From Phycisphaerales bacterium (GTDB taxonomy: Bacteria > Planctomycetota > Phycisphaerae > Phycisphaerales > UBA1924): a stretch of DNA of 64,000 nucleotides. Numbering within the stretch: position 1 is the stretch's first letter; the number at the start of each line of letters is the position of its first letter. A program made the translations under genes and the position numbers. The notes under the pieces were generated by a model. It ran no database searches. It saw nothing but the letters and a program-made list of their open reading frames with translations, and had not been told where the DNA came from. This document shows positions 1 through 64,000 of this stretch, one piece after another. The stretch is taken from contig JAFIFZ010000040.1 in the NCBI GenBank assembly GCA_020831775.1, positions 1 through 64,000 on the forward strand, given 5' to 3'.

Positions 1-1
1 C

Positions 2-1087
2 GCGGAGATCACCGAAGGCGACACGCCACCCCGCCAGACCTCAGGTGGCGTTCGTGAGATCGACGCACGCGGATGCATACTTATGCCGGGGCTGGTCGAT
101 CTGCACTGCGACGCGATCGAAGGCCAGGCCGAACCCAGACCCGGCGTCCTGCTCCCGTTCGATCTTGCGATCCGGGCGATGGACACACGCCTCGCCGCGG
201 CTGGCATCACCACCTGTTTTCACGCGATCACCTTCGCCGGCAAGCTGCTCGGCCTTCGCGACATCGAAACAGCGACACGCCTAGCGGATTCGATCGCTGA
301 GTTCGGCTGTGAGGGCTCGATCGACCACCGCGTCCATGCCCGAATCGAACTCACCGCCCCCGACGCCCCTTCAGCTGCGGAGTCGCTGCTCAGCCGGGGC
401 CGATGCTCGATGCTGTCGCTCATGGACCACACACCCGGCCAGGGGCAGTTCCGCACCATCGAATCTCTGATCGACTACCTCACCCGGTCGTACGCCATGG
501 ACGAGGCCGAGGTCCTCGCCGTGATCGACGAGCACGAGCGCGTCGGCGCCCGCAACCTCCTCCGAATCGTTCGTCTCGCACGGGGAGCGATAGAGTCTGG
601 GATCCCCGTCGCCAGCCACGACGACGACTCTGTCGAACGCATCGGAGTGGGCCTCCGACTGGGCGTGAGCATCTGCGAATTCCCGATGAACAACGCTGTA
701 GCTGCGGAGGCGACGCGGGCCGGCCTCGCCTGCGTCGTCGGAGCCCCCAATGTCGTCCGCGGGGGAAGCCACGGCGCAGGCCCAAGCGCTGAAACGCTCC
801 TTCGTGAGGGAGACGCGAACTGCCTCAGCAGCGACTATGCGCCGGAGACACTTCTGCCGGCTGTGTTTAGGCTGGCCGAGAGCATGCCGCTGCACGAAGC
901 CATTGCTCTGGCCACAGCGAACCCGGCCTCGGCGACAGGTCTCTCAGATCGGGGAAGTATTCGTGACGGCGCCAGAGCTGACCTGCTCCTCGTCGACACT
1001 TCCAATCCGCGCGGGATCCCGATCGCCTCAGACGTTTGGATCGAGGGGATCTGTGTTCTCAGGCGGCTCGCCCGATCCTCTGGATAG
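2..1087 (+). CDS. phnM: PhnM, ribose 1-methylphosphonate 5-triphosphate diphosphatase (5' end outside window)
   Basis: This amidohydrolase-family enzyme of the C-P lyase pathway removes pyrophosphate from alpha-D-ribose 1-methylphosphonate 5-triphosphate. The reading frame is open to the left edge of the window, so the gene begins before base 1; 361 codons are visible of a family usually near 380. An ATG at 83 lies inside the conserved MPGLVDLHCD metal-binding segment and is therefore too late to be the start. Other family marks are the GAPNVVRGGSHG segment (about 745-780) and the SSDYAPETLL segment (about 828-857). The rest of a phn cluster, if present, would lie to the left. Reaction and family are established knowledge; the identification rests on these motifs. 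Confidence 0.93.
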   Translation, partial: AEITEGDTPPRQTSGGVREIDARGCILMPGLVDLHCDAIEGQAEPRPGVLLPFDLAIRAMDTRLAAAGITTCFHAITFAGKLLGLRDIETATRLADSIAEFGCEGSIDHRVHARIELTAPDAPSAAESLLSRGRCSMLSLMDHTPGQGQFRTIESLIDYLTRSYAMDEAEVLAVIDEHERVGARNLLRIVRLARGAIESGIPVASHDDDSVERIGVGLRLGVSICEFPMNNAVAAEATRAGLACVVGAPNVVRGGSHGAGPSAETLLREGDANCLSSDYAPETLLPAVFRLAESMPLHEAIALATANPASATGLSDRGSIRDGARADLLLVDTSNPRGIPIASDVWIEGICVLRRLARSSG

Positions 1088-1348
1088 ATTGAGAGAAAAA
1101 TCTACTTCGCATCAACAGTGACGAGCGCGTTCGTGCCGCAGCCGGTCGTCACGGATCACCACTGGACGCTCGAGATCGAGACATCCGGGCTGGCCGAGGG
1201 GCTTCATCTGATCGAGGTCGAGACGACCGACGCCTACGGCAAGGTCCACACAGGCCGGCGGATGATCCGCCTGCAGGACGATCCCGTAAACTTCGCCACG
1301 CTCGACGCAAACTCGATCCGCTCGCCGCGAGCCGCGAGCACGCCGTGA
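1088..1348 (+). pseudogene. Remnant of a metallophosphoesterase C-terminal domain
   Basis: A short open frame follows the phnM stop in the same frame. A GTG at 1118 could start a 76-residue peptide, but there is no ribosome site. The segment TDHHWTLEIET, then GLHLIEVETTDAYGKVHTG, resembles the C-terminal beta domain of calcineurin-like phosphoesterases, which in intact proteins follows a catalytic domain of several hundred residues. No catalytic motifs are present. The simplest reading is a decayed or truncated gene end; a free-standing small protein is possible but less likely. The rest of the gap up to 1467 shows nothing else. Confidence 0.45.
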
Positions 1349-1467
1349 CGGTCGAATCCGGATGGATGCCGGCGTTTCGGACTGATTGAACCGCACAGCA
1401 TCGCTCTACTGTGCCACATTGTCCTTCGCCGCCATCAAGCGGGTTCAAGAGATCTGACCGCTCAGCA

Positions 1468-2052
1468 TCACAGCCGCGCCAAACCCGCCTCATCCACCGC
1501 CCGCGCTGCCTTCGCCTTGAGCGCCTTCATCCAGAAGAACCCCGCCAGACCAAGACACACCGCAAGCGCCGCGATCGCGCCCAGCCCGCTGGGGTGGTTG
1601 ACGGTCCACGCGATCACGGCGTGCCCGTGGCGCCTCGGGTGGTGGCGGACCTCGATCGCCGTGCCGGGCGGGTGGTTGTCGACCAGCCGCATGGCGTCCC
1701 AGGGCCAGAGCGTCGTGTCCAGCTCGTAGCGGCTGGGGCTCTTCCAGAGCGTGAGGTTGTCGGTCCGGTGCACGCGTCCGCCGGCCTCGTACTCGTAGAT
1801 GATTGACGGCCCCCGCAGGTGCTGGCCGTAGGGGAAGTAGTGGCTCTCCAGGACAACGCCCTGCACGCTCGGCCACCGGGCGGGCGAGGTGAGGTACCAG
1901 AGCGCCCCGCCGATCGCCAGCGCGATGAGCAGGCAGACCGCCGCGGCGCCGGCGTGCTTCTCGTAGCTGTGCGCACCTTCGGCCCGCGCGCCATCGAGAG
2001 CGATCTCGGCCTGCCAGTGGTCGGGAGTCTGTTCGTCGCTGGCGTCGTCCAT
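1468..2052 (-). CDS. DUF3592-type membrane protein
   Basis: A 194-residue protein with two predicted membrane helices, one near residues 35-55 (CLLIALAIGGALWYLT) and one near 160-178 (GAIAALAVCLGLAGFFW). They enclose an extracellular beta-rich segment with the IIYEYEAGGRVH pattern typical of DUF3592 proteins. The family has no known function. The ATG at 2052 is chosen; a TTG six codons upstream (2070) is an alternative, and neither has a clear ribosome site. The gene is divergent from the mutagenesis cassette, so 2053-2184 holds both upstream regions. Confidence 0.65.
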   Translation of the reverse strand: MDDASDEQTPDHWQAEIALDGARAEGAHSYEKHAGAAAVCLLIALAIGGALWYLTSPARWPSVQGVVLESHYFPYGQHLRGPSIIYEYEAGGRVHRTDNLTLWKSPSRYELDTTLWPWDAMRLVDNHPPGTAIEVRHHPRRHGHAVIAWTVNHPSGLGAIAALAVCLGLAGFFWMKALKAKAARAVDEAGLARL

Positions 2053-2116
2053 GCTCGATTGATCGGTCAAACAGCGACCCGGCTCCGGCCGTGCTCGGGC
2101 AGGCTCAGAACCTCTT

Positions 2117-2136
2117 GATTCGGTAACGATTCGGTA
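2117..2136 (+). promoter_or_regulatory. Operator-like direct repeat upstream of imuA
   Basis: Two identical copies of GATTCGGTA lie at 2117-2125 and 2128-2136, exactly 11 bp apart. The second copy overlaps a good -10 hexamer (TATTAT, 2135-2140). An 11-bp-spaced direct repeat next to an imuA-imuB-dnaE2 operon resembles in form the GTTC-N7-GTTC LexA box of alphaproteobacteria, here as ATTC-N7-ATTC. That it is an SOS operator is inference; no lexA gene is in the window to compare with. Confidence 0.5.
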
Positions 2137-2140
2137 TTAT
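2135..2140 (+). promoter_or_regulatory. -10 element for the imuA-imuB-dnaE2 operon
   Basis: TATTAT stands out in GC-rich surroundings, 44 nt before the imuA start. The sequence 17 bp upstream (CTCTTG, 2112-2117) is a weak -35. The hexamer overlaps the second half of the 11-bp direct repeat, as expected for a repressor that occludes RNA polymerase. Confidence 0.5.
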
Positions 2141-2184
2141 CCTGATAAAGGCCGATCAAGCAGGATCTGCCGAGCCGATTCCCG

Positions 2185-2982
2185 ATGCCCAAGGCCCTCT
2201 CCATCCACGACGACCGCCTCGCCAGAGCCAGGGCGGTGCTCTCGCGCGTACACGGGGGGGGGGTGCCGGGCCGTTCGTCCGGGGCGGGGCCGCTGGAGGT
2301 CGGGCCTGGGCTGCACGAGTGGATCGGCGGCGGGTCTGCCTGGGGCGAGGGCGGGACAGAACCCTCTTCGGCCGGAGGCGGGTTCGCGCCGATCGGCGTG
2401 CTGATCGGGGTCGCTCGGGCCCGGGCGGGCGCTCTGGGGGCCGACGCACGCGTGCTCTGGATCGGGCGACGCGTCTGGCCGACGCCCGCGGCACTCGTCC
2501 ATCGGCCCGGACGCTGCGGCGAGGACCGGTCGCTCTTGGAACGCTCGCTCTTTGTGGACGCTCACAACGCGGGAGAAGCGCTCTGGGCGGCGGACACCGC
2601 GCTGCGTTCGTGCGGGGCGGGGGTCATCGTCGCCGACGGGTCCGGGCTGGACATGGCCTCGACGAGGCGTCTGCAGCTCGCGGCCGAGGCTTCCGGGTCC
2701 GGCGGCGCGGGCGTCTGCCTGCTGGCGCGTCCCTCGCGTGAGATCCGGTCGCTGTCGGCCGCGGCGACGAGGTGGCTGGTCGAGCCGGACAGAAGCGATG
2801 AAGAGGACCGGCCGGGATGGGCCGTCCGACTGCTGCGCCGCAAAGGACTGCGGCCCGAGGAGGGGCACACCCGCTGGGTTGTGCGGAGTTGTCATGCGAC
2901 GGGCGATGTGCGTGTGGTTGCCGTCACTGCGGATCGACCTGGTCCGCCGGCGCGACAGTGTCGGGCGCGGACCGGGTCGTGA
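2185..2982 (+). CDS. imuA: ImuA, RecA-like accessory protein of inducible mutagenesis
   Basis: A 265-residue protein, first gene of a damage-inducible translesion cassette. ImuA is a SulA/RecA-related protein that supports ImuB and DnaE2. Visible marks are GLHEWIGGG early in the protein, a hydrophobic strand leading to ARVLWIGRRVWPTPAAL where ImuA carries its modified Walker region, and the order imuA-imuB-dnaE2. The gene overlaps imuB by 89 nt in another frame. A run of ten Gs at 2254-2263 lies in the first codons, so a one-base slip would knock out the protein. Recognition is partly from context because ImuA sequences are divergent. Confidence 0.85.
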   Translation: MPKALSIHDDRLARARAVLSRVHGGGVPGRSSGAGPLEVGPGLHEWIGGGSAWGEGGTEPSSAGGGFAPIGVLIGVARARAGALGADARVLWIGRRVWPTPAALVHRPGRCGEDRSLLERSLFVDAHNAGEALWAADTALRSCGAGVIVADGSGLDMASTRRLQLAAEASGSGGAGVCLLARPSREIRSLSAAATRWLVEPDRSDEEDRPGWAVRLLRRKGLRPEEGHTRWVVRSCHATGDVRVVAVTADRPGPPARQCRARTGS

Positions 2983-4408
2983 ACGCCCGATTCTCGTCGT
3001 GTCGCGCGAGGGCGGCGGACGCGAGAGCGTGGTCGATGCGTGCGCGCTCGCCCAAAGGGCGGGCGTCCGCCCCGGCATGCCCGCAGGCGAGGCCCGCGCC
3101 GCCTTGGGCAGCAGCGGCGTCAGAACGATCCCCGACGACCCAGAGGCCCTCGCCGGCGTGCTGCTGCGTCTGGCGGTGTTCATGCAGCGGTTCTCGCCGG
3201 TTGTCGCGATCGACAGTCGCGACGGTCTGCTGCTGGACATCACCGGGTGCGCCCGTCTGTTCGGAGGCGAAGACCGCATCCTCGCTCGCGCCGGGCGTGC
3301 GCTGCGCCGGCTCGGGCTGGCGAGCCGGATCGCGATCGCGCCGACCTTCGCGTGTGCGCAGGGCGTGGCGAGGTACGCCCGGTCAGCCGGGATCGTCGCC
3401 GAAGGCGGACAGCGTGATGCGCTCGCCCCGCTGCCGATCGCGGCTTTGGGCGTTGATGAACAGATCGCGGCAGGGCTGGGCGAGGTCGGTGTCGATCGGA
3501 TCGGCCAGCTCATGGCCCTGCCCCGCTCGTCGCTGCCGGCGAGGTTCGGCGAGGAACTGCTCTGGAGGCTCGACTGCGCAATGGGCGACGCGATCGAGAC
3601 GATCGAGCCCGTGCGCTCAGAGCCCTCCCCGGAGGCGGAGATGATCTTCGACGGGCCGACAACACGCACCGACGCGATCGCCGCGGCCGTGCGCACGCTG
3701 CTGGATCGTCTCGCCGGCGCGATGCGGGCGCGCGGGCTCGGGGCGAGGCGCTTGCGCCTGACGCTGCTCCGCGTCGGCGTCTCCCCCTTCCAGATCGAGG
3801 CCTCGTTCGGCCGGCCCTCGCGCGACCCGGTCCACCTCTGGTCGATCCTCGGCCCGTCGCTCGAACGGGCGCACCTCGGGCACGGCGTCGAGGGCGTGCG
3901 GATCGTCGCCGAACGCTTCGGGAGGCTGGGCCACGAGCAGGCCGGCGAGTCACACGCCATCGGCGAGGATCCGAAGGCCGTCGCCGAACTGGTCGACACG
4001 CTGTGCGCCAGGCTCGGCCGCCACGGCGTGCTGCGGATCCTGCCCGCTGAATCGCACCTGCCCGAGCGTGCGGCGAGGCTCGCGCCCGCGGCCGACGCCC
4101 CGCCCCGCGGCCCGGTTGCCGCGATGGCCGACGCGCTGCGCCCCACACTGCTCCTGGACCGCCCCGAGCCCGCCGCCGTTGTCTCACTGACACCCGACGG
4201 GCCGGTGATGCATGTGTCCTGGAGAGGGGGTTCTGCGAGGGTGACCGCCTGCAGTGGCCCCGAGCGGATCTCGCCGGTCTGGTGGGACGCCAAGGCCCGC
4301 GCCGAGACACGCGATTACTTCCGCGTCCGCGACGGATCGGGACGCTGGCTCTGGCTCTGCCGCGCCGTCGAGAGCGGGCGCTGGTTCGTCCACGGCGTGT
4401 GGGCCTGA
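2894..4408 (+). CDS. imuB: ImuB, catalytically inactive Y-family polymerase adaptor
   Basis: A 504-residue protein of the Y-family polymerase superfamily. In studied bacteria ImuB links DnaE2 to the sliding clamp during error-prone lesion bypass and lacks the polymerase active site. The start MRRAMCVWLPSLRIDL is the usual ImuB N-terminus; ATG 2894 is used and ATG 2906 is possible. Further marks are LRLAVFMQRFSPVVAID, DITGCARLFGGED and the helix-hairpin-helix-like segment GVDRIGQLMALPRSSLPARFGEELL. It overlaps the end of imuA by 89 nt and lies 10 nt before dnaE2, so translation is probably coupled. Confidence 0.92.
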   Translation: MRRAMCVWLPSLRIDLVRRRDSVGRGPGRERPILVVSREGGGRESVVDACALAQRAGVRPGMPAGEARAALGSSGVRTIPDDPEALAGVLLRLAVFMQRFSPVVAIDSRDGLLLDITGCARLFGGEDRILARAGRALRRLGLASRIAIAPTFACAQGVARYARSAGIVAEGGQRDALAPLPIAALGVDEQIAAGLGEVGVDRIGQLMALPRSSLPARFGEELLWRLDCAMGDAIETIEPVRSEPSPEAEMIFDGPTTRTDAIAAAVRTLLDRLAGAMRARGLGARRLRLTLLRVGVSPFQIEASFGRPSRDPVHLWSILGPSLERAHLGHGVEGVRIVAERFGRLGHEQAGESHAIGEDPKAVAELVDTLCARLGRHGVLRILPAESHLPERAARLAPAADAPPRGPVAAMADALRPTLLLDRPEPAAVVSLTPDGPVMHVSWRGGSARVTACSGPERISPVWWDAKARAETRDYFRVRDGSGRWLWLCRAVESGRWFVHGVWA

Positions 4409-4418
4409 AAGACCGCTC

Positions 4419-7400
4419 ATGCCGGACTCCCCGCCGGGCAAGGCCCGACCCCACCCCTCCAAGCGCGACGCGCCAGACACAGGCGCCGCAGAGCGACCGC
4501 GCCAACGACGCGTTGTCCGCTACGCCGAGCTCGCGGTCACCAGCAACTACACCTTTCTGACCGGCGCCAGCCACCCCGAGGAGTTCGTCGAGCGTGCGGC
4601 CGAGCTCGGCTGCAGCGGCGTGGCCATCACCGACTGCGCCTCCCTCGCCGGCGTCGTGCGCGCGCATGTCGCGGCGAAGGCCTCGGGCCTCCCCCTGGCG
4701 ATCGGCTCGCGCCTGACACTCGGGCTCGACGGCGTGCCCGAGGATCCCGCCCGCGTCGATCCGTCGCGCCTGCTGCACGCGTTGGTCTACCCGACTTGCC
4801 CGGCCTCGTACGCCGGGCTGTGCCGCCTGCTGACCTTGGGCAAACGCCGCGCGCCCAAGGGATCGTGCTACCTGTCTCTGCACGATCTTGTTGAGCACCA
4901 GGAAGGCCTGCTCTGCGTCGTGCTGCCCCCGAGGTACCCATGCGACGGCTTCGTGCAGGCGGTCGAGGGGTTGCGGGCGGTCTTCGACGCCGATCGGCTC
5001 TCGCTGGCGCTCTCGCGCCGGTACGGGCCCGACGACGAGAGCCGGATCCGCACCGCCCTGAGTCTCGCCGAGCACACCCGCCTGCCCCCGGTGGTCGTCA
5101 ACGAGGTGCTCTACCACGATCCCGGCCGGCGCGGGCTGCAGGATGTGCTCGCCTGCATCCGCAACGGACGCACGCTCGCCGACATCGGCCTGGCGCTCCA
5201 GGCCAACGCCGAGCGGCACCTGAAACCGCCCGAGGAGATGGAAAGGCTCTTCGGATCGCTGCCCGGTGCGGTCGCACGCAGCGCGGAGATCCTCGACCGT
5301 GCCTCGGCCTTCGGGCTCGACCAACTCCGATACCGGTACCCCGACGAGCCCTGCCCGCCGGGCGTGCGCGCCGTCGACCACCTGCGGATGCTGGCGCTGC
5401 AGGGTGCGCACGCCCGCTACCGCGGGCCAGCGCCGCGCAAGACGCTCGAATCGCTGGAGTACGAGCTCCGGCTCGTCGAGGAGCTCGGCTACGAGGCCTA
5501 CTTCCTGACCTGTCACGACATCGTCGTCTTCGCCCGCTCGCGCGGGATCTTCTGCCAGGGCCGGGGCGGGGCGGCCAACTCGGCCCTGTGCTACTGCCTG
5601 GGCATCACCGAGGTCGACCCCGCGACGCACAGCCTGCTCTTTGAGCGGTTCATCAGCCGCGAACGGGGCGAGCCCCCCGACATCGACATCGACTTCGAGC
5701 ACGAGCGACGCGAGGAAGTCATCCAGTACATCTACGCCCGCTACGGGCGCGACCGCGCCGCCCTGACCGCCGAGGTCATCAGCTACCGGGGCCGCAGCGC
5801 CGTCCGCGAGGTCGGCAAAGTCATGGGGCTCTCGCCAGACCGCGTCGACGCTCTGGCCAAACGCCTGGACCACTGGGGAGGAGGGACCGACGAGCGTGCC
5901 CTGCGCGAAGCCGGCCTGGACCCAGACGACCCGACCTGCAAACACATCGTCCGCCTCACCTCCGAGCTCGCGGGCTTCCCCCGCCACCTGTCGCAGCATG
6001 TGGGCGGGTTCGTCATCACCCAAGGCCCGTTAACCGACCTCGTCCCGATCGAGAACGCCGCAATGGAAGGCCGCACCGTCATCGAGTGGGACAAAGACGA
6101 CCTCGACGCCCTGGGCATCCTCAAGGTCGACGTGCTGGGGCTGGGGATGCTGACCTGCCTGAGGAAGGCGGTGGGGATGGTGGAGGGGGAGAAGGGGAAG
6201 AAGAAACGGAGAGACGGAGAGACGGAGAGAGCGGGGGCAGAATCAACGCAGCGGGCGGATGGCCCAATGGAGAATGGTGATGGCGAATGTGAAGACGTTC
6301 AGGGATCTTGTGGCTTGGCGGAAGGGGATGGACCTCGCGGCGGCGGTGTACCGGGAGACCGCCCAGATGCCCGACACGGAGCGGTTCGGATTGTGCAGCC
6401 AGATGCGTCGCGCTGCGGTCTCGATCCCGTCGAACATCGCACAGGGCTACGGGAGACAGAGCAGGCCGGACCTGCTCAAGTTCCTCCGGATCGCCCGGGG
6501 GTCGCTCAACGAGCTGAGCACCCAGCACGAACTGGCGGTCTCGCTGGGCATGCTGAGCGGCAAGACAACGCTCACTCCGATCCTGGACGAAACAGACCGA
6601 GTGCTCCAAGCACTGATCCGAAGCCTCGAACCAAGACCCTGAAACAACCAACCCCAGCGCCGCCCCAACTCTCTCCGTCTCTCCGTCTCTCCGTCTCTTC
6701 TCCCCCTCCTCCCCCTCCTTCTTCCCACTACTCCCTCTCCTCCATCATCGCAGATCCCACCGACCCCGCGGTCTACGAGATGATCTGCCGCGCCGACACC
6801 GTCGGCGTCTTCCAGATCGAGAGCCGGGCGCAGATGACGATGCTGCCGCGGCTTCGACCACGCGAGTTCTACGACCTGGTCATCGAGGTCGCGATCGTCA
6901 GGCCCGGGCCCATCCAGGGCAAGATGGTCCACCCGTACCTGCGCCGGCGCTGCGGCGAGGAGCCGGTCGTCTTCCCCGGGCCCGAGGTCGAGCGGGTGCT
7001 CGGACGCACACTCGGCGTGCCGCTCTTCCAGGAGCAGGCGATGCAGCTCGCCATCGTCGCCGCGGGCTTCACGCCCGACGAGGCGGACGCCCTGAGGCGC
7101 GCCATGGCCGCGTGGAAGCGCAAGGGCGACATGATCTACCGCTTCGGGACCAAGATCATCGACGGCATGACCTCAAGGGGGTACAGCCGCGACTTCGCCG
7201 AACGATGCTTCGAGCAGATCAAGGGGTTCAGCGAGTACGGCTTCCCCGAGTCTCATGCCGCCAGTTTCGCCATCCTCGTCTACGCCTCCGCCTGGCTCAA
7301 GCGTCATCATCCCGCGGCGTTCGCGGCCGCGCTCATCAACAGCCAACCCATGGGCTTCTACCAGCCGGCGCAGATCGTCCGCGACGCCAGAGAGCACGGC

Positions 7401-8291
7401 GTCGAGGTCCGCCCTGTCGATGTGAACCACAGCGACTGGGACTGCACGCTGGAACCCACAAACACGCCGCGCCCCGAGCATGTTGAACACCCCGACGCCG
7501 ATCCCGCTCGCTGGGGCGAGGGCGGGCCGGCGCTGCGGCTGGGCATGCGCATGGTCGACGGCCTCGGCCAGCAACAGGCCGACCTGATCGCGGACCTCAG
7601 AGCCGAACGCAAGCGACGCGGCAAGGGCCCGTTCACCGGCATCGAGCAGCTCTGGAAGGCCGGAGCCGTGCAGACACGGGCGCTGCGCCGCCTCGCCGAC
7701 GCCGACGCGTTCAGCTCGATGGGCCTCGACCGGCAGCGGGCGATCTGGGCGGTCCGCTCCCTCCGCGAAGACCGGCTGCCGCTGTTCGATCGCGCCGACG
7801 CTGAAGCCCCTGACTCGCCGACGCCTCCGGACCTGCCCGAGCTGCCAGAACTCCCTGAACTTCCTGAATCGTGGCAGGTGCTCCGCGACTACCGCACGAC
7901 CGGGCTCACACTCCGCCGCCATCCGATCGGCTTCATCCGCGACGAGCTGGACGCCCGGGGCGTCGTCCCCGCCGGCGCGCTGCTCGACGAAGCCCGCTGC
8001 CCGAACGGCACGCCCATCTCGGTCGCGGGGATCGTCCTGATCCGCCAGCGCCCCGGCACCGCCTCGGGCGTGGTCTTCATCACGCTCGAAGACGAGACCG
8101 GCGTCGCCAACCTCGTCGTCTGGCCGAAGGTCTTCGAGCGATTCAGGGCCGTCGCCAGACTCTCACGCGTCCTGCTGGTAGCGGGCAGCGTCGAGCGGCA
8201 GGGCGCCGTCGTCCACCTGCACGCACGCCGGCTGGAATCCCTCGACGATCGCATCAGAGACCTCAAGCAGGCGTCGCGCGACTTTCACTGA
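4419..8291 (+). CDS. dnaE2: DnaE2, error-prone DNA polymerase III alpha, with an in-frame insertion
   Basis: A C-family polymerase for damage-induced mutagenesis. The 1290 residues comprise an N-terminal PHP domain (from about residue 35, AVTSNYTFLTGASHPEEF), a palm with catalytic aspartates in PDIDID (D421, D423) and KVDVLGLGML (D571), a fingers region (about 770-1010), and a C-terminal OB fold (about 1195-1240). DnaE2 normally has 1050-1120 residues. The excess is a segment at about residues 588-767, rich in Gly/Arg then Ser/Pro, lying between D571 and the conserved DPAVYEMICRADTVGVFQIE. It is encoded by an inverted-repeat-bounded insertion carrying another gene (6182-6718). The frame stays open through it. 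Removing it leaves a normal-length polymerase. ATG 4419 is chosen because the open frame further upstream overlaps imuB. Confidence 0.95.
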   Translation: MPDSPPGKARPHPSKRDAPDTGAAERPRQRRVVRYAELAVTSNYTFLTGASHPEEFVERAAELGCSGVAITDCASLAGVVRAHVAAKASGLPLAIGSRLTLGLDGVPEDPARVDPSRLLHALVYPTCPASYAGLCRLLTLGKRRAPKGSCYLSLHDLVEHQEGLLCVVLPPRYPCDGFVQAVEGLRAVFDADRLSLALSRRYGPDDESRIRTALSLAEHTRLPPVVVNEVLYHDPGRRGLQDVLACIRNGRTLADIGLALQANAERHLKPPEEMERLFGSLPGAVARSAEILDRASAFGLDQLRYRYPDEPCPPGVRAVDHLRMLALQGAHARYRGPAPRKTLESLEYELRLVEELGYEAYFLTCHDIVVFARSRGIFCQGRGGAANSALCYCLGITEVDPATHSLLFERFISRERGEPPDIDIDFEHERREEVIQYIYARYGRDRAALTAEVISYRGRSAVREVGKVMGLSPDRVDALAKRLDHWGGGTDERALREAGLDPDDPTCKHIVRLTSELAGFPRHLSQHVGGFVITQGPLTDLVPIENAAMEGRTVIEWDKDDLDALGILKVDVLGLGMLTCLRKAVGMVEGEKGKKKRRDGETERAGAESTQRADGPMENGDGECEDVQGSCGLAEGDGPRGGGVPGDRPDARHGAVRIVQPDASRCGLDPVEHRTGLRETEQAGPAQVPPDRPGVAQRAEHPARTGGLAGHAERQDNAHSDPGRNRPSAPSTDPKPRTKTLKQPTPAPPQLSPSLRLSVSSPPPPPPSSHYSLSSIIADPTDPAVYEMICRADTVGVFQIESRAQMTMLPRLRPREFYDLVIEVAIVRPGPIQGKMVHPYLRRRCGEEPVVFPGPEVERVLGRTLGVPLFQEQAMQLAIVAAGFTPDEADALRRAMAAWKRKGDMIYRFGTKIIDGMTSRGYSRDFAERCFEQIKGFSEYGFPESHAASFAILVYASAWLKRHHPAAFAAALINSQPMGFYQPAQIVRDAREHGVEVRPVDVNHSDWDCTLEPTNTPRPEHVEHPDADPARWGEGGPALRLGMRMVDGLGQQQADLIADLRAERKRRGKGPFTGIEQLWKAGAVQTRALRRLADADAFSSMGLDRQRAIWAVRSLREDRLPLFDRADAEAPDSPTPPDLPELPELPELPESWQVLRDYRTTGLTLRRHPIGFIRDELDARGVVPAGALLDEARCPNGTPISVAGIVLIRQRPGTASGVVFITLEDETGVANLVVWPKVFERFRAVARLSRVLLVAGSVERQGAVVHLHARRLESLDDRIRDLKQASRDFH
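6182..6231 (+). repeat. Left arm of the inverted repeat flanking the dnaE2 insertion
   Basis: A purine-only GGAGGGGGAG-type stretch (6182-6205) followed by 26 nt of ACGGAGAG repeats (6206-6231). It pairs with 6669-6718 with three mismatches in 50, so the transcript would form a very long stem. Confidence 0.9.
6280..6642 (+). CDS. Four-helix-bundle protein (23S rRNA IVS / S23 family), nested in dnaE2
   Basis: A 120-residue protein in a different frame from the surrounding dnaE2. It has the family signature: FRDLVAWRKGMDLA at the start, then the LCSQMRRAAVSIPSNIAQGYGR segment (cited here by its ends), RIARGSLNEL and TQHELAV. These proteins fold as four-helix bundles and are usually encoded inside intervening sequences of 23S rRNA or as free genes; they resemble the accessory protein of diversity-generating retroelements. 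The start at 6280 has a GGAGA site 6 nt upstream; an earlier ATG at 6259 is possible. The role is unknown. Its place between the long inverted repeats suggests it belongs to the inserted element. Confidence 0.85.
   Translation: MANVKTFRDLVAWRKGMDLAAAVYRETAQMPDTERFGLCSQMRRAAVSIPSNIAQGYGRQSRPDLLKFLRIARGSLNELSTQHELAVSLGMLSGKTTLTPILDETDRVLQALIRSLEPRP
6669..6718 (-). repeat. Right arm of the inverted repeat flanking the dnaE2 insertion
   Basis: Three CTCTCCGT units (6669-6694) followed by a pyrimidine-only stretch (6695-6718). It is complementary to 6182-6231 at 47 of 50 positions. In the dnaE2 frame it encodes a Ser/Pro-rich linker just before the conserved DPAVYEMICRAD motif. Confidence 0.9.
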
Positions 8292-8308
8292 GGCTTGACG
8301 GCCTCGCT

Positions 8309-8314
8309 TACGAT
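8309..8314 (+). promoter_or_regulatory. -10-like TACGAT, leaderless start of the SRAP gene
   Basis: TACGAT is followed by exactly 6 nt and then the ATG at 8321, which would place +1 at the start codon. No Shine-Dalgarno sequence precedes the gene. A TTGACG at 8295 is only 8 bp upstream and cannot be its -35. Confidence 0.4.
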
Positions 8315-8320
8315 GCGGGC

Positions 8321-9022
8321 ATGTGCGGCAGGTTCACTCGCCGGTACTCCTGGGCCCAGCTCCACAAGCTGATGAGCCTCTGCTTCCCGGACGCCGAGGT
8401 CAAAGCGACCGCAGCCGCCCCCGAGCTGCGCCACAGCTACAACGCCGCGCCGACGCAGGCGGCCCACGCGGTGCGGGCCGTCTGCGCCGAAGGCGACGCG
8501 ATGGCCGCCGAGGTCTTCTGCCCCGTCTGGGGCTTTGCGCCGGCCTGGATGCGCGAGAAGAAGGGACCGAAGCCGATCAACGCCCGCGCCGAGACCGTCG
8601 CGACCAACGGCCTCTTCCGCTCCGCCTTCGCCAAGGGCAGGTGCGTCGTGCCGCTGTCGTCGTTCTACGAGTGGAGCGGGCGCGCCGAAGGCGGCAAGAA
8701 GCAGCCGTGGCACATCCGCCGGGCCGACGAAGAGATCATCCTCGCCGCGGGCGTCTGGACGCAGGGCGACGAGCCCTCCTTCGCGATCATCACCACCCCG
8801 GCCAACGCCTTCATGGCCGAACTCCACGACCGCATGCCCGCGATCCTGGAGCCCGAATCGGTGAGGGCTTGGTGCGACCCTGAGACGCAGACGGAAGAAG
8901 CGAAAACCCTCCTCCGCCCCGCCCCCGACGGCGTCCTGACCGCCCACAAAGTCAGCCCCCGAGTCAACAGCGTCCACAACAACGACCCGAGCCTGATCGA
9001 GCCGCTGCAGGAGCTGTTCTGA
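8321..9022 (+). CDS. SRAP-domain protein (YedK/HMCES type)
   Basis: A 233-residue SOS-response-associated peptidase family protein. The family shields abasic sites in single-stranded DNA by a covalent thiazolidine link to the Cys left at the N-terminus after Met removal. All expected residues are visible: Cys2 (MCGRFT), the Asn in PINARAET, the Glu in SSFYEW and the His in ELHDRMPAIL. Its place just downstream of dnaE2 on the same strand fits a DNA-damage role, though its own -10-like hexamer suggests separate transcription. Family and chemistry are established knowledge. Confidence 0.95.
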   Translation: MCGRFTRRYSWAQLHKLMSLCFPDAEVKATAAAPELRHSYNAAPTQAAHAVRAVCAEGDAMAAEVFCPVWGFAPAWMREKKGPKPINARAETVATNGLFRSAFAKGRCVVPLSSFYEWSGRAEGGKKQPWHIRRADEEIILAAGVWTQGDEPSFAIITTPANAFMAELHDRMPAILEPESVRAWCDPETQTEEAKTLLRPAPDGVLTAHKVSPRVNSVHNNDPSLIEPLQELF

Positions 9023-9265
9023 AGCGCGCTCGCGAGGTCGGCTCGCCCCCGAGGCCGCCGCGGCCCTGGCGACCGGCACCGAGGACGCCCGTCCCGGCCC
9101 CGATGGTGCAACATATGTGCAACATTCTGAGCACACTTCGGCGCCTGACGGTGCAGAACTGCGCATCGTCGGCGAAGGACCGGCCCGAAAGCCAGATCGT
9201 CAGAAACCGCTTGATTCAAAGGGGTTTTGCGCCCCGGTGCGTCCCGATGCACGCCGGAGCAGCAA
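9023..9265. other. Intergenic segment with an 11-bp-spaced direct repeat
   Basis: No credible gene. GTGCAACAT occurs at 9106-9114 and again at 9117-9125, an 11-bp period. The stretch 9100-9250 is noticeably less GC-rich than its surroundings and abuts the 3' end of tRNA-Thr, a position often used by integrating elements. No integrase is present. Open frames here run into the tRNA and are not genes. Confidence 0.4.
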
Positions 9266-9338
9266 AGCCACCTGGGGGACTCGAACCCCCGACCTGAGCT
9301 TTACGAAAGCTCCGCTCTACCAACTGAGCTAAGGTGGC
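9266..9338 (-). tRNA. tRNA-Thr(CGU)
   Basis: A 73-nt cloverleaf on the minus strand. The acceptor GCCACCT pairs with AGGTGGC, the D stem is GCTC/GAGC, the anticodon stem GAGCT/AGCTC encloses loop TTCGTAA (anticodon CGT, reading ACG), and the T arm is GGGGG-TTCGAGT-CCCCC. The discriminator base is U and CCA is not encoded. Confidence 0.96.
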
Positions 9339-9373
9339 GACGGCCTCGGGGGCGGCCCCGTGGGCTGGGCGGA

Positions 9374-9402
9374 AGTATGTGCCGCTCGGGGCGGTCTGTC
9401 CA
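9374..9402 (-). promoter_or_regulatory. Promoter of tRNA-Thr
   Basis: On the minus strand TGGACA (9402-9397) and CATACT (9379-9374) are separated by exactly 17 bp, a good -35/-10 pair. Transcription would begin near 9367, about 29 nt before the mature tRNA 5' end. Confidence 0.6.
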
Positions 9403-9439
9403 CCGCTGTGAGGGCTGTTCGAGCGTGGAGGACCCCCCC

Positions 9440-10252
9440 TCAGACGCGTTCGACCGCCGTGCCGGGCGTCCAGGCCTCCCGCCCGTCGGGCAGGCGGACA
9501 CGGAGCCAGCCGTCGCGGCTCTCGATGATCCGAACCTCCACCCCGGGCGAGAGCGGGCGGTCGAAAGCGGGGGCGTACACCCCCTCGCCCGGCCCCAGCC
9601 TGGCGTCCGCGCCGGCGGGGGAGACGACCACGCCCTCCTCGGCGCTGTGCAGGATCGACCGCTCCACAAGCAGCAGCGTGATCGACAGCACCGCGACCCC
9701 GGCCGAAACACCCAGCATCACCGGCGGGGGCTTTCGCCAGATCACGCCGGAAGCCAGCGCGATCCAGAACAGCGCGTACCCACCGATGAACCCGGCCAGC
9801 AGCAGTTGCCTCGGGACCAGCCCTCGCCACGCGAGCAGGAGCGACCGGCCCCGTTCCCTCGCGTCCGGCCGCAGTTCGACACCGACCGACGCCCGGGCGA
9901 ACGCCAGCGACTCTCGCACGCGCGAGCTGCGGGGGGCCAGGCGGTCGGCCCGCTTGTACGCCAGCACCGCACGCCCGACATCGCCTGAGAGCATCGCCGA
10001 ATTGCCCAGGTTCAGGTGCAGCCGATGGTTGCGAACGCCCGAGGCCTCGATCGCCCGCTCGTAGAACGCCGCGGCTTCGGCGAATCGCGAACGCGCCCCG
10101 CGATCACCCTCGGCGTGCATCGCGGCGCCCTCTGCAAACGCGGCCTCGGCCCGCTCGATGTACGACACGGCGTCGGACATCGGGACCGCAAACGCGCCGG
10201 CGGAGAACGCCCAGCAGAGCACCGCCGCGATGAGCGTGAGTCTGGTGTTCAA
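9440..10252 (-). CDS. BatE-like TPR protein with SH3-type C-terminus
   Basis: Last gene of the Bat operon, 270 residues. A signal peptide (about 1-23, ending SAGAFAVP) is followed by TPR-like helices (SRFAEAAAFYERAIEASG; HLNLGNSAMLSGDVGRAVLAYKRAD), two membrane helices (about 140-190) and a C-terminal SH3-like beta domain (GVEVRIIESRDGWLRVRLPDG). The start is a TTG overlapping the batD stop (CTTTGA); the open frame continues upstream inside batD, but only this TTG gives a proper signal peptide. The arrangement matches BatE, thought to act in a periplasmic complex with BatA, BatB and BatD. Function is not proven in any planctomycete. Confidence 0.75.
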   Translation of the reverse strand: MNTRLTLIAAVLCWAFSAGAFAVPMSDAVSYIERAEAAFAEGAAMHAEGDRGARSRFAEAAAFYERAIEASGVRNHRLHLNLGNSAMLSGDVGRAVLAYKRADRLAPRSSRVRESLAFARASVGVELRPDARERGRSLLLAWRGLVPRQLLLAGFIGGYALFWIALASGVIWRKPPPVMLGVSAGVAVLSITLLLVERSILHSAEEGVVVSPAGADARLGPGEGVYAPAFDRPLSPGVEVRIIESRDGWLRVRLPDGREAWTPGTAVERV

Positions 10253-12075
10253 AGCTCGCCTCCCCGCCGCGAGGTCAGCGTGTCGATGCTCCGCAGCAGT
10301 TCTTCGGCTTGTTTGGGGCTCGGCGGCTCGGCGTCCGTCGCCGGGGCGCTGCCCGTGTACCGCTGGGCCTCGCACGCAGCGAGCATGCCCCCGACCTCCG
10401 CTCCCAGCGATCGGCCCTCTGCGCCGGGGATCGCCCCGGCGATCAGCCGCCTGCAGTCGCTCTCGGTTACCGACGCGGGCTCGACCCCGAATCGCATGCC
10501 GACAAAGACACGGATCGCCTCGGCGACGCCCTCCGCCCCGGCTCTTCGTTTCATGGAGGCCCGCGCACGCCCCAGCGCCGTCGCCCGCCTGCGCACCGCC
10601 TCGCGAGAGGGCGAGCGGCTGTAGCGTGCTGCGGCCGCGCCCACGAGCAGCAGCGGGGGACCCCCGATCACCAGCAGCCACGCGAGGGCGGGCAGACGCT
10701 CCAGCGGATCCGGCGATTCGTTCACCAGCAATTCCGGGCCCGTGAAGTTCGCGCGGACGCCCCCTTCGCTGTCGATCAGCGGCGAGCGATCCGCGTCCGC
10801 CAGCGACACGCCCACCCCGTCGCGAGCCGTGACCTCGCGCACACGACGCACGCGGAGCGGGATCGCCTCGGCCTCTGCGACTCGGTACTCGCCAGCGCGC
10901 GGATCGAAATACGCGAGCCGCACGCCCGGGATCTCGGTAACGCGTTCATCCCTCGGACGCAGCGCGATCGCGTAGGTCCGCGAGCGGGGCGTCGCCGAAT
11001 CGAGCGCCCAGCCGTTCTCGGGGACCTTGAAGCCCGATGTGAACCGTTCGTCGATCGTCAGATCTGGCGGCGTGATCCGCGAAGCGGGCTCGCCAGCCTC
11101 GATTGTCAGGCGCAGGCGCACGGGCTCGCCGGCGCCCACCGAGTCGCGATCGGCCGCCGCAGAAACGCTCACCTCGCCCACGAGCCCGTAGAACGAGTCC
11201 GGCCTGTCGCGTTCGGGCAGGGGCAGCACTTCGAGTTCAACCGCGTCGGCCGCGCTCGACAGAGGCGTCCGCCCCGCCCCGATCTCCTGGCTTCTGAAGC
11301 GAACCGTGAGCGGGCCGAGGCGGTGACGCCCCGGCTCGTCGGCGACCAGCAGCCGCTCGACATCCAGCACGAACGCGGACTCGCCGCCGGGCGATTCGAT
11401 GCGACGGAGGGCCGCGAACCCGGGGCCGTCGAAGAGTTCCAGCCTGTGCGTGCGTTCGGCGTCGCGGAGCCAGCGATCGTCCTCGGGCGTCAGAAGCCGC
11501 AGGCCCTCGGGGGCGAGGTCGCCAGAAAACCGCGGGCGTTCGGGCGACATCGCGAGTGTCCAGCGCACCAGCAGCCGCACGGGCTCGCCAGCGAACACCC
11601 CCGTCCGTTCGGGCAGGATCTCCAGCCAAAACCCCTCGGGCGTCACCGGCTCGACCACATCGAGCGTTGTCGGCGGGACGCTCAGGGATCGCCCGGAGAC
11701 CTCGATCGTCGTCTCGGGAATCCTGAACCTTCCCGCCCGCTCTCCGGCGATCGTGTAAACAAACGAAACGCTTGGGAGCTGGCGCTCCACCCGGCGCCCG
11801 TGCACGATGTCGGAGACCCCGAAGCTGATCCGTCGGTCGCTGTCGAGCAACTGAAGACCCCGCGGCAGGCTCAGGCGGTGCTGCGGGGCATCGCTCGTCC
11901 CGACGATCTGGACAACAAGCTCGACCGGTTCGCCCACCTGCGCCGTCGCCTCCGACGCCCCGCGTTCGCCAAGCGAGACGCGCACGCTCGGCGGAACCTG
12001 CGCCATCGCGACGCCCGCCGGCGTGAGGAAGGCGAAGACAAGGCAGAGCAAACTCGGGAAGGATCGCAAAGTCAC
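10249..12075 (-). CDS. batD: BatD-like membrane protein
   Basis: A 608-residue protein with signal peptide (about 1-25, ending GVAMAQ) and repeated immunoglobulin-like beta domains typical of BatD (VSLGERGASEATAQVGEPVELVVQ is one such start, cited in part). A membrane helix lies near residues 465-485 (LAWLLVIGGPPLLLVGAAAA), followed by a cytoplasmic tail. BatD proteins belong to the Bacteroides aerotolerance family and sit with von Willebrand-domain partners in the membrane. The start overlaps the upstream stop by 4 nt and the stop overlaps the TTG of the next gene. Confidence 0.85.
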   Translation of the reverse strand: MTLRSFPSLLCLVFAFLTPAGVAMAQVPPSVRVSLGERGASEATAQVGEPVELVVQIVGTSDAPQHRLSLPRGLQLLDSDRRISFGVSDIVHGRRVERQLPSVSFVYTIAGERAGRFRIPETTIEVSGRSLSVPPTTLDVVEPVTPEGFWLEILPERTGVFAGEPVRLLVRWTLAMSPERPRFSGDLAPEGLRLLTPEDDRWLRDAERTHRLELFDGPGFAALRRIESPGGESAFVLDVERLLVADEPGRHRLGPLTVRFRSQEIGAGRTPLSSAADAVELEVLPLPERDRPDSFYGLVGEVSVSAAADRDSVGAGEPVRLRLTIEAGEPASRITPPDLTIDERFTSGFKVPENGWALDSATPRSRTYAIALRPRDERVTEIPGVRLAYFDPRAGEYRVAEAEAIPLRVRRVREVTARDGVGVSLADADRSPLIDSEGGVRANFTGPELLVNESPDPLERLPALAWLLVIGGPPLLLVGAAAARYSRSPSREAVRRRATALGRARASMKRRAGAEGVAEAIRVFVGMRFGVEPASVTESDCRRLIAGAIPGAEGRSLGAEVGGMLAACEAQRYTGSAPATDAEPPSPKQAEELLRSIDTLTSRRGGEL

Positions 12076-13943
12076 CAGTCACGCTCCGCCTGCGCCGGCC
12101 GCCCCAGCAGCGATCGCCGCTGGTACTCGCGGATGAGGTTCCGGTCGTGGCGTTCCTGTTCGAGGATCGCGTCGGTCACCGGGTCACGGCGCGGCGCATC
12201 AGAGGCGACCTCGCCCGCGTCGCGCATCCGTTCGGCGAGCTCTTGCATCGCTTCGAGCAGGCGCTCGTCCGGCCGCCGCTCGTCGGTCTCGCCCGACGGG
12301 TCGCTCGCGGCGAGCATCTGCTCTTCAGCCTCGGTCGGCGGCTCGGGCGTCTGTTCCGCCTGTCTCTGCAGTTCTCTGAGTTCGCGAGCGATCTCTTCCA
12401 TCTCCTCCGGGTCGCCGACAACGAACCCCGAGTCCATCGCACGCTCCATCGCGTCCTGTATCCGTTCCATCAGCTCCCGCGCACGCTCGACAAACTCCTG
12501 CGGATCGATGTCGGGCAGACCGCCCGGCTCTGTCTCTTCCTCTGTCGGCGCGGCGTCGGCAGGCTCGCCCGTCTCCGGCGTGGGCGTCTCCTGCAATGAC
12601 GGGTCGGGGCGCATCTCTTCTGAAGGGTCAGGCCGCGTCTCGGGGCCGAACTCGGGGTCAAACTCGGGCGGCGATTCGGGCCCCGCTCCGGTTTCCGGCT
12701 CAGGCCGGGGTTCAGACGCCTCGCCCGGCCGGGGCGATCGATCCTCAGCCGCTTCACCGCCCGGACCGGACGGCGGCTGTTCCCACGGCTGCGGCTCAAA
12801 CGCCGAATCCGCGCCGCCCTCGGTCTGGCGTTGGCCCGACTCGGGCTTGGGGGGCGGCCCGGGCGGGAGCTCAGACGGCCCCTGCTGCGGACGACCGGTG
12901 CGGTCCTGCTCAGCACCCGGCTCAACGGGCTGGGGTTGCCCCGGAGCGCCTTCGGGAGGGCCGGATTCGGGCGTGCCCTGAGGCGATCCTTGCGGCTGGT
13001 CCATCGGCCCGGCGGGCGCTGCGCCGGGAGCCGCTTCGCCATCGGCCGCGCTCTCGGGCGGCCCCTGCTGAGGCGCTCCCTCGGGCGGGGTTTGAGGCTC
13101 ATCCTCGCCCCTCTGGGCCTGGCCGGTCGGATCGGGTTGACCCGGCGCCGGCTGGCCTTCCTGCTGAACGCCTTCTTGCTCCGCGCCCTCGGCGCCGGGC
13201 TCGGGCGTCTCCGGCGATTCGGGCTCGGGCTGCTCATCTGCCTGCTCGTCGGGCTGTGTTTCGGCCTCAGGCTCGGGCAGATCGATGCGGTCGTCGAGGG
13301 GTTCCTCCTCGGGCTCTTGGGGCTGTCGCTCTTCTCGAGAGCGGTGCTGCTCCTCGATGCGTCGCGCCTGCTCCTCGGCCGCGAGTTCGTTCAGCTCACG
13401 ACGCAGCTCGAGCTGTTCGGCCACCAACCCCTCGGCGCGCCGGACGATCTCGATGTTCTTCAGCGTCCGCTCGTCGGGCGACATCCGGTACGACCCTCTG
13501 AACGCGCGGGCGCTGTCGCGCAAGAGCCGCATCGCTTCTTCGGGGCTGTCCTTGACCGTTTCGCGAGACCGCTCAAAGAGCACGACGCCGAGGTTGTACC
13601 TCGCCTTCGCCCGGAGCTCGTCGGACGCGCCCGCCCGATCGGCGTCGCGGAAGAGGTCGGCCGCGAGCGTCCGATCGCCACGCTCGAGCACCGCGATCCC
13701 CCGGTTGTAGATCGCCTGGGCGTTGGAGGGGTCGAGTTCGGAGGCCTGCTGGAACGCGACGGACGCCTCCTCTGGCAGGCCCTGCTTGAGCATCAGCTCG
13801 CCGCGGTGCATCAACTCGCCCGTCCGCTGCGCCGTCGCCTGGCCGGCGCACAGCACCAGCATCGCCGCGACGCCGATGCGCCGGCACGCCCCGGTCCGCA
13901 CGCCGGCGAACACCGAGCCAGAACTAGTTGCGTCGCGTCGCAC
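12072..13943 (-). CDS. TPR protein with very long Pro/Glu/Gln-rich region (BatC-like)
   Basis: A 623-residue protein with signal sequence (about 18-38) and at least three TPR-like helices (about 40-160: GELMLKQGLPEEASVAFQQASELDPSNAQAIYNRG, cited in part). A coiled-coil-prone stretch (about 165-200) follows, then about 270 residues of low-complexity Pro/Glu/Gln/Gly (about 215-480), then a helical C-terminus with EMEEIARELRELQRQAEQ. BatC of other bacteria has the TPR part only. The first codons overlap the end of batB by 20 nt. The low-complexity part may be a flexible periplasmic tether. Its boundaries are by eye. Confidence 0.75.
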   Translation of the reverse strand: MRRDATSSGSVFAGVRTGACRRIGVAAMLVLCAGQATAQRTGELMHRGELMLKQGLPEEASVAFQQASELDPSNAQAIYNRGIAVLERGDRTLAADLFRDADRAGASDELRAKARYNLGVVLFERSRETVKDSPEEAMRLLRDSARAFRGSYRMSPDERTLKNIEIVRRAEGLVAEQLELRRELNELAAEEQARRIEEQHRSREERQPQEPEEEPLDDRIDLPEPEAETQPDEQADEQPEPESPETPEPGAEGAEQEGVQQEGQPAPGQPDPTGQAQRGEDEPQTPPEGAPQQGPPESAADGEAAPGAAPAGPMDQPQGSPQGTPESGPPEGAPGQPQPVEPGAEQDRTGRPQQGPSELPPGPPPKPESGQRQTEGGADSAFEPQPWEQPPSGPGGEAAEDRSPRPGEASEPRPEPETGAGPESPPEFDPEFGPETRPDPSEEMRPDPSLQETPTPETGEPADAAPTEEETEPGGLPDIDPQEFVERARELMERIQDAMERAMDSGFVVGDPEEMEEIARELRELQRQAEQTPEPPTEAEEQMLAASDPSGETDERRPDERLLEAMQELAERMRDAGEVASDAPRRDPVTDAILEQERHDRNLIREYQRRSLLGRPAQAERDW

Positions 13944-14955
13944 CGATCAATCCTTCCAGCACCAGCAGCAGCAGGGCGGCGCCCACAAACCACTGGAACT
14001 TCTCTTCGTACTCTACGACCGTCAGATCGTCCGTCTCCGTCCCCCGCGCCCTCGTCACGATGTCGTTGTAGACCGAAGCGAGGTTCATCCGGTCGGTCGC
14101 GACATGGAAGTACGCGCCCCCGGGCGTCGCCCGGGCGATCCGCTCCATCGTCTCCCGCTCCAGGCGTGTGCGCACGGTCTCGCCCCGGAAGGTCAGCGGG
14201 CGCTCGAAGCCCGGCTCGCCGACCGGGATCGTCGCGCCCGCGGGGTCGCCCACGCCGATCGCGATGATGCGCACGCCCGCCTCGGCCGCCTCCTGCGCCG
14301 CCTCTTCGACGAACGAGTCTTGATCCTCGCCGTCGCTGATCAGGATGATGTCGCGGTACCGCCCCTCGGTGTTGTCGAACACTTCAGAGAGCGTCCGCCG
14401 GATCGCGTCGCCGATCTTCGTCCCGCCGACCGGCGCGATCTCCGGCGCCAGCCCCTCGACCTCGATATCCACAAAGCCGTAGTCCAGCGTCAGGGGAGAG
14501 AGCACCACGGGCACGCCCGCGAACGCGACCAGCCCGATCCGGTCACCCCGCGCCTCGCGGAGCACGCCGCTGATCTGCTCCTTCGCCCACTCCAGGCGGC
14601 TGGGCAGAAGGTCTCTCGCCTGCATGCTGCGCGAGACATCCACGAGGAAAACCACATCGCGCCCTGTACGCGTGATCGTCCGCTCGTGCTCGTTCCACTG
14701 CGGGCGGGCCAACGCGACGATGACGCACGCCATCGCCCCCAGCACGAGCACGCCCTTGACGACCGCCCTCGACGCCCCGCCTCCCGCGCTGATCCTCGCC
14801 TGCATCGACTTGTCCGCCAGGCGACGCAGCCGAAGCGAACGGACCACCAGCGCGCTGGCGAGGATCGCCGCGACCACCGGCAGCAGCCACAACGCCGCCA
14901 GCCACTGCGGCGAAGCGAAGCGTGCGCCCTCGAACATGCCGTCGAGTCCGATCAA
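13924..14955 (-). CDS. batB: BatB-like von Willebrand factor A protein
   Basis: A 343-residue membrane protein. Two N-terminal helices (about 18-38 and 67-84) are followed by a VWA domain with a complete MIDAS start, D106-V-S-R-S110, the mid-domain Thr in PVGGTKIGDAI and the Asp in ILISDGEDQD. A C-terminal helix (about 318-338) ends the protein. VWA domains bind partners through a divalent metal. It follows batA with a 4-nt overlap, the usual paired arrangement. Confidence 0.9.
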   Translation of the reverse strand: MIGLDGMFEGARFASPQWLAALWLLPVVAAILASALVVRSLRLRRLADKSMQARISAGGGASRAVVKGVLVLGAMACVIVALARPQWNEHERTITRTGRDVVFLVDVSRSMQARDLLPSRLEWAKEQISGVLREARGDRIGLVAFAGVPVVLSPLTLDYGFVDIEVEGLAPEIAPVGGTKIGDAIRRTLSEVFDNTEGRYRDIILISDGEDQDSFVEEAAQEAAEAGVRIIAIGVGDPAGATIPVGEPGFERPLTFRGETVRTRLERETMERIARATPGGAYFHVATDRMNLASVYNDIVTRARGTETDDLTVVEYEEKFQWFVGAALLLLVLEGLIGATRRN

Positions 14956-16034
14956 GGCAGCCTCCGGAGCAGCGTCCAGCCGATCGCGAGTTCAGCCGAG
15001 AGAAGCATCAGCGCCAGGTACGCCCATCGCTGGAAGCGCTCCTCGTACGCGCCGATCTCGCCCGTGTCGATGTCGGTCCGCTCCAGCGTGTCCAGCTCGC
15101 GGTAGATCTGGCGCAGCGTCTGGGCGTCCTGGGCGTTCCAATACCGCCCGCCCGAGAGCTCCGCCATCGCCCGGAGCTGGGCCTCGTCGATGTAGTCGCT
15201 GATGCGGATCCGAACGCCAGGCCGGTCGCCCGGGATCGTCACCCACCCGCCCGAGCCGCCCACGCCAACGGTGTACAGCTTGATCCCGCGGTCGGCCGAC
15301 ATCTGCGCCGCTTCCATCGGCAGCAGGCGTCCGCGGTTCTGCTCGCCGTCGGTCAGCAGCACGACCACCTTGCTGCGGATCACAAACTCCGGGGGCAGGC
15401 CCGCCTCGCCCCGCAAACGGTTGATGCGGTCGATGTCCTGCTCGGCCCGTTCGAGCTTGGCGACCGCCAGCGCCAACGCGTCGCCGATCGCGGTGCCGCC
15501 CAAAGGCTCGCGGGGCGGCGCCGGCTCGGTCCGCTGCGCCGCCTCGACCACCGCCTCGTGCGAGCGGCTCAGGGGCGCCGTCATCTCCGCAAACCCCGCG
15601 AACGAAAGCACACCCACCATGTCGCCCCTGCGCCCGACGATACCGGTGTCGTCGCCGAGCACAAAGTCGCCCAGCACATCCTTCACGACATCGAACCTCG
15701 TCGTGCGCCGCCCGCCGAAGTGCATCGGCGCCGTCATGCTCGCAGAACGGTCGATCACCAGCATGACCGCGATGCCCTCGGTCGAGAGCCGCGTCACGCC
15801 CAGGTCTTCGCGGGGGCGGGCCAGCGCCACGATCAGACACGCCGCGGCCCCGAGCCGCAGCGCCATCGGCAGCCAGCGGAGCCTCGTCCGCAGCCCCGGA
15901 CGCACCGTGCCCAAGAGGTCCAGCGACGAAAAGACCACAGCCGCGCGTCGCCGACGCGCAAGCGACCAGAGCACCGCGACCGGCAGGAGCGCCAGCAGCC
16001 ACAGCACACCGGGCTCAGCCATGTGCTCGATCAC
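14952..16034 (-). CDS. batA: BatA-like von Willebrand factor A protein
   Basis: A 360-residue membrane protein with helices near 9-25 and 57-73, a VWA domain (MIDAS D95-R-S97-A-S99, Thr in LGGTAIGDAL, Asp in VVLLTDGEQNRG) and a C-terminal helix (about 335-355). Its organisation mirrors the next gene, batB, consistent with an old duplication and a BatA-BatB pair in the membrane. It overlaps its neighbours by 4 nt on each side. Confidence 0.9.
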   Translation of the reverse strand: MIEHMAEPGVLWLLALLPVAVLWSLARRRRAAVVFSSLDLLGTVRPGLRTRLRWLPMALRLGAAACLIVALARPREDLGVTRLSTEGIAVMLVIDRSASMTAPMHFGGRRTTRFDVVKDVLGDFVLGDDTGIVGRRGDMVGVLSFAGFAEMTAPLSRSHEAVVEAAQRTEPAPPREPLGGTAIGDALALAVAKLERAEQDIDRINRLRGEAGLPPEFVIRSKVVVLLTDGEQNRGRLLPMEAAQMSADRGIKLYTVGVGGSGGWVTIPGDRPGVRIRISDYIDEAQLRAMAELSGGRYWNAQDAQTLRQIYRELDTLERTDIDTGEIGAYEERFQRWAYLALMLLSAELAIGWTLLRRLP

Positions 16035-17089
16035 GCCTTGACCTCCCCGCCAGGCCCCGCACCGCTCTGCATCTCCATCACAACCATGTCCGACGCGGCC
16101 TTGATCCGCCCGAGCACCGCTTCCAGATCGTCGAGCATCGCGAGCGTGCGCTCGCGCGTCGCCTTCTCGCCCGCGTAGCGAACGCGGTCGATCTCGCGCA
16201 GCAAATCGGCCAGCCGGTCCCGGTCCCGCGCCGTAAGCCCGAACCAGCCCGATGAGCGTTTGACCATTTCTTCGTGCTCAAGCTGCTCGGCGCCGGGTTC
16301 GAGCCGCTCGCTCACGCAGCGGGCGAACAGATCGCTCGCCTCGTCCCAGAGACCGGGCAGGTTGTCGCTCTCGCTCGCCCTTCGGCGCATCCGGTCGATG
16401 CGCGAGGGCAGGCGGTCCAGCACGCTCCGCGTCGTCCGACGCGTCAGCAGCACCATCGCCAGGATCGCTCCCGCCAGCAGCACCAAAATCCCCGCCAAGG
16501 CGTACGCCATCGTCCGCACCCACGGGAAGGGCGGCGGCGCTTCCCACGCCGACAAGCCCCGGGCCTCGCCGACCTCAAGCTCCGCCCGCTCGCCCCCGTC
16601 GTCGAGCACAGAGACAACGCGGTACGGGACCGAAGCGATCGAGAGCGTTTCTTCCGACCCATCGGGACCGCGCAGCACGAACGAAAGCGGGGGGGTCGCG
16701 TGCTCGCCCGGCAGCGGCGGCTCAAGCGTCAGCGTGCGCTCGATCACGATCCACGCCCCGTCGTCGCCCTCATCGAGCCTCGGAGAACTGCGAGCCGCCC
16801 CGATCGCCTCCAGCCCCGCGTCGCGCCACAGCCTCGCCCAGCCGTCCTCCTCGCCCCGCGGTTGGATCTCCAACGCCGCGGGCTCCAGCAGCACCCAACC
16901 GGGCCGGACACGCGAGACGACCCGAACCTCCAGATCGTCGGCCAGGGTGAGTTCGGCCGGGTGCAGGCTCTTGAAGATCTCCGCATCGCCGGAAACAACG
17001 CGAGATGACGATGGCCCCGCGCCGCTCGGTGCGCCCGCCGCAACAGCGGCCAGCCCCGCCATCAAGATCGCGGCCAGCAACAACCTCAT
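16031..17089 (-). CDS. Bat-operon membrane protein with BatD-like extracellular domain
   Basis: A 352-residue protein with signal peptide (MRLLLAAILMAGLAAVAAGA), an extracellular beta domain of about 140 residues, one membrane helix (about 173-197, MAYALAGILVLLAGAILAM) and a cytoplasmic helical tail. It occupies the slot between DUF58 and batA where many Bat operons carry a DUF4381-type or BatD-like gene. The ATG at 17089 overlaps the stop of the DUF58 gene (ATGA) and gives the signal peptide; the frame is open further upstream but inside that gene. The exact family is uncertain. Confidence 0.7.
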   Translation of the reverse strand: MRLLLAAILMAGLAAVAAGAPSGAGPSSSRVVSGDAEIFKSLHPAELTLADDLEVRVVSRVRPGWVLLEPAALEIQPRGEEDGWARLWRDAGLEAIGAARSSPRLDEGDDGAWIVIERTLTLEPPLPGEHATPPLSFVLRGPDGSEETLSIASVPYRVVSVLDDGGERAELEVGEARGLSAWEAPPPFPWVRTMAYALAGILVLLAGAILAMVLLTRRTTRSVLDRLPSRIDRMRRRASESDNLPGLWDEASDLFARCVSERLEPGAEQLEHEEMVKRSSGWFGLTARDRDRLADLLREIDRVRYAGEKATRERTLAMLDDLEAVLGRIKAASDMVVMEMQSGAGPGGEVKA

Positions 17090-17973
17090 CGGCGTGACCT
17101 CGCGCGGAAGTGCTTCGACAGCGGATCGATCGCGGGGGTGTCGGTCGTGATGTCCACCAGCGAGGCGCCGGCGCTCATGAACGCGCTGTCGGTCTCGATC
17201 CTCCGCCGACGCCACTCTTCCTTGTACCGCTTGGAGGCCGATCGTCCGAGGTCCAGCACGCGCTGCCTGCCGGTCTCCGCGTCGCGCAGCCGGATCAGCC
17301 CGACGCGGGGAAGCGTCCGCTCTTTCGGATCCTCCACGCGGACCGCCGTCACCTCGTGCCTGCGCGAGAGCCGGTTGAGCGCCGACTTGTACGACTCCGT
17401 CGGCGCAAGAAAATCGCTGATCAGAAACACCATCGCCCGGCGTTTGCGAACCGCGCCGAGAAACCGGATCGCCGCGTCGATGTCCGTCCCACGCCCCGCG
17501 GCCTTGTGAAAACGCAGCGCACGCTCGATCCGCAGCCGGTGCTGGCGGCTCTTGCCCGGCGGGATGTACAGCTCCGCCCGGTCGGAAAACAGCAGCAGCC
17601 CCACGCGGTCGTGCGAGCGCCCGGCCGCAGATGCGAGCAGCGACGCGACCTCCGCCGCCGCCTCGCGCTTGGGCCGCCCCGCCGTGCCGAAACTCTCTGA
17701 GGCGCTGATGTCCACCAGCAGCATCACCGTCAGACGCCGCTCTTCGACAAACCTCTTGACGAACGGCGTGCCCGTCCTGGCCGTCACATTCCAGTCGATC
17801 GATCGCACATCGTCGCCCGGCTCGTACGCCCGCACCTCTGCGAACTCCAGCCCCTCGCCTTTGTACGCCGAGAGATAGCTCCCCGCGAGCATCTCCTCAA
17901 CGCGGCGTCTTGGGCGGAAGCGCAGCTGGCGCACACGCCCCGCCCCGACCGGACTCTGGATCTCTTCGCTCAC
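17086..17973 (-). CDS. DUF58 protein
   Basis: A 295-residue cytoplasmic protein of the DUF58 family, regularly encoded with MoxR ATPases. The hallmark GDDVRSIDWNVTARTGTPFV (about residues 53-72) is present, followed by a VWA-like fold with VMLLVDISASES. DUF58 proteins probably act as substrates or adaptors of MoxR. The start overlaps the moxR stop by 4 nt. Some members are longer and have N-terminal membrane helices; this one has none. Confidence 0.92.
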   Translation of the reverse strand: MSEEIQSPVGAGRVRQLRFRPRRRVEEMLAGSYLSAYKGEGLEFAEVRAYEPGDDVRSIDWNVTARTGTPFVKRFVEERRLTVMLLVDISASESFGTAGRPKREAAAEVASLLASAAGRSHDRVGLLLFSDRAELYIPPGKSRQHRLRIERALRFHKAAGRGTDIDAAIRFLGAVRKRRAMVFLISDFLAPTESYKSALNRLSRRHEVTAVRVEDPKERTLPRVGLIRLRDAETGRQRVLDLGRSASKRYKEEWRRRRIETDSAFMSAGASLVDITTDTPAIDPLSKHFRARSRR

Positions 17974-18992
17974 GGCACGGGCACCTTGTCGAGCACGCGA
18001 CGCACGATGTCGTCGGGCAAGACCTCTTCGGCCATCGCCTCGTAGCTCACGATCACGCGGTGACGCATCACATCCGGCGCGATCGCCTTCACATCCCCGG
18101 GCGTCACAAACGCCCGCCCCTGCATGAACGCGTGCGCACGACCCGCGATCGCCAGCGCGATCGAGGCCCGGGGCGACGCCCCGAACTCGATGTACCGCTC
18201 CAGCTTCTCCAGCCCGAACAGCGACGGCTCACGCGTCGTGCGCACAAGATCGACGATGTAGTCACGCACCCGCTCGTCGAGGTGGATCTTGTCGACCACC
18301 GTCCGAGCCGCGCCGATCTCCTCGACATCGATCACCGCCTCGACATTCACAGGCGGGCGGCTGGAGGCCATCCGGTCGATGATCTCCCGCTCCTCGGTCT
18401 TGCTCGGGTAGTCGATCGTCAGCTTGAGCATGAAGCGGTCGACCTGCGCCTCGGGGAGCTGATAAGTCCCTTCCAGCTCGATCGGGTTCTGCGTCGCCAG
18501 AACCAGGAACGGCTCCTGCAGCGGGTAGGTCGTGTCCCCGATCGTCACGCTCCGCTCCTGCATCGCCTCCAGCAGCGCCGACTGCACCTTCGCGGGTGCG
18601 CGGTTGATCTCGTCGGCCAGCAGGATGTTCGCGAAGATCGGGCCCTTGCGGGGCGTAAACTCGCCGCTCTTGGGGTCGTAGATCAGCGTGCCGATCAGGT
18701 CCGCCGGCAAGAGGTCCGGCGTGAACTGGATGCGGTTGAACTTCGCGTGGATCGTCCTCGCCAGCGTGCTGACCGTCAGCGTCTTGGCCAGCCCCGGCAC
18801 GCCCTCCAGCAGCACATGGCCACCGGTCAGCATCCCGATCAGCAGGCGTTCGACCATCGGCCGCTGCCCGACGACCACCCGCTCGACCGAATCGAGCAGA
18901 CGCCGCAACAGCTCGCTGTGCGAGGCGACTTCCTGCTCAAGCTCCGCCGAGACGCCCCGCCCGCCCGACACGACCGCCGTTTGATCACCCAT
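17970..18992 (-). CDS. moxR: MoxR-family AAA+ ATPase
   Basis: A 340-residue AAA+ ATPase that heads the Bat operon. Walker A is GVPGLAKT (residues 64-71), Walker B with sensor context is ILLADEINRAPAKVQSALLE, and the MoxR signature FTPDLLPADLIGT is present. MoxR proteins are chaperone-like and help mature or insert VWA proteins. An AGGAGG site 10 nt upstream supports the ATG at 18992. All downstream genes to 9440 overlap one another, so this promoter probably drives eight genes. Confidence 0.95.
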   Translation of the reverse strand: MGDQTAVVSGGRGVSAELEQEVASHSELLRRLLDSVERVVVGQRPMVERLLIGMLTGGHVLLEGVPGLAKTLTVSTLARTIHAKFNRIQFTPDLLPADLIGTLIYDPKSGEFTPRKGPIFANILLADEINRAPAKVQSALLEAMQERSVTIGDTTYPLQEPFLVLATQNPIELEGTYQLPEAQVDRFMLKLTIDYPSKTEEREIIDRMASSRPPVNVEAVIDVEEIGAARTVVDKIHLDERVRDYIVDLVRTTREPSLFGLEKLERYIEFGASPRASIALAIAGRAHAFMQGRAFVTPGDVKAIAPDVMRHRVIVSYEAMAEEVLPDDIVRRVLDKVPVP

Positions 18993-19198
18993 CGCTCGGA
19001 CGCCTCCTGCGCTCGGATCCCGGAGCTATTGAACACGCACCGCCCGCCCCGGGCCACACGGCCCCGAGCCCAGGCCCGCAATCCGAGCCAGCGAAGCGCA
19101 GACGACGCCTGTACGCCCCGTCTATACCGCCAACCGTCCCGAAGTGTTCAGTCTTCCGGTCTCTTCGTAGGGCCCGCCCGTACCGCTTCACCTGGCCT

Positions 19199-21256
19199 TC
19201 ATCGGGCCGCGTTGTGCATCGCGACATCGATCCAGGCCTCGCTCTTGGCCGCCTCCGCCCGCCGCACGGCCAATCGACCGCTCGCCGTCCGCTGGGCCAC
19301 GGGCCAGAGCAACGCCGCGGAGATCCGCCGAAGCGGCCCCGGTGAGAGCCTGCACAGGACCGTCAGGGGCTCAAACCCGAATTCCTTGATCAGCGCGTCC
19401 TCCAGCGAAACAAAGGTCTCCGCCCGCCCCGGGTCCCCCTGACGCCCCGCACGCCCGTAGAGCTGGCGGTCGACCCGGCGCTCGTCGTTCCGCTCCGTCG
19501 CGATCACCACCAGCCCGCCGAGCTTCCGCGTCTCTTCGTCCAGCGTGATGTCCGTCCCGCGTCCGGCCATGTTCGTCGCCACAGTCACCGACCCCGCCCG
19601 CCCCGCCTGCGCGACGATCTCAGCCTCTTCGGCCTCGCGCGTCGCGTTCAAAATACGGCACTCCACGCCCCGTTCCTGCAGATACGTGCCCAGCCGCTCC
19701 GAATCGCTCACGCTCCGCGAGCCCACCAACACCGGCGAGCCCTTCTCGTTCAGCTCGGCGACCCTCGCCGCGACGGCCCGGAACTTCGCTTCTTCGGTCG
19801 AGTAGACCTTGTCGCGGGTCTGCTTGCGGATGACGGGTTTGTGCGTCGGGATCCGGACCACCGGCAGGCGATAGTCGCGCCACAGCTCATCAGCGACCTC
19901 CCAGACCGTCCCGCTCATCCCGCTCAGCCGCCGGTACTGCTGGAAAAACTGCTGGTAGCTGATGCGAGCACTGGTGCTCCGATCGCCCGAGATTTTCAGC
20001 CCCTCCTTGGCCTCGACCGCCTGATGCACGCCGAGCTGCCACCGCCGCCCGACCAGCAGACGCCCCGTCGAGCGGTCGACGATCGTCACTTCTCCGTCTC
20101 GCGCGAGATAGTCCCGCCCGAGCAGATAGAGCTCCCTCGCCTTGACCGCGAGCTGCACCAGTTCTTCGCGACGCCGGGGCCCGCTCCAGAAGGGGGGCAG
20201 GCCCTCGGCCGCCTTCGCCACCTTCTCACGCCCCGCCGAGGTCAGCCGCACCCTCTTGAGCCGGCGGTCGACCGTGAAGTCCTTGCCCTCGGTCATCAGC
20301 GAGGCGATCTGCGCCGCGACCTGGTGCGCCTCGGCCCCCGCCCCCTCAAGCTCGGTGTCGGCGCCGATGATCGCCGGCGTCACCGCCTCGTCGATCAGCA
20401 CGCTGTCCGCCTCGTCGACGATCGCCGAATACTGCCCTCGCTGCACCACCGCGTCGCGCCAGTGCGGCTCGGCGCTCTCGCCGAAACGCCCGGGCTCGAA
20501 GAGCTCGTCCATCAGCAAGGGCCCGAGCCTCGGCTGCACCGGGCCGACCAGCCTGTCGCGCAGGAAATCGAAGATCGCCTGCTTGTCGGCCATGTAGGTG
20601 ATGTCGCGCCGGTACGCCTCCGCCCGCTCCTCGGGCTTGCTCTGATCGGTCAGCACGCCGACCCGCAGCCCCATCAGCGAATACGCGGGGCCCGTCGTCT
20701 CCGCGTCGCGCCGGGCGAGGTAGTCGTTGACGGTCATCACATGCACGCCACGCCCCATCCACCCGTCGATCGTCGCGGGCAGGATCGCCGTGACCGTCTT
20801 GCCCTCGCCTGTCGCCAGTTCGGCGCAGCACCCGTCGGCCATGACCAACGCGCCCATCACCTGCTCGGGGTGCAGCAAAAACCCCTGCGTGCGCCGCACC
20901 GCCTCGACACAGAGCGCGTACGCCCGGTCGACCGCCGACGCGTCGTCGCGCGAAAGCCTGACCGCGCCGCGAGCCTCGCGCACGCGCTCGAAAAACCCCT
21001 CGTCGCCCAAATCCGCGGCCGCTCGCGCGTCTTCGAGAATCCTGCCCGCCCTCGCCGCCAGTTTCCGCCCGGCTTTCCGCCGCCCGGCCACGCCCCGCGC
21101 CCGCTCGGCGATCGCGTCCAGACCTTTCAGAGGCAATCGTCGCTTCGTGCGCCCGGCGAGCCCGGGCCACAAGCGGGCAGAGGGCGAGTTCCCACGCGAC
21201 CCGTCGAGCAGCGCGTCGAGCCTTCTCCCTGAAAACCGTTCGGCCAGATCGCTCAT
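19199..21256 (-). CDS. SecA-like ATPase lacking the C-terminal scaffold (SecA2-type)
   Basis: A 685-residue SecA relative; housekeeping SecA has about 850-950 residues. NBD1 has ATGEGKT (148-154) and DEAD (281-284, DEADSVLIDEA). A preprotein-crosslinking region follows, and NBD2 carries VATNMAGRGTDI and QLYGRAGRQGDPG. It ends about 65 residues later, so the helical scaffold/wing domains and zinc-binding tail that contact SecYEG, SecB and lipids are missing. The first 100 residues also differ from canonical SecA. The start overlaps the stop of the PqqD/M50/HlyD gene by 4 nt, so it is translationally coupled to an HlyD-type membrane protein. I infer a specialised export motor; the substrate is unknown. 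Confidence 0.88.
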   Translation of the reverse strand: MSDLAERFSGRRLDALLDGSRGNSPSARLWPGLAGRTKRRLPLKGLDAIAERARGVAGRRKAGRKLAARAGRILEDARAAADLGDEGFFERVREARGAVRLSRDDASAVDRAYALCVEAVRRTQGFLLHPEQVMGALVMADGCCAELATGEGKTVTAILPATIDGWMGRGVHVMTVNDYLARRDAETTGPAYSLMGLRVGVLTDQSKPEERAEAYRRDITYMADKQAIFDFLRDRLVGPVQPRLGPLLMDELFEPGRFGESAEPHWRDAVVQRGQYSAIVDEADSVLIDEAVTPAIIGADTELEGAGAEAHQVAAQIASLMTEGKDFTVDRRLKRVRLTSAGREKVAKAAEGLPPFWSGPRRREELVQLAVKARELYLLGRDYLARDGEVTIVDRSTGRLLVGRRWQLGVHQAVEAKEGLKISGDRSTSARISYQQFFQQYRRLSGMSGTVWEVADELWRDYRLPVVRIPTHKPVIRKQTRDKVYSTEEAKFRAVAARVAELNEKGSPVLVGSRSVSDSERLGTYLQERGVECRILNATREAEEAEIVAQAGRAGSVTVATNMAGRGTDITLDEETRKLGGLVVIATERNDERRVDRQLYGRAGRQGDPGRAETFVSLEDALIKEFGFEPLTVLCRLSPGPLRRISAALLWPVAQRTASGRLAVRRAEAAKSEAWIDVAMHNAAR

Positions 21257-23487
21257 ACCCCGAACCTGCCGGTGAGATACTGCCTCGCCTTGCGGAGCAC
21301 CTGGCGCCCGATCGACGCCTCCGGCGCCGAGAACCGCACACGCACGCGCTGCCCGGGCTGGAGCGTGTCGCGTTCGGCCTCGGGGCGGACGATCACCGTC
21401 GCGTAGCGGTAGACCGTCCGCTGACCCTCGGGGTCGTTGGGGTCCAGCAGGATCTCGCCGCCGTAGCGCGTCGTCAGTGTCGGGTTGCTCACCGTCGCGG
21501 CGGCCACCGGCGACATGCTGCTGGCGCGCGCTGGGATCGCATCGAACGCCCTGCCCCGCACGCGGATCGTCGCGGGCACCGTCACGATCTCCTCGTCGGT
21601 CCCCCTGAAGACATACGCCCGCTCACGGTCGCTGATCTCGGCCCTGACGACCAGCTCGTCGGCGGTCATCACCATCGCCATCAGCGTGCCCCGCTGGACA
21701 TACCGCCCCACGAGGTGCTCGCCCGTCCCCGCCCCTCCGAGGGCGACATACTGCCCGTCGATCGGCGAACGCACCGTCAGCCGCTCGATGCGGCCCGCGA
21801 GCTGCTCGGCGCGCTCTTGCAGTGTGCGGATCTGGTTCTGCGCCGCCTCCGCCTCCGCGGGCGACTTCTCCGTCGCCTTGGCGAAAGTCAGCCTCGCGCG
21901 ATCCAGGCGTGCGAGCGTCTGCTCATACTCAGAAACAAGCTCGGCGTTCTGCAGCACGAACACCGGGTCGCCCGCCTCCAGCTCCTGCCCAGAACGCGCC
22001 TGGATCTGCGTGATAAACCCGTTCTCCCCTGCCCGCAGCGCCGCCCGGTTCACCGGCTCCAGCACGCCCGAGGCCGTCGACCCCGAACGCACAGGCACCA
22101 GCCCGATCAACGAGAACAACAGCCCCAAAAACACGGCGCACACGCCCACCGCCCGCACCCGACGCCCGACCAGCTTCGGCGAGCTCGCCAGGTGCCCGAT
22201 CCCCTTGAGCACCGGCCAGACGAACATCACGCTGATCAGCACGATCGCCAGGATGATGCCCAGCGCCGCGTACTGCGACGCGATCAGCAGCACGATGCTC
22301 AGTCCGATCAGGATGCGGTAGGGGGGCGCCATCACCCCGTACACGCCCAGCAGCCACGCCTCTTTCCGGTCCCGCACGCGAGGCGCCCGCAGCCCCTTCA
22401 CGCCGTACGCCAGCCGGTGCAGCAGGTAGCTCCAGAACTCCTTGGCCCGGTGGGCCAGGTTCGGCGAGCCGCTGATATCGCTGAGGATGTAGTACCCGTC
22501 GTAACGCAGCAGCGGGTTCATGTTGAAGATCAGCGTCGTCACGCCGCTGATCACGATCACATTAAACGCCAGGGCGTGCGTCAGCGTCGCCGGGTCGACC
22601 GTCAGCCAGACGAAGACCGCAATCGACGCGACCACCAGCTCGACCATCATCCCCGCCGCCGAAACCAGCACCCGCCGCCAGACCTCGGGGAACCGCCACG
22701 CGCTCGTCGCGTCGCAGTAGGGCAAAGGCAGCACGCCGCCGATCATGATCACGCCGATCTCGGTGCAGCGCCCGCCCATCGCCTTGCAGGCCGTCGCGTG
22801 CCCGAGCTCGTGGATCGCCCGGATGAACATGAACAAAACGCCCAGCCAGACGAGGTTCGCAGGGTCCAGGAAGTTGTTAAACCCGTCCCCGAGCTTCCGC
22901 CAGTTGGACAGAAACGCAAAGAGCGCGCTGCCCACCAAGAGCAGCCACACCACCAGCCCGATCTTCGAATACAAGGGCTTGTACAGGTGCTTCGTCCGCT
23001 CCAGCCAGCGCTCGGGGTTGATCAGCGGCACATTGAAGAAGATGAACTTGCCTGTCCGCTTCTGGAACCGCTCGCTCTTGCTCTGGCGGTGGCGCTCGGC
23101 CAAGATCTCAGGCGTCAACGGGTCAGCGCCCAGCAGCAGCCCGAACTTCTGGAGCTGCGCCAGAAGGTCGACGCACTCACGCTGCGTCGGCGCCGCGTCG
23201 CCGAGCTGGGCGCACGCCGCCTCCCACGCCTCGTCGACCGTCCGCGTCCCGTCGAGCATCCCGAGGAAGAAGTACGCCGCCTCCGTCAGTCGGTAGTAGT
23301 GGCCCGAGGCGGGGTCCTCGACCACATACGCGATCTCGGGCCCGAACTGCTGGCGGATCACCTGCGCGTGCGGGCTCACCTTCGGGCGCTTGTCCGCCAC
23401 GCGGTGCCAACGCTCGCTGAACGAGGGCTCGGGATCCTGTCTGAGCAGTTCGAACGCCACGCGTCCTCCATGTCCGTCGATGTTCAT
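21253..23487 (-). CDS. PqqD-like domain / M50 metalloprotease / HlyD fusion membrane protein
   Basis: A 744-residue protein with three parts. Residues about 38-120 look like a PqqD/RiPP-recognition fold: YYRLTEAAYFFLGMLDG, TVDEAWEAACAQ, then ECVDLLAQLQKFGLLLG. Next is a multi-helix M50 (site-2 protease) core with HELGH at 226-230 and the second-site motif NMNPLLRYDGYY. The C-terminal third (about 490-744) is an HlyD/membrane-fusion region (AGENGFITQIQARSGQELEAGDPVF, cited in part; RLTVRSPIDGQYV). ATG 23487 is preferred because the open frame upstream overlaps the preceding gene by 56 nt. It stops 4 nt inside the SecA-like gene. Related M50-HlyD fusions occur in planctomycetes without an assigned function. 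Confidence 0.85.
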   Translation of the reverse strand: MNIDGHGGRVAFELLRQDPEPSFSERWHRVADKRPKVSPHAQVIRQQFGPEIAYVVEDPASGHYYRLTEAAYFFLGMLDGTRTVDEAWEAACAQLGDAAPTQRECVDLLAQLQKFGLLLGADPLTPEILAERHRQSKSERFQKRTGKFIFFNVPLINPERWLERTKHLYKPLYSKIGLVVWLLLVGSALFAFLSNWRKLGDGFNNFLDPANLVWLGVLFMFIRAIHELGHATACKAMGGRCTEIGVIMIGGVLPLPYCDATSAWRFPEVWRRVLVSAAGMMVELVVASIAVFVWLTVDPATLTHALAFNVIVISGVTTLIFNMNPLLRYDGYYILSDISGSPNLAHRAKEFWSYLLHRLAYGVKGLRAPRVRDRKEAWLLGVYGVMAPPYRILIGLSIVLLIASQYAALGIILAIVLISVMFVWPVLKGIGHLASSPKLVGRRVRAVGVCAVFLGLLFSLIGLVPVRSGSTASGVLEPVNRAALRAGENGFITQIQARSGQELEAGDPVFVLQNAELVSEYEQTLARLDRARLTFAKATEKSPAEAEAAQNQIRTLQERAEQLAGRIERLTVRSPIDGQYVALGGAGTGEHLVGRYVQRGTLMAMVMTADELVVRAEISDRERAYVFRGTDEEIVTVPATIRVRGRAFDAIPARASSMSPVAAATVSNPTLTTRYGGEILLDPNDPEGQRTVYRYATVIVRPEAERDTLQPGQRVRVRFSAPEASIGRQVLRKARQYLTGRFGV

Positions 23488-23521
23488 CCGCGAAGGCGTG
23501 CGCCCCGCACCGGTGGGGGGC

Positions 23522-25474
23522 TTACCACCACAGCCGCAGGCGCAGCTCGTCGGCCATCGGCCCGAACAACGCGCCAAGAGCCGTCGTCCGCCCGGCTCTC
23601 AGGCGCGCGATCCCCGTCTCGCCCGCTCTCAGCCAGTCCAACGCGTCCCCGCCACGCTCGAGGATCGACGCCTCCACCCGGTACACATTCCCGCCACCTT
23701 CAGGCTCGGCGACCGGGTTGATCCGAACCACCTCGATCCCCACGCGGTCCTCCGGCCTCGCACGGCTGGAGAGCTTCCCCTCCTGTCCGCGGTGCACCAT
23801 CCCGATGTCCCGCTCGTCCACAAGCAGCACCACCACCCGCTCGCGACCCACAACCTCGAACAAAGGCTGCGATGGATCGATCACCGCCCCCACATAGTCC
23901 TGCAGATCACCGCGGCTCACAGTCCCCGCGATCGGCGACCGGATCTCCGCCCGCCGCAGGCGGTCACGCATCAGCGCGATCGACGCCTCGAGCTCCCGGA
24001 TCTGCAGGTCCGCCGCCTCGGCGTTCACCTCGTCCCGCCCCAGGGTCGCGTCCCGCTGCAAGGCCAAACTCGCCCGCCTCGCGAGCAGCTCGTCGAGCTC
24101 CAGGATCACCGGCCCGGTCTCCATCTGCGCGAGCAGATCGCCCTCGGCGACCACATCCCCCGGACGCACCAGCACATCCTCAAGCACGCCCGTGAACGGG
24201 GGCACAATCGTCCGGGCGACAGAAGACTTGAGCTCCGCGTCCGCCGTCACCCGCTTGGGGATCGGCACGAGCGCCCCGGCCGCAAAGACGATGAAGATCA
24301 GCAGACAGATCAGCTTCACGAGGGTGTGCCTCGGGCCGACGATCGTCGAGCCGACCTCCAGCGTGCGGTCCTTCATCACCGCAAGAACACCCCGGTCCGC
24401 CAGCCGCCTCGTCCAGAGCGCCGGGCCGACAAACTCGGCGACCAGCCGCAGGAGCGGGATCGCCGCGGGCGGGAACGGATCGGCCGCCTCGCGTTCCATC
24501 GTCACCACGCCGACCAGGTCGCCGTCGACACGCAGGGGCAGGCTGATGATCGACGACGGCCCGTACTTCTGGCTCAGGCGGTCGTGCGCTCGGCTGACGC
24601 GGCGCTGCTCGGGGTCGGTCGCCGCCTCGGGGGGCTCGGGGTAGAGCACCTCGATGTCCTGCAGGGCGCACTCCTCCATCGCGGCCTCGATCGCCTCGGA
24701 CGCGGGCCCCTTCTTGTCGAGATCCTCCGACCCGCTGATCGCCGCGAGCTTGAGCACCGCCGCGGGGCCCTGGATCAGTCCGATCGAGACCCTGGTGCAG
24801 CCGAAGCGGCGCCGGATCTCGTGGCACATGAGCGAGCCCATCGTCCGCGCGTCGGCGCCCTGCTGCGAGGCGTCGAGCAGTTCGAGCGTCTCGCGGAGCA
24901 GCACACGGTGCTGCGCCTCGCTCATCGCGTGCTGACGCCACAGGAACGCCTCGAAGCGCGCGCCCATCAGCGCCAGCAGCTCCAGCGCCCGCTCGCCGGG
25001 CACCGACGCCCCAGCCGGCATCACCATCACGCTGGCGCCCTCGACACGGCCGTCGGCGACCAGGGGCGTCGCCAGCACGCGGTGCACCGGCTCGGCCCCG
25101 TAGAGCGCCCCCGGGGTCTCCACCGTCACGGTGTCGACGCGACCGGCGACCTGCGAGTCCGCCTGGCGGGGCGAGGCGACCACCTCGCCGGCGATCTTCT
25201 CAAGACGCTGCAGCGCAGGTCCGCGGAAGAGGTCGGGCAGGTCGCCCGGGGCCCCCGCCTCGGGCCAGCGCACAAAGAGACCGGCCCGGCGTTGAGCCGA
25301 GCCGGCCAGAAAAACTCCGCCCGCGACAGCACCCACGAGCTCGGCCTGAGCCCGCACCAGTTCACCGAGGAAGCCCCGGAGTTCGGCGACGCGATCGCTC
25401 TGGGGGGCGAGGTTCGCCGGCTGATGCTCGGCCGCGGGCAGCGCGGCCCCTTGGCTCGTGGATCCGGTGCTCAT
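23522..25474 (-). CDS. GAF-domain / HlyD membrane-fusion protein
   Basis: A 650-residue protein. The first 190 residues are helical and may be a degenerate GAF domain; a GAF-like domain follows (about 195-370: RRRFGCTRVSIGLIQGPAAV; SSIISLPLRVDGDLVGVVTMER, cited in part). Then comes one membrane helix (about 388-410, LVKLICLLIFIVFAAGALVP), a biotinyl-lipoyl/HlyD part with a coiled-coil hairpin (PPFTGVLEDVLVRPGDVVAEGDLL, cited in part; RSPIAGTVSRGD) and beta domains to the end. The layout puts a sensory domain in the cytoplasm and an adaptor outside. It lies 34 nt upstream of the M50 fusion and is probably its partner. Confidence 0.85.
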   Translation of the reverse strand: MSTGSTSQGAALPAAEHQPANLAPQSDRVAELRGFLGELVRAQAELVGAVAGGVFLAGSAQRRAGLFVRWPEAGAPGDLPDLFRGPALQRLEKIAGEVVASPRQADSQVAGRVDTVTVETPGALYGAEPVHRVLATPLVADGRVEGASVMVMPAGASVPGERALELLALMGARFEAFLWRQHAMSEAQHRVLLRETLELLDASQQGADARTMGSLMCHEIRRRFGCTRVSIGLIQGPAAVLKLAAISGSEDLDKKGPASEAIEAAMEECALQDIEVLYPEPPEAATDPEQRRVSRAHDRLSQKYGPSSIISLPLRVDGDLVGVVTMEREAADPFPPAAIPLLRLVAEFVGPALWTRRLADRGVLAVMKDRTLEVGSTIVGPRHTLVKLICLLIFIVFAAGALVPIPKRVTADAELKSSVARTIVPPFTGVLEDVLVRPGDVVAEGDLLAQMETGPVILELDELLARRASLALQRDATLGRDEVNAEAADLQIRELEASIALMRDRLRRAEIRSPIAGTVSRGDLQDYVGAVIDPSQPLFEVVGRERVVVLLVDERDIGMVHRGQEGKLSSRARPEDRVGIEVVRINPVAEPEGGGNVYRVEASILERGGDALDWLRAGETGIARLRAGRTTALGALFGPMADELRLRLWW

Positions 25475-25535
25475 CGTCGCTGGGCTCTCGATAGGGGGGC
25501 CTGCCCGGTCCCCCCCTCGGGACTATTCAAAAAGA

Positions 25536-25901
25536 TCAGTCGTCGGCCAGACGGGGGCCGGGGGTGGCGCCGCCGCCGGTCCCGGGCTGGGGCTGACGCT
25601 GCAGCTGGATCTCGCCGTTGCGCTCCTCGTACTGGCGGATGACCTGCCCGAGGCTGATCGCCAGGCGCTTGGCGCCGACCCAGTTCATGATGACGCGGCT
25701 CCCGATCGAGAACAGCAGTGCCTGCTGCCCGTCGGGGTTCTGCATCGGGAGGTTCATCCCGAAGTCCATGACCACCTCGTCGGCGGTGGTGGAGGTCCGG
25801 ATGGTGTTCGAATAGGTGGAGTGCATCTTGCTTTCGTCGATCCGGAGCTGGATCTGACGCTGCTGCCCCTGCGCACCCTGCTGCTCGCCGCCCTCGGCCA
25901 T
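25536..25901 (-). CDS. DUF3467 protein
   Basis: A 121-residue soluble protein with the DUF3467 pattern: YSNTIRTSTTADEVVMDFG, then VIMNWVGAKRLAISLGQVIRQYEERNG (cited in part), and a Gln/Gly/Pro-rich end. The family has no known function. ATG 25901 is chosen because GAGGAAGG lies 9 nt upstream; a TTG at 25910 would sit too close to it. It ends 61 nt before the GAF-HlyD gene on the same strand and may be the first gene of the export cluster. Confidence 0.8.
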   Translation of the reverse strand: MAEGGEQQGAQGQQRQIQLRIDESKMHSTYSNTIRTSTTADEVVMDFGMNLPMQNPDGQQALLFSIGSRVIMNWVGAKRLAISLGQVIRQYEERNGEIQLQRQPQPGTGGGATPGPRLADD

Positions 25902-26219
25902 GGTGGTCAACCTTCCTCGAAAAGTGTGCTCTCGCTCGCTCGCCGGGCCCGTGCTTCCGGGCGGTCACCGACGCGACCCCGCCGACCGGCTTGCGCGTCC
26001 GGCCAGGGTCCGGCCTGTCTATCAGGCCGGCTCTGCTGCCAAAGAGGATACTCGGCTCGGCCCCGGGGTCCAGCCTTTCGGCCACGCCAGGGTCTGGTTC
26101 TGCCGGTTCCTGTTTCTGCGTCGGCCCGGCCCGCCGGGGCTGGCGGGCGTCCCTCGCGGGCTCGCACACCCCGATTCGACGCTCCGGGCCGCCCGGTTCC
26201 CCGTCTGACGATCTGCAAA
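25902..26219. other. Intergenic region with a perfect hairpin
   Basis: No gene in about 318 bp. It contains the DUF3467 ribosome site and a perfect inverted repeat CCGGCCTG-TCTAT-CAGGCCGG at 26010-26030. No T tract follows on either strand, so it is not a standard terminator. It could be an operator, or an RNA structure downstream of tRNA-Leu. Confidence 0.4.
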
Positions 26220-26302
<83 letters not shown>

Positions 26303-26528
26303 CAGCCAAACCTCGGGCCCGGGCCCGACGAAGGCGGCGGGATGGTACGCGCCGCCCCTCCCCGAGTGGCGGTCGGACCGCCTGCGGGAGCGCCTAGATG
26401 TGGCCCGACCTTTCGCCCACGCGCGGGGGTGCGGGCTAGACTTTCGGCCATCCCGCCCCGGCTCAGGCCGAAGGCGCGGACGCAGACTCCGTCAACCCCC
26501 GTCCTCCGATTCCGGGAGAACCTCCGCG

Positions 26529-27926
26529 ATGTCCGATCCGGCGACCAAAGAAACGACCAACACCATCCGCGTCGAGGACGCCGGCCCCAGCCGCAAGAGG
26601 CTGGTCATCGAGATCCCGGCCGAAGCGGTCGACGAGAAGCTCGACGAGTCGATCCTGACGCTCGCCTCTGAGGCGGAGCTCCCGGGCTTCCGCAAGGGCC
26701 GCGCCCCGCGCGCCCTCGTCCAGAAGCGGTTCGGCGAGGCGGTCCGCAACGAAGCCAAGAACGCGCTGGTCGCCAGCGCCTACCAGGAGGCGGTCGAGGA
26801 GCACAAGCTCAAGGTCGTCGGCGACCCGATCAGCGACGAGCTGCCCGACCTCGTGCTCGAGCCGGGCAAGCCCCTGAGCGTCAGCATCGACATCGAGGTC
26901 GCGCCCGAGTTCACCATGCCCGAGATCGAGGGCATCGAGATCCTCAAGCCCGAGTTCGAGGTCTCCGACGAGATGGTCGCCACCGAGGTCGAGAAGATCT
27001 GCATCAACGAGGGCGACCTCGAAGAGCGCGAGACACCCGAGCCCGGCGACTACCTCACCGGCCACGGCATCATGCGCGGCACGCCCGCTGGCGGCTCGGA
27101 AGAGAAAGAGTTCTACAACATCCCCGGCGCCGTCGTCCAGGTCCCGCCCCCCGACAAGGAGGGCAAGGGCATGGTCCTCGGCGTCATGGTCGATGACTTC
27201 GCCAAGCAGCTCGGCCTGCCCAAGCCCGGCGAGACCGTCACCATCAAGGTCAAGGGCCCCGACAACCACGAGGTCGAGGACATCCGCGGCGCCGACCTCA
27301 CCGTCACCTTCGAGGTCGACCGCGTCGACCGCATCATCCCCGCCGAGCTGAACACGGTCGTCGACCGCTACGGCTTCCAGTTCGCCGATGAGCTCCGGGA
27401 GACGGTCCGCACCCGCCTCAAGCAGCGGGCCATCATCCGCCAGCAGGTCGCGATGCGCCAGCAGATCGCCGACTACCTCGTCGAGCACACCGAGGTCGAG
27501 CTGCCCGAGCGCCTCACCGCCGGCCAGGCCACACGCACGCTCGACCGGCGCCGCATGGAGCTCGCCTACCGCGGCGTGCCCGAGAACGAGATCGAGGAGC
27601 ACATCGCCGAGCTCCGGGCCGCCTCTGACAAGAGCGCCGTCCGCGAGCTGAAGCTCTTCTTCATCCTCAACCAGATCGCCGACGACCTGGATGTCACGGT
27701 GACCGAGGGCGAGATGAACGGGCGCATCGCCCAGCTCGCCTCCGAGCAGGGCGTCCGCCCCGAGAAGCTCCGCCAGGACCTGATCCGCCGCAACCGCGTC
27801 GGCCAGATCTTCAGCCAGATCCGCGAGCACAAGGCGATGGACGAACTGGTCAAGAAGGCCAAGGTCACCGACATCTCCGCAGACGATTTCGCCGAGAAGA
27901 TGAAGTCCAAGCAGAAGGACGCCTGA
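26529..27926 (+). CDS. tig: Trigger factor
   Basis: A 465-residue ribosome-associated chaperone that binds nascent chains at the exit tunnel. The signature loop GFRKGRAPRALVQKRFGEAV (about residues 57-76) matches the ribosome-binding GFRxGxxP motif. A central divergent PPIase-like domain (about 165-265) and helical C-terminal arms follow. The start at 26529 has a GGGAGAA site upstream; the frame is open further upstream but begins the wrong fold. A TAGACT at 26437-26442 may be the -10. A strong terminator follows directly, so the gene is monocistronic; the usual clpP/clpX neighbours are absent. Confidence 0.95.
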   Translation: MSDPATKETTNTIRVEDAGPSRKRLVIEIPAEAVDEKLDESILTLASEAELPGFRKGRAPRALVQKRFGEAVRNEAKNALVASAYQEAVEEHKLKVVGDPISDELPDLVLEPGKPLSVSIDIEVAPEFTMPEIEGIEILKPEFEVSDEMVATEVEKICINEGDLEERETPEPGDYLTGHGIMRGTPAGGSEEKEFYNIPGAVVQVPPPDKEGKGMVLGVMVDDFAKQLGLPKPGETVTIKVKGPDNHEVEDIRGADLTVTFEVDRVDRIIPAELNTVVDRYGFQFADELRETVRTRLKQRAIIRQQVAMRQQIADYLVEHTEVELPERLTAGQATRTLDRRRMELAYRGVPENEIEEHIAELRAASDKSAVRELKLFFILNQIADDLDVTVTEGEMNGRIAQLASEQGVRPEKLRQDLIRRNRVGQIFSQIREHKAMDELVKKAKVTDISADDFAEKMKSKQKDA

Positions 27927-27952
27927 CCCCGGCGACCGGACAAAACAAACCG

Positions 27953-27982
27953 AAGGCCCGCTCGAAGGAGCGGGCCTTTTTC
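27953..27982 (+). terminator. Intrinsic terminator of trigger factor
   Basis: AAGGCCCGCTC-GAAG-GAGCGGGCCTT forms an 11-bp stem with a 4-nt loop, followed by TTTC. It lies 27 nt after the tig stop codon. Confidence 0.93.
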
Positions 27983-28034
27983 ATTTCGTGTGTGTTGTCG
28001 TGCCCGGGCCAGTGTTTGCGCCAGCCTCGTCGGC

Positions 28035-28361
28035 TCAGGCCTCGCGTGTTCTTTCGAGCGCCATGGGCGAGACCTCGCTCAGGGCACCGCAGCCGGGGCA
28101 GATGACGCCGTACGCTCCGGCCTGGTGGCCCGCGAGGCTGTCGCCGCAGGAATGGCAGACCGCCTTGTCGAAGGGCGCCCCGATCTTGCTGACCACGACC
28201 GCCACGGCGGTGATGGCCACCCCGACGACAGCTGCCGTCGGCAGCGTCGCGATCGAGATCACGCTGAACGCGGCGACACCCACCCCGATCAGCACCCCGA
28301 ACGCTTTGAGTCTGGCTTTGGCGAGCAAACGCAAGCTGAACCTCCGGACAGACGCCTCCAC
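28035..28361 (-). CDS. Small membrane protein with zinc-ribbon-like C-terminus
   Basis: A 108-residue protein. Two hydrophobic stretches (about 17-58: FGVLIGVGVAAFSVISIATLP and VVGVAITAVAVVVSKIG, cited in part) are followed by two Cys pairs (CHSCG at about 69-73, CPGCG at about 88-92), spaced as in a zinc ribbon. The start is a GTG without a strong ribosome site. The family is not recognised. It is convergent with trigger factor across the terminator. Confidence 0.6.
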   Translation of the reverse strand: MEASVRRFSLRLLAKARLKAFGVLIGVGVAAFSVISIATLPTAAVVGVAITAVAVVVSKIGAPFDKAVCHSCGDSLAGHQAGAYGVICPGCGALSEVSPMALERTREA

Positions 28362-28508
28362 AAGTGAATCAGGGCGTCGAGGCGGGACGCACTGAGCACA
28401 ACACTATCGGCCACGCCCGGGGTTCGCCATCACGCCCGGGCGGCTTCGGCATGAATCGCGAATATGCTGTGAAATATGCGTCGGTTCGGTGTGTTTTCTT
28501 CGGCCGCA

Positions 28509-29096
28509 TCAGTCCAGCGGGCGGTAGAGGTCGATCACCTCTCGGACCTTGTCGGGCGCCGGGATCGAGGCGATCTGGATCTCGATGCCCTCTTGCCCGG
28601 CGCTGGCGATGCCGATCGTTCCGACCCGCCAGATCCGCTCCCAGAAGCTCTGGCTGATGGTGATGTTGCGGATGTTGTCGTGCAGGACTTCGCTGGTGGC
28701 TTTCGAGAAGAGCCCCCGGCGCTGGATCGTCCGCTTGTTGGTGACCCGCAGCGACTCGCCGAGTGTGCGGATGCGCCAGGCGATCAGGGAGATCCCTGCG
28801 ATCAGGATCACCAGGACCGAGGGCACCCAGAGCCACTGTCCAGCCTGCCCGCCGCGCGACATCAGCCCGAAGTACACCGAGCCGGCGCCCCCCGCCAGGA
28901 GGAGCAGCCAGAACAGGATGTACATCATCGGGCGTGCGCGGAACATCGCGGGTCGGAGGAAGAGAACCTGCTGCTCGGGCCCGTTGTCGGGGGGGTAGCC
29001 CGCCTCGGCCGCCCTGTCTCTCTCGGGCTGGCCCGCGGCGTCGCGTTTGGCCTCGTAGATCCGTTCGTGCTTGCCTTTGAGATCCCGTTCGATCAT
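28509..29096 (-). CDS. Bacterial PH-domain (bPH2/DUF304) membrane protein
   Basis: A 195-residue protein with two membrane helices (about 57-80 and 92-110), then a bPH2-type domain: LRVTNKRTIQRRGLFSKATSEV (cited in part), LHDNIRNITISQSFWERI, and GIASAGQEGIEIQIASIPAPDKV (cited in part). YdbS-like proteins with this domain are widespread; their exact role is unknown. A GAGGCGGAG site precedes the ATG at 29096. It is divergent from the first glycosyltransferase. Confidence 0.85.
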   Translation of the reverse strand: MIERDLKGKHERIYEAKRDAAGQPERDRAAEAGYPPDNGPEQQVLFLRPAMFRARPMMYILFWLLLLAGGAGSVYFGLMSRGGQAGQWLWVPSVLVILIAGISLIAWRIRTLGESLRVTNKRTIQRRGLFSKATSEVLHDNIRNITISQSFWERIWRVGTIGIASAGQEGIEIQIASIPAPDKVREVIDLYRPLD

Positions 29097-29193
29097 GCCT
29101 TGTGCTCCGCCTCGTGGTGCCGGACGCAGAGCCTATCCGGGTTGGGGCCGGCGTGATGGCCCCGGGCGACGGGTGCCGGTCGGGGCCTTGCTC

Positions 29194-29199
29194 TATAGT
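29194..29199 (+). promoter_or_regulatory. -10-like TATAGT upstream of the glycosyltransferase cluster
   Basis: TATAGT lies 12 nt before the ATG at 29212, leaving a leader of at most a few nucleotides. No clear -35 hexamer is seen 16-18 bp upstream. Confidence 0.5.
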
Positions 29200-29211
29200 C
29201 GCAGCCCTCCG

Positions 29212-30780
29212 ATGCGCATCGTTCTTGTCAACTGGGCCCGGATCTGGCACGGCGCATCCGTCGGCGGGGGTGTCAACGGGTACGCCCAGTCGCTCGCCCT
29301 GGCCCTGCGCGACCTTGGGCACGAGGTCGTCAGCCTCTGCGCCGGCACCGCCTACCGGCAGGACGCAAGGGGCGGCGCCTGCCACATCCGGCGCCACCCC
29401 GACTGGCTGAAGATCCCCGTCTACGAGGTCTTCAACTCGCCGGTGCGGGCGCCCAGCCACCTCCAATTCGACGACCCCGAGGGCGAGATCGCCCACGCCG
29501 AGCTGGAACGCCAGGTGGGCGACCTGTTCGCGTGGCTCCGCCCCGATGTCGTCCACTTCCAGAACATCGAGGGCCTGACGGCCGGATGCATCCACGCCGC
29601 CAAGCGGGCGGGGGCGAGGGTGCTCTACAGCCTGCACAACTACCACACGATCTGCCCGCAGGTCTACCTGATGCAGGGTCGTGTGCTGCCCTGCCGCGAC
29701 TTCGACAACGGGCACAACTGCGTGAACTGCCCGAGCAAGTTCGACCCGCCCGGCAAGCCAAAGGACAACCGCCAGAAGCGCCCGGGCCAGCCGCAGCACC
29801 CCGAGCCCCTGCCGGGTTTGGTGGTTCAGAACGCAGAAGCCGTGGAGCGGGAGATGGTCTTGGCGGTGCCCGACCGTCGCGGCGCGACCCTGCGGATCCT
29901 GGGCCAGGACGCGGACGCGCCAAAGCCGCCCGTCCCCCTCGACAACACGCCGACCCCCGAGCCCGAGAGTGACCGCCCGCCCAACGCCTACGCGACGCGC
30001 CGTGCCGCGATGATCGACGCCCTGAACACATGCGACCGCGTGCTGGCCGTCTCACGCTTTGTCGCCGACAAGTTCTGCGCGATGGGGGTCGAGCGGGAGC
30101 GCGTGCAGGCGCTCACCATCGGCACCCGCATGGCCGAACTGGCGGCCCAGAGCCCCGGAGCGGTCCGCCCGCCCCCGCCCCAACAAGACCGCCACGACGG
30201 CGGGCTGCTCAAGCTCCTCTTCCTGGGCTTCCACAACCCCTACAAGGGGCTGCCCCTGCTGGCCGACGCGATCGAGTCGCTCCAGCCCGAGACGCTCGAG
30301 CGGATCCACCTCTGCGTCCACGCGGCCGGGGCGAAGTCGATCGAGACCCGCTTCCGGCGCATCGAGTCCCGCCTCGGGCGTCTGACCTACAGCGGCGCGT
30401 ACCAGTACGAAGATGTGCCCTGGATCATCGGCGGCGTCGACATCGGCGTCGTGCCCTCGGTCTGGTGGGACAACGGGCCGCAGACGGTCATGGAGATGCT
30501 CGCCTGCGGCGTGCCGGTGCTCGGGGCCGAGCTCGGGGGCATCCCCGACTTCATCGAGGACGGGGTGAACGGGCTGCTGTTCAGGGGCGCCGACGCGTCG
30601 GACCTGGCTGACAAGATCCGCACACTCGTCGAGGATCCCGGGCTGGTCGAGCGCCTGCGGGCCGGCGTGCGGCCGCCCAAGTCGATGTCCGAGCATGTGG
30701 GCGAGATCCTCTCGCTCTACGGGGCCGTCGCGGGCGGAGGGCCGGGCTCGCGTGGGGCGGGCGGCGGTCCGGAGGCGTAG
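29212..30780 (+). CDS. Glycosyltransferase family 4 (GT-B)
   Basis: A 522-residue cytoplasmic glycosyltransferase. The N-terminal Rossmann half opens with MRIVLVNWARIWHGASVGGG and contains the DVVHFQN and LHNYHTICPQVYL segments, followed by a Cys cluster (CPQV, LPCRDF, HNCVNCPSKFD). A linker rich in Pro/Arg (about 180-260) precedes the donor-binding half with FLGFHNPYKGLPLLADAIE and the E-x7-E region VMEMLACGVPVLGAELGGIPDFI (cited in part). The donor is probably a nucleotide sugar and the acceptor is unknown. The next glycosyltransferase starts 1 nt after its stop. Confidence 0.85.
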   Translation: MRIVLVNWARIWHGASVGGGVNGYAQSLALALRDLGHEVVSLCAGTAYRQDARGGACHIRRHPDWLKIPVYEVFNSPVRAPSHLQFDDPEGEIAHAELERQVGDLFAWLRPDVVHFQNIEGLTAGCIHAAKRAGARVLYSLHNYHTICPQVYLMQGRVLPCRDFDNGHNCVNCPSKFDPPGKPKDNRQKRPGQPQHPEPLPGLVVQNAEAVEREMVLAVPDRRGATLRILGQDADAPKPPVPLDNTPTPEPESDRPPNAYATRRAAMIDALNTCDRVLAVSRFVADKFCAMGVERERVQALTIGTRMAELAAQSPGAVRPPPPQQDRHDGGLLKLLFLGFHNPYKGLPLLADAIESLQPETLERIHLCVHAAGAKSIETRFRRIESRLGRLTYSGAYQYEDVPWIIGGVDIGVVPSVWWDNGPQTVMEMLACGVPVLGAELGGIPDFIEDGVNGLLFRGADASDLADKIRTLVEDPGLVERLRAGVRPPKSMSEHVGEILSLYGAVAGGGPGSRGAGGGPEA

Positions 30781-30781
30781 A

Positions 30782-32425
30782 GTGCCCGCCTTGACAGGCA
30801 GCAGCCCAGATCAACAGACCGAGGGTTCACGCCGGGCCCCGGCGTCCTCCGCCGTCGCGACGCCGACGGTCGGTGTCTGCATCGTGACCTGGAACCGCGC
30901 GTCGGATGTGGACCGGGTGCTCGACGCCTTGAGCCGCCAGCGGTTCCCGACCGAGTACCTGCACATCTTCGTGATCGACAACGCCTCGACGGACGGCACC
31001 GAGGCCCTCCTGACAGAACGCTGGAGCCCCGACCGCATCGTCGACAACCCGACCGACCGGGCCGAGGCCCCGGCCTTCAGCGTGCGGGAGCGGGACGAGG
31101 GCGGGCCGAATCGGGGCGGGTTCGGATCGCTCACCATCGTGCGCAACACGGCGAACCTCGGCGGGTGCGGGGGGTTCAACACCGGCTTTAGAGCCGTCGA
31201 GGCGTTCATGGACGGCGCGGCTTCGGAGGCGAGGCCGGACTTCGTCTGGCTCGTCGACGACGACATCGACCTGCCGCCCGATGCGCTGGAGCACCTTGTC
31301 GGCGCGGCGATCGCCGACCCCGAGATCGGTCTGGTCGGCTCGCGGACCGTCGACTTGGGCGACCGCGAGCGGACGATCGAATCGACGATCTACTTCAACC
31401 CGACCGAAGGCGTCATGGCCGACGAGCCCGAGCCCGGCCACCCCAGGCGGAGCACCCACGAGGCGTGGGCCGAGACGGTGGGGGGGCCCAAGGGGGGCGA
31501 GGGGTACACGGGCCTGCGCGAGGTGGATGTTGTCAGCGCGTGTTCGCTGCTCGCTCGCTGGAGCGCCGTGCGCGAGGTCGGCTACTGGGACACGCGCTTT
31601 TTCATCTACTGCGACGACGCGGACTGGTGCCTGCGCTTCGCCAACGCGGGCAAGCGCGTCGTGCTCAATCTCGACGCGGTCGTCTACCACACACCCTGGC
31701 ACCACAAGCTCACGCCCGCGAGGCTCTACTACGCCAAGCGCAACCTGCTCTGGATGATCGAGAACAACTTCCCGCAAGCCGAGAGCGAGCGGATGTGGCG
31801 CCATCACGGCGTGCGCATGCTCAAGGAGGCGGCCCGGGCCGTGCTCCGACGCAGGCTCATCCACGCCGAGATCGTCAGGCGCAGCGTCGCCGACGCGATG
31901 GCCGGGCGCGGGGGCAAGCTCGACATGCAGATCCCGGGCGCTGAGCCTCTGGCCGATGCGCTCAAGAAGGCCGGGGCGGACAGGCCCGGGGCGAAAATCG
32001 TGATCTGTTGCCCGAACCGGAAGTCGCTGCAAGCTGCGGCGGCGCTCCGGCAAGCGGCAAAGGACGCGGGGGTTTCGCCTCGCTGGATCGAGCTGGTGCA
32101 CAACCGCGTGCCCGATGCGCACGAGGGCGCTGACGGGGATGCCCAGCGCGTCGTGTACTCGGACAACAAGCGGTCGAGGATCAGGCGACAGGTCCCGCTG
32201 CTCTTCAAGCGCTCCGTCGCGTGCGTGGTCTTCGACCACGAGAACGATTTCCCGCTGATCCCCGCCTCCAAAGCGGTGCACATCGACACCTCGAAGCCAG
32301 ACGCGGCGGTGGTCGAGGACCAGCCGTTGGGCGCGAGGATCGCGTGCTTGGCGAGGATCGCACGCACGATGCTGAAGCTGCGCCGCTCGCCCCGAGGCCC
32401 GGGCGGGCAGGGGTCGCGGGCATGA
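30782..32425 (+). CDS. Glycosyltransferase family 2 with extra C-terminal domain
   Basis: A 547-residue protein. A GT-A domain (about 25-310) shows VGVCIVTWNRASDVDRVLDAL (cited in part), FVIDNASTDGTEALL, RNTANLGGCGGFNTGF, the metal-binding LVDDDIDLP, and DADWCLRFANAGKRVV, as in rhamnosyl- or galactofuranosyl-type GT2 enzymes. After about residue 390 follows a Rossmann-like region (AKIVICCPNRKSLQAAAALRQA, cited in part) that I cannot place. The GTG at 30782 has GGAGG at 30771-30775 and fits the stop of the upstream gene; the frame is open earlier but inside that gene. The stop overlaps the next start by 4 nt. Confidence 0.85.
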   Translation: MPALTGSSPDQQTEGSRRAPASSAVATPTVGVCIVTWNRASDVDRVLDALSRQRFPTEYLHIFVIDNASTDGTEALLTERWSPDRIVDNPTDRAEAPAFSVRERDEGGPNRGGFGSLTIVRNTANLGGCGGFNTGFRAVEAFMDGAASEARPDFVWLVDDDIDLPPDALEHLVGAAIADPEIGLVGSRTVDLGDRERTIESTIYFNPTEGVMADEPEPGHPRRSTHEAWAETVGGPKGGEGYTGLREVDVVSACSLLARWSAVREVGYWDTRFFIYCDDADWCLRFANAGKRVVLNLDAVVYHTPWHHKLTPARLYYAKRNLLWMIENNFPQAESERMWRHHGVRMLKEAARAVLRRRLIHAEIVRRSVADAMAGRGGKLDMQIPGAEPLADALKKAGADRPGAKIVICCPNRKSLQAAAALRQAAKDAGVSPRWIELVHNRVPDAHEGADGDAQRVVYSDNKRSRIRRQVPLLFKRSVACVVFDHENDFPLIPASKAVHIDTSKPDAAVVEDQPLGARIACLARIARTMLKLRRSPRGPGGQGSRA

Positions 32426-34245
32426 GCCGCGCCGGAGCCAAAGAGCCAAAGCCCTACGACCCGCCACCGGGCTGGACGGTCACCGACCGCCCGATGACGA
32501 TCGCCTTCCTCGGCTGGGCGAGGCTGGGGCTTCAGGGCAAGGAGGGCAGCGGGTACAACCTCTCCGCGTCGGACCTTGCCTCGGGCCTGTCGCTCTCGGG
32601 CCACCGCGTGGTCTACCTGCGATCCGGCTTCGAGTACTCCTTCAGGCCGGGGCCGTTCATCAGGAAGTTCGAGACCTGGCGCGGCATCGACTGCTACCAC
32701 CTCTTCAACAGCCCCAACCTCGCCCCCGCCCTCTTCAACTTCAAGAACATGGACCAAGAGCGGTCCTGCCCCAAGCAGACACGCCTCGTCCTCCGCTGGC
32801 TCGACGAGCAGAACGCCCAGAGTGTGCACATCCACTCGCTGGAGGGGTTCAGCATCGACCTCGTCGGCGAGATCCGGCGCACCGGCCGCCCCGTTGTCAT
32901 CACAACGCACAACTACTGGCCCGTCTGCCCGCAGGTCGACCTTCTGTACAACGAGACGCATGTCTGCACCGACTACGAGGGCGGCAAGCGCTGCGAGAGC
33001 TGCTTCGACCCTGCGCCCCCGTTCAACGCCAAGATGCGCCGACGCATCGAGCAGACGGCGTTGCGCCGCTTCGGCGCGCCAGCCGCGAATCTCGTCCGGG
33101 CGCTGTTGACCACGCGCGTCAAGCTCAAACGGGGCGAGTTCAGGACGAACGGCTTGGAATCCGACGACGCCCCGCCCGACGACGAACTCGCTCTCGGCTT
33201 CGATGTCCAGGGCGACCGATCCCACGACGGCACACTCGGCCGACGCTACGACATCGATCCCGAAGAGCTCCCGCCCGAGCTCGGCCGCTCGCCCATCGAT
33301 CAGAACGAACGCTTCCTCGGCGCCACGCACCACCTGAAGGTGCTGAACGACTACGGCAAGCGCCGCGTCGAGGGCGTCGAGATGCTCAACGAGGCCTCGC
33401 TCGTCACGCCCCCCAGCGGGTTCATGTGCCGCGTGTACGAGTCGATGGGCGTCAGGCCCGAGCGGCTGCGCCAGGTCCGCCTGGGCCAGCCTCACTTCGA
33501 CGCGATGAACCGGCGGACGCGCCGCTGGCCGTACTACAAGGTGCGCCCGTGGGACCCCGAGAGCTCGCGTCGCCCCTTGCGGCTTGCGTTCTTCGGGACC
33601 GTGCGCCACAACAAGGGGCTGGATGTGCTCGTGCGGGCGATCCCGCTCTTGGACCCCGACATCCGGCGCAGGTGCCAGTTCCTGATCCGTGCCGCTGGCC
33701 CCGACGCGATCCACCGCAAGAGGCTCGCGCCCTACCCCGAGGTCTCGTTCCTTGGCGGGTACGACACCGACCAGTTGCTGGCGGCGACGGGCGAGTTCGA
33801 TGTCGGGATCCTGCCCTTCGTCTGGTTCGAGAACTCACCCCTGGTGCTGCTGGAGTTTCTGCACGCGGGCAAGTTCGTGATCTCGTCACGACTGGGCGGC
33901 CCGCCCGAGTGGGTCGTCGAGCCCGGCTCAAAGGGTGCGGAGGCCAACGGAGGGCTGGGCAACGGGCTGCTCTTCCCGGGGGGCGACCCAGAAGCGCTCG
34001 CCGAGCGGATCCGGCGCGTCGCGACCGGAGAGGTCACGCTCCCCAGCCCGGCGGAGGTCCACGCCGTCTCGAAGCTGCACAGCTACCCCGCGCATGTCCG
34101 CGAGGTCGAGTCGATCCACCGCGAGCTGCTGGAGGGCGCCGCCCCCGGCAAGTCAACAAGCGGCGGCTCGGGCATCCAAGCGAGCGGCCCGTCGGACGCT
34201 TCGCGAACGCCGCCCGATCACACGCCGAGGCCTGTTGCCCGATAA
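32422..34245 (+). CDS. Glycosyltransferase family 4 (GT-B), second copy
   Basis: A 607-residue enzyme related to the first gene of this operon. It shares the layout MTIAFLGWARLGLQGKEGSG..., VHIHSLEGFSIDLV, then HNYWPVCPQVDLLYNE with a matching Cys cluster (CTDYEGGKRCESCF). A long middle insert (about residues 205-340) with acidic and charged stretches is followed by the donor-binding half: LAFFGTVRHNKGLDVLVRAI, FDVGILPFVWFENSPLVLLE, FVISSRLGGPPEWVVEPG. The start ATGA overlaps the GT2 stop. Together the three enzymes probably assemble one surface glycan or modify one acceptor. Confidence 0.85.
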   Translation: MSRAGAKEPKPYDPPPGWTVTDRPMTIAFLGWARLGLQGKEGSGYNLSASDLASGLSLSGHRVVYLRSGFEYSFRPGPFIRKFETWRGIDCYHLFNSPNLAPALFNFKNMDQERSCPKQTRLVLRWLDEQNAQSVHIHSLEGFSIDLVGEIRRTGRPVVITTHNYWPVCPQVDLLYNETHVCTDYEGGKRCESCFDPAPPFNAKMRRRIEQTALRRFGAPAANLVRALLTTRVKLKRGEFRTNGLESDDAPPDDELALGFDVQGDRSHDGTLGRRYDIDPEELPPELGRSPIDQNERFLGATHHLKVLNDYGKRRVEGVEMLNEASLVTPPSGFMCRVYESMGVRPERLRQVRLGQPHFDAMNRRTRRWPYYKVRPWDPESSRRPLRLAFFGTVRHNKGLDVLVRAIPLLDPDIRRRCQFLIRAAGPDAIHRKRLAPYPEVSFLGGYDTDQLLAATGEFDVGILPFVWFENSPLVLLEFLHAGKFVISSRLGGPPEWVVEPGSKGAEANGGLGNGLLFPGGDPEALAERIRRVATGEVTLPSPAEVHAVSKLHSYPAHVREVESIHRELLEGAAPGKSTSGGSGIQASGPSDASRTPPDHTPRPVAR

Positions 34246-34463
34246 CACACCGCCAGCGCTTGCCGATCCTGCGCATCGGCCGAAAGCCCGGCAGAGGGCT
34301 TGCGTCGGGTCCGGTTGTGCCGATATCAACGGTCGTACTGAAACCCGGGGCCCGCCCGGCGGTTGACCCGTTGTCCGCCCGGCGCGCCGAGTTGCGCGAT
34401 CGTCGACGGCCCATTGCGGGGGCCGGTCGGCGCGGCAGAAAACAACCTGCAGAGGTGCTTTTC

Positions 34464-37400
34464 ATGTTCCGAGCTGTTCGTCTCCTGCTTGTGCTCGTCG
34501 CGGCTGTCGCCTGTGCGACGCCCGGCCTCGCCTCTGAGCCCTTCCGGATCGGCTACCACCAGCAACCCTCGATCAGCCCCGATGGCGACCTGATCGTCTT
34601 CTCGTGGTCGGGCGACCTCTGGGCCGTCAAGGCCGACGGCGGCGCCGCCACACGCCTGACCACCCACGCCTCGCACGAGGGACGCAGCGCGTTCAGCCCC
34701 TGCGGCAACATGCTCGCCTTCGAGTCCGATCGCGAGGGCACACGGAACCTCTTCGTGATGCCCCTGATCCGCAAGGACTCGGGCGTCGTCGGTGGCCAGA
34801 CCAGGCGCGTCACCCGCGTCAACCAGTTCTTCAACCTCGGCAGCTTCTCCGCCTGCGGCGAGTACCTCTACTTCTCGTCGATGATGGACCGCGCCATCGA
34901 CCGCCAGCCCCGCATGTACAAGGTCCCGGTCGAGGGCGGCGCCATCCAGCGCCTCACCGACGCCTACGGCCAGATGCCCACCGCCGCCCCCGACGGCGAG
35001 CATGTCCTCTTCTCCAAGGGACGCTATCAGTGGGACCGCCCGATCTACCGCGGCAGCGGATCGATGAACATCTTCTCGCTTCACACGCCCACCGGCGAGT
35101 TCAAGCACTACACCGAGTTCGACGGCAACGACTTCGACGCCGTCATGACCGAGGACGGCTCGGTCGTCTTCGTCTCCTCGCGTGACGGCCAGAACAACCT
35201 CTGGAGGCTCGACGCCGGCGCCACCGACGCCGACCGGCGCAGGCTCCACCAGCTCACACGCTTTGCACCTTCTGAAGAAGAAGTCACGATCGCGCACGGC
35301 GTTCGACACTTCTCCGCCTCGCCCAACGGAAAGCACGGCGTCTTTGCCGTCTGGGACACCCTCTACACCATCGACCTCTCAGACCGCAGGGCCCGCCCCA
35401 AGGCCATCGAGGTCTTCGCCTCCCCCGACTTTGACGGCCTGGAAATCAGGCCCATGAACATCAGTTCCAACGCCTCTGACGCTGTCATGAGCCCCGACGG
35501 CAAGACCATGGCCGTCGTCACCCGGGGCGAGATCTTCGTCCGCGCGACCGCCGACGGTCGCCCGACACGGCGCGTCACCAACACCGCCGCACGCGAGGAG
35601 GACCTCGCCTGGTCGCCCTGCGGCACCTACCTCTACTTCTCCGCCGACGAGAAGGGCGTCCGCAGCATCCACCGCGCCTCGGTCTCGCTCGCCCAGATCG
35701 ATCTGGAAGAGGGCCTGGCTCCGACCGAGCCCAAGCGCAACGGCGGCGAGGTCGACCCGATCGCCGGCGAGTGGGCCTGCACCGCCAAGGGGCCTCAGCC
35801 CCTCCCCGAGGGCGGCGTCCCCTTCACCATGTTCGTCGAGCGCGACGGCGATGACTACAAAGTCCGCCTGAGCGCCTACGGACTGCTCGAAGCCTCCGCG
35901 ACCGATGTCTCGGTCTCTGACGGCTCGATGACCTTCACCGTCACCTTCGACGGGCGTTCCGCCTCGTTCGACCTCACGGTCGACGGCGAGACTCTCTCGG
36001 GCACCGCGACCGCCGAAGGCGTCACCGCCGACATCACAGGCTCGCGCACCACGCGCCCCGAGCCCGCCAAGGACGAGGAAAAGAAAGAAGAGAAAAAGGA
36101 AGAGAAGAAGGACGCCAAGCCCGCGCCCGGCGACCGCTGGGAGTCGGCCCTCCGCTTTGAAACCGAGCCGCTGATCCACAACGGCGAGCATGTCTTCAAG
36201 CCCATGCCCGCCCCCGACGGCCGGCGCATGCTCTACCTCCGCGACCGGGGCGACCTGATCCTCCGCGACCTGGCCACCGGCGAGGACCGCGTGATCTTCG
36301 AGTGGTGGAGCGAGCCCGATGTGCAGTGGCTCGGCAACAGCCGCCAGATCGTCTTCAGCCGCGCCAACCTCAACTTCGGCGCCGACATCTTCCTGCTCGA
36401 CCTTGATGACCCCGACCTGCGCGAGATCAACCTGAGCCGCCACCCCGACATCGACACGATGCCGCGGATCTCGGCGGATGGCAAGGTCCTCGCCTGGCGG
36501 AGCGACCGTCGCAACAGCACCTTCAGCTACGACATCTGGACCGTCTTCCTCGACAAGTCGCTCGAAGAGATGCCCGACTACGAGATGGACGCGTACTTCA
36601 CCCGCGCCGCCAGGCAGGCCCGCAACGCCAGCCCCATCGACCCGCCCGACTTCACCGACGCGGGCGAGTACGAGCCCCAGGACGCCTACGAGCTCGACGC
36701 GGACGACGCGTGGCTCCGCCTGCGTCGCCTGACCTCGGGCGGAAGCAACGGCAACGATGTCGCCGTCACCCCCGCCGGCGACCGCATCCTCTTCACCGCA
36801 CGCATCGGCAGCGACTACAACTTCTGGTCGGTCAACCCCAGGGGAGGCGCACGGCGCACCGTCCACTCCGGCGGCGTCAGCAATGTCTCGATGAGCCTCA
36901 AGGGCGACAGCGTCACCTACACCGTCGGCGGCGTCGCACGCTCGGCCAATGTCACCGGAGGCGGCGCACGCACCTACTCGATCGACGCCCGCGTCATCAT
37001 CGATGTCGTCGCCGAGCAGACACAGAAGTTCTACGAGGCCGTCACCACCATCGGACGCATCTTCTACCACCCGACCCTCAAGGACCTCGACTGGGAAGGC
37101 AAGACCGAACGCTACCTCCAACTCGCCCAGGCCACGCGCACCAGCGCCGACTTCAACTCCGTCGTCAACATGATGTTCGGCGAGCTCGACGGTTCGCACC
37201 TGGGCATCTCCGGTGGCGAGAGCTACAGCTCGCCCGCCATCCTCACCGGCTTCCTCGGCGTCTTTACAGAGCCCGTCGAGGGCGGCCACAAGGTCACCCA
37301 TGTCATCCCCCGATCGCCCGCCGACACCGAGCGCACCCGCCTGAACGAGGGCGAGGTCATCGTCGCGGTCAACGAGCACACCTTCGGCGACGGGATTCCC

Positions 37401-38210
37401 GACATGTGCCTCATGGCGGCCCTTGAGGGCACCTCCGGGCGTGAAACGCTCCTGGAGACACGCACCACCGAGGGACGCACCCGCTTCGTCCTCATCACCC
37501 CGATGAGCTCGGGCCAGTACTCGAGCCTGATGTACGAGAACGAGGTCCTCGACCGCCGGCAGTTCGTCGAGGAACGCTCGGGCGGACGCATCGGCTACCT
37601 CCACATCCAGGGCATGAACCAGCCCTCGCTGCAGACCTTCGTCCACGACCTCTTCGTCGCTGCTGACGGCAAGGAGGGCCTGCTCATCGATGTCCGCGAC
37701 AACGGCGGCGGCTCCACCACCGACTACCTCATGGCCTCGCTCACCGCACCTGCCCACGCCTACACCGTCCCGCGCGGCACCAACCCCGACCTCGTCCAGC
37801 CCGACCACTACCCCCGCGACCGTCGCTACATCTACCCCTACCAGCGCCCCATCTCCGTCCTCATCAACAGCTACTCCTTCTCCAACGCCGAGATCTTCGC
37901 CCACGCCGTCAAGACCACAGGCCGAGGCAAGCTCGTCGGCGAGGCGACCTACGGCGGCGTCATCTCCACCGGCGCCTTCACCCTCATCGACGGCACACGC
38001 GTCCGACGTCCCGGGCGAGGCTGGTACCTCCCCGACGGCACCGACATGGAAAACAACGGCGCCGAGCCGGACATCTTCGTCCTCCAGAAGCCCGAGATGG
38101 AGGCCAAGGGCCGCGACCTGCAGCTCGAAGCCGCCATCGACGAGATCCTCGAGCGGATCGACGCTTCCGATGACCCGATCTGGCGCTACGGACCGGTCAA
38201 CGGACGCTGA
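34464..38210 (+). CDS. Secreted Tricorn-type serine protease
   Basis: A 1248-residue Tricorn core protease homologue with a signal peptide (about 1-24, ending GLASEP). WD-like beta-propeller repeats fill residues 25-790 (QPSISPDGDLIVFSWSGDLW is the first), followed by a PDZ domain (about 940-1020) and a C-terminal protease domain. The tetrad known from Thermoplasma Tricorn is visible: S911-H912 in DGSHLG, nucleophile S1140 in SFSNAEIF, and E1196 in DMENNGAEPD. Unusual is an insert (about 428-552) inside a propeller: a beta-rich domain (GEWACTAKGPQPLP; FTVTFDGRSASFDL) ending in a Lys/Glu-rich linker. An AGAGG site lies 8 nt before the ATG. The role is degradation of peptides outside the cytoplasm (inferred from the signal peptide). 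Confidence 0.92.
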   Translation: MFRAVRLLLVLVAAVACATPGLASEPFRIGYHQQPSISPDGDLIVFSWSGDLWAVKADGGAATRLTTHASHEGRSAFSPCGNMLAFESDREGTRNLFVMPLIRKDSGVVGGQTRRVTRVNQFFNLGSFSACGEYLYFSSMMDRAIDRQPRMYKVPVEGGAIQRLTDAYGQMPTAAPDGEHVLFSKGRYQWDRPIYRGSGSMNIFSLHTPTGEFKHYTEFDGNDFDAVMTEDGSVVFVSSRDGQNNLWRLDAGATDADRRRLHQLTRFAPSEEEVTIAHGVRHFSASPNGKHGVFAVWDTLYTIDLSDRRARPKAIEVFASPDFDGLEIRPMNISSNASDAVMSPDGKTMAVVTRGEIFVRATADGRPTRRVTNTAAREEDLAWSPCGTYLYFSADEKGVRSIHRASVSLAQIDLEEGLAPTEPKRNGGEVDPIAGEWACTAKGPQPLPEGGVPFTMFVERDGDDYKVRLSAYGLLEASATDVSVSDGSMTFTVTFDGRSASFDLTVDGETLSGTATAEGVTADITGSRTTRPEPAKDEEKKEEKKEEKKDAKPAPGDRWESALRFETEPLIHNGEHVFKPMPAPDGRRMLYLRDRGDLILRDLATGEDRVIFEWWSEPDVQWLGNSRQIVFSRANLNFGADIFLLDLDDPDLREINLSRHPDIDTMPRISADGKVLAWRSDRRNSTFSYDIWTVFLDKSLEEMPDYEMDAYFTRAARQARNASPIDPPDFTDAGEYEPQDAYELDADDAWLRLRRLTSGGSNGNDVAVTPAGDRILFTARIGSDYNFWSVNPRGGARRTVHSGGVSNVSMSLKGDSVTYTVGGVARSANVTGGGARTYSIDARVIIDVVAEQTQKFYEAVTTIGRIFYHPTLKDLDWEGKTERYLQLAQATRTSADFNSVVNMMFGELDGSHLGISGGESYSSPAILTGFLGVFTEPVEGGHKVTHVIPRSPADTERTRLNEGEVIVAVNEHTFGDGIPDMCLMAALEGTSGRETLLETRTTEGRTRFVLITPMSSGQYSSLMYENEVLDRRQFVEERSGGRIGYLHIQGMNQPSLQTFVHDLFVAADGKEGLLIDVRDNGGGSTTDYLMASLTAPAHAYTVPRGTNPDLVQPDHYPRDRRYIYPYQRPISVLINSYSFSNAEIFAHAVKTTGRGKLVGEATYGGVISTGAFTLIDGTRVRRPGRGWYLPDGTDMENNGAEPDIFVLQKPEMEAKGRDLQLEAAIDEILERIDASDDPIWRYGPVNGR

Positions 38211-38247
38211 TCTTCTCGGGCCCCTGACCCTCGCCTGAGACCGCATC

Positions 38248-38287
38248 GGGCGGGCGGAGTTCTACACTCCGCCCGCCCATGTTTTTT
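38248..38287 (+). terminator. Intrinsic terminator of the Tricorn gene, overlapping the lgt start
   Basis: A perfect 13-bp stem, GGGCGGGCGGAGT (38248-38260) and ACTCCGCCCGCCC (38266-38278), with 5-nt loop TCTAC, is followed immediately by ATG and six Ts (38279-38287). The T tract is also codons 2-3 of lgt. A -10-like TACACT (38263-38268) lies across the loop and 3' arm. Confidence 0.8.
38263..38268 (+). promoter_or_regulatory. -10-like TACACT of lgt inside the terminator hairpin
   Basis: TACACT ends 10 nt before the lgt ATG and there is no Shine-Dalgarno site. If used, the lgt message would begin at or near the start codon and would not contain the hairpin's 5' arm. Confidence 0.45.
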
Positions 38288-39370
38288 CCCGCCTCCGCCT
38301 GGCTGCACGATCTCGACCCGTTCCTCTGGCGCATCACCGAGGACTTCGGTGTCCGCTGGTACGGGCTGAGCTATGTCGCGGGCTTCGTGATCGCCTGGGC
38401 GGTCATCCGCTGGCTGGCGGGCCGGGGGGCCGTCGCGATCCCGAAGGAGCGGGTCGCCGACGCCGTGCTCATGCTCGGCCTCTGCGCCATGGTGGGGGGG
38501 CGGCTCGGCTACGCCCTGCTCTACCAGCCCGCGCTCTTGATCTCCTTCGAGAAGTCCTTCCCCTGGTGGTCGATGGTCATGATCAACAAGGGGGGCATGG
38601 CCAGCCACGGGGGGATGGCCGGCGTCATGGTCGCCTGCTTCTGGATCAGCCGCGGCTTCAAGGACGAGACCGGCCGACGCGTCGGCGTCTGCCCGCCCCT
38701 GCACATCGCCGATGTCGCCGTGATGGTCGCCCCGTTCGGCATCTTCCTCGGGCGTCTCGCCAACTTCGTCAACGGCGAGCTGCTCGGGCGGGTCGTCGCC
38801 CCCTTCGGCGAGCCGGGGCCTCGCTGGGGCGTCAAGTTCCCGCAGGAAGCACTCGAACGCTTCGGCGAGCTTCCCGAGACACAGCAGAGGCTGCTCGTCA
38901 ACTTCGTCAACCGCCCCGAGTTCCTGACCGATGTGCGAGCCGCGGCCGACCCTGACATAGCCTTCGCCGCAAGATTCCGCGAACTGCTCTCGCACATCCA
39001 GCAGGGCGACGCGGCTCTGGCGCGTGAGCTCGAACCCATCATCAACACCCGCGCGCCCTCGCAGCTCCTGCAGGCGCTCGCCGAGGGGTTGATCGCCGGT
39101 CTGGTCGTCTGGTTTGTCGCGCGCGTGCCGCGAAAGCCCGGCGTCGTCGGGTGCTGGTTCCTGATGGTGTACGGCGTCGGACGCGTGCTGACCGAGTTCG
39201 TCCGCCTGCCCGACGCCCACCTGACGACGCAGCACATCCTCGGCCTCAGCAGAGGCCAGTGGCTCAGCGTGCTGATGGTGATCCTCGGCGCTGTGCTCGC
39301 GTTCGTGCTCTCAAAGCGAGGCGAGCCGATCGGCGGGTGGCTCAAGCCGGCAAGTCCCGCCGCCCGTTGA
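38279..39370 (+). CDS. lgt: Prolipoprotein diacylglyceryl transferase
   Basis: A 363-residue multi-helix membrane enzyme that transfers diacylglycerol from phosphatidylglycerol to the lipobox cysteine of prelipoproteins. Marks are VRWYGLSYVAGF, the conserved MASHGGMAGV, GIFLGRLANFVNGE (Arg and Asn of the Lgt signature) and GVGRVLTEFVRLPD. It is longer than usual (about 260-300) through an extra polar segment (about 185-258) before APSQLLQALAEGL. ATG 38279 is the only usable start and abuts a terminator hairpin. It is convergent with the DUF368 gene, overlapping by 29 nt. Confidence 0.94.
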   Translation: MFFPASAWLHDLDPFLWRITEDFGVRWYGLSYVAGFVIAWAVIRWLAGRGAVAIPKERVADAVLMLGLCAMVGGRLGYALLYQPALLISFEKSFPWWSMVMINKGGMASHGGMAGVMVACFWISRGFKDETGRRVGVCPPLHIADVAVMVAPFGIFLGRLANFVNGELLGRVVAPFGEPGPRWGVKFPQEALERFGELPETQQRLLVNFVNRPEFLTDVRAAADPDIAFAARFRELLSHIQQGDAALARELEPIINTRAPSQLLQALAEGLIAGLVVWFVARVPRKPGVVGCWFLMVYGVGRVLTEFVRLPDAHLTTQHILGLSRGQWLSVLMVILGAVLAFVLSKRGEPIGGWLKPASPAAR

Positions 39371-40637
39371 TCCGTTCACGCCTCCGGTCGACGACGAACA
39401 GCACGCCAACGATCACGACGCCGACCGCCGCGGGCCAGGCGACGCTCAGCCAGAACGCCCCCGCGGCCCCGGCTCTCGACGCCTCGTCCAGCACGATCGT
39501 CCCCGGCAGACGCAGCGCCCCGAGCATGACGCCCGTCAGCACCGCCATCGTCAGGTCGTGCGCCCGATCCAGGAGCGTCGAGACGGCGCGACTGAAGGCG
39601 TAGATCCCCACGCCGATCCCGACGAGGAAGACCCCGAAGAAGGTCGCGTCGGCGACCAGTCCGCGGGCCGTCAGCTCGGTGATCGGCCCCTGGCTCCGCC
39701 CGAGCAGCGCCAGCGTTTCGCCGATCAGCGCGTGCAGCGAGCCGAAGACCGCGTGGTACTGCCCCAGAAAAAGCAGCAGAAACGACCCGCTCAGCCCGGG
39801 CAGAATCATCGCGCTGATCGCGATCGCCCCGCACACGAACACATACAGGTACCCCGAACGACGCTCGCCCAGCACCACCGCCGGGGGCATCGCCTCGATC
39901 CACGCCTCGAAGGTTTCCTTGTCGCGGAAAACCACCACGCCCTCGGGGTCGGCGTCCAGCACCGACCTCGGGTCGTACACGACCGGCTGGAGCGAGAGCC
40001 CCCGTTCGGTCGCGATCGCCGCGGCCGTGCGCACAACTTCGTCGAGGTCACCCGGGTGGCGCAGTCTGCCCGGATAGACCGCGACGGTCGCGTTGTCTGC
40101 CACGGCCCGTTCTTCCAGGTGCAGCCCGGTCTGCTGGAGTCCGACGATGAGCCACGCGCCGACAACGCCGGCGAGGATCCCCACCCCGTGACGCACGCCG
40201 AAGGACTTCATCTTCGCCAGCGGGATCGCCGCCGAGGCGAGAATCAACCCGAAGAAAAACGCGTACATCGGCCCGGGCCGATCGTCCATCAGCGTCGTGA
40301 TGATCTTGCTCATCGTCACGATCGCGATGCCGATGCCCAGCGCGATCGGGATCAGCGTCCCCCAGTGGAACGCCAGCACGCTTCTGGTCGCCTCGCGCAC
40401 CTTCCCCCTCGCCAGCAGCCCCAGCGGCTTGACCGAGACCGACGCCAACGCATTGATGAACCGCTCGTAGATCCCCGTAATGAACGCGATCGTCCCGCCC
40501 GAAACCCCGGGCACGACATCGGCCATCCCCATCGCAAACCCGCGCACGAACACGCCCAGCGCGTCTAGAGGCCGGAAGGGGCGCGGCGTCGCTTGAGGGT
40601 CACGGTCGGTTGAGGGCTCTGCCGGTGGTTGTGTCAA
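39342..40637 (-). CDS. DUF368 polyprenyl-phosphate transporter (PopT-like)
   Basis: A 431-residue protein with about 8-9 membrane helices. The hallmark GFAMGMADVVPGVSGGTIAFITGIYE (about residues 33-58, cited by its ends) and the second-half ILPGLSGSFLLLFLGQY show the DUF368 inverted repeat. DUF368 proteins were recently linked to return of undecaprenyl phosphate across the membrane. An extra soluble segment (about 170-260) separates the two halves. The start is TTG 40637 with AGGAG 7 nt upstream. It overlaps the end of lgt by 29 nt on the opposite strand; both serve envelope lipid cycles. Confidence 0.9.
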   Translation of the reverse strand: MTQPPAEPSTDRDPQATPRPFRPLDALGVFVRGFAMGMADVVPGVSGGTIAFITGIYERFINALASVSVKPLGLLARGKVREATRSVLAFHWGTLIPIALGIGIAIVTMSKIITTLMDDRPGPMYAFFFGLILASAAIPLAKMKSFGVRHGVGILAGVVGAWLIVGLQQTGLHLEERAVADNATVAVYPGRLRHPGDLDEVVRTAAAIATERGLSLQPVVYDPRSVLDADPEGVVVFRDKETFEAWIEAMPPAVVLGERRSGYLYVFVCGAIAISAMILPGLSGSFLLLFLGQYHAVFGSLHALIGETLALLGRSQGPITELTARGLVADATFFGVFLVGIGVGIYAFSRAVSTLLDRAHDLTMAVLTGVMLGALRLPGTIVLDEASRAGAAGAFWLSVAWPAAVGVVIVGVLFVVDRRRERINGRRDLPA

Positions 40638-40775
40638 CGCCTACTCCTGCAGCCAACGGGTCCGGTCCCTACCCTGCTGGCCGCCATGGGCCGGATCCGG
40701 GCGGGAGCGTATCCGATCCGGGTGGTGCGGAACCTACATCGTCCGGGCCGGGCCCGGTCCTGACGGAGGCTTTCG

Positions 40776-41804
40776 ATGACAGTGCTGGTGACAGGAGGAG
40801 CGGGCTTCATCGGGAGCCACGCCGTGCAGCGGCTGCTGGCCGAGGGCCACAAGGTTGTCGCGATCGATAACCTGTTCCGGGGACATCGCAAGCCGATGGA
40901 ACTCCTCGCCGAGCGCCACCCCGGACGGCTCATGTTCGAGCAGTGCGACATCGCCGACGCGGGACGGATCGGCGAGCTGTTGGTCGAGCACGAGGTCGAC
41001 ACTGTGATGCACTTTGCCGCTAAGGCGTATGTTGGCGAGTCCGTTGACGATCCGATCGACTACTACGAAAACAACACCGCCGGTTCGATCTCGCTGCTCA
41101 AGGCGTGCGACGCGTCGGGGGTCGAGCGGTTTGTCTTCAGCAGCACCGCCGCGACTTACGGCGAGCCGCCGGACCACATGGTCCCCATCCCCGAGGACTG
41201 CCCGAAAGAGCCGATCAATCCCTACGGGTACTCCAAGCTCGTTTTCGAACGCGTGCTGGAGGATTGGGCCCACGCCCGCAAGCAGGCGGGGCGCCCTGTC
41301 GCGTTCGCGGCGCTGCGTTACTTCAATGTCGCCGGCTCCGACCGCACGGGCCTGCTCGGCGAGGACCACACGCCCGAGACGCACCTCATCCCCGTCATCC
41401 TCCAGGCGGCGCTGGGCACACGCTCGCACATCGCGATCTTCGGCACCGACTACCCCACGCCCGACGGCACCTGCCAACGCGACTATGTGCATGTCGAGGA
41501 CCTGATCGACGCGCATGTCCGCGTGATGGAGGCCCTCAAGCCGGGCGACGATCGGCGCTACAACATCGGCATCGGCCGGCCGTACTCCGTCCGCGAGGTG
41601 GTCGACGCGGCCAAACGGGTGACAGGGGTCGACTTTGAGGTCCGCGAAGCCGAACGCCGCCCGGGCGATCCCGCCCGCCTGTACGCGGATCCCTCAAGGA
41701 TCCGGAGCGAACTGGGGTGGGAGGCGCAGGTAACCGATCTGGACGAGATCATCGCCTCGGCCTGGAACTGGATGCGCAAGCACCCCAAGGGCTACTCGTC
41801 GTAG
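40776..41804 (+). CDS. galE: UDP-glucose 4-epimerase
   Basis: A 342-residue extended short-chain dehydrogenase that interconverts UDP-glucose and UDP-galactose with bound NAD. The NAD loop GGAGFIG (7-13), DNL at 31-33, the catalytic S122-S123-T124 and Y150-x3-K154 (YGYSK) are all present, as are LRYFNVAGSD and RDYVHVEDL. The length equals the family norm. A GGAGG site lies 7 nt upstream. It may supply UDP-galactose to the nearby glycosyltransferases. Confidence 0.95.
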   Translation: MTVLVTGGAGFIGSHAVQRLLAEGHKVVAIDNLFRGHRKPMELLAERHPGRLMFEQCDIADAGRIGELLVEHEVDTVMHFAAKAYVGESVDDPIDYYENNTAGSISLLKACDASGVERFVFSSTAATYGEPPDHMVPIPEDCPKEPINPYGYSKLVFERVLEDWAHARKQAGRPVAFAALRYFNVAGSDRTGLLGEDHTPETHLIPVILQAALGTRSHIAIFGTDYPTPDGTCQRDYVHVEDLIDAHVRVMEALKPGDDRRYNIGIGRPYSVREVVDAAKRVTGVDFEVREAERRPGDPARLYADPSRIRSELGWEAQVTDLDEIIASAWNWMRKHPKGYSS

Positions 41805-41814
41805 CCAACAACCC

Positions 41815-41861
41815 GCGCGAAAGTCCCGCAGCCTGCGCGAAAGTCAGAAATCAGTGCGAAA
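41815..41861 (+). repeat. Three phased GYGCGAAA repeats between galE and the next gene
   Basis: GCGCGAAAGTC occurs at 41815-41825 and 41835-41845 (20-bp spacing), and a third partial copy, GTGCGAAA, at 41854-41861 (19 bp further). All lie on one face of the helix, just upstream of the ribosome site of the next gene. A regulator binding site is possible. Confidence 0.45.
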
Positions 41862-41891
41862 CGCACGCGACAATTCCGAGGGGGCCGGCCG

Positions 41892-42833
41892 ATGCTGATG
41901 GCCGTCAGCCCCTACCACCTGACCACGCGCGAAGCGCCGGCGATGGCCGCGCTCCTGCTGGCCGAGCGTGTCGTGACCATGATGCCCACGCCCAGCGCGC
42001 ACCAGCGCGAGGAGGATGTGCGTCGCGCGACCGAGCTTGCCCCGGGCTACCTCGCGTTTATGGAATCGTGGAGCTGGTCGATGCCCCTCTGGAAGGCGGG
42101 CGTCATCGCGCCGGTGCTCGCGGGCGACGACCCCGCGGGCGATGTCCGCCACGCCCTCGAACGCATCACCGCCGACGACCGCTACGCCGAGCTCCGCCCC
42201 TTCATGCGCCCCGAGCTCTTCGACGGCGACGAACGCTCGCTCGATGTCATCTCCACCGATGTCCTCAAAGGCGGGCCCGACCCGGCCATCAGTGTCCCCG
42301 TCGCCGCCGGCATCGACGCCTTCGCCTCGCGCTACGGCGTCTGCGTCGCACGCGCCACGCCGACCTCGATCGCCCAGCGCGCCGAAGAGCACATGGGCGA
42401 ACGCCTCTTCGCCATGTGCCTGCCCGTGGTGATCCAGGCCGAGGCCGAGCGCCTGCTCGACGCCCGCCGGCGTCTGGCGCCGGAACTCGCCGACCTGCAC
42501 CGCGCCCTGCGCACGGTGCTCGACGAGCCCGACGACACCTCCCGCGCCGATCTCGCCGAGGCGGGCCGACGCTACAGCGAGGCCTTCAAGATCGAGCACG
42601 ACGCGATCTGCACCAACGACGACCCCGACGACATCCGCGTGGTCACCGCCCACGCCACGCTCACGGCGATCCGCCTCCCCTCCGACGCGGTGCTCAAGTC
42701 CAGCGTCGCCGCGGCAAGGGCCGTCGGCACCGCCCGGCGCAGCACCGCCTCGCGGGCCGCGACCCTCCCCGCCCGCCTGCCCGAGGCCCCAGGCGGCGTG
42801 ACGACCCTGCTCATCAAGCCTCTGGGACGCTGA
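41892..42833 (+). CDS. Protein of unknown function
   Basis: A 313-residue protein that I do not recognise. No signal peptide or clear membrane segment is seen. It is mostly helical and acidic, with VPVAAGIDAFASRYGV mid-way, a charged helical stretch (EAERLLDARRRLAPELADLHRAL, cited in part) and an Ala/Arg-rich end. GAGGGGG lies 7 nt before the ATG. It stands between galE and the DUF255 gene, all on the plus strand, behind three short phased repeats. Confidence 0.7.
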   Translation: MLMAVSPYHLTTREAPAMAALLLAERVVTMMPTPSAHQREEDVRRATELAPGYLAFMESWSWSMPLWKAGVIAPVLAGDDPAGDVRHALERITADDRYAELRPFMRPELFDGDERSLDVISTDVLKGGPDPAISVPVAAGIDAFASRYGVCVARATPTSIAQRAEEHMGERLFAMCLPVVIQAEAERLLDARRRLAPELADLHRALRTVLDEPDDTSRADLAEAGRRYSEAFKIEHDAICTNDDPDDIRVVTAHATLTAIRLPSDAVLKSSVAAARAVGTARRSTASRAATLPARLPEAPGGVTTLLIKPLGR

Positions 42834-42885
42834 ACGCGCCGCGGATCGGAGCGCCCCCGGCCCAGGGCCCCTCGCGCGCGGCGCG

Positions 42886-42891
42886 TACGCT
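42886..42891 (+). promoter_or_regulatory. -10-like TACGCT of the DUF255 gene
   Basis: TACGCT is followed by 5 nt and the ATG at 42897. There is no Shine-Dalgarno sequence, so a leaderless message is likely. Confidence 0.4.
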
Positions 42892-42896
42892 GCGGT

Positions 42897-45272
<2,376 letters not shown>

Positions 45273-45284
45273 AGCAAAGCTTTA

Positions 45285-45333
45285 GGTGGCCCGGCTCGCC
45301 GAGCCGGGTTCTGACGCGTGTGAAAGGGCCACC
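45285..45333. terminator. Nested hairpins between convergent genes
   Basis: The inner stem is CCCGGCT-CGCCG-AGCCGGG (45290-45308), followed by TTCTG. The outer arms GGTGGCCC (45285-45292) and GGGCCACC (45326-45333) overlap the inner stem, giving two alternative folds. It lies between the ends of two convergent genes, where a bidirectional terminator is expected. The T tract is weak. Confidence 0.5.
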
Positions 45334-45355
45334 GAACGGTCTTCCATGCACTCAC

Positions 45356-46948
45356 TCAACCCGTCGCCCGCTCCAGCCACCTCGTAATCCGATCCGCGTG
45401 CCGGGGCAGGAAGAAGAAGAGCGTGCGGTGCCCGCCGGAGTGGATCAGGCTCGAGGGTTCGCCGAGCCGTTTCTGCAGCAGCCTACCCGTCTCGGCGGGC
45501 ACCCAAGTGTCGCGCGTGGCGCGCACGACAAGCACAGGCTTGTCCCTGAGCAGCGGCGCCGTGTGGTGCGGATCGAGCGCCGAGTGTTCGAGATAGCGCG
45601 ACGTTACCCGGCCGAAAAGCGAGCGCTGCGTCGGGGTTTCATCATCGCACCCGAACCGCACGCCGCCATGGGTGAGCGAGCTGTTGATCGCGATCTCAGC
45701 GATGTTCGCACCGCCGCCGATGAGCACGACCGCATCGACCCGCTCGCGAAGGTACGCCGAAGCGGTCACAGCGGGCATCGCCCCGGCGCTGAACCCGATC
45801 ACTGCAACCGGACGCCCGCGCAGAAACGAGAACCGCTCCATTGCGTAGTCTAGAGCCGCCTCCGCGGCGTACGCGTGCTCGGCCAGGCGGTCATCGACGC
45901 GATGCGCCATCGCCGCGGCGACGCCGTCGACATCCGACTCGTCACACAGCCGGTAGAAACCGCGGCTCAGCTGCGCGGCCTCATCCATCAGCAACCGCCG
46001 GTCTCGTACGAGCGAAGCGTAAAGCTCTCGGGCTTTCTCCCGCTCGTCATCCGGATGCGCTTCGTCCCGAGATTGGCCGAGAAACGCCGCCTCCAGCAAG
46101 ATGCGTGTTTCCAGATCCTCGCGGATCTCATCGATTCTCTTCGTCGCCTCTTCGCTGACGGGCGATCCAATTTCTGACTGGGTCGACACGCTCAGCACGA
46201 GCCAGCCCTCGCGCCGCAACGCGTCGATCACGCGCCGCTCGAAGCTCGTTCCGTACATCGCGGTGAAATGGATCAGGGTGCCGCGGGCGTCTTCGGGCGC
46301 TTCGGTCGGCAGGTGCAGGGCCATCCCCTGTCTGAGCGCGATGCGTTCAAGCAGCGCGGTGCGCCGGACGCCGATCGCACGGTACATCCTGTTATCATGG
46401 CGGACCCAGAAGGTCCGGCTCTGTGTGCTCGCCCGATCTTGGCGCTGTGCGAATTCTGGCGATGAAGTCCGCAGCGATGTCAGGAACCTCGCGTTGGGCA
46501 GGAAGCCGTAGATGTACTCCGCACTGGGCAGGAAGCGAAAACTGTTCTCCGCTTCCGGATCGGGCCTGTTCGGGCGCTCAAGATCCGAGTACACGCGGAG
46601 CAGGCCCCGCCCGGTGAGCATCGAGTGGTGGACCTCGTGCGAGGGGCGTTGAGTCTCCGGGTCGACCAGCGACGCCAAGCGGGCGGCGACCGGTTCTGGC
46701 AGTTCGTCTTCCAGATCATCGTCGAAGGCTTCATACGCGAAGATCCGCTCCGGCGTCTGCTCGAACAGCTCGCGAGGCGTCGAAAGATCGCGCTCCGGCC
46801 ACGCGATCGGCCGGGATGGGTTCTCGAAAGCTCCCGGATCTCCGTGTCGCTGCACGAAGCAGCCGGGCAGAACAACCAAAAATGACAGCAACCCGATCCG
46901 CAGAGCGACCGGGCGATGACCGAACCCGGATCTTCTGAACTGCGCCAT
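45356..46948 (-). CDS. Putative lipoprotein alpha/beta hydrolase
   Basis: A 530-residue protein. The N-terminus ends in a lipobox (VVLPGC, Cys30), so it is probably a lipid-anchored substrate of Lgt. The C-terminal half has an alpha/beta-hydrolase core: GTLIHFTAMYGTSFERRVIDAL (cited in part), nucleophile elbow GFSAG (Ser about 386), DKPVLVVRATRDTWVP with the acid, and SGGHRTLFFFLPRH with the His. Substrate unknown. ATG 46948 is preferred because GAGGGAGAGGG lies just upstream; an ATG 12 codons earlier is possible. Confidence 0.8.
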   Translation of the reverse strand: MAQFRRSGFGHRPVALRIGLLSFLVVLPGCFVQRHGDPGAFENPSRPIAWPERDLSTPRELFEQTPERIFAYEAFDDDLEDELPEPVAARLASLVDPETQRPSHEVHHSMLTGRGLLRVYSDLERPNRPDPEAENSFRFLPSAEYIYGFLPNARFLTSLRTSSPEFAQRQDRASTQSRTFWVRHDNRMYRAIGVRRTALLERIALRQGMALHLPTEAPEDARGTLIHFTAMYGTSFERRVIDALRREGWLVLSVSTQSEIGSPVSEEATKRIDEIREDLETRILLEAAFLGQSRDEAHPDDEREKARELYASLVRDRRLLMDEAAQLSRGFYRLCDESDVDGVAAAMAHRVDDRLAEHAYAAEAALDYAMERFSFLRGRPVAVIGFSAGAMPAVTASAYLRERVDAVVLIGGGANIAEIAINSSLTHGGVRFGCDDETPTQRSLFGRVTSRYLEHSALDPHHTAPLLRDKPVLVVRATRDTWVPAETGRLLQKRLGEPSSLIHSGGHRTLFFFLPRHADRITRWLERATG

Positions 46949-47026
46949 CGTCCCTCTCCCTCGTGCAAAGATTCCTGCCGCCAATCACGGGCGACTATGC
47001 GCCCGGCCCCTCACCCGGGGGCATGC

Positions 47027-47710
47027 TTACTCCCACACCCGCAGCCGACGAAGCGCCGCCTCGATCTGCGCCGCCGTGTCCCCCTCGTGGTCGATCAGCA
47101 CGGCGTTCCAGCCCGCTTTTCTTGCCGCCTTGATGTTGTCTTCGAGGTCGTCGAAAAACAGGATCGACGGCGCGTCGAAGCCGCTCTCTTGCTCGAACTT
47201 GCGGTACACCGCCTCGTCGGGCTTGGCCTCGCCGAGCAGGTGGCTCGCGTGCCGGTGGGAGAGCTTCTCGATCGTCGGGAAGTGGGGGAGCCCGTCCACG
47301 CCGCCGGGCAGACGCCGCAGCCAGTGGCGGGGGTTGGTGTTGCTGAGCAGCCCCGTCTCGACCCCGGGCAGCGAGTTGAGGTGCTCGACGATCTCGCCCA
47401 CGCCCGGGTACTCCTCAAGCAGCCACGCGTCGTGGATCAGCCGCACCTCGTCGGGCGTGTACAGCCCGTCGGTCTGCTCCGACGCGAGCTGGAAATACTC
47501 CTCGCACGAGATCTCGCCGCGTTGGTACCGCCACGCGACCTTGCGCCGGTGCTGGGCGAGCACCGTGTCCTGCACATCGGCGCGGACGGGAAGGCCGGCC
47601 GAGGCGCACCCCTCGGCGAAGCTGCGGCAGATCCTCAGAATCACCCCGCCCCAGTCGAAACAAACCAGGCGGATCGGCTCGTGCTCGGACATCTCGCGCT
47701 CCGTGCTCAT
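47027..47710 (-). CDS. HAD-family hydrolase
   Basis: A 227-residue HAD-superfamily protein. Motif I is CFDWGGVI (Asp19; note Trp and Gly after it instead of D-x-D-G, as in many class IA HADs), motif II is GLLSNTNPRHW, and motif IV is ILFFDDLEDNIKAARKAGWNAV (cited in part). The substrate cannot be told. The start overlaps the truD stop (ATGA), so the two are translationally coupled. Confidence 0.9.
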   Translation of the reverse strand: MSTEREMSEHEPIRLVCFDWGGVILRICRSFAEGCASAGLPVRADVQDTVLAQHRRKVAWRYQRGEISCEEYFQLASEQTDGLYTPDEVRLIHDAWLLEEYPGVGEIVEHLNSLPGVETGLLSNTNPRHWLRRLPGGVDGLPHFPTIEKLSHRHASHLLGEAKPDEAVYRKFEQESGFDAPSILFFDDLEDNIKAARKAGWNAVLIDHEGDTAAQIEAALRRLRVWE

Positions 47711-49047
47711 CTGTCTTTGTCTTCGGCCGGATCGGTCATCGGGCTGCCCGTCAGCTCGGGCTTCATGATCTCGCGCATCACCACCGTCGCGAACGCCCCG
47801 CGCGGCAGCGTGAACGCCACACGCACGAAGTTCCCGACCTCGTCGACCCCGCCCTCGACATCCGTGTCTCTCACCGGCACGCGCAGCGGGCGGCGCACGC
47901 CTTCGAAGCTCGTCCGGATCTTTTCCACCGGCTCGGTCACCGCCTCGACGCTCAGGCCGAAGCGTTCCAGCGCCGCGACCTCGGCCCTGTCGGTCTCGCC
48001 CGAGGCCCGCATCATCTTCGGCCCCCACATCGGGCCCGAGGGGCTGATCTCCAGCGATCCGGCGCGGCGCGAAGTCTCGGGGTCCGCCGCCGTCTCGCTG
48101 TCGACGCTGAAGCACGCGCCGTTGTCGTGCTTGAAGGCGATGTCCCCCTCGCCGAGTTCCGCCAGCGTGCCCGCGAGCAGGCGCTCGTCGAGCACGGCGT
48201 TGAAGACCGCCGACTGCATCGCGGTGAGGTAAAACTCGGTGACGGTCCGACCGATCGCCTTGACCGCACGCTGGGGCGTCCCGCCCCGCGAGAGCACGCG
48301 CAACGCCGCGCACTCGGAGGCGAGATGCCGCGGCATTTTCGAGAGCGCACGCCCGTAATCGCCCTCGGTGTACGCCCGACGCGAAGCTTCCTGACGCGAA
48401 TCTTCCAGCTCGCCCGGGCCGAGCATCAGATCGAGCGCCGCCTTGTGTTCTCCGAGCACGATCGCGCGCCCGATGAGGTGGTTGTTGCCCATGTACCCGA
48501 AGCGCTGCTCGCCCAGCCGGTTGGGCACGCCCAGCCTTTCGAGCTTGTTCAGCACCGCGTACGCCTCGCGCACCTTCGTCGGCGAGACGCCCCGCACGCG
48601 GATCGAGAACCGGTTGCCGGTCAGATGCCCACGACGCAGCTTGTTGGTGTGTTGGTCCGCCCAGAGCACGCCGATCCGCTCGTCGGTGAGCATCGGGAAG
48701 TCGCTGACTTTCTTCCCCGGCGTGTGCACGCTGACGACCTGGCGCGTGATCGCGTGCTTGTCTTTCAGCCCCGCCACGCCCACAGCCGTCTTGGCCACCC
48801 CGAAGTGCTCGGCGAGGATCGCCACCAGCTCCAAGGTCGAGAGCGAGCGCTTCTCGATGAACATGAAGATGTGTTCGCCCTCGCCGGTGGGCTGGTAGGC
48901 CGGGATCTCCTCGACGAGAAAGTCCTCGGGCCGCCGCTTGATCTCGCCACCGATGCCCGGGATGTCGTCGGAGAGGTACACCGCCGGGCGCACACGCGGG
49001 TCGGTGTCGTGGGGGGGCGGGCTCGATCCGCTGGGCTCAGAGCTCAT
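47707..49047 (-). CDS. truD: tRNA pseudouridine(13) synthase TruD
   Basis: A 446-residue pseudouridine synthase acting on U13 of tRNA-Glu. The catalytic Asp96 lies in GLKDKHAITRQ. Other family marks are KRRPEDFLVEEIPAY, GNRFSIRVRGV, VPNRLGEQRFGYMGNN and MQSAVFNAVLDERL. ATG 49047 lies within the last codons of the nuclease gene (11-nt overlap); an upstream ATG in frame at 49071 overlaps more. TruD has an irregular distribution in bacteria; here it is full length. Confidence 0.94.
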   Translation of the reverse strand: MSSEPSGSSPPPHDTDPRVRPAVYLSDDIPGIGGEIKRRPEDFLVEEIPAYQPTGEGEHIFMFIEKRSLSTLELVAILAEHFGVAKTAVGVAGLKDKHAITRQVVSVHTPGKKVSDFPMLTDERIGVLWADQHTNKLRRGHLTGNRFSIRVRGVSPTKVREAYAVLNKLERLGVPNRLGEQRFGYMGNNHLIGRAIVLGEHKAALDLMLGPGELEDSRQEASRRAYTEGDYGRALSKMPRHLASECAALRVLSRGGTPQRAVKAIGRTVTEFYLTAMQSAVFNAVLDERLLAGTLAELGEGDIAFKHDNGACFSVDSETAADPETSRRAGSLEISPSGPMWGPKMMRASGETDRAEVAALERFGLSVEAVTEPVEKIRTSFEGVRRPLRVPVRDTDVEGGVDEVGNFVRVAFTLPRGAFATVVMREIMKPELTGSPMTDPAEDKDR

Positions 49048-49480
49048 CGCGCGTCGCGGCCTCGAGCACATGCTCGTTCACAAAGATCGGCACCTGCCCG
49101 GCGACCCCGATCGCGATCGCGTCGCTCGGGCGCGAGTCGATGTGCAAGAGCTCGCCGTCGGCCCGCCGGATGTCCAAAGTCGCGAAGAAGGTGTGGTCGG
49201 CGAGGTCGGTGATGGTGATCGACTGCAGCGTCCCGCCCAGCTCGTCGACGATGCTGGCGAGCAGGTCGTGCGTCTGGGGGCGCTTGATCGGCACGCCCTT
49301 AAGCCGGCGCTCGATCGCCTGCGCCTCTGGCAGGCCGATGACGATCGGGAAGGTCCGCGCCTCGACAGGCGTCCCGTCGTCGTCCTCGGTCTCGTCGAGC
49401 ACCTCGCGCAGCTCGATGAGCTGGTAGTCCGTCAGTTCCCGGATCAGGATTCTCGCAAGCTCCATCCGTACCGCCATCAC
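49037..49480 (-). CDS. Bifunctional nuclease domain protein (DUF151)
   Basis: A 147-residue DUF151/BFN protein. The fold-defining segments IVIGLPEAQAIERRLKGVPIKRP (cited in part), QTHDLLASIVDELGG, TFFATLDIRRADG and DSRPSDAIAIGV are all present. Family members act as DNase/RNase in plants and as stress-linked proteins in bacteria. It overlaps truD and lies 4 nt into the epimerase gene. Confidence 0.9.
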   Translation of the reverse strand: MMAVRMELARILIRELTDYQLIELREVLDETEDDDGTPVEARTFPIVIGLPEAQAIERRLKGVPIKRPQTHDLLASIVDELGGTLQSITITDLADHTFFATLDIRRADGELLHIDSRPSDAIAIGVAGQVPIFVNEHVLEAATRDEL

Positions 49481-50235
49481 GATCCCCCGTTCTCGACCGG
49501 GGCCGCCTCACGGGCCAGCTCCTCCGCCAGAGCCGCGGGCACGCCGATCTCCCCGATCACCACATCACCAAGGTACGCGGAAACCCCGGGACTGAGAAAC
49601 CCGATTTTCCCGACGGCAAAGCTCACCGTCAGGTCCGCCCTCACGCAGACGCCCAAGGGCTCGCCCGTGTCGGCGTCCAGGCCCGAGGGTACATCCGCCG
49701 AGACCACCTCCGCCCCCCGGTCGCCCAGCAGCACGATCGTCCGGATCGCCTCGGCCATCGCCCCCTCCGGCGCACGGCTCAGCCCCGTCCCGAAGACCGC
49801 GTCGATCACGCACGAGCACCCGCTCAGGCGTTTGACGATCCGCTCGATCGCCTGCGACGCACCGCCCGAGCCGTCGGCGATCGGCAGCCTCATCGCCTCG
49901 ATCGCCCGCAGATTCACCCAGGCGTCTGACCCCTCCGCGGGCTCGCCCAGCGTCACCACGCCCACACGCGCACCCGCGTTGGCGATGTGGCGTGCCGCGA
50001 CGAACCCATCGCCCCCGTTGGACCCCGGCCCCGCGACCACGAGCACCCGAGGTCTCGCCCCCGCCCGCGACAGCGTCGCCTCCGCCAGCGAACGACCCGC
50101 GTTCTCCATCAGCACCAGGCCGGTCAGCCCGTAGCGTTCCGCCGCCAGCCGGTCGAGCTCGCGGCAAGATTCTCGCGACAGCGCGGGCACGCTCTGGACG
50201 CCATTGGGAGTGGTTCTGCGGCTTCTGGGGCTCAT
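49477..50235 (-). CDS. nnrE: NAD(P)HX epimerase (YjeF N-terminal domain)
   Basis: A 252-residue protein with only the epimerase half of NAD(P)HX repair; it interconverts R and S hydrates of NAD(P)H. Marks are LVLMENAGR, VVAGPGSNGGDGFVAARHIA, IDAVFGTGLSR and SADVPSGLDADTGEPLG. The ATP-dependent dehydratase half, often fused, is absent from the window. The ATG at 50235 fits a -10-like TACACT 6 nt upstream; the frame is open earlier but crosses into the divergent promoter. Confidence 0.93.
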   Translation of the reverse strand: MSPRSRRTTPNGVQSVPALSRESCRELDRLAAERYGLTGLVLMENAGRSLAEATLSRAGARPRVLVVAGPGSNGGDGFVAARHIANAGARVGVVTLGEPAEGSDAWVNLRAIEAMRLPIADGSGGASQAIERIVKRLSGCSCVIDAVFGTGLSRAPEGAMAEAIRTIVLLGDRGAEVVSADVPSGLDADTGEPLGVCVRADLTVSFAVGKIGFLSPGVSAYLGDVVIGEIGVPAALAEELAREAAPVENGGS

Positions 50236-50241
50236 CTGACG

Positions 50242-50247
50242 AGTGTA
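50242..50247 (-). promoter_or_regulatory. -10-like TACACT of nnrE
   Basis: On the minus strand TACACT is followed by exactly 6 nt (CGTCAG) and the ATG at 50235, giving a leaderless start. It lies back to back with the plus-strand TACAGT at 50265. Confidence 0.5.
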
Positions 50248-50264
50248 GGGGTCCTGCCTCGGTC

Positions 50265-50270
50265 TACAGT
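50265..50270 (+). promoter_or_regulatory. -10-like TACAGT of the membrane glycosyltransferase
   Basis: TACAGT ends 10 nt before the ATG at 50281. No Shine-Dalgarno site is visible in the 10 nt leader. Confidence 0.45.
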
Positions 50271-50280
50271 CCGCGCTTCG

Positions 50281-51504
50281 ATGCAGATCCTCTGGACCAT
50301 TGTTCTCGCTCTCCTGGCTTCGCAGGCCATCGTTCTGCTGGTCTACTGGAGCGTTGGACTGGCCCGCATCCACCGCTCGCTGGTGACCCTGCCCTCAGCC
50401 CGCGACGGGGCCGCCTCGGCCCGCGAGAAACCCTGCACCGAGCCCGTCTGCGTCATCATCCCCGCCCACAACGAGGCCGGCGTGATCGGCGAACTGGTCG
50501 CCTCCCTCCGCCAGCAGACCCACCCGGCGGTCCGCTTCGTCCTCGCTTTGGACCGCTGCACCGACGACACCCTCAAGATCGTCCGCGAGCTCACCGAGGG
50601 CGACGACCGCTTCGAGATCATTGAGATCGCCGAGTGCCCCGAGGGCTGGGCGGGCAAGGTCAACGCCGTATGGACCGCCTTCAAAGCGTCCGACGCCGCC
50701 AAGAACGCCTCGCACCTCATCTGCGCCGACGCCGACACCGTCTTCGATCCCGAGCTCGTCGCCGCCTCCTGCGCGCTCGTCCGCGACCGCGAGCTCGACA
50801 TGCTCAGCTATGTCTCAGACCTCAGCGCTCGCTCTTGGTTCGAAAAGATCGTCCAGCCCGCCTGCGGCGTCGAACTGCTCTATCAGTATCCGATCCTGCG
50901 GGCGAACGGGTCTGGCGTGCACCGCCGCGCTTTCGCCAACGGCCAGTTCATGCTCTTCACCCGCGACGCATACGAAAAGCTCGGCGGGCACGAGGCCGTC
51001 AGTGAAGCGATGCTCGAAGACATGGCCCTCGCCCGTCTCGCGGCCGACCTGGACCTCCGCGTCGGCATCTTCATGAGCGACCGCATGCTCCGCGTCCGCA
51101 TGTACGACCGCTGGGACGCCTTCCGGACCGGCTGGAAGCGCATCTACATCGACTGCGCCAAACGAAAGCTCTCCCGCCTCCAGCGATACGCGTGGCGCGT
51201 CCGATGGGTCGGGACCGTCCTGCCCACCTGCGCGTTCGCCGGTGTGCTGCTCTCGATCATCCCGACCTCCGCGCCGGAGTTCGCACGCTGGATCGCCGGA
51301 GGCCTGTGCGCCCTGGGGCTGGGCGTCTGGCTGGTCGCGATGGGGTACATCTACCGGCGGGGCGGCTTCCCGCTCTGGGGCGTGCCGCTGAACCCGATCG
51401 CCAACTGGCTGCTCGGCGGGCTGTTCATCGAGGCGGCCGACGATCTGGAGTCCGGCCGCCCGGTGAAGTGGGGCGGGCGCAGCTACCTCATCGAGCCCCG
51501 CTGA
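50281..51504 (+). CDS. Membrane-bound glycosyltransferase family 2
   Basis: A 407-residue GT-A enzyme. An N-terminal membrane helix (about 4-27) precedes the catalytic domain: VCVIIPAHNEAGVIGELVASL (cited in part), LICADADTVFDPEL (DxD metal site) and SEAMLEDMALARLAADLDL. Two C-terminal helices (about 312-330 and 338-358) follow. The layout resembles HpnB/CrtQ-type enzymes acting on lipid acceptors. Donor and acceptor are unknown. It is divergent from nnrE, and 57 nt separate it from exbD. Confidence 0.85.
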   Translation: MQILWTIVLALLASQAIVLLVYWSVGLARIHRSLVTLPSARDGAASAREKPCTEPVCVIIPAHNEAGVIGELVASLRQQTHPAVRFVLALDRCTDDTLKIVRELTEGDDRFEIIEIAECPEGWAGKVNAVWTAFKASDAAKNASHLICADADTVFDPELVAASCALVRDRELDMLSYVSDLSARSWFEKIVQPACGVELLYQYPILRANGSGVHRRAFANGQFMLFTRDAYEKLGGHEAVSEAMLEDMALARLAADLDLRVGIFMSDRMLRVRMYDRWDAFRTGWKRIYIDCAKRKLSRLQRYAWRVRWVGTVLPTCAFAGVLLSIIPTSAPEFARWIAGGLCALGLGVWLVAMGYIYRRGGFPLWGVPLNPIANWLLGGLFIEAADDLESGRPVKWGGRSYLIEPR

Positions 51505-51561
51505 GACCCGCCTGACGCCCGCCTGATGCTGGGCCGACGCCCCGCGCCAAGGATCCAGCTC

Positions 51562-52044
51562 ATGCGCCGCATCCGACGCACCAGCACCGAGCCGCGCCTG
51601 GAGCTGACGCCCCTCATCGATGTCGTCTTCCTCCTGCTGACCTTCTTCGTTTTCAGCCTCGTGCTGATGGAGCGGGTCAACCTGCTTCGGATCGACCTGC
51701 CCGTCCTCGGCGCCGGCGAACGCTCGGGCAGCCCCGAGACGATCACCCTCCTGCTGGACGCCTCGGGCCGCCTCTACCTCAACGCCGAGCCCGTCGAGCC
51801 GGGCGCTGTCGCCGACCGCATCCGAGCCCTCCGCGAGGGCCGCGACGACATGCCTCTGTTTATCGCCACCGACGAGGGCGGCAGGACCGGCGACCTGCTC
51901 CGCCTGCTCGACCGCCTCTCGGCCGAGGGCATCACCGAGTTCTCGTTCATCGGCCGCCCCGAAGAGCCCCCCGGCGCCGATCGCCCCGCCGCCGAGCCCC
52001 CAGGCGCAGACCGTCAGGAACAGCCCGACCCCGGCCCGGGTTGA
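51562..52044 (+). CDS. ExbD/TolR-type biopolymer transport protein
   Basis: A 160-residue protein with one membrane helix (about 20-38) and the key Asp20 in LTPLIDVVFLLLTFF, which carries proton flow in ExbB-ExbD or TolQ-TolR motors. A periplasmic domain (about 60-135) ends in a Pro/Gly-rich tail. ATG 51562 has AAGGA 8 nt upstream and is preferred over ATG 51526. The expected ExbB/TolQ partner is not in the window; the gene is followed by a TonB-like protein. Confidence 0.88.
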   Translation: MRRIRRTSTEPRLELTPLIDVVFLLLTFFVFSLVLMERVNLLRIDLPVLGAGERSGSPETITLLLDASGRLYLNAEPVEPGAVADRIRALREGRDDMPLFIATDEGGRTGDLLRLLDRLSAEGITEFSFIGRPEEPPGADRPAAEPPGADRQEQPDPGPG

Positions 52045-52117
52045 TCCCTCTTCGACGCCCGTAGGATTCTCCGGGCGGGTTTTCCGCTCTGACACGACGA
52101 TCCAACAGGGGCGGCCG

Positions 52118-53230
52118 ATGGCACGCCGAAGCGACAATCACCAGCAGAGCGCCAAAACGCCCGAGCCCGCCTCGGGCCGTGGCCCCTTGGTCGCCGGCCT
52201 CGCTTTCAGCGTCGCGGCCCATGTCGGGGTGATCTGGCTCTTTACCTCCGGCGTTGGCGGTTCGCTCGCGGCCGCCGCCTTCCCCCCGCCCCCGGACCCC
52301 CGCATCACCCCCGGCGTCGACCAGAGCAAGGCGATGAATGTCGTCTGGCTCGGCTTTGAGTCTCCCAAGGAGCACCAGGCCCCCGAGGCCCGGACCGAGC
52401 AGGCCGCCCTCTCCCCCGAAGACCGCGCCGCGCCTCCGAGCCCTCAGGATGCCGAGACTGAGCCGACCGAGGAACTCGCCGAGGAGGCGGTCGAACAGGA
52501 ATCCGCCGAAGAGGCACAGACCAGCGAGCAGCCCGAAGCGGCCCCGTCGCAAGCCGAGCCGGCGCAAGAGCAAGAGCAAGAGCAAGAGCAGGACCAGGCC
52601 CCGGTCCCCGACGCCGGTCTGACGGCCTCCCCCATCCCCGACGCTCCGCTCCCCGATGAGCCCCCGGTCCCCGAAGCCAAGCAGGCCGTCGCGCTCCCGG
52701 GCGAAGCCTCCGAGGCCGACGCGGCCGAAGAAGTCGCCCGCCCCGACGACCTCGCATCGGCCGAGCCGGCGACCTCACCCCGTCCCCAGCAAGAGGAGTC
52801 GAGCGAGGCGGGTTCGGCCGGCCCTTCGCCCGAGCGCCCCGACACCGGCGAATCGGCCGAGCAGAGCCGAATCGACGGCGCCCGCTCCGACGCCGAATCC
52901 CCGGCCGCCAGCACCCAGCGCCCGACTCGCATCACCCCCGGGCAGGTCGTTGCCCGCGAGGGCCTGCAGGTCAGCACGCGCGTGCCGCCGAGGTTCAGCA
53001 TCCCGACCGAACTGCTTGCCTCTCGGACCCCCGTCCTGGTGCGGATCTCGTTCGACGCCCGGGGCGACGCCGTCAATGTCGAGGTTCTGCGAAGCTCGGG
53101 CCACCCCGGGGTCGATCAGGAATGGGTCAACGCCCTGTACCGCTGGAAGGCGTCGGGCGAGGCCCTGAAGAAGCTCGACCCCGACAACCCGCGATCGGTC
53201 CACCGCATGGAGTTCAATGTCTACAGGTAA
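52118..53230 (+). CDS. TonB-like energy transducer
   Basis: A 370-residue protein. A short cytoplasmic start and one membrane helix (about 24-46, LVAGLAFSVAAHVGVIWLF) are followed by a long Pro/Glu/Ala/Gln-rich spacer (about 75-270) and a C-terminal globular part (about 280-370) with VLVRISFDARGDAVNVEVLRSSG (cited in part), like the TonB beta-strand motif. It follows exbD, so the pair probably passes membrane energy to the envelope. Several short Glu-Gln repeats occur at about 148-158. GGGGCGG precedes the ATG. Confidence 0.8.
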   Translation: MARRSDNHQQSAKTPEPASGRGPLVAGLAFSVAAHVGVIWLFTSGVGGSLAAAAFPPPPDPRITPGVDQSKAMNVVWLGFESPKEHQAPEARTEQAALSPEDRAAPPSPQDAETEPTEELAEEAVEQESAEEAQTSEQPEAAPSQAEPAQEQEQEQEQDQAPVPDAGLTASPIPDAPLPDEPPVPEAKQAVALPGEASEADAAEEVARPDDLASAEPATSPRPQQEESSEAGSAGPSPERPDTGESAEQSRIDGARSDAESPAASTQRPTRITPGQVVAREGLQVSTRVPPRFSIPTELLASRTPVLVRISFDARGDAVNVEVLRSSGHPGVDQEWVNALYRWKASGEALKKLDPDNPRSVHRMEFNVYR

Positions 53231-53906
53231 GGCCAGCCCCTTCTCGCTCTGCGGCTCGGCGACCGCCGGCCTGTGCGCCTTGCTGCTGTGGCCGGGCTCG
53301 GCGTCGGGCGTGCCGACCGAGCACGGGCTCGTCCGCGTAACGCCGGGGACGCTGGACGCAGCGCCCCTCCGCAGGGACATGCTCGTGCAGCCGAGGGATC
53401 TGCGCCTGCCGATCGGCTTCGACAGCGTCTACCGCGATCGCCAACACTCGGGCGTGTACTACCGCATCGGCGGGGGGATCACGGCCCGCTTTCCAAGGTC
53501 GGTGTACTACAGCACGCCCTTCGGGACCATTACGGACATCCCGCCAGGGACGGTCTTTCTCATCGGCCCGCCCCCCGGCTCTGAAGACCCCTTCGCCTAC
53601 AGGCCCCCGAGCTTCGAAAACGGGAACGGCGGGCTGGAGACCGGCCCGTCCCGCGCCGATCCCCGTCTGCGATCGAGCCGCGCCCAAGGGGCGAGAGGGC
53701 AGCCGCTCTCCATGCTCGGGCGCGCCGGCCCATCGGCCTCACCGGAGGCGCAGCACGCTCACCCGCTGCTCGCTCCAAGCGACGACGAAACGCCCGACAC
53801 CGACAACCCGATCTTCGCCGGCGAGCTCTCGCGCTCGGTCCGCCTCGGCGAACTGCTCGGGCGTGCGCCGCGGCGAGGCGACAGCGCTCCGACCCCCGAT
53901 CAATAA
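53217..53906 (+). CDS. Exported protein of unknown function
   Basis: A 229-residue protein with a signal-peptide-like start (about 10-32, LCGSATAGLCALLLWPGSASG). A small beta-rich region (VYYRIGGGITARFPRSVYYST; ITDIPPGTVFLIGPPPG, cited in part) is followed by a long disordered Pro/Ser/Arg tail. No family recognised. It overlaps the end of the TonB-like gene by 14 nt, so it is co-translated and may be part of that envelope system. Confidence 0.65.
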   Translation: MSTGKASPFSLCGSATAGLCALLLWPGSASGVPTEHGLVRVTPGTLDAAPLRRDMLVQPRDLRLPIGFDSVYRDRQHSGVYYRIGGGITARFPRSVYYSTPFGTITDIPPGTVFLIGPPPGSEDPFAYRPPSFENGNGGLETGPSRADPRLRSSRAQGARGQPLSMLGRAGPSASPEAQHAHPLLAPSDDETPDTDNPIFAGELSRSVRLGELLGRAPRRGDSAPTPDQ

Positions 53907-53934
53907 AAAACGCCGCCGATCGGAATCGGCGGCG
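53902..53934 (-). terminator. Intrinsic terminator of the floA operon
   Basis: On the minus strand a 10-bp stem CGCCGCCGAT/ATCGGCGGCG with a 4-nt loop is followed by TTTTTTATTG. It lies 26 nt after the floA stop and overlaps the end of the convergent plus-strand gene. Confidence 0.92.
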
Positions 53935-53960
53935 CTGGTGTCTGATGTTCGGTCAGGCGA

Positions 53961-54971
53961 TCAGTTCTGGCCGTCCGACTGGCTCTTGCCCCCGCCGGCG
54001 ATGGAGTCGCGCATGCTGGTGTCGGCGACGACATTCTTCATGCGGTAGTAGTCCATGATGCCCATGTTGCCGCTGCGGAACGCCTCGGCCATGGCCTTGG
54101 GCACCTCGGCCTCGGCGAGCACGACGAGGGCCTTGTTCTTCTGGATCTCGGCCTTGAACTCCTGCTCCTGAGCGACGGCCATGGCGCGGCGCTTCTCGGC
54201 CTCGGCCTGGAAGCGGCGCTTGTCCGCCTCGGCCTGGTCGGCCTGGAGCTTGGCGCCGATGTTCTCGCCGACATCGATGTCGGCGATGTCGATCGAGAGG
54301 ATCTGGAACGCGGTGCCCGCGTCCAGCCCCTTGTCCATCACGACCTTGGAGATCTTGTCGGGGTTTTCCAGCACCGCCTTGTGCGAGGTCGCCGAGCCGA
54401 TGGTGGTGACGATGCCCTCACCGACGCGGGCGATGATCGTTTCCTCGGTGGCGCCGCCGACCAGCCTTTCAAGGTTGGTCCGCACCGTCACGCGGGCCTT
54501 GGCCTTGAGCTGGATGCCGTCTTGGGCGACCGCGTCGATCGTGCTGCGCGGGCCGCCCGGGCTCGGGCAGTCGATGACCTTCGGGTTCACGCTCGTCGTC
54601 ACGGCGTCGAGGATGTCGCGACCGGCCAGGTCGATCGAGGCCGCGGTGTCCCAGTCGAGGTCGATCCGGGCACGCTTGGCGGCGATCAGGGCCGAGACGA
54701 CATTGGGCACCCGCCCGCCGGCGAGGTAGTGCGTCTCCAGCGCGTTCTCGGAGATGTTCAGGCCAGCCTTCACCGCCCGGATCTTGCTGAGCACGATCGT
54801 GCGGAGGTCGACCTTCCTGAGGCGCATCCCGATCATCGACGCGAGGCTGACCCTCGCGTTGGACAGGAGCGCCTGAATCCAGAGGTTGACGAACTGGCCG
54901 ATCACCACAAACAGGACGACCAAGACCAGCAGAACGATGATAATCGCGACAATCAGTCCGCCTTGGGGCAT
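53961..54971 (-). CDS. floA: FloA, flotillin-like membrane-microdomain protein
   Basis: A 336-residue protein of the bacterial flotillin-like FloA family, which organises functional membrane microdomains. An N-terminal membrane helix (about 6-28) is followed by [20 protein letters not shown] (about 29-48) and [22 protein letters not shown] (cited in part). A PHB-type region (about 120-220) and an Ala/Glu-rich coiled coil (about 235-300) complete it. GGGAGAA lies 10 nt before the ATG. A TATACT at 55014-55019 may serve as its own promoter. It is the last gene of the NfeD-FloA group. Confidence 0.93.
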
Positions 54972-55013
54972 AGCAGCAATTCTCCCGTGGCTCGGTCGAG
55001 CCGTCGTGGTCCG

Positions 55014-55019
55014 AGTATA
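55014..55019 (-). promoter_or_regulatory. -10-like TATACT upstream of floA
   Basis: On the minus strand TATACT lies 42 nt before the floA ATG, with a Shine-Dalgarno site in between. It may give floA a transcript independent of the upstream nfeD genes. No clear -35. Confidence 0.5.
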
Positions 55020-55082
55020 CCCGCCGGCGTCCAGCCGGGGTCGGGCGGGGGCGAGCCGGGCCGGGCCCGGCGTAGGGAAATG

Positions 55083-55868
55083 TCAGGCCGTCGTCTCCCC
55101 GGCCGGGTGCAAGCCCGGTTCGGATTCCTCCATCCGGTTCACGCGTTCGAGGACGGCTTCGACAATGTCTCTTCCCGAAAGGTCGTACGCGGCGGCCCGG
55201 CGCCAATCCAGATTGATCTCCGCCCGTTTGGCTGTGATCAACGCTGAGACGACCTTCGCCACATCACCCCCGGCTCGGTCGTGTTCCTCCATCGCCTCCA
55301 TCGAGAGGCCGAGCCCGGCCTTGTGCGCCCGTACCGCGCTGAGCACGACCGTCCGGGTGTTCACACGGTGTCGGCGCATCCGAGCGAACGCCAGGGGGCT
55401 GATGCGGACCCCCGACAGGCGTGCCTGGATCCACAGATTCAGCGACTCCCCGGGGATCTGCGACCGCCGTCTGTCGGCCGAGTCTCCGGCGGGCGGCGCA
55501 GCAAACTTCGGGCTCTGCACGATGAGGGCGTCGCTCGCGGCGTCTTCGAACGAAAGCGGTCGCCCGGCACGCTTCGCTTCGACCATCGCCGAGATAACAA
55601 GGCCCGAGCTGCATCCCGTGAGCTCGATGGTTTCGAGCTGCGGCGTGGTCACATCCAGTCCCGCCGCCCGCGCCTGCGCGTAACTCTCCGCGACCGCGCG
55701 GATGTCGACCTTGCGGAGGCGCATGCCGATCAGCTCGCTCATCTTGATGGGGGCGTCGTTTCGTCTTGCCCGTGTCCAGACCAGAACGGTCGCCCCGGCC
55801 TGGATCCAGAGGACCGCCAACACCATGGCGAACACGATCACGGCCACGATGAGCGTTGGATTGTCCAT
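55083..55868 (-). CDS. Protein made of two FloA N-terminal regions in tandem
   Basis: A 261-residue protein. A membrane helix (about 5-28) is followed by repeat 1 (about 28-120: [20 protein letters not shown], then AGLDVTTPQLETIELTG) and repeat 2 (about 142-245: LNLWIQARLSGVRISPLAFA, AGLGLSMEAMEEHDRAGG, VVSALITAKRAEINLDWRRA). Both match the start of the neighbouring FloA ([32 protein letters not shown]-type segment). The PHB core and coiled coil of FloA are absent. It lies between floA and nfeD on the same strand. It probably arose by duplication of floA; a partner or regulator of FloA assembly is inferred. Confidence 0.8.
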   Translation of the reverse strand: MDNPTLIVAVIVFAMVLAVLWIQAGATVLVWTRARRNDAPIKMSELIGMRLRKVDIRAVAESYAQARAAGLDVTTPQLETIELTGCSSGLVISAMVEAKRAGRPLSFEDAASDALIVQSPKFAAPPAGDSADRRRSQIPGESLNLWIQARLSGVRISPLAFARMRRHRVNTRTVVLSAVRAHKAGLGLSMEAMEEHDRAGGDVAKVVSALITAKRAEINLDWRRAAAYDLSGRDIVEAVLERVNRMEESEPGLHPAGETTA

Positions 55869-55892
55869 GATGCCCCCCTCGCGGCCCCCGCC

Positions 55893-56408
55893 TCAGGCCG
55901 TCGTGTCGTCGGCAGGGCGGACGCGGATGTCCATGCCCTGGGTGTTGGTGACGCGGATCTTCGTGCCCGCGCTGATGACCCGGATCTCAGCGAAGGCGTC
56001 GTACCGCTTGCCGTTGACCTTGACCACGCCCATCGGGCGGAGGTCGGTCATCGCCTCACCGGTCTTGCCGACGAGGTTGTCCCGCTCGCGCCGGCGTTCC
56101 TCTTCCTGACGGCGCCGGGCCTCTTCCTCTTCGGGGCTGAGCCCGCCGATCACCGCCCGGCCGATCTTGGTTTGCGTCCAGAGTTGGATCCCGAAAAACC
56201 CGACCATCGGCCCGACGATGAGCACAAACAGCAGCCCCATCAGGCCCCAGGTCGTGTCGTGGATGAACAGGCAGATGACCGCCGCGGCGGCCGTCAGGAT
56301 CGCCGTCACCGCCAGGATGCCGCCGGTGGGGACGAAGATCTCCAGCACCACCAGCAGAACGGAGGCGGCCAGCAGCGCCAGCCCCCAGATCAACATCGTC
56401 TCTTCCAT
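55893..56408 (-). CDS. Short NfeD-type membrane protein
   Basis: A 171-residue protein with three to four membrane helices (about 5-80: LIWGLALLAASVLLVVLEIFVPTGG, cited in part), a charged Arg/Glu helix (about 90-108) and a C-terminal OB fold (about 110-165: GKTGEAMTDLRPMGVVKVNGKRYDAF, cited in part). NfeD proteins are regular partners of flotillins. The start overlaps the stop of the long NfeD gene by 1 nt. Confidence 0.9.
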   Translation of the reverse strand: MEETMLIWGLALLAASVLLVVLEIFVPTGGILAVTAILTAAAAVICLFIHDTTWGLMGLLFVLIVGPMVGFFGIQLWTQTKIGRAVIGGLSPEEEEARRRQEEERRRERDNLVGKTGEAMTDLRPMGVVKVNGKRYDAFAEIRVISAGTKIRVTNTQGMDIRVRPADDTTA

Positions 56409-58414
56409 CAGGCGTCGTCCGTTCGTTGCTCGGGTCGGTCCTGCGTGGGCCCGTCGGCGCCGGGCTCTTCATCCTCTTCCACCAGCGCGACCACGACATC
56501 GAACTCGCGCTTCTCGACCACCCTGACCCGGGCGCCCGCGGGAATGTACCCGGTCTCGGCCGCCGCGTCGATCGCACGCCCCCCGAAGTCGACCACGCCC
56601 ACCGGCCGGAGCGTGCTGGACGCGACGCCGATCGAGCCCAGCGCGGGCCCTGTAGGCCGGGCCGGCGCCATCGCCTCGAGCATGCCCTCGCCCTGATCGC
56701 CGGAACCGTCGGCGAGCACCAGCCCCCGCAGGAGGGGCAGTGTCTTGAAGTGGCGCGAGACCATCCACATCCCCACGCCCGCCGTCACGATCGCGAGCAC
56801 CATCGTCATGAAGCCGTAGAGCATGTCCTGCTGCTGCTGCTCGGTGTCGGGGAAGAGGCCGCTGTCGGGCACGAAAGTGAACAGGAGGCCGAAGAAGAGC
56901 AGGATGACGCCGGTGATCCCGGCGACCCCGACCCCGGGGAAGACGAAGATCTCCAGCAATATGAGCACGATCCCGCCCAGGATCGCGACGATCTCCCACC
57001 AGGTCGCCATGCCCATGAGCATCGGGGGGATCAGCAGCAGCCCGAGCGCCACCGCCGCGACCACCCCGGCAATCCCGCCCCCCGGGGTGACCATCTCGAT
57101 GAAGAGCGCCAGCAGGAAGACCACCAGCAGCAGCCCGCGCACGGGCATGCTGGTCATGAACTGCACCAGCCCCTCCGACCACAGCGGGTCCAGACGGCTG
57201 AGGTTCTCCGCCCCGAACCAGTCCTTGAGCTCTTCGTCGGTGCGGATCGGCCGGTTGGCCGGGTTGTTCGCCGAGAGGTTCAGGAAGTACATGTCGTCGG
57301 CCGCGAGCGTCAGCGGGACGCTCCCGTCGGTCACGAAGCCGACCATTTCCCACTTGTCGCGGTCGCCGGGGTCGATCCTCGGGCGACGGCTGGCGCCGAC
57401 GCTCATGCTCGCGAGGCTGTCGTCGACATCGGCCTGCAGGTTCTCAAGGACCGGCGACGCGGGCTGGAAGGCCCGGTCGGGGTCCAGTGTCTGGCGGGCG
57501 CCGGTCGTCGTGTCGGGGGAGGGGTAGGGCTGCATCGTCGGCGGCCCCTCGTCGCCCGGCCGGAGCGTCACCACCGGGTTGGTCCGGGGGGGCTCAGAGC
57601 CGAACAGGACGACGAACTCCTCCCGGTTCACCGCCATCTCGACGCCGGTTTCTTTGTTGCGGATCCACCAGAGCGGGGCGCCTGTCGTGAGCATCGCCTG
57701 CACGATGTACTCGTCGTAGATGTACCGCTCGCGGTTCTTGCGGCGGGCCGAATCGACCACCTCGACGAGCAGCCCCACGAGAAACTTCGCACGCTCCTGC
57801 TCGGGCAGGTTCATCAGCCCAAGCGGGCTTGCCATGATCGGAAGGGCGTCGCCCCAGGTCGCTTGGGGGTGCACCACGATCTCGCGGCAGGCCAGCGCGA
57901 TCACCGCGCCGCCGCTGAACGCCTTGGTGTTGATCCACGCGACACTATTGGGGATCGTCGAGGCCTTGATGGCAGAGCAGATGTCCAGCACGGCGCCGAT
58001 CTCGCCGCCGGGCGTGTCCAGCTCGACCACGAACGCGTCGGCGCCCTGGTTTTCCGCCATGCGCAGGCGCCGAATGAAGCTCTTGGCGGTGACCGAATCG
58101 ATCGGCTGGTCGCCCGTCCGCAGGGTGATCACCGCGACATTGCGGGCCTGGCGGAAGAGCGGGACCGCCGCTGGTTGGCCCGTCGCCTGTCTGGCGCCCG
58201 AACTCTGCGGCTGGGCAGGACCCGGGCCGGACTCCTGCCCCGAGGGCTGGCCGGAGTCTTGGGCGAACGCCCGATTGGTTTCGGGGATGGTTGTGAAAAC
58301 GAGCAACAGGGCGCACACCGCCGCCAGAGCACGACGCGTCGACGCGACGACACCCCTGGAGAGGGTGGTACGCCGACTTGCGGCAGCCGAGGACGGGACA
58401 TTCCGCCGTTGCAT
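56408..58414 (-). CDS. Long NfeD protein with ClpP-like serine protease domain
   Basis: A 668-residue protein. The signal sequence (about 28-50) is followed by a ClpP/SppA-like protease domain (about 90-300) with GADAFVVELDTPGGEIGAVLDI (cited in part) and the nucleophile context NTKAFSGGAVIALACREI. A spacer, about five membrane helices (about 440-570) and a C-terminal OB fold (about 600-655) complete it. Long NfeD proteases cleave stomatin-like partners in archaea, which fits the floA gene downstream. ATG 58414 is chosen: a -10-like TATAGT lies 7 nt upstream, and earlier frame codons overlap the Nudix gene. Confidence 0.9.
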   Translation of the reverse strand: MQRRNVPSSAAASRRTTLSRGVVASTRRALAAVCALLLVFTTIPETNRAFAQDSGQPSGQESGPGPAQPQSSGARQATGQPAAVPLFRQARNVAVITLRTGDQPIDSVTAKSFIRRLRMAENQGADAFVVELDTPGGEIGAVLDICSAIKASTIPNSVAWINTKAFSGGAVIALACREIVVHPQATWGDALPIMASPLGLMNLPEQERAKFLVGLLVEVVDSARRKNRERYIYDEYIVQAMLTTGAPLWWIRNKETGVEMAVNREEFVVLFGSEPPRTNPVVTLRPGDEGPPTMQPYPSPDTTTGARQTLDPDRAFQPASPVLENLQADVDDSLASMSVGASRRPRIDPGDRDKWEMVGFVTDGSVPLTLAADDMYFLNLSANNPANRPIRTDEELKDWFGAENLSRLDPLWSEGLVQFMTSMPVRGLLLVVFLLALFIEMVTPGGGIAGVVAAVALGLLLIPPMLMGMATWWEIVAILGGIVLILLEIFVFPGVGVAGITGVILLFFGLLFTFVPDSGLFPDTEQQQQDMLYGFMTMVLAIVTAGVGMWMVSRHFKTLPLLRGLVLADGSGDQGEGMLEAMAPARPTGPALGSIGVASSTLRPVGVVDFGGRAIDAAAETGYIPAGARVRVVEKREFDVVVALVEEDEEPGADGPTQDRPEQRTDDA

Positions 58415-58421
58415 CGATTCC

Positions 58422-58427
58422 ACTATA
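58422..58427 (-). promoter_or_regulatory. -10-like TATAGT of the nfeD-floA group
   Basis: On the minus strand TATAGT is followed by 7 nt and the ATG at 58414. It includes the last codons and stop (TAG) of the upstream Nudix gene, so the two genes are close but probably have separate starts. Confidence 0.5.
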
Positions 58428-58971
58428 GAGGTGTTCGGGCGACCGACGGTGTCGGAGGCAGTTCCTGGTGGACGGTCCATCTGACACCCCCCCCGGCGCA
58501 GTCGATGTGGATCGCGAAGAACCCGGGCCTCGCCCCGGGCCGCGGCGGCTCATGACGCCGGATCATGGGCCAGATGATCTCCCTGTCGGTATCTGGGAGT
58601 TCCAGCCCGTCGATTGCGTCGGGCTCGTGCCATTCGAGGGTCCCCTCGGGGATCTCCTTGGCCTCGACCTTCACCGTCCCGAGCACCCGGTAGTAGAACA
58701 GGAGCCAGTGGCCCTTGCCCTCGAAGGCGGTCTCGGAGATCAGCCCGCCCAGGTGCAGGCGGTCCAGCGGGATGTCGATCCCCGCCTCCTCCATGATCTC
58801 GCGCCGGGCGCACTGGGCGGGTGACTCGCCGGTGTGCATGTCCAGCTTGCCCCCGATGGGCGAGCAGAGGCCGAGGTTCGGGGATCTTTTGCGCCGGAGC
58901 AGGAGCACCCGCCCTTTTTCGTCGCGGAGGTCGCAGAGGCAGGCCAGCTTGTAAGGGAGCGCGGGGTCCAC
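58423..58971 (-). CDS. Nudix hydrolase
   Basis: A 182-residue Nudix protein. The Nudix box is near residues 30-55, with SPIGGKLDMHTGES leading to REIMEEAG. The loop between GGK and GE has two more residues than the standard box, while the catalytic REUxEE part is intact. The preceding strand RVLLLRRKRSPNLGLCSPIGG resembles MutT-like nucleotide-pool enzymes; the substrate is unknown. The GTG at 58971 is chosen because the fold begins there (DPALPYKLACL) and a TACGCT lies 6 nt upstream. It is divergent from murC. Confidence 0.85.
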   Translation of the reverse strand: MDPALPYKLACLCDLRDEKGRVLLLRRKRSPNLGLCSPIGGKLDMHTGESPAQCARREIMEEAGIDIPLDRLHLGGLISETAFEGKGHWLLFYYRVLGTVKVEAKEIPEGTLEWHEPDAIDGLELPDTDREIIWPMIRRHEPPRPGARPGFFAIHIDCAGGGVRWTVHQELPPTPSVARTPL

Positions 58972-58977
58972 GAAACC

Positions 58978-58983
58978 AGCGTA
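58978..58983 (-). promoter_or_regulatory. -10-like TACGCT of the Nudix gene
   Basis: On the minus strand TACGCT is followed by exactly 6 nt and the GTG at 58971. No ribosome site is seen. Confidence 0.4.
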
Positions 58984-59070
58984 GCGCCTCAGGACCCGGG
59001 CGGGGGGTGTTCGCCCGCCCCCGGAGGCGCCCGCGCGTGTCTGTTGACCGCTTGAGGGCCGGGCGTCCGA

Positions 59071-59076
59071 TACAGT
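59071..59076 (+). promoter_or_regulatory. -10-like TACAGT of the murC cluster
   Basis: TACAGT is followed by 7 nt and the ATG at 59084. TTGACC occurs at 59044-59049, but its 21-bp spacing is too long for a normal -35. Confidence 0.5.
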
Positions 59077-59083
59077 CAGGACT

Positions 59084-60682
59084 ATGGGAATGGATGCCCC
59101 TCTGCCGCTGAAGTCGCGCCCCGTCAGGGTCGCTCCGCCGATGCTCGATCGATCAGGAGAGCCCGCCGAAAACGCGGGCGTCCGTCTGATCGGTCGTGAT
59201 GTGTTCATGATCGGGATCGGGGGGTGCGGCATGTCCGGGCTCGCCCGGCTCGCCTCCCGGCTGGGGGCCAAAGTCGGCGGGTGCGACGGACAGTTCTCGC
59301 CCGTGACCGAGGCCCTGGGCAAGGACGGGATCGGCGTGGTCCCCGAGGCCGACGCCAAGTCGCTGCCGGAGGCGTGCGATCTGGTGATCGCCTCGGCCGC
59401 GGTCCGCGAGACCCACCCGCTGGTGACCGAGGCGAAGGCGAGGGACATCCCGGTGCTGCGCTACGCCGAGGCGCTGGGCGAGCTGATGCGCCGCTCGACG
59501 GGCGTCGCGATCGCGGGCACCCACGGCAAGAGCACCACGACCGCCATGCTCGGCGCGACCCTGGTCGACCTCGGCCTCGATCCCTCAGTGATCGTCGGGG
59601 CGAGCTGCTCGCAGTTGGCCGGGGGCTCGATCGGCTCGCCGGTCTTCGCTTCGCCCAGCGGGCACCGCGTCGGGGCCCAACTGGTCCCCGCGGGGTCGTA
59701 CTCGGGCAGGCCGGGCCTGCTGCTGGCCGAGGCGTGCGAGTTCAACCGCTCGTTCCACAACCTCGCGCCGACGATCGCTTCGATCGCCTCGGTCGAGGAA
59801 GACCACCTGGATATCTACGGCTCGATCGACGAGATCATCACCGCGTTCAACGCCTTCGCCCGCCTGCTGCCCCCGGCCGACGAGGGGGGCTACCTGCTGA
59901 TCGCCCACCAGGGCGCCCATCGCGAGAAGGTGACCGCCGGCGTGAAGGCCAAGGTCGAGACGATCGGCTTTGCGCCGGGCGCCGACTGGACGGTCGATTT
60001 CGACGCGTCCGAGCAGATGGTCTCGCTCTCACGCAAGGGCGAGCTGCTGGCGAGGTGGAAGTCGCGGATGCCGGGCGATCACAACGCGATGAACGCCGCG
60101 ACGGCGCTGGCCCTGGCGATCCACCTCGGGGGCGACGCCGAGACGGGTGCGCGATCGCTGGCGCAGTTCCGCGGGATCGACCGGCGCTGCCAGTGGCTCG
60201 GCGACCGGCGGGTCTCTGGTGGCGGCGCCGTCCGCGTGTACGACGACTACGGACACCATCCGACGGAGATCGACGCGACGCTGCGGGCGCTGCGCGGCAG
60301 CGAGAAGCCGCAGGAGCGGGGGGGGCGGCTGATCTGCGTCTTCCAGCCCCACCAGCACTCCCGGACGCGGTTCCTGCTCGATGAGTTCGCCAGCGCGTTT
60401 TCGCAGGCGGACATCGTGATCGTGCCGCACATCTACTTCGTGCGTGACACCGAGGCGGAGAAACACCTCGTGACGGCGGGGGATCTGGTCGACCGCCTGC
60501 GCGACCGGGGCGTGCGCGCGATGCACCTCTATCCGTTCGGCGCGATCGTCGAGCAGTTGGAGAATCTCTGCCGCGAGAACGATCTGCTTGTCGTCATGGG
60601 CGCGGGCCCGGTGTGGCAGGTCGCGCGCGACTACCTGGCGACCGGTCCGGCGCCCGTCCACGCGCCTGGGAGCAAGGCGTGA
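59084..60682 (+). CDS. murC: UDP-N-acetylmuramate--L-alanine ligase
   Basis: A 532-residue Mur ligase that adds L-Ala to UDP-MurNAc in the cytoplasm. The UDP-binding start is MIGIGGCGMSGLARL (about residues 42-56), the ATP loop GTHGKSTTT (about 145-153), then EACEFNRSFHNL, the DDYGHHPTEI segment and QPHQHSRT. A 37-residue extension precedes the normal start; an internal ATG at 59207 (MIGIGG) would give a typical length but loses part of the strand. Overlap with murB is 4 nt (GTGA). Confidence 0.95.
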   Translation: MGMDAPLPLKSRPVRVAPPMLDRSGEPAENAGVRLIGRDVFMIGIGGCGMSGLARLASRLGAKVGGCDGQFSPVTEALGKDGIGVVPEADAKSLPEACDLVIASAAVRETHPLVTEAKARDIPVLRYAEALGELMRRSTGVAIAGTHGKSTTTAMLGATLVDLGLDPSVIVGASCSQLAGGSIGSPVFASPSGHRVGAQLVPAGSYSGRPGLLLAEACEFNRSFHNLAPTIASIASVEEDHLDIYGSIDEIITAFNAFARLLPPADEGGYLLIAHQGAHREKVTAGVKAKVETIGFAPGADWTVDFDASEQMVSLSRKGELLARWKSRMPGDHNAMNAATALALAIHLGGDAETGARSLAQFRGIDRRCQWLGDRRVSGGGAVRVYDDYGHHPTEIDATLRALRGSEKPQERGGRLICVFQPHQHSRTRFLLDEFASAFSQADIVIVPHIYFVRDTEAEKHLVTAGDLVDRLRDRGVRAMHLYPFGAIVEQLENLCRENDLLVVMGAGPVWQVARDYLATGPAPVHAPGSKA

Positions 60683-61599
60683 GCAGCGCTCAAGACATCG
60701 CCATCCCCGGGCTGCGCGAGCGGGCCCCGATCCCGACCTGGTTCAACATCGGGGGCGGGGCCGACCGCACCGCGCGCCCGCGCACCGAGCAGGAGCTGCG
60801 CGTCTGCCTGAGCGTCGATCCGGAGCTCGTCGTGCTCGGGGGCGGGGCGAACCTGCTCGTCGACGACGACGGCACCGACCGCCTGGTCGTCGTGCTGGAT
60901 TCGGGCGTGTTCGTCGAGAAGGAGATCGACGAGGAATCGGGGCGTGTCGTCGCCGGGGCTGGCTGCGACTTTCCGAAGTTACTCATCGAGAGCGTCCGCG
61001 CCGGGCTGAGCGGGCTCGAAGGCCTCGGGGGCATCCCGGGCACGGTGGGGGGGCTCGTGCGGATGAACGCGGGCGGGAAGTTCGGCTCGATCGCCGACGC
61101 TTTGGTGCGTGTCAACGCGATGAACCGCGACGGCGACCGCGTCGTGCTGGAGCGGGCGGAAATCCCCTTCGGCTACCGCAAGTCCGGCCTGGAAGAGTTC
61201 GTCATCGTTTCGGCGGAGTTCGCGCTCGTGCCCTGCGAATCCGCACAGGCCCGCGATCGTCTGAAGGAAGTGATGCGATACAAGTCGCAGAGCCAGCCCA
61301 TGGGGGCCGACTCGGCGGGTTGTTGCTTCAAGAACCCGACGCTGGCCTCGGATGTCTACGACATCGGGCGGGCGGGCGAGACCGTCCCCGCGGGTTTGCT
61401 GATCGACCGCGCCGGGTGCAAGGGTCAGGCGGTCGGCGGAGCAACAGTCAGCGACCGGCACGCGAACTTCATCGTGACCTCGCCCGGCGCGACCGCGGGC
61501 GATGTGATCGCGCTGATGGACCGGGTCGCCGAAGCCGTGCGTGAACGGTTCGGCGTCGAGCTTGAGCGAGAGGTTGTGGTCTGGTCGCGCCGGGCCTGA
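60679..61599 (+). CDS. murB: UDP-N-acetylenolpyruvoylglucosamine reductase
   Basis: A 306-residue flavoenzyme that reduces UDP-GlcNAc-enolpyruvate to UDP-MurNAc. FAD-binding marks are TWFNIGGGADRTARP, VVLGGGANLLV and GLEGLGGIPGTVGG. The active-site stretch SAGCCFKNP has Cys at the position of the E. coli proton-donor Ser, a common variant. AVGGATVSDRHANFIV closes the domain. The GTG at 60679 overlaps the murC stop. Confidence 0.95.
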   Translation: MSSAQDIAIPGLRERAPIPTWFNIGGGADRTARPRTEQELRVCLSVDPELVVLGGGANLLVDDDGTDRLVVVLDSGVFVEKEIDEESGRVVAGAGCDFPKLLIESVRAGLSGLEGLGGIPGTVGGLVRMNAGGKFGSIADALVRVNAMNRDGDRVVLERAEIPFGYRKSGLEEFVIVSAEFALVPCESAQARDRLKEVMRYKSQSQPMGADSAGCCFKNPTLASDVYDIGRAGETVPAGLLIDRAGCKGQAVGGATVSDRHANFIVTSPGATAGDVIALMDRVAEAVRERFGVELEREVVVWSRRA

Positions 61600-61631
61600 G
61601 CCGCCCGGTCTTTGCCAGGAGCTTTGATCCC

Positions 61632-62546
61632 ATGTTCTCCGTCCTTGTGCTTGGTGGCGGCCCCGACAGGGAGCGGCCCGTTTCGCTGCGATCCGCTGCG
61701 GGCGTAGCCGACGCGCTGCGCGAGGCCGGTTACGAGGTCAACGCCCAGACGGTCGACAAGCCGTCGCTCGACGAACTCAAAGCGATGGAGGGCGATGTCG
61801 TCTTCCCCGTGCTGCACGGGCCCTGGGGCGAGGGCGGGCCGCTGCAACTGTTGCTCGAAGAGCTCGGGCGTCCGTTTGTGGGCAGTGGCGCAGACGCGTC
61901 GGCGATCGCGATGGACAAGCTCGCGACCTCGAAGCTCGCCTCCGCGGCCCCGAGCGTGCGCATCAGCCAGAAGGCGATGGTGGACCCCTCGCGCGACGAG
62001 CCTCCCGGCGATCTGCCTCTGGTCATCAAGCCGGTGCGCGACGGCTCTAGCTTCGGCGTGTACATCTGCACCGACGAGGCGTCGTGGAAAAGCGCGATCG
62101 AGAAGGTGCGCCGGGACGCGGCGAAGGACCCGTCGCGGCGGTACTTCGCCGAGCCCTACGTCAAGGGGCGCGAGCTGACGGTCTCGGTGCTCGACGGGCG
62201 GGCGCTCCCGGTGATCGAGATCGTCCCCGCCTCGGGCGTCTACGACTACCAGGCCAAGTACGAGCGGAACGACACGAGGTACCTCGTCGACCCCGACCTG
62301 CCCGGCGATCTGACGCGCACGGTGCAGAACCACGCGCTCTTGACGGCCGACGCGATCGGCGTGCGCGACCTCTGCCGCGTGGATTTCATCATGGACGAAC
62401 GCTCTGCGCCCTGGATGCTCGAGGTGAACACGATGCCGGGGTTCACGCCCAGCTCGCTGTTTCCGAAGGCCGCCAAGGCCGCGGGGCTCTCCATGGAGAA
62501 GCTCTGCTCCAAACTCGTGGAGCTGGCGGCGGCCCGCGGCGCGTGA
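61632..62546 (+). CDS. ddl: D-alanine--D-alanine ligase
   Basis: A 304-residue ATP-grasp ligase that makes the D-Ala-D-Ala dipeptide. Visible are LGGGPDRERPVSLRSA (substrate loop), HGPWGEGG, the ATP-grasp VIKPVRDGSSFGVYI, VKGRELTVSVLDG, CRVDFIMDE and MLEVNTMPGFTPSSLFPK with the metal ligands. The length is the family norm. CAGGAGC lies 11 nt upstream. The gene order murC-murB-ddl matches the division and cell-wall cluster. Confidence 0.95.
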   Translation: MFSVLVLGGGPDRERPVSLRSAAGVADALREAGYEVNAQTVDKPSLDELKAMEGDVVFPVLHGPWGEGGPLQLLLEELGRPFVGSGADASAIAMDKLATSKLASAAPSVRISQKAMVDPSRDEPPGDLPLVIKPVRDGSSFGVYICTDEASWKSAIEKVRRDAAKDPSRRYFAEPYVKGRELTVSVLDGRALPVIEIVPASGVYDYQAKYERNDTRYLVDPDLPGDLTRTVQNHALLTADAIGVRDLCRVDFIMDERSAPWMLEVNTMPGFTPSSLFPKAAKAAGLSMEKLCSKLVELAAARGA

Positions 62547-62596
62547 GCGACGAGAGAGATCAACAAACTTTGAATCGCTGAGCGGTTGGGAGTGAC

Positions 62597-63574
62597 ATGG
62601 CTCGCAAGAGCAACGCAAAGAAGAAGAAATCGGCCCGTAAGAAGAAGAATTCCGGCCCGCCCGTTTGGGAGCGGGTCGACACCGAGCGGCTGCGCCGGGT
62701 CCTCCCGGGCTTCGCGCTCGCGCTGGCAGGCGTCGGCGCGGCGCTGGGGACCGGCATCGGGATCGACCGCCTGAGCGAGGCGTCGGCCAACGCGAGGCTC
62801 GCCGAGCCCGTCTCGGTGCGCATGCTCTGGCCCGAGGGCGACCGCGGCGCGTGGCTCGCCCCCGCCCTGCGCAGCGACATCGAAGAGCTCGCGCTCGCGG
62901 TGGCGGAGAACGACCGCGACCCCTTCTCGCGCACGCAGCTCGCCAGCGTGGGCGACGAGCTGGAGCGCAGCGGGTGGTTCGACGGCCGTCCGATCGTCCG
63001 GCGCGCCGCAGACGGCGCGATCGAGGTCGAGGGCGTGTGGCGCAGGCCCGCGGCGTATGTGCGCACGCGCGAGGGGGACCGTCTGGTCTCGGCGCAGGGG
63101 AAGCTGATGCCCCTGCTCTGGCGCCCGGCGGGGTCCGGACCGGCGCTCCTCCTGGTCACCAACACGCTGCACGAGCCGCCCGTCCGAACCGACGGCAGGC
63201 CTGACTACGCGGCGCCATGGGCGGGCAAAGACATTGAGGCCGGCCTGGCGCTGGCGTCGATGCTCGCGGGGGAGCCGTACGCCGAAGCGATCGCCGAGAT
63301 CGACCTCGCCCCGTTCAACACGCGCCAGCGACTGGAGCTTGTGGTGCGTCTCAGCCGCGATGCCGCGGGCTCGGGAACCTCGCGTTCGCGCATCCATTGG
63401 GGCGGCCCCACGGGCGTGTTCAACCCCGAAGAGCCCTCCGACGAAGACAAGCTCGCCCGCCTGCGCGCGATGTTCGCAGAGTCGCGCTGGCGCGACTGGC
63501 TGCTCGAAGGCGGCGCGGTGTACGACCTCGTGCAGAACCAGATCGTCAGGCACGACTCGGTCCGAAGGCCATGA
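62597..63574 (+). CDS. FtsQ-like divisome membrane protein (divergent)
   Basis: A 325-residue protein with a Lys/Arg-rich cytoplasmic start (about 1-35), one membrane helix (about 37-55, GFALALAGVGAALGTGIG) and an extracytoplasmic domain of about 260 residues with alternating helices and strands (LASVGDELERSGWFDGRPIV; GVWRRPAAYVRTREGDRLV). Position after ddl and this topology are those of FtsQ/DivIB, but the POTRA and beta-domain signatures are weak. Overlap with the next gene is 4 nt. Confidence 0.65.
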   Translation: MARKSNAKKKKSARKKKNSGPPVWERVDTERLRRVLPGFALALAGVGAALGTGIGIDRLSEASANARLAEPVSVRMLWPEGDRGAWLAPALRSDIEELALAVAENDRDPFSRTQLASVGDELERSGWFDGRPIVRRAADGAIEVEGVWRRPAAYVRTREGDRLVSAQGKLMPLLWRPAGSGPALLLVTNTLHEPPVRTDGRPDYAAPWAGKDIEAGLALASMLAGEPYAEAIAEIDLAPFNTRQRLELVVRLSRDAAGSGTSRSRIHWGGPTGVFNPEEPSDEDKLARLRAMFAESRWRDWLLEGGAVYDLVQNQIVRHDSVRRP

Positions 63575-64000
63575 CGACGCAGGACGGGCGGCCGGGGGAT
63601 GAGCACCCCGAAGACCGTCCCAAAGACCGCCCAGAAGACAGCCCCGATGAAGCGCCGCCGCCGCGCCGGTCCGAGGGCGACGACCCGACCGGTGAAGACC
63701 CAACAAGTGATGACGAGTCGCGTCGGCTCTCGGTCGAAGACCTGCTCGCCGCGATCGACGAGACACGGTCTGATTCCGAGTCGACGCCGGCTCAATCACC
63801 CGAAGCCGACGCAGACGCTCAGCCGCGAGACGAATCTTCCGACGCCCGGCCCGACCGCGACATCTTCGGCCGAACCCCCAAGCACTCGCCGGACTGGTCG
63901 CACCGCAGAGGCGAGCCCCGCGTGTTCGTCTTGCTCTGGACGATCTATCTGATGTTCTGTGCCGCGGCGATGTTCGCACGATCGGGTGGCATGGTCGCGT
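63571..64000 (+). CDS. Membrane protein with acidic N-terminal region (3' end outside window)
   Basis: Starts with ATG overlapping the stop of the FtsQ-like gene and runs off the right edge; 143 residues are visible. Residues 1-115 are acidic, rich in Asp/Glu/Pro/Ser and probably disordered, with a short helix RRLSVEDLLAAIDE. A membrane helix follows (about 121-139, VFVLLWTIYLMFCAAAMFA). No family can be assigned from this part; context suggests an envelope or division protein. Confidence 0.7.
   Translation, partial: MTTQDGRPGDEHPEDRPKDRPEDSPDEAPPPRRSEGDDPTGEDPTSDDESRRLSVEDLLAAIDETRSDSESTPAQSPEADADAQPRDESSDARPDRDIFGRTPKHSPDWSHRRGEPRVFVLLWTIYLMFCAAAMFARSGGMVA

Follow-up and report, generated by a model that had tools for sequence, protein, structure and literature searches.

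A conserved operon for a short SecA-like ATPase and a PqqD-M50-HlyD membrane protein: probable export of LEPR-XLL proteins

An operon of four genes was analysed in a stretch of 64,000 nucleotides from a Phycisphaerales bacterium (GenBank assembly GCA_020831775.1, contig JAFIFZ010000040.1, positions 1 to 64,000; here called the window). It probably encodes a dedicated exporter of large to giant proteins, surface or secreted, that bear a LEPR-XLL tag at the N-terminus; this tag would be bound and cut, with the export driven by a SecA-like ATPase. The assignment of LEPR-XLL proteins as the putative substrate is well supported by co-occurrence and by gene neighbourhood.

The locus itself is already known. 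Kamneva, Poudel and Ward (2015; PMC4452313) reported SecA_DEAD without SW domain, M50-HlyD, GAF-HlyD, HlyD and sometimes OEP, termed the locus T1SS-related, and proposed SecA as the ATPase and M50 as the pore; no substrate is given and the role is called "completely unknown". The sections covered here make no mention of PqqD, DUF3467 or LEPR-XLL. The window operon agrees with this secondary SecA_DEAD locus in its SecA without wing and scaffold and in the adjoining genes for M50-HlyD and GAF-HlyD. New are the link to LEPR-XLL cargo with its statistical specificity, the PqqD domain with its homology to a leader peptidase, and DUF3467 as a frequent member, with the proviso that later work may exist elsewhere.

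The operon and its proteins

The four genes (Table 1) are real; a chance origin is ruled out, since the gene set is kept across dozens of genomes. The genes for the SecA-like and the M50 protein share 4 nt (21253-21256); the best start of the latter is the ATG at 23487, and its open frame extends to a TTG at 23577.

Table 1. Genes of the operon in the window
Feature	Positions	Strand	Basis
SecA-like ATPase, short, 685 aa	19199-21256	minus	Pfam, conserved motifs
PqqD + site-2 protease (HELGH ... NPLLRYDGY) + periplasmic HlyD adaptor, single membrane protein	21253-23487	minus	Pfam, alignment, AlphaFold model
GAF-HlyD: GAF region at the N-terminus, a single transmembrane segment, HlyD adaptor at the C-terminus	23522-25474	minus	Pfam
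DUF3467 small protein	25536-25901	minus	Pfam 7e-18

Besides a canonical SecA of about 1425 aa, the genome encodes two short SecA-like proteins, which share 41% identity and have one operon each. A third adaptor, i.e., a separate HlyD/RND-type membrane-fusion protein with signal peptide, belongs to the conserved set; its gene is not beside the window operon and adjoins the paralogous operon on contig C47, near which a LEPR protein of 758 aa is also encoded. Neither a LEPR gene nor TolC was found beside the window operon; LEPR proteins are encoded elsewhere in this genome. Divergent from the operon lies a gene judged by eye to be trigger factor-like (26529-27926, plus strand), as in two genomes of the same genus (L061, L062). 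Downstream of the SecA-like gene, a Bat-like operon with MoxR AAA ATPase, DUF58 and more genes (9440-18992, minus strand) is likely unrelated.

The SecA-like protein gave Pfam matches to SecA_DEAD (2e-77), P-loop_SecA (4e-56) and SecA_PP_bind (5e-22), and none to SecA_SW. Like canonical SecA, it possesses NBD1 with the PPXD, NBD2 and intact ATPase motifs; unlike canonical SecA, it ends about 50 residues after NBD2, in a segment similar to the beginning of the scaffold helix, and the remaining scaffold, the two-helix finger, the wing and the C-terminal linker are missing. With the NCBIfam model secA it reached 526 bits, versus a cut-off of 800. The Walker and helicase motifs GEGKT, DEADSVLIDEA and GRAGRQGDPG were invariant or nearly so among 22 relatives, and HExxH was present in 23 of 23 M50 proteins; both enzymes therefore look active, as judged from their motifs. 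Three loci (L039, L040, L041) encode a different short SecA-like protein (626-627 aa); its neighbours there are cysteine-desulfurase-like and HlyD-like, and a PqqD-M50 gene is missing.

The M50 protein matched PqqD (PF05402, E = 1.1e-8, 35.6 bits versus a curated cut-off of 23.4), Peptidase_M50 (3e-8) and HlyD domains. Alignment of relatives showed that the metal-binding motif NPLLR[YF]DGY is kept as well. In the AlphaFold model (mean pLDDT 87.9), residues 42-114 form strands and then three helices, as expected for PqqD, followed by a membrane domain with long helices, and the C-terminal half gave fold matches to the adaptors MacA, MexA and AcrA. The PqqD and M50 half matched the model of the daptide leader peptidase, NF041824, over nearly the whole length (1e-48), and its 166 bits versus a member cut-off of 300 indicate a relative, not a member.

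The GAF-HlyD protein was identified by matches to GAF (1.6e-11) and HlyD_3 (2e-14). DUF3467 often, though not always, comes first in the operon, and its model (pLDDT 86.7) has a compact beta-beta-beta-alpha fold, for which a comparison with PDB folds yielded no significant match (best E 0.095, none of them SecB). A role as SecB-like chaperone was considered and is not supported, as a sequence match was lacking as well.

A GAF domain together with a site-2 protease core might also be expected in a signalling module, where sensing would lead to proteolytic release of a regulator and export would be incidental. No anti-sigma/sigma or other regulator partner was conserved in the neighbourhoods, and the presence of three HlyD adaptors along with a SecA motor agrees with transport; a signalling function is very improbable.

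Of 61 genomes of the order, 50 encoded one or more SecA-like proteins in addition to canonical SecA, and the other 11 encoded none. The common order in about 40 loci was (adaptor), (DUF3467), GAF-HlyD, PqqD-M50-HlyD, SecA-like, and neither a SecY homologue nor an ABC transporter recurred in this conserved gene set. A scan of species genomes, with genes called by a self-trained gene caller, yielded 80 named loci in Alpha-, Beta- and Gammaproteobacteria, Desulfobacterota, Nitrospirota, Omnitrophota and Rokubacteria; most keep the same gene order, and in many a very large gene adjoins. On alphaproteobacterial plasmids, where the M50 relatives are full-length, a giant gene is followed by DUF3467, GAF-HlyD, PqqD-M50-HlyD, SecA-like, adaptor and, in one case, TolC. 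TolC beside the operon was clear in L098, with weaker matches in a few other loci. A gene of the SapC family, seen within or next to the operon in L097 (16269-17090) and in 17 more proteobacterial loci, may encode an accessory component.

The original prediction for this DNA had described a SecA relative without C-terminal scaffold, overlapping by 4 nt a gene for a combined PqqD-like, HELGH site-2 protease and HlyD protein, with GAF-HlyD upstream and DUF3467 before it. All these features were found, the PqqD assignment agreed with both profile and model, and the proposal that the genes form a single unit holds in related genomes and in other phyla.

Association with LEPR-XLL proteins

LEPR-XLL (NF012209) is an N-terminal motif model of 24 positions. 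In a sample of 246 genomes from the phylum, the PqqD-M50-HlyD protein was present in 25 of the 26 genomes with LEPR-XLL over the cut-off, compared to 55 of all 246 (Fisher p = 6e-18); when the window's order was left out, 16 of 17 LEPR genomes possessed it (p = 2e-12). Within the order, LEPR (E <= 0.03) was detected in 41 of the 50 operon-bearing genomes and in none of the 11 others (p = 4e-7). Among 274 genomes of Gammaproteobacteria, the M50 protein was found in 16 of 18 LEPR genomes (E <= 1e-3; p = 1e-14). Fisher tests ignore shared ancestry; the association repeats in separate, unrelated phyla. When genomes were picked by the M50 protein alone, 45 of 49 contained LEPR-XLL. All 12 high-scoring M50 proteins checked were accompanied by a short SecA-like protein, mostly encoded next to the M50 gene; a lower-scoring M50-HlyD group in Gammaproteobacteria came from genomes with canonical SecA only or no match, and here LEPR was rare.

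The gene neighbourhood points in the same direction. By agreement of coordinates, a LEPR gene on the same strand lies beside the operon in 35 of 48 named loci, usually as a frame of 4,600-14,400 aa, and two giant plasmid genes (31.8 and 38.8 kb) directly upstream of the operon are annotated "LEPR-XLL domain-containing protein".

Exceptions exist on both sides. LEPR-XLL without the system was noted in G222, G422, G559 (C57:21725, a frame of 7,373 aa) and the control genome Deinobacterium chartae. Conversely, LEPR over the cut-off was absent from 9 of the 50 operon-bearing genomes of the order and from 30 of the 55 in the phylum sample, and only some of these can be explained by variant tags or by another M50 subfamily. 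PF07595 (Planc_extracel) was tried as a second tag model and proved too weak (20 positions, 4 of 246 genomes over the cut-off).

The relationship of PqqD+M50 to the daptide protease model could suggest maturation and export of small ribosomal peptides. The neighbourhoods examined contained no peptide-modifying enzymes and no recurring small precursor genes, and what recurs beside the operon is a giant protein whose tag is conserved; small peptides as cargo would thus be extremely improbable.

The tag and the giant proteins

In 37 sequences a basic stretch, with a median net charge of +6 over 45 residues, precedes the tag PhiE-x-LEPR-x-LLS[AG]D. Conservation counts are biased at the positions used for picking the sequences; at positions independent of the regular expression they were 37/37 for E/D at -2, 36/37 for S at +7, 37/37 for A/G at +8 and 33/37 for D at +9. 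The median hydrophobicity of 1.35 (11-residue window) falls between that of a cytosolic control (0.75) and that of signal-peptide adaptors (2.32), and the tag therefore differs from a typical Sec signal.

The LEPR model probably covers only part of the functional tag, since apparent exceptions carry variants: large proteins adjoining planctomycete SecA-like genes in genomes with weak LEPR start with LEDRTLLSA, LETRSMLAGD or similar sequences (LEDR/LETR/LESR), and the LEPR-negative deltaproteobacterial locus L151 has LEARLLFSAD. Both LEPR-XLL and Planc_extracel are already known as short N-terminal motifs of large proteins, which are here proposed as the tag of the operon's system; the open-licence literature searched assigns no exporter to LEPR-XLL, and later work elsewhere is possible.

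Most proteobacterial cargo candidates are single giant proteins of about 5,000-14,000 residues, often with RTX repeats, as would be expected of proteins which fold outside the cell. Several of the giants from L115, L119, L136, L156 and L164 have an I[DN]W motif close to the C-terminal end and a C-terminal M10-like segment, LLSVL.HELGH..GLEH, for which L119 gave a Peptidase_M10 match of 8.5e-5.

An ordinary type I secretion system could perhaps export the LEPR giants via a C-terminal signal, so that the operon would merely trim, retain or quality-control the N-terminus. RTX repeats, typical of T1SS cargo, were present in 5 of 6 giant C-terminal regions tested, HlyD- and TolC-type parts are common to both systems, and G559 possesses LEPR and T1SS ABC transporters without a short SecA. 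Yet none of the repeats was at the extreme C-terminus, and models of T1SS C-terminal targets gave no match in the regions tested. In the gammaproteobacterial sample, the canonical T1SS transporter showed almost no association with LEPR, unlike the M50 protein: the ABC transporter LssB was over the cut-off in 4 of 18 LEPR genomes (p = 0.43), and at E <= 1e-100, a threshold that admits other T1SS-like ABC proteins as well, matches occurred in 11 of these 18 genomes (p = 0.047). No LssB-type match at this threshold was obtained in seven LEPR genomes, among them some with frames of 8,000-14,000 aa. Export by an ordinary T1SS is therefore unlikely.

Proposed mode of export and known systems

The following sequence of events would account for export by the operon. 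The PqqD domain may bind the LEPR-XLL tag and the site-2 protease core may cut within LLS[AG] or immediately behind it; both steps are suggested by homology of PqqD+M50 to MpaP of daptides, described as an RRE-dependent intramembrane leader peptidase which removes the leader (PMC10036551). The two proteins share a PqqD/RRE domain fused to a site-2 protease, whereas the M50 protein here has an additional HlyD domain and, as partners, a SecA-like protein and adaptors instead of peptide-modifying enzymes. The sequence L-D-P in the daptide leader resembles L-E-P in the tag, which may be coincidence.

The short SecA-like ATPase would then push the unfolded chain, by homology to SecA. In canonical SecA the two-helix finger is thought to move the polypeptide chain, and its absence here is a counterpoint to the role as motor. 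Candidates for the inner-membrane pore are the M50 membrane domain, GAF-HlyD or a borrowed SecYEG. To carry the cargo out, the M50 protein and GAF-HlyD could act through their periplasmic HlyD domains, together with the separate adaptor and a TolC-type outer-membrane channel; that TolC genes adjoin the operon at only a few loci is a further counterpoint. The GAF domain may gate export.

SecA2 systems of Gram-positive bacteria serve in the export of large adhesins. Similarly, the SecA-like protein could be an accessory motor feeding SecYEG, with HlyD and M50 acting only after the inner membrane has been crossed. Its core is clearly SecA with ATPase motifs kept, and no dedicated pore is obvious in the operon. 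On the other hand, the gene set has no recurring SecY homologue, wing and scaffold, which provide the contact to SecYEG, are missing, and the tag is weakly hydrophobic compared to Sec signal peptides, which makes this arrangement quite improbable. Accessory Sec with SecA2/SecY2 resembles the present system in using a second SecA for large surface proteins, and differs from it by a much longer SecA, the presence of SecY2, and other partners and phyla.

Type I secretion (HlyB-HlyD-TolC) shares with the operon the HlyD adaptors, TolC at some loci and giant cargo of RTX type; it differs by its ABC transporter, which is not part of the conserved set, by a C-terminal instead of an N-terminal tag, and by lacking a SecA-like motor and a membrane protease. 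A separate type of secretion can be put forward tentatively, with arguments in nearly even balance: a motor derived from SecA, using neither SecYEG nor an ABC transporter, would cooperate with a peptide-recognition domain and an intramembrane protease, and giant proteins would be exported from the cytoplasm to the outside in one step, the LEPR-XLL tag being cut off.

Recognition, cutting and export, as the original prediction had suggested, remains the best reading, since the genes co-occur as a unit, PqqD passes its cut-off, and PqqD and protease are homologous to the daptide leader peptidase. The small precursor peptides which that prediction implied near the cluster did not recur, and large or giant LEPR-XLL proteins take their place as probable cargo. 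Its statement that no known secretion type has this set needs correction, since the locus was described in 2015 as T1SS-related (PMC4452313).

Two loose ends are joined by the proposed link, namely a widespread secretion-like locus without cargo and a widespread N-terminal motif of giant proteins without exporter; the cargo of the 2015 locus can now be named and tested. If true, the system would account for the export of giant adhesin-like proteins by planctomycetes and many Proteobacteria, a SecA motor would work without the usual parts for translocation, and a module for recognition and cutting of leaders, as in RiPPs, would be used on giant proteins.

Follow-up and report, generated by a model that had tools for sequence, protein, structure and literature searches.

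An RRE-site-2 protease-HlyD fusion protein as the probable membrane hub of a maturation and export module for giant LEPR-XLL proteins

We analysed a fusion gene in a 64,000-nucleotide stretch of DNA from a Phycisphaerales bacterium (hereafter the window). Its product is probably the membrane hub of a dedicated maturation and export system whose clients are LEPR-XLL proteins. These surface or secreted proteins are very large, built mostly of repeats and without a Sec signal. Support for the LEPR-XLL giants as substrates of the module formed by this gene and its neighbours is strong, and the fusion protein probably reads and clips their LEPR-XLL tag while helping to export them. Our evidence consists of the computed architecture of the protein, its conserved motifs, its operon, its association with LEPR-XLL giants both across genomes and by gene position, and the sorting of leader types with protease clades. 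This link joins two orphans. One is a conserved secretion-like locus to which a 2015 paper could assign no role, and the other is the LEPR-XLL tag, which is found on some of the largest bacterial proteins. It supplies a directly testable substrate, signal and receptor, and suggests that a SecA motor has been rebuilt for another channel. To our knowledge, the RRE domains described so far belong to PQQ and to natural products that are small peptides; the link would stretch RRE recognition from such small peptides to giant proteins.

The features of the module in the window are as follows.
21253..23487, minus strand: RRE(PqqD)-site-2 protease-HlyD fusion gene, 744 aa plus stop (translation, Pfam, models)
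23125..23385, minus strand: RRE/PqqD winged-helix domain, residues ~35-121 (Pfam, fold match, alignment)
22453..22863, minus strand: site-2 protease core, residues 209-345 (HExxH and D330 unchanged across the alignment of 48 homologues)
21313..22095, minus strand: HlyD/MacA/MexA-like membrane-fusion arm, residues ~465-725 (Foldseek, Pfam)
19199..21256, minus strand: truncated SecA-like ATPase, 685 aa (Pfam SecA_DEAD 2.2e-77, P-loop_SecA, PP_bind)
23522..25474, minus strand: GAF-TM-HlyD protein, 650 aa (Pfam GAF 1.6e-11, HlyD_3 2.4e-14)
25536..25910, minus strand: DUF3467 gene, start codon uncertain (Pfam 6.9e-18; same position in annotated plasmid operons)

The fusion gene is encoded by the minus strand at 21253-23487 and not by the plus strand. 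An earlier note on this DNA had described its N-terminal region as PqqD-like. Both motifs quoted there are present (YYRLTEAAYFFLGMLDG, residues 64-80, and LLAQLQKFGLLLG, residues 108-120), and PqqD (PF05402) matched residues 54-118 with an E of 1e-8 and 35.8 bits, above the Pfam cut-off of 23.4. A paralogue in the same genome also exceeded this cut-off, the N-terminal domain was kept across 48 aligned homologues, and its model has the RRE fold, so the PqqD call is not a matter of chance. In the same alignment, a conserved segment around W27 precedes the domain. The site-2 protease that the note placed in the same chain is clearly there: Peptidase_M50 matched residues 217-322 (E 1.9e-8), with the HExxH motif at residues 226-230 (nt 22798-22812) and D330 carried by an NxNPLxRxDGYY motif. 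H226, E227, H230 and D330 were unchanged in 48/48 aligned relatives. Seven hydrophobic TM helices lie between the RRE domain and the HlyD arm; because this number is odd, the two should face opposite sides, the RRE the cytoplasm and the arm the periplasm. HlyD domains were matched at residues 488-668 (HlyD_D23 1.1e-6, HlyD_3 2.7e-5). PADLOC gave no match, the matches in PHROGs were confined to the HlyD region and to weak families without a known function, and a sequence search of the PDB yielded adaptor matches and weak ones only.

The AlphaFold model of residues 1-135, built from the 48 sequences (pLDDT 84), consists of three strands followed by three helices, the beta-beta-beta-alpha-alpha-alpha arrangement of the RRE fold. 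By VIA-align, it matched the RREs of lasso-peptide B1 proteins that were solved with their leaders (Z 9.2 to 6jx3 and 9.1 to 5v1u) and PqqD itself (5sxy, Z 8.5). The PqqD reading had been staked on this fold, and it held. The terminal domains of GdmN and NovN scored as high (Z 9.6-10.8), indicating that the RRE fold is common and is alone no proof of peptide binding. In the full-length model (pLDDT 89.6), Foldseek matched the C-terminal part to MacA (3fpp, E 2.5e-12), MexA (1.1e-11) and also AcrA. By these matches, this part has the lipoyl/barrel-sandwich, alpha-hairpin and beta-barrel elements of HlyD/MFP adaptors, and together with the Pfam HlyD domains it bears out the membrane-fusion arm assigned earlier.

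The SecA-like gene lies downstream of the fusion gene, and its ATG overlaps the fusion-gene stop codon (ATGA). The GAF-TM-HlyD and DUF3467 genes stand upstream. A scan of GTDB genomes with the fusion-protein alignment gave 80 loci from many phyla, including Planctomycetota, Pseudomonadota, Nitrospirota, Omnitrophota, Elusimicrobiota, Verrucomicrobiota, Kiritimatiellota and Spirochaetota. The M50 fusion gene was adjoined by GAF-HlyD in 79/80 loci and by a SecA-like gene in 74/80. BLAST with the window copy found DUF3467 in 22/80 related loci; the gene appears to belong regularly to the module. In annotated plasmids the order was LEPR-XLL giant, DUF3467, GAF-HlyD, PqqD-M50, SecA-like, HlyD and sometimes TolC, with variations; several operons contain a third HlyD gene and TolC, and no TolC-type gene was seen in the window module. 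The host genome carries a second full module (contig C47, L003 6799-14083) with HlyD, GAF-HlyD, PqqD-M50-HlyD and SecA-like genes. It includes an extra HlyD gene, and its fusion protein is 34% identical to the window copy. Two other module copies (L287 and L317) have a LEPR leader and adaptors, and no SecA-like gene was found next to them; such copies may borrow the ATPase of another copy.

The module itself is already known; the candidate client, its tag and the proposed role of the RRE are new. Kamneva, Poudel and Ward reported a secondary SecA_DEAD locus in 2015 and called its broader role completely unknown (PMC4452313). That locus has the same gene set, SecA_DEAD, Peptidase_M50, GAF/HlyD, HlyD and sometimes OEP, and is patchy across phyla (PMC4452313). 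SecA_DEAD, M50 and GAF/HlyD occur together in the window, at the C47 paralogue and in 74-79 of the 80 loci. PqqD has no occurrence in the 2015 paper and no substrate is named there (PMC4452313); the RRE domain and the LEPR-XLL clients are added here. In three records (L314, L315 and L312), the SecA-like gene is annotated as a prepilin peptidase or a DEAD/DEAH box helicase, and such annotations hide the module from keyword searches.

The LEPR-XLL tag (NF012209) was suggested by a protein near the C47 module that starts FERLEPRIVLAA. NF012209 (LEPR-XLL, LEPR-8K) is known from very large proteins. These proposed clients are known only by their sequence motif. In three samples of genomes, LEPR-XLL tracked the module. 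First, it was present in 12 of 199 Planctomycetota genomes, that is, in 10/14 with a close fusion homologue and in 2/185 others, where close means E <= 1e-89. In addition, among 200 Burkholderiales genomes, it occurred in 21/25 against 2/175 others, or 20/25 and 1/175 once two matches judged false were dropped (one in G247, antisense to GAF-HlyD, and one in G331, in a 23-codon frame). Finally, the 199 Rhizobiales genomes gave 5/5 against 2/194. The line between close and distant homologues was set after the scores had been seen. The Fisher p-values were 3e-12, 2e-22 and 8e-9 for Planctomycetota, Burkholderiales and Rhizobiales, respectively, and they overstate the evidence since the sampled genomes are not phylogenetically independent. 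More weight than these values should be given to the recurrence of the pattern in three separate clades and to the within-family contrasts.

Taking the three samples together, 40 of the 42 LEPR-XLL genomes have an RRE-M50-HlyD homologue of some kind. In a set of 39 genomes that carry the module and represent several phyla, 31 had LEPR-XLL proteins, in open frames of up to 14,390 codons; none of 14 control genomes had one. The co-occurring clients span roughly 1,000-14,000 codons. Another candidate client tag, PF07595 (Planc_extracel), was present in only 4/199 genomes and did not track the module. A search of non-subscription literature returned no paper linking LEPR-XLL, PqqD and SecA; the two papers found to name LEPR-XLL do so in passing, without a tie to the module.

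The module and the LEPR-XLL genes are also physically linked. In 14/25 loci, the fusion gene is preceded on its own strand by a LEPR-XLL frame of 6,400-14,400 codons, whose end lies about 1.5-7 kb upstream. In Burkholderiales, such a frame lies within 10 kb of 14/37 fusion genes, against about 0.8 expected. On plasmids, annotated LEPR-XLL genes of 12-39 kb stand first in the operon. The Methylosinus and Mesorhizobium giants, not annotated as LEPR-XLL, begin with the motif, and the Alisedimentitalea giant, as annotated, has no motif at its start. A leader search within about 10 kb of the 80 loci recovered only 3, because a giant gene 10-40 kb long places its leader beyond the flank. The consensus of 70 leaders is a basic stretch followed by [FLM]-E-x-L-E-P-R-[LVI]-L-L-S-[AG]-D.

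We considered whether the LEPR-XLL proteins leave by a different route, either Sec or an ABC type I system encoded elsewhere in the genome, with the part of the module limited to trimming, anchoring or releasing them at the envelope. The RTX, cadherin and PKD repeats of some LEPR proteins, as in type I substrates, would suit this explanation, as would the C-terminal RTX and serralysin domains of a Vibrio LEPR-XLL giant (PMC10868602) and the several OEP/TolC genes elsewhere in the host genome. However, a TM-like segment was found in 1/70 leaders and the other 69 have neither a TM-like nor a Sec-like segment, an LSGGQ-type ABC ATPase lies within 8 kb of the module in only 3/80 loci, and the module operon has its own ATPase, adaptors and sometimes TolC. 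We therefore regard this explanation as unlikely. HlyD adaptors, TolC in some operons and giant repeat proteins are common to the module and to type I secretion (ABC-HlyD-TolC), but the module has a SecA-like ATPase and a site-2 protease instead of an ABC transporter. Unlike in type I secretion, the N-terminal leader of its clients is probably read by the RRE.

We compared the SecA-like protein with canonical SecA. Across the alignment, the family keeps its motifs (GEGKT 66/71, DExD 70/71, motif VI 69/71), but the proteins end early and the wing/scaffold is missing. SecA_SW is not among the Pfam matches of the window's SecA-like protein and is absent from two SecA-like paralogues scanned beside the canonical SecA of the host genome, which has it. 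Judged by this wing and scaffold domain, the SecA-like protein is not a canonical SecA. The two-helix finger, the part of SecA that enters SecY, belongs to the wing/scaffold region. Its loss argues against the proposal that the SecA-like ATPase works with SecYEG in the manner of an accessory SecA2, with the S2P-HlyD proteins acting after Sec translocation. In favour of this proposal, the protein is homologous to SecA and its motor is intact, but no SecY paralogue was identified among the loci read, and we consider the proposal improbable. The canonical SecA of the host genome (L384:1901-6115, G000:C64) is unusually long, with 1404 codons and insertions relative to its paralogues.

For the module as a maturation and export system, we infer that the RRE binds the leader, the protease cuts it and the SecA-like protein is the motor, and likewise the path of the chain. 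In the cytoplasm, the RRE would bind the basic leader at the N-terminus of the client through the [FLM]E-x-LEPR-x-LLS-[AG]-D motif and present it to the intramembrane zinc protease, which would remove it. The truncated SecA-like ATPase, which retains both nucleotide-binding folds and the preprotein-crosslinking domain but not the SecY-directed wing/scaffold, would drive the chain out. The chain would pass through a conduit formed by the seven-helix protease, GAF-HlyD and other HlyD adaptors, together with an outer-membrane channel of the TolC type.

The earlier note had also proposed that the protein could select a peptide, cut it and hand it out of the cell. Selection, cutting and export fit the evidence, but a small RiPP client is unlikely given the SecA-like, GAF-HlyD and DUF3467 neighbours and the giants that track the family. 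One likeness speaks for a RiPP system. The daptide leader protease MpaP (NF041824; PMC10036551) also has an RRE N-terminal to a site-2 protease and is homologous over residues 52-430 (E 9.5e-49); NF041824 is the best NCBIfam match of the fusion protein, and 48/48 homologues match it. The score is 166.5 against an equivalog cut-off of 300, however, and the fusion protein differs from MpaP in its extra HlyD arm, its other partner genes and its giant clients, in place of modified peptides. No daptide-modifying or other RiPP-modifying enzyme was identified in the window's operon or in the annotated operons; near the Methylosinus operon, the opposite strand encodes one class III aminotransferase. 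The YydH/LiaK epipeptide proteases (NF058609), M50 proteins that likewise process peptides, were matched weakly by 48/48 fusion homologues, but the match is limited to the protease part (residues 169-337; 36.6 against a cut-off of 225). With co-occurring clients of roughly 1,000-14,000 codons, a classical RiPP pathway is not supported, and we judge it very improbable. Thus, the domain calls of the note were right and its mechanism was partly right, whereas its RiPP client was probably wrong. Similarly remote is a regulated-intramembrane-proteolysis switch, with the GAF protein as the sensor of a signal and a regulator as the substrate of the protease: the partner has a GAF domain, for which Kamneva et al. 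suggested a sensory role (PMC4452313), but HlyD arms on both proteins, the SecA-like motor and the third HlyD/TolC of several operons point to transport, and the module is tightly tied to giant clients.

Leader types sort with protease clades. Distant RRE-M50-HlyD proteins without a SecA-like neighbour adjoin giants whose leaders end in FDGA or LDGA; at L365, L369, L373, L376, L358 and L362, the giant-frame leaders of this sister class read LEPRx[ML][FL]DGA. When the leaders found beside a module were mapped on the protease tree (n=37), the three leader types needed 2 changes, which is the minimum, compared with a mean of 10.3 after shuffling; none of 200 shuffles was as low. The genomes G253 and G334 have two proteases each; the two fall in different clades, and each adjoins a leader type of its own. 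Likewise, G325 has LLMSAD-type and LFDGA-type pairs, of which only the LFDGA-type is on the protease tree. Recognition predicts this sorting, and an operon inherited as a unit could look identical. An L-[DE]-P core might be common to LEPR leaders and daptide leaders; the daptide leader ELDPMEAP was read from mutagenesis (PMC10036551). We tentatively propose that the module may be a separate kind of secretion, in which proteins as long as about 14,000 residues carry an N-terminal LEPR-XLL tag that is read by an RRE and clipped by an adaptor-fused intramembrane protease, and a SecA-derived motor lacking the SecY-engaging part threads the chain through HlyD/TolC, with LEPRxLLSAD, LEPRxL[YH]SAD and LEPRxMFDGA as sister classes, each with a cognate protease.

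The window copy belongs to a sub-branch with 43-46% identity. In genomes with only this branch, we found degenerate leaders, namely LESRVLLSA (G172), LEQRLVLAP (G231) and LEARKLLSG (G234), which missed the E-value limit and were recognised by eye. Several module genomes without a match at the threshold have such a version opening a large frame, among them G172, G234 and G077 (LERRVMLSA). With these diverged leaders, the link to LEPR-XLL clients is weaker for this sub-branch. For the window itself the link is indirect, as it contains no LEPR-type gene and the host genome has at least three LEPR-type proteins outside it; by inference, LEPR-type proteins may be the substrates of the window copy as well. 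These host proteins include one of 2668 aa without a Pfam match and a 1872-aa subtilase (L302, L303), as well as an 835-aa cyclophilin-like protein (L006:222-2729) about 6 kb from the C47 module. Directly downstream of the window module, a minus-strand operon at 13924-18992 encodes a MoxR-type AAA ATPase, identified by Pfam; the genes after it resemble those of DUF58 and von Willebrand-type proteins.
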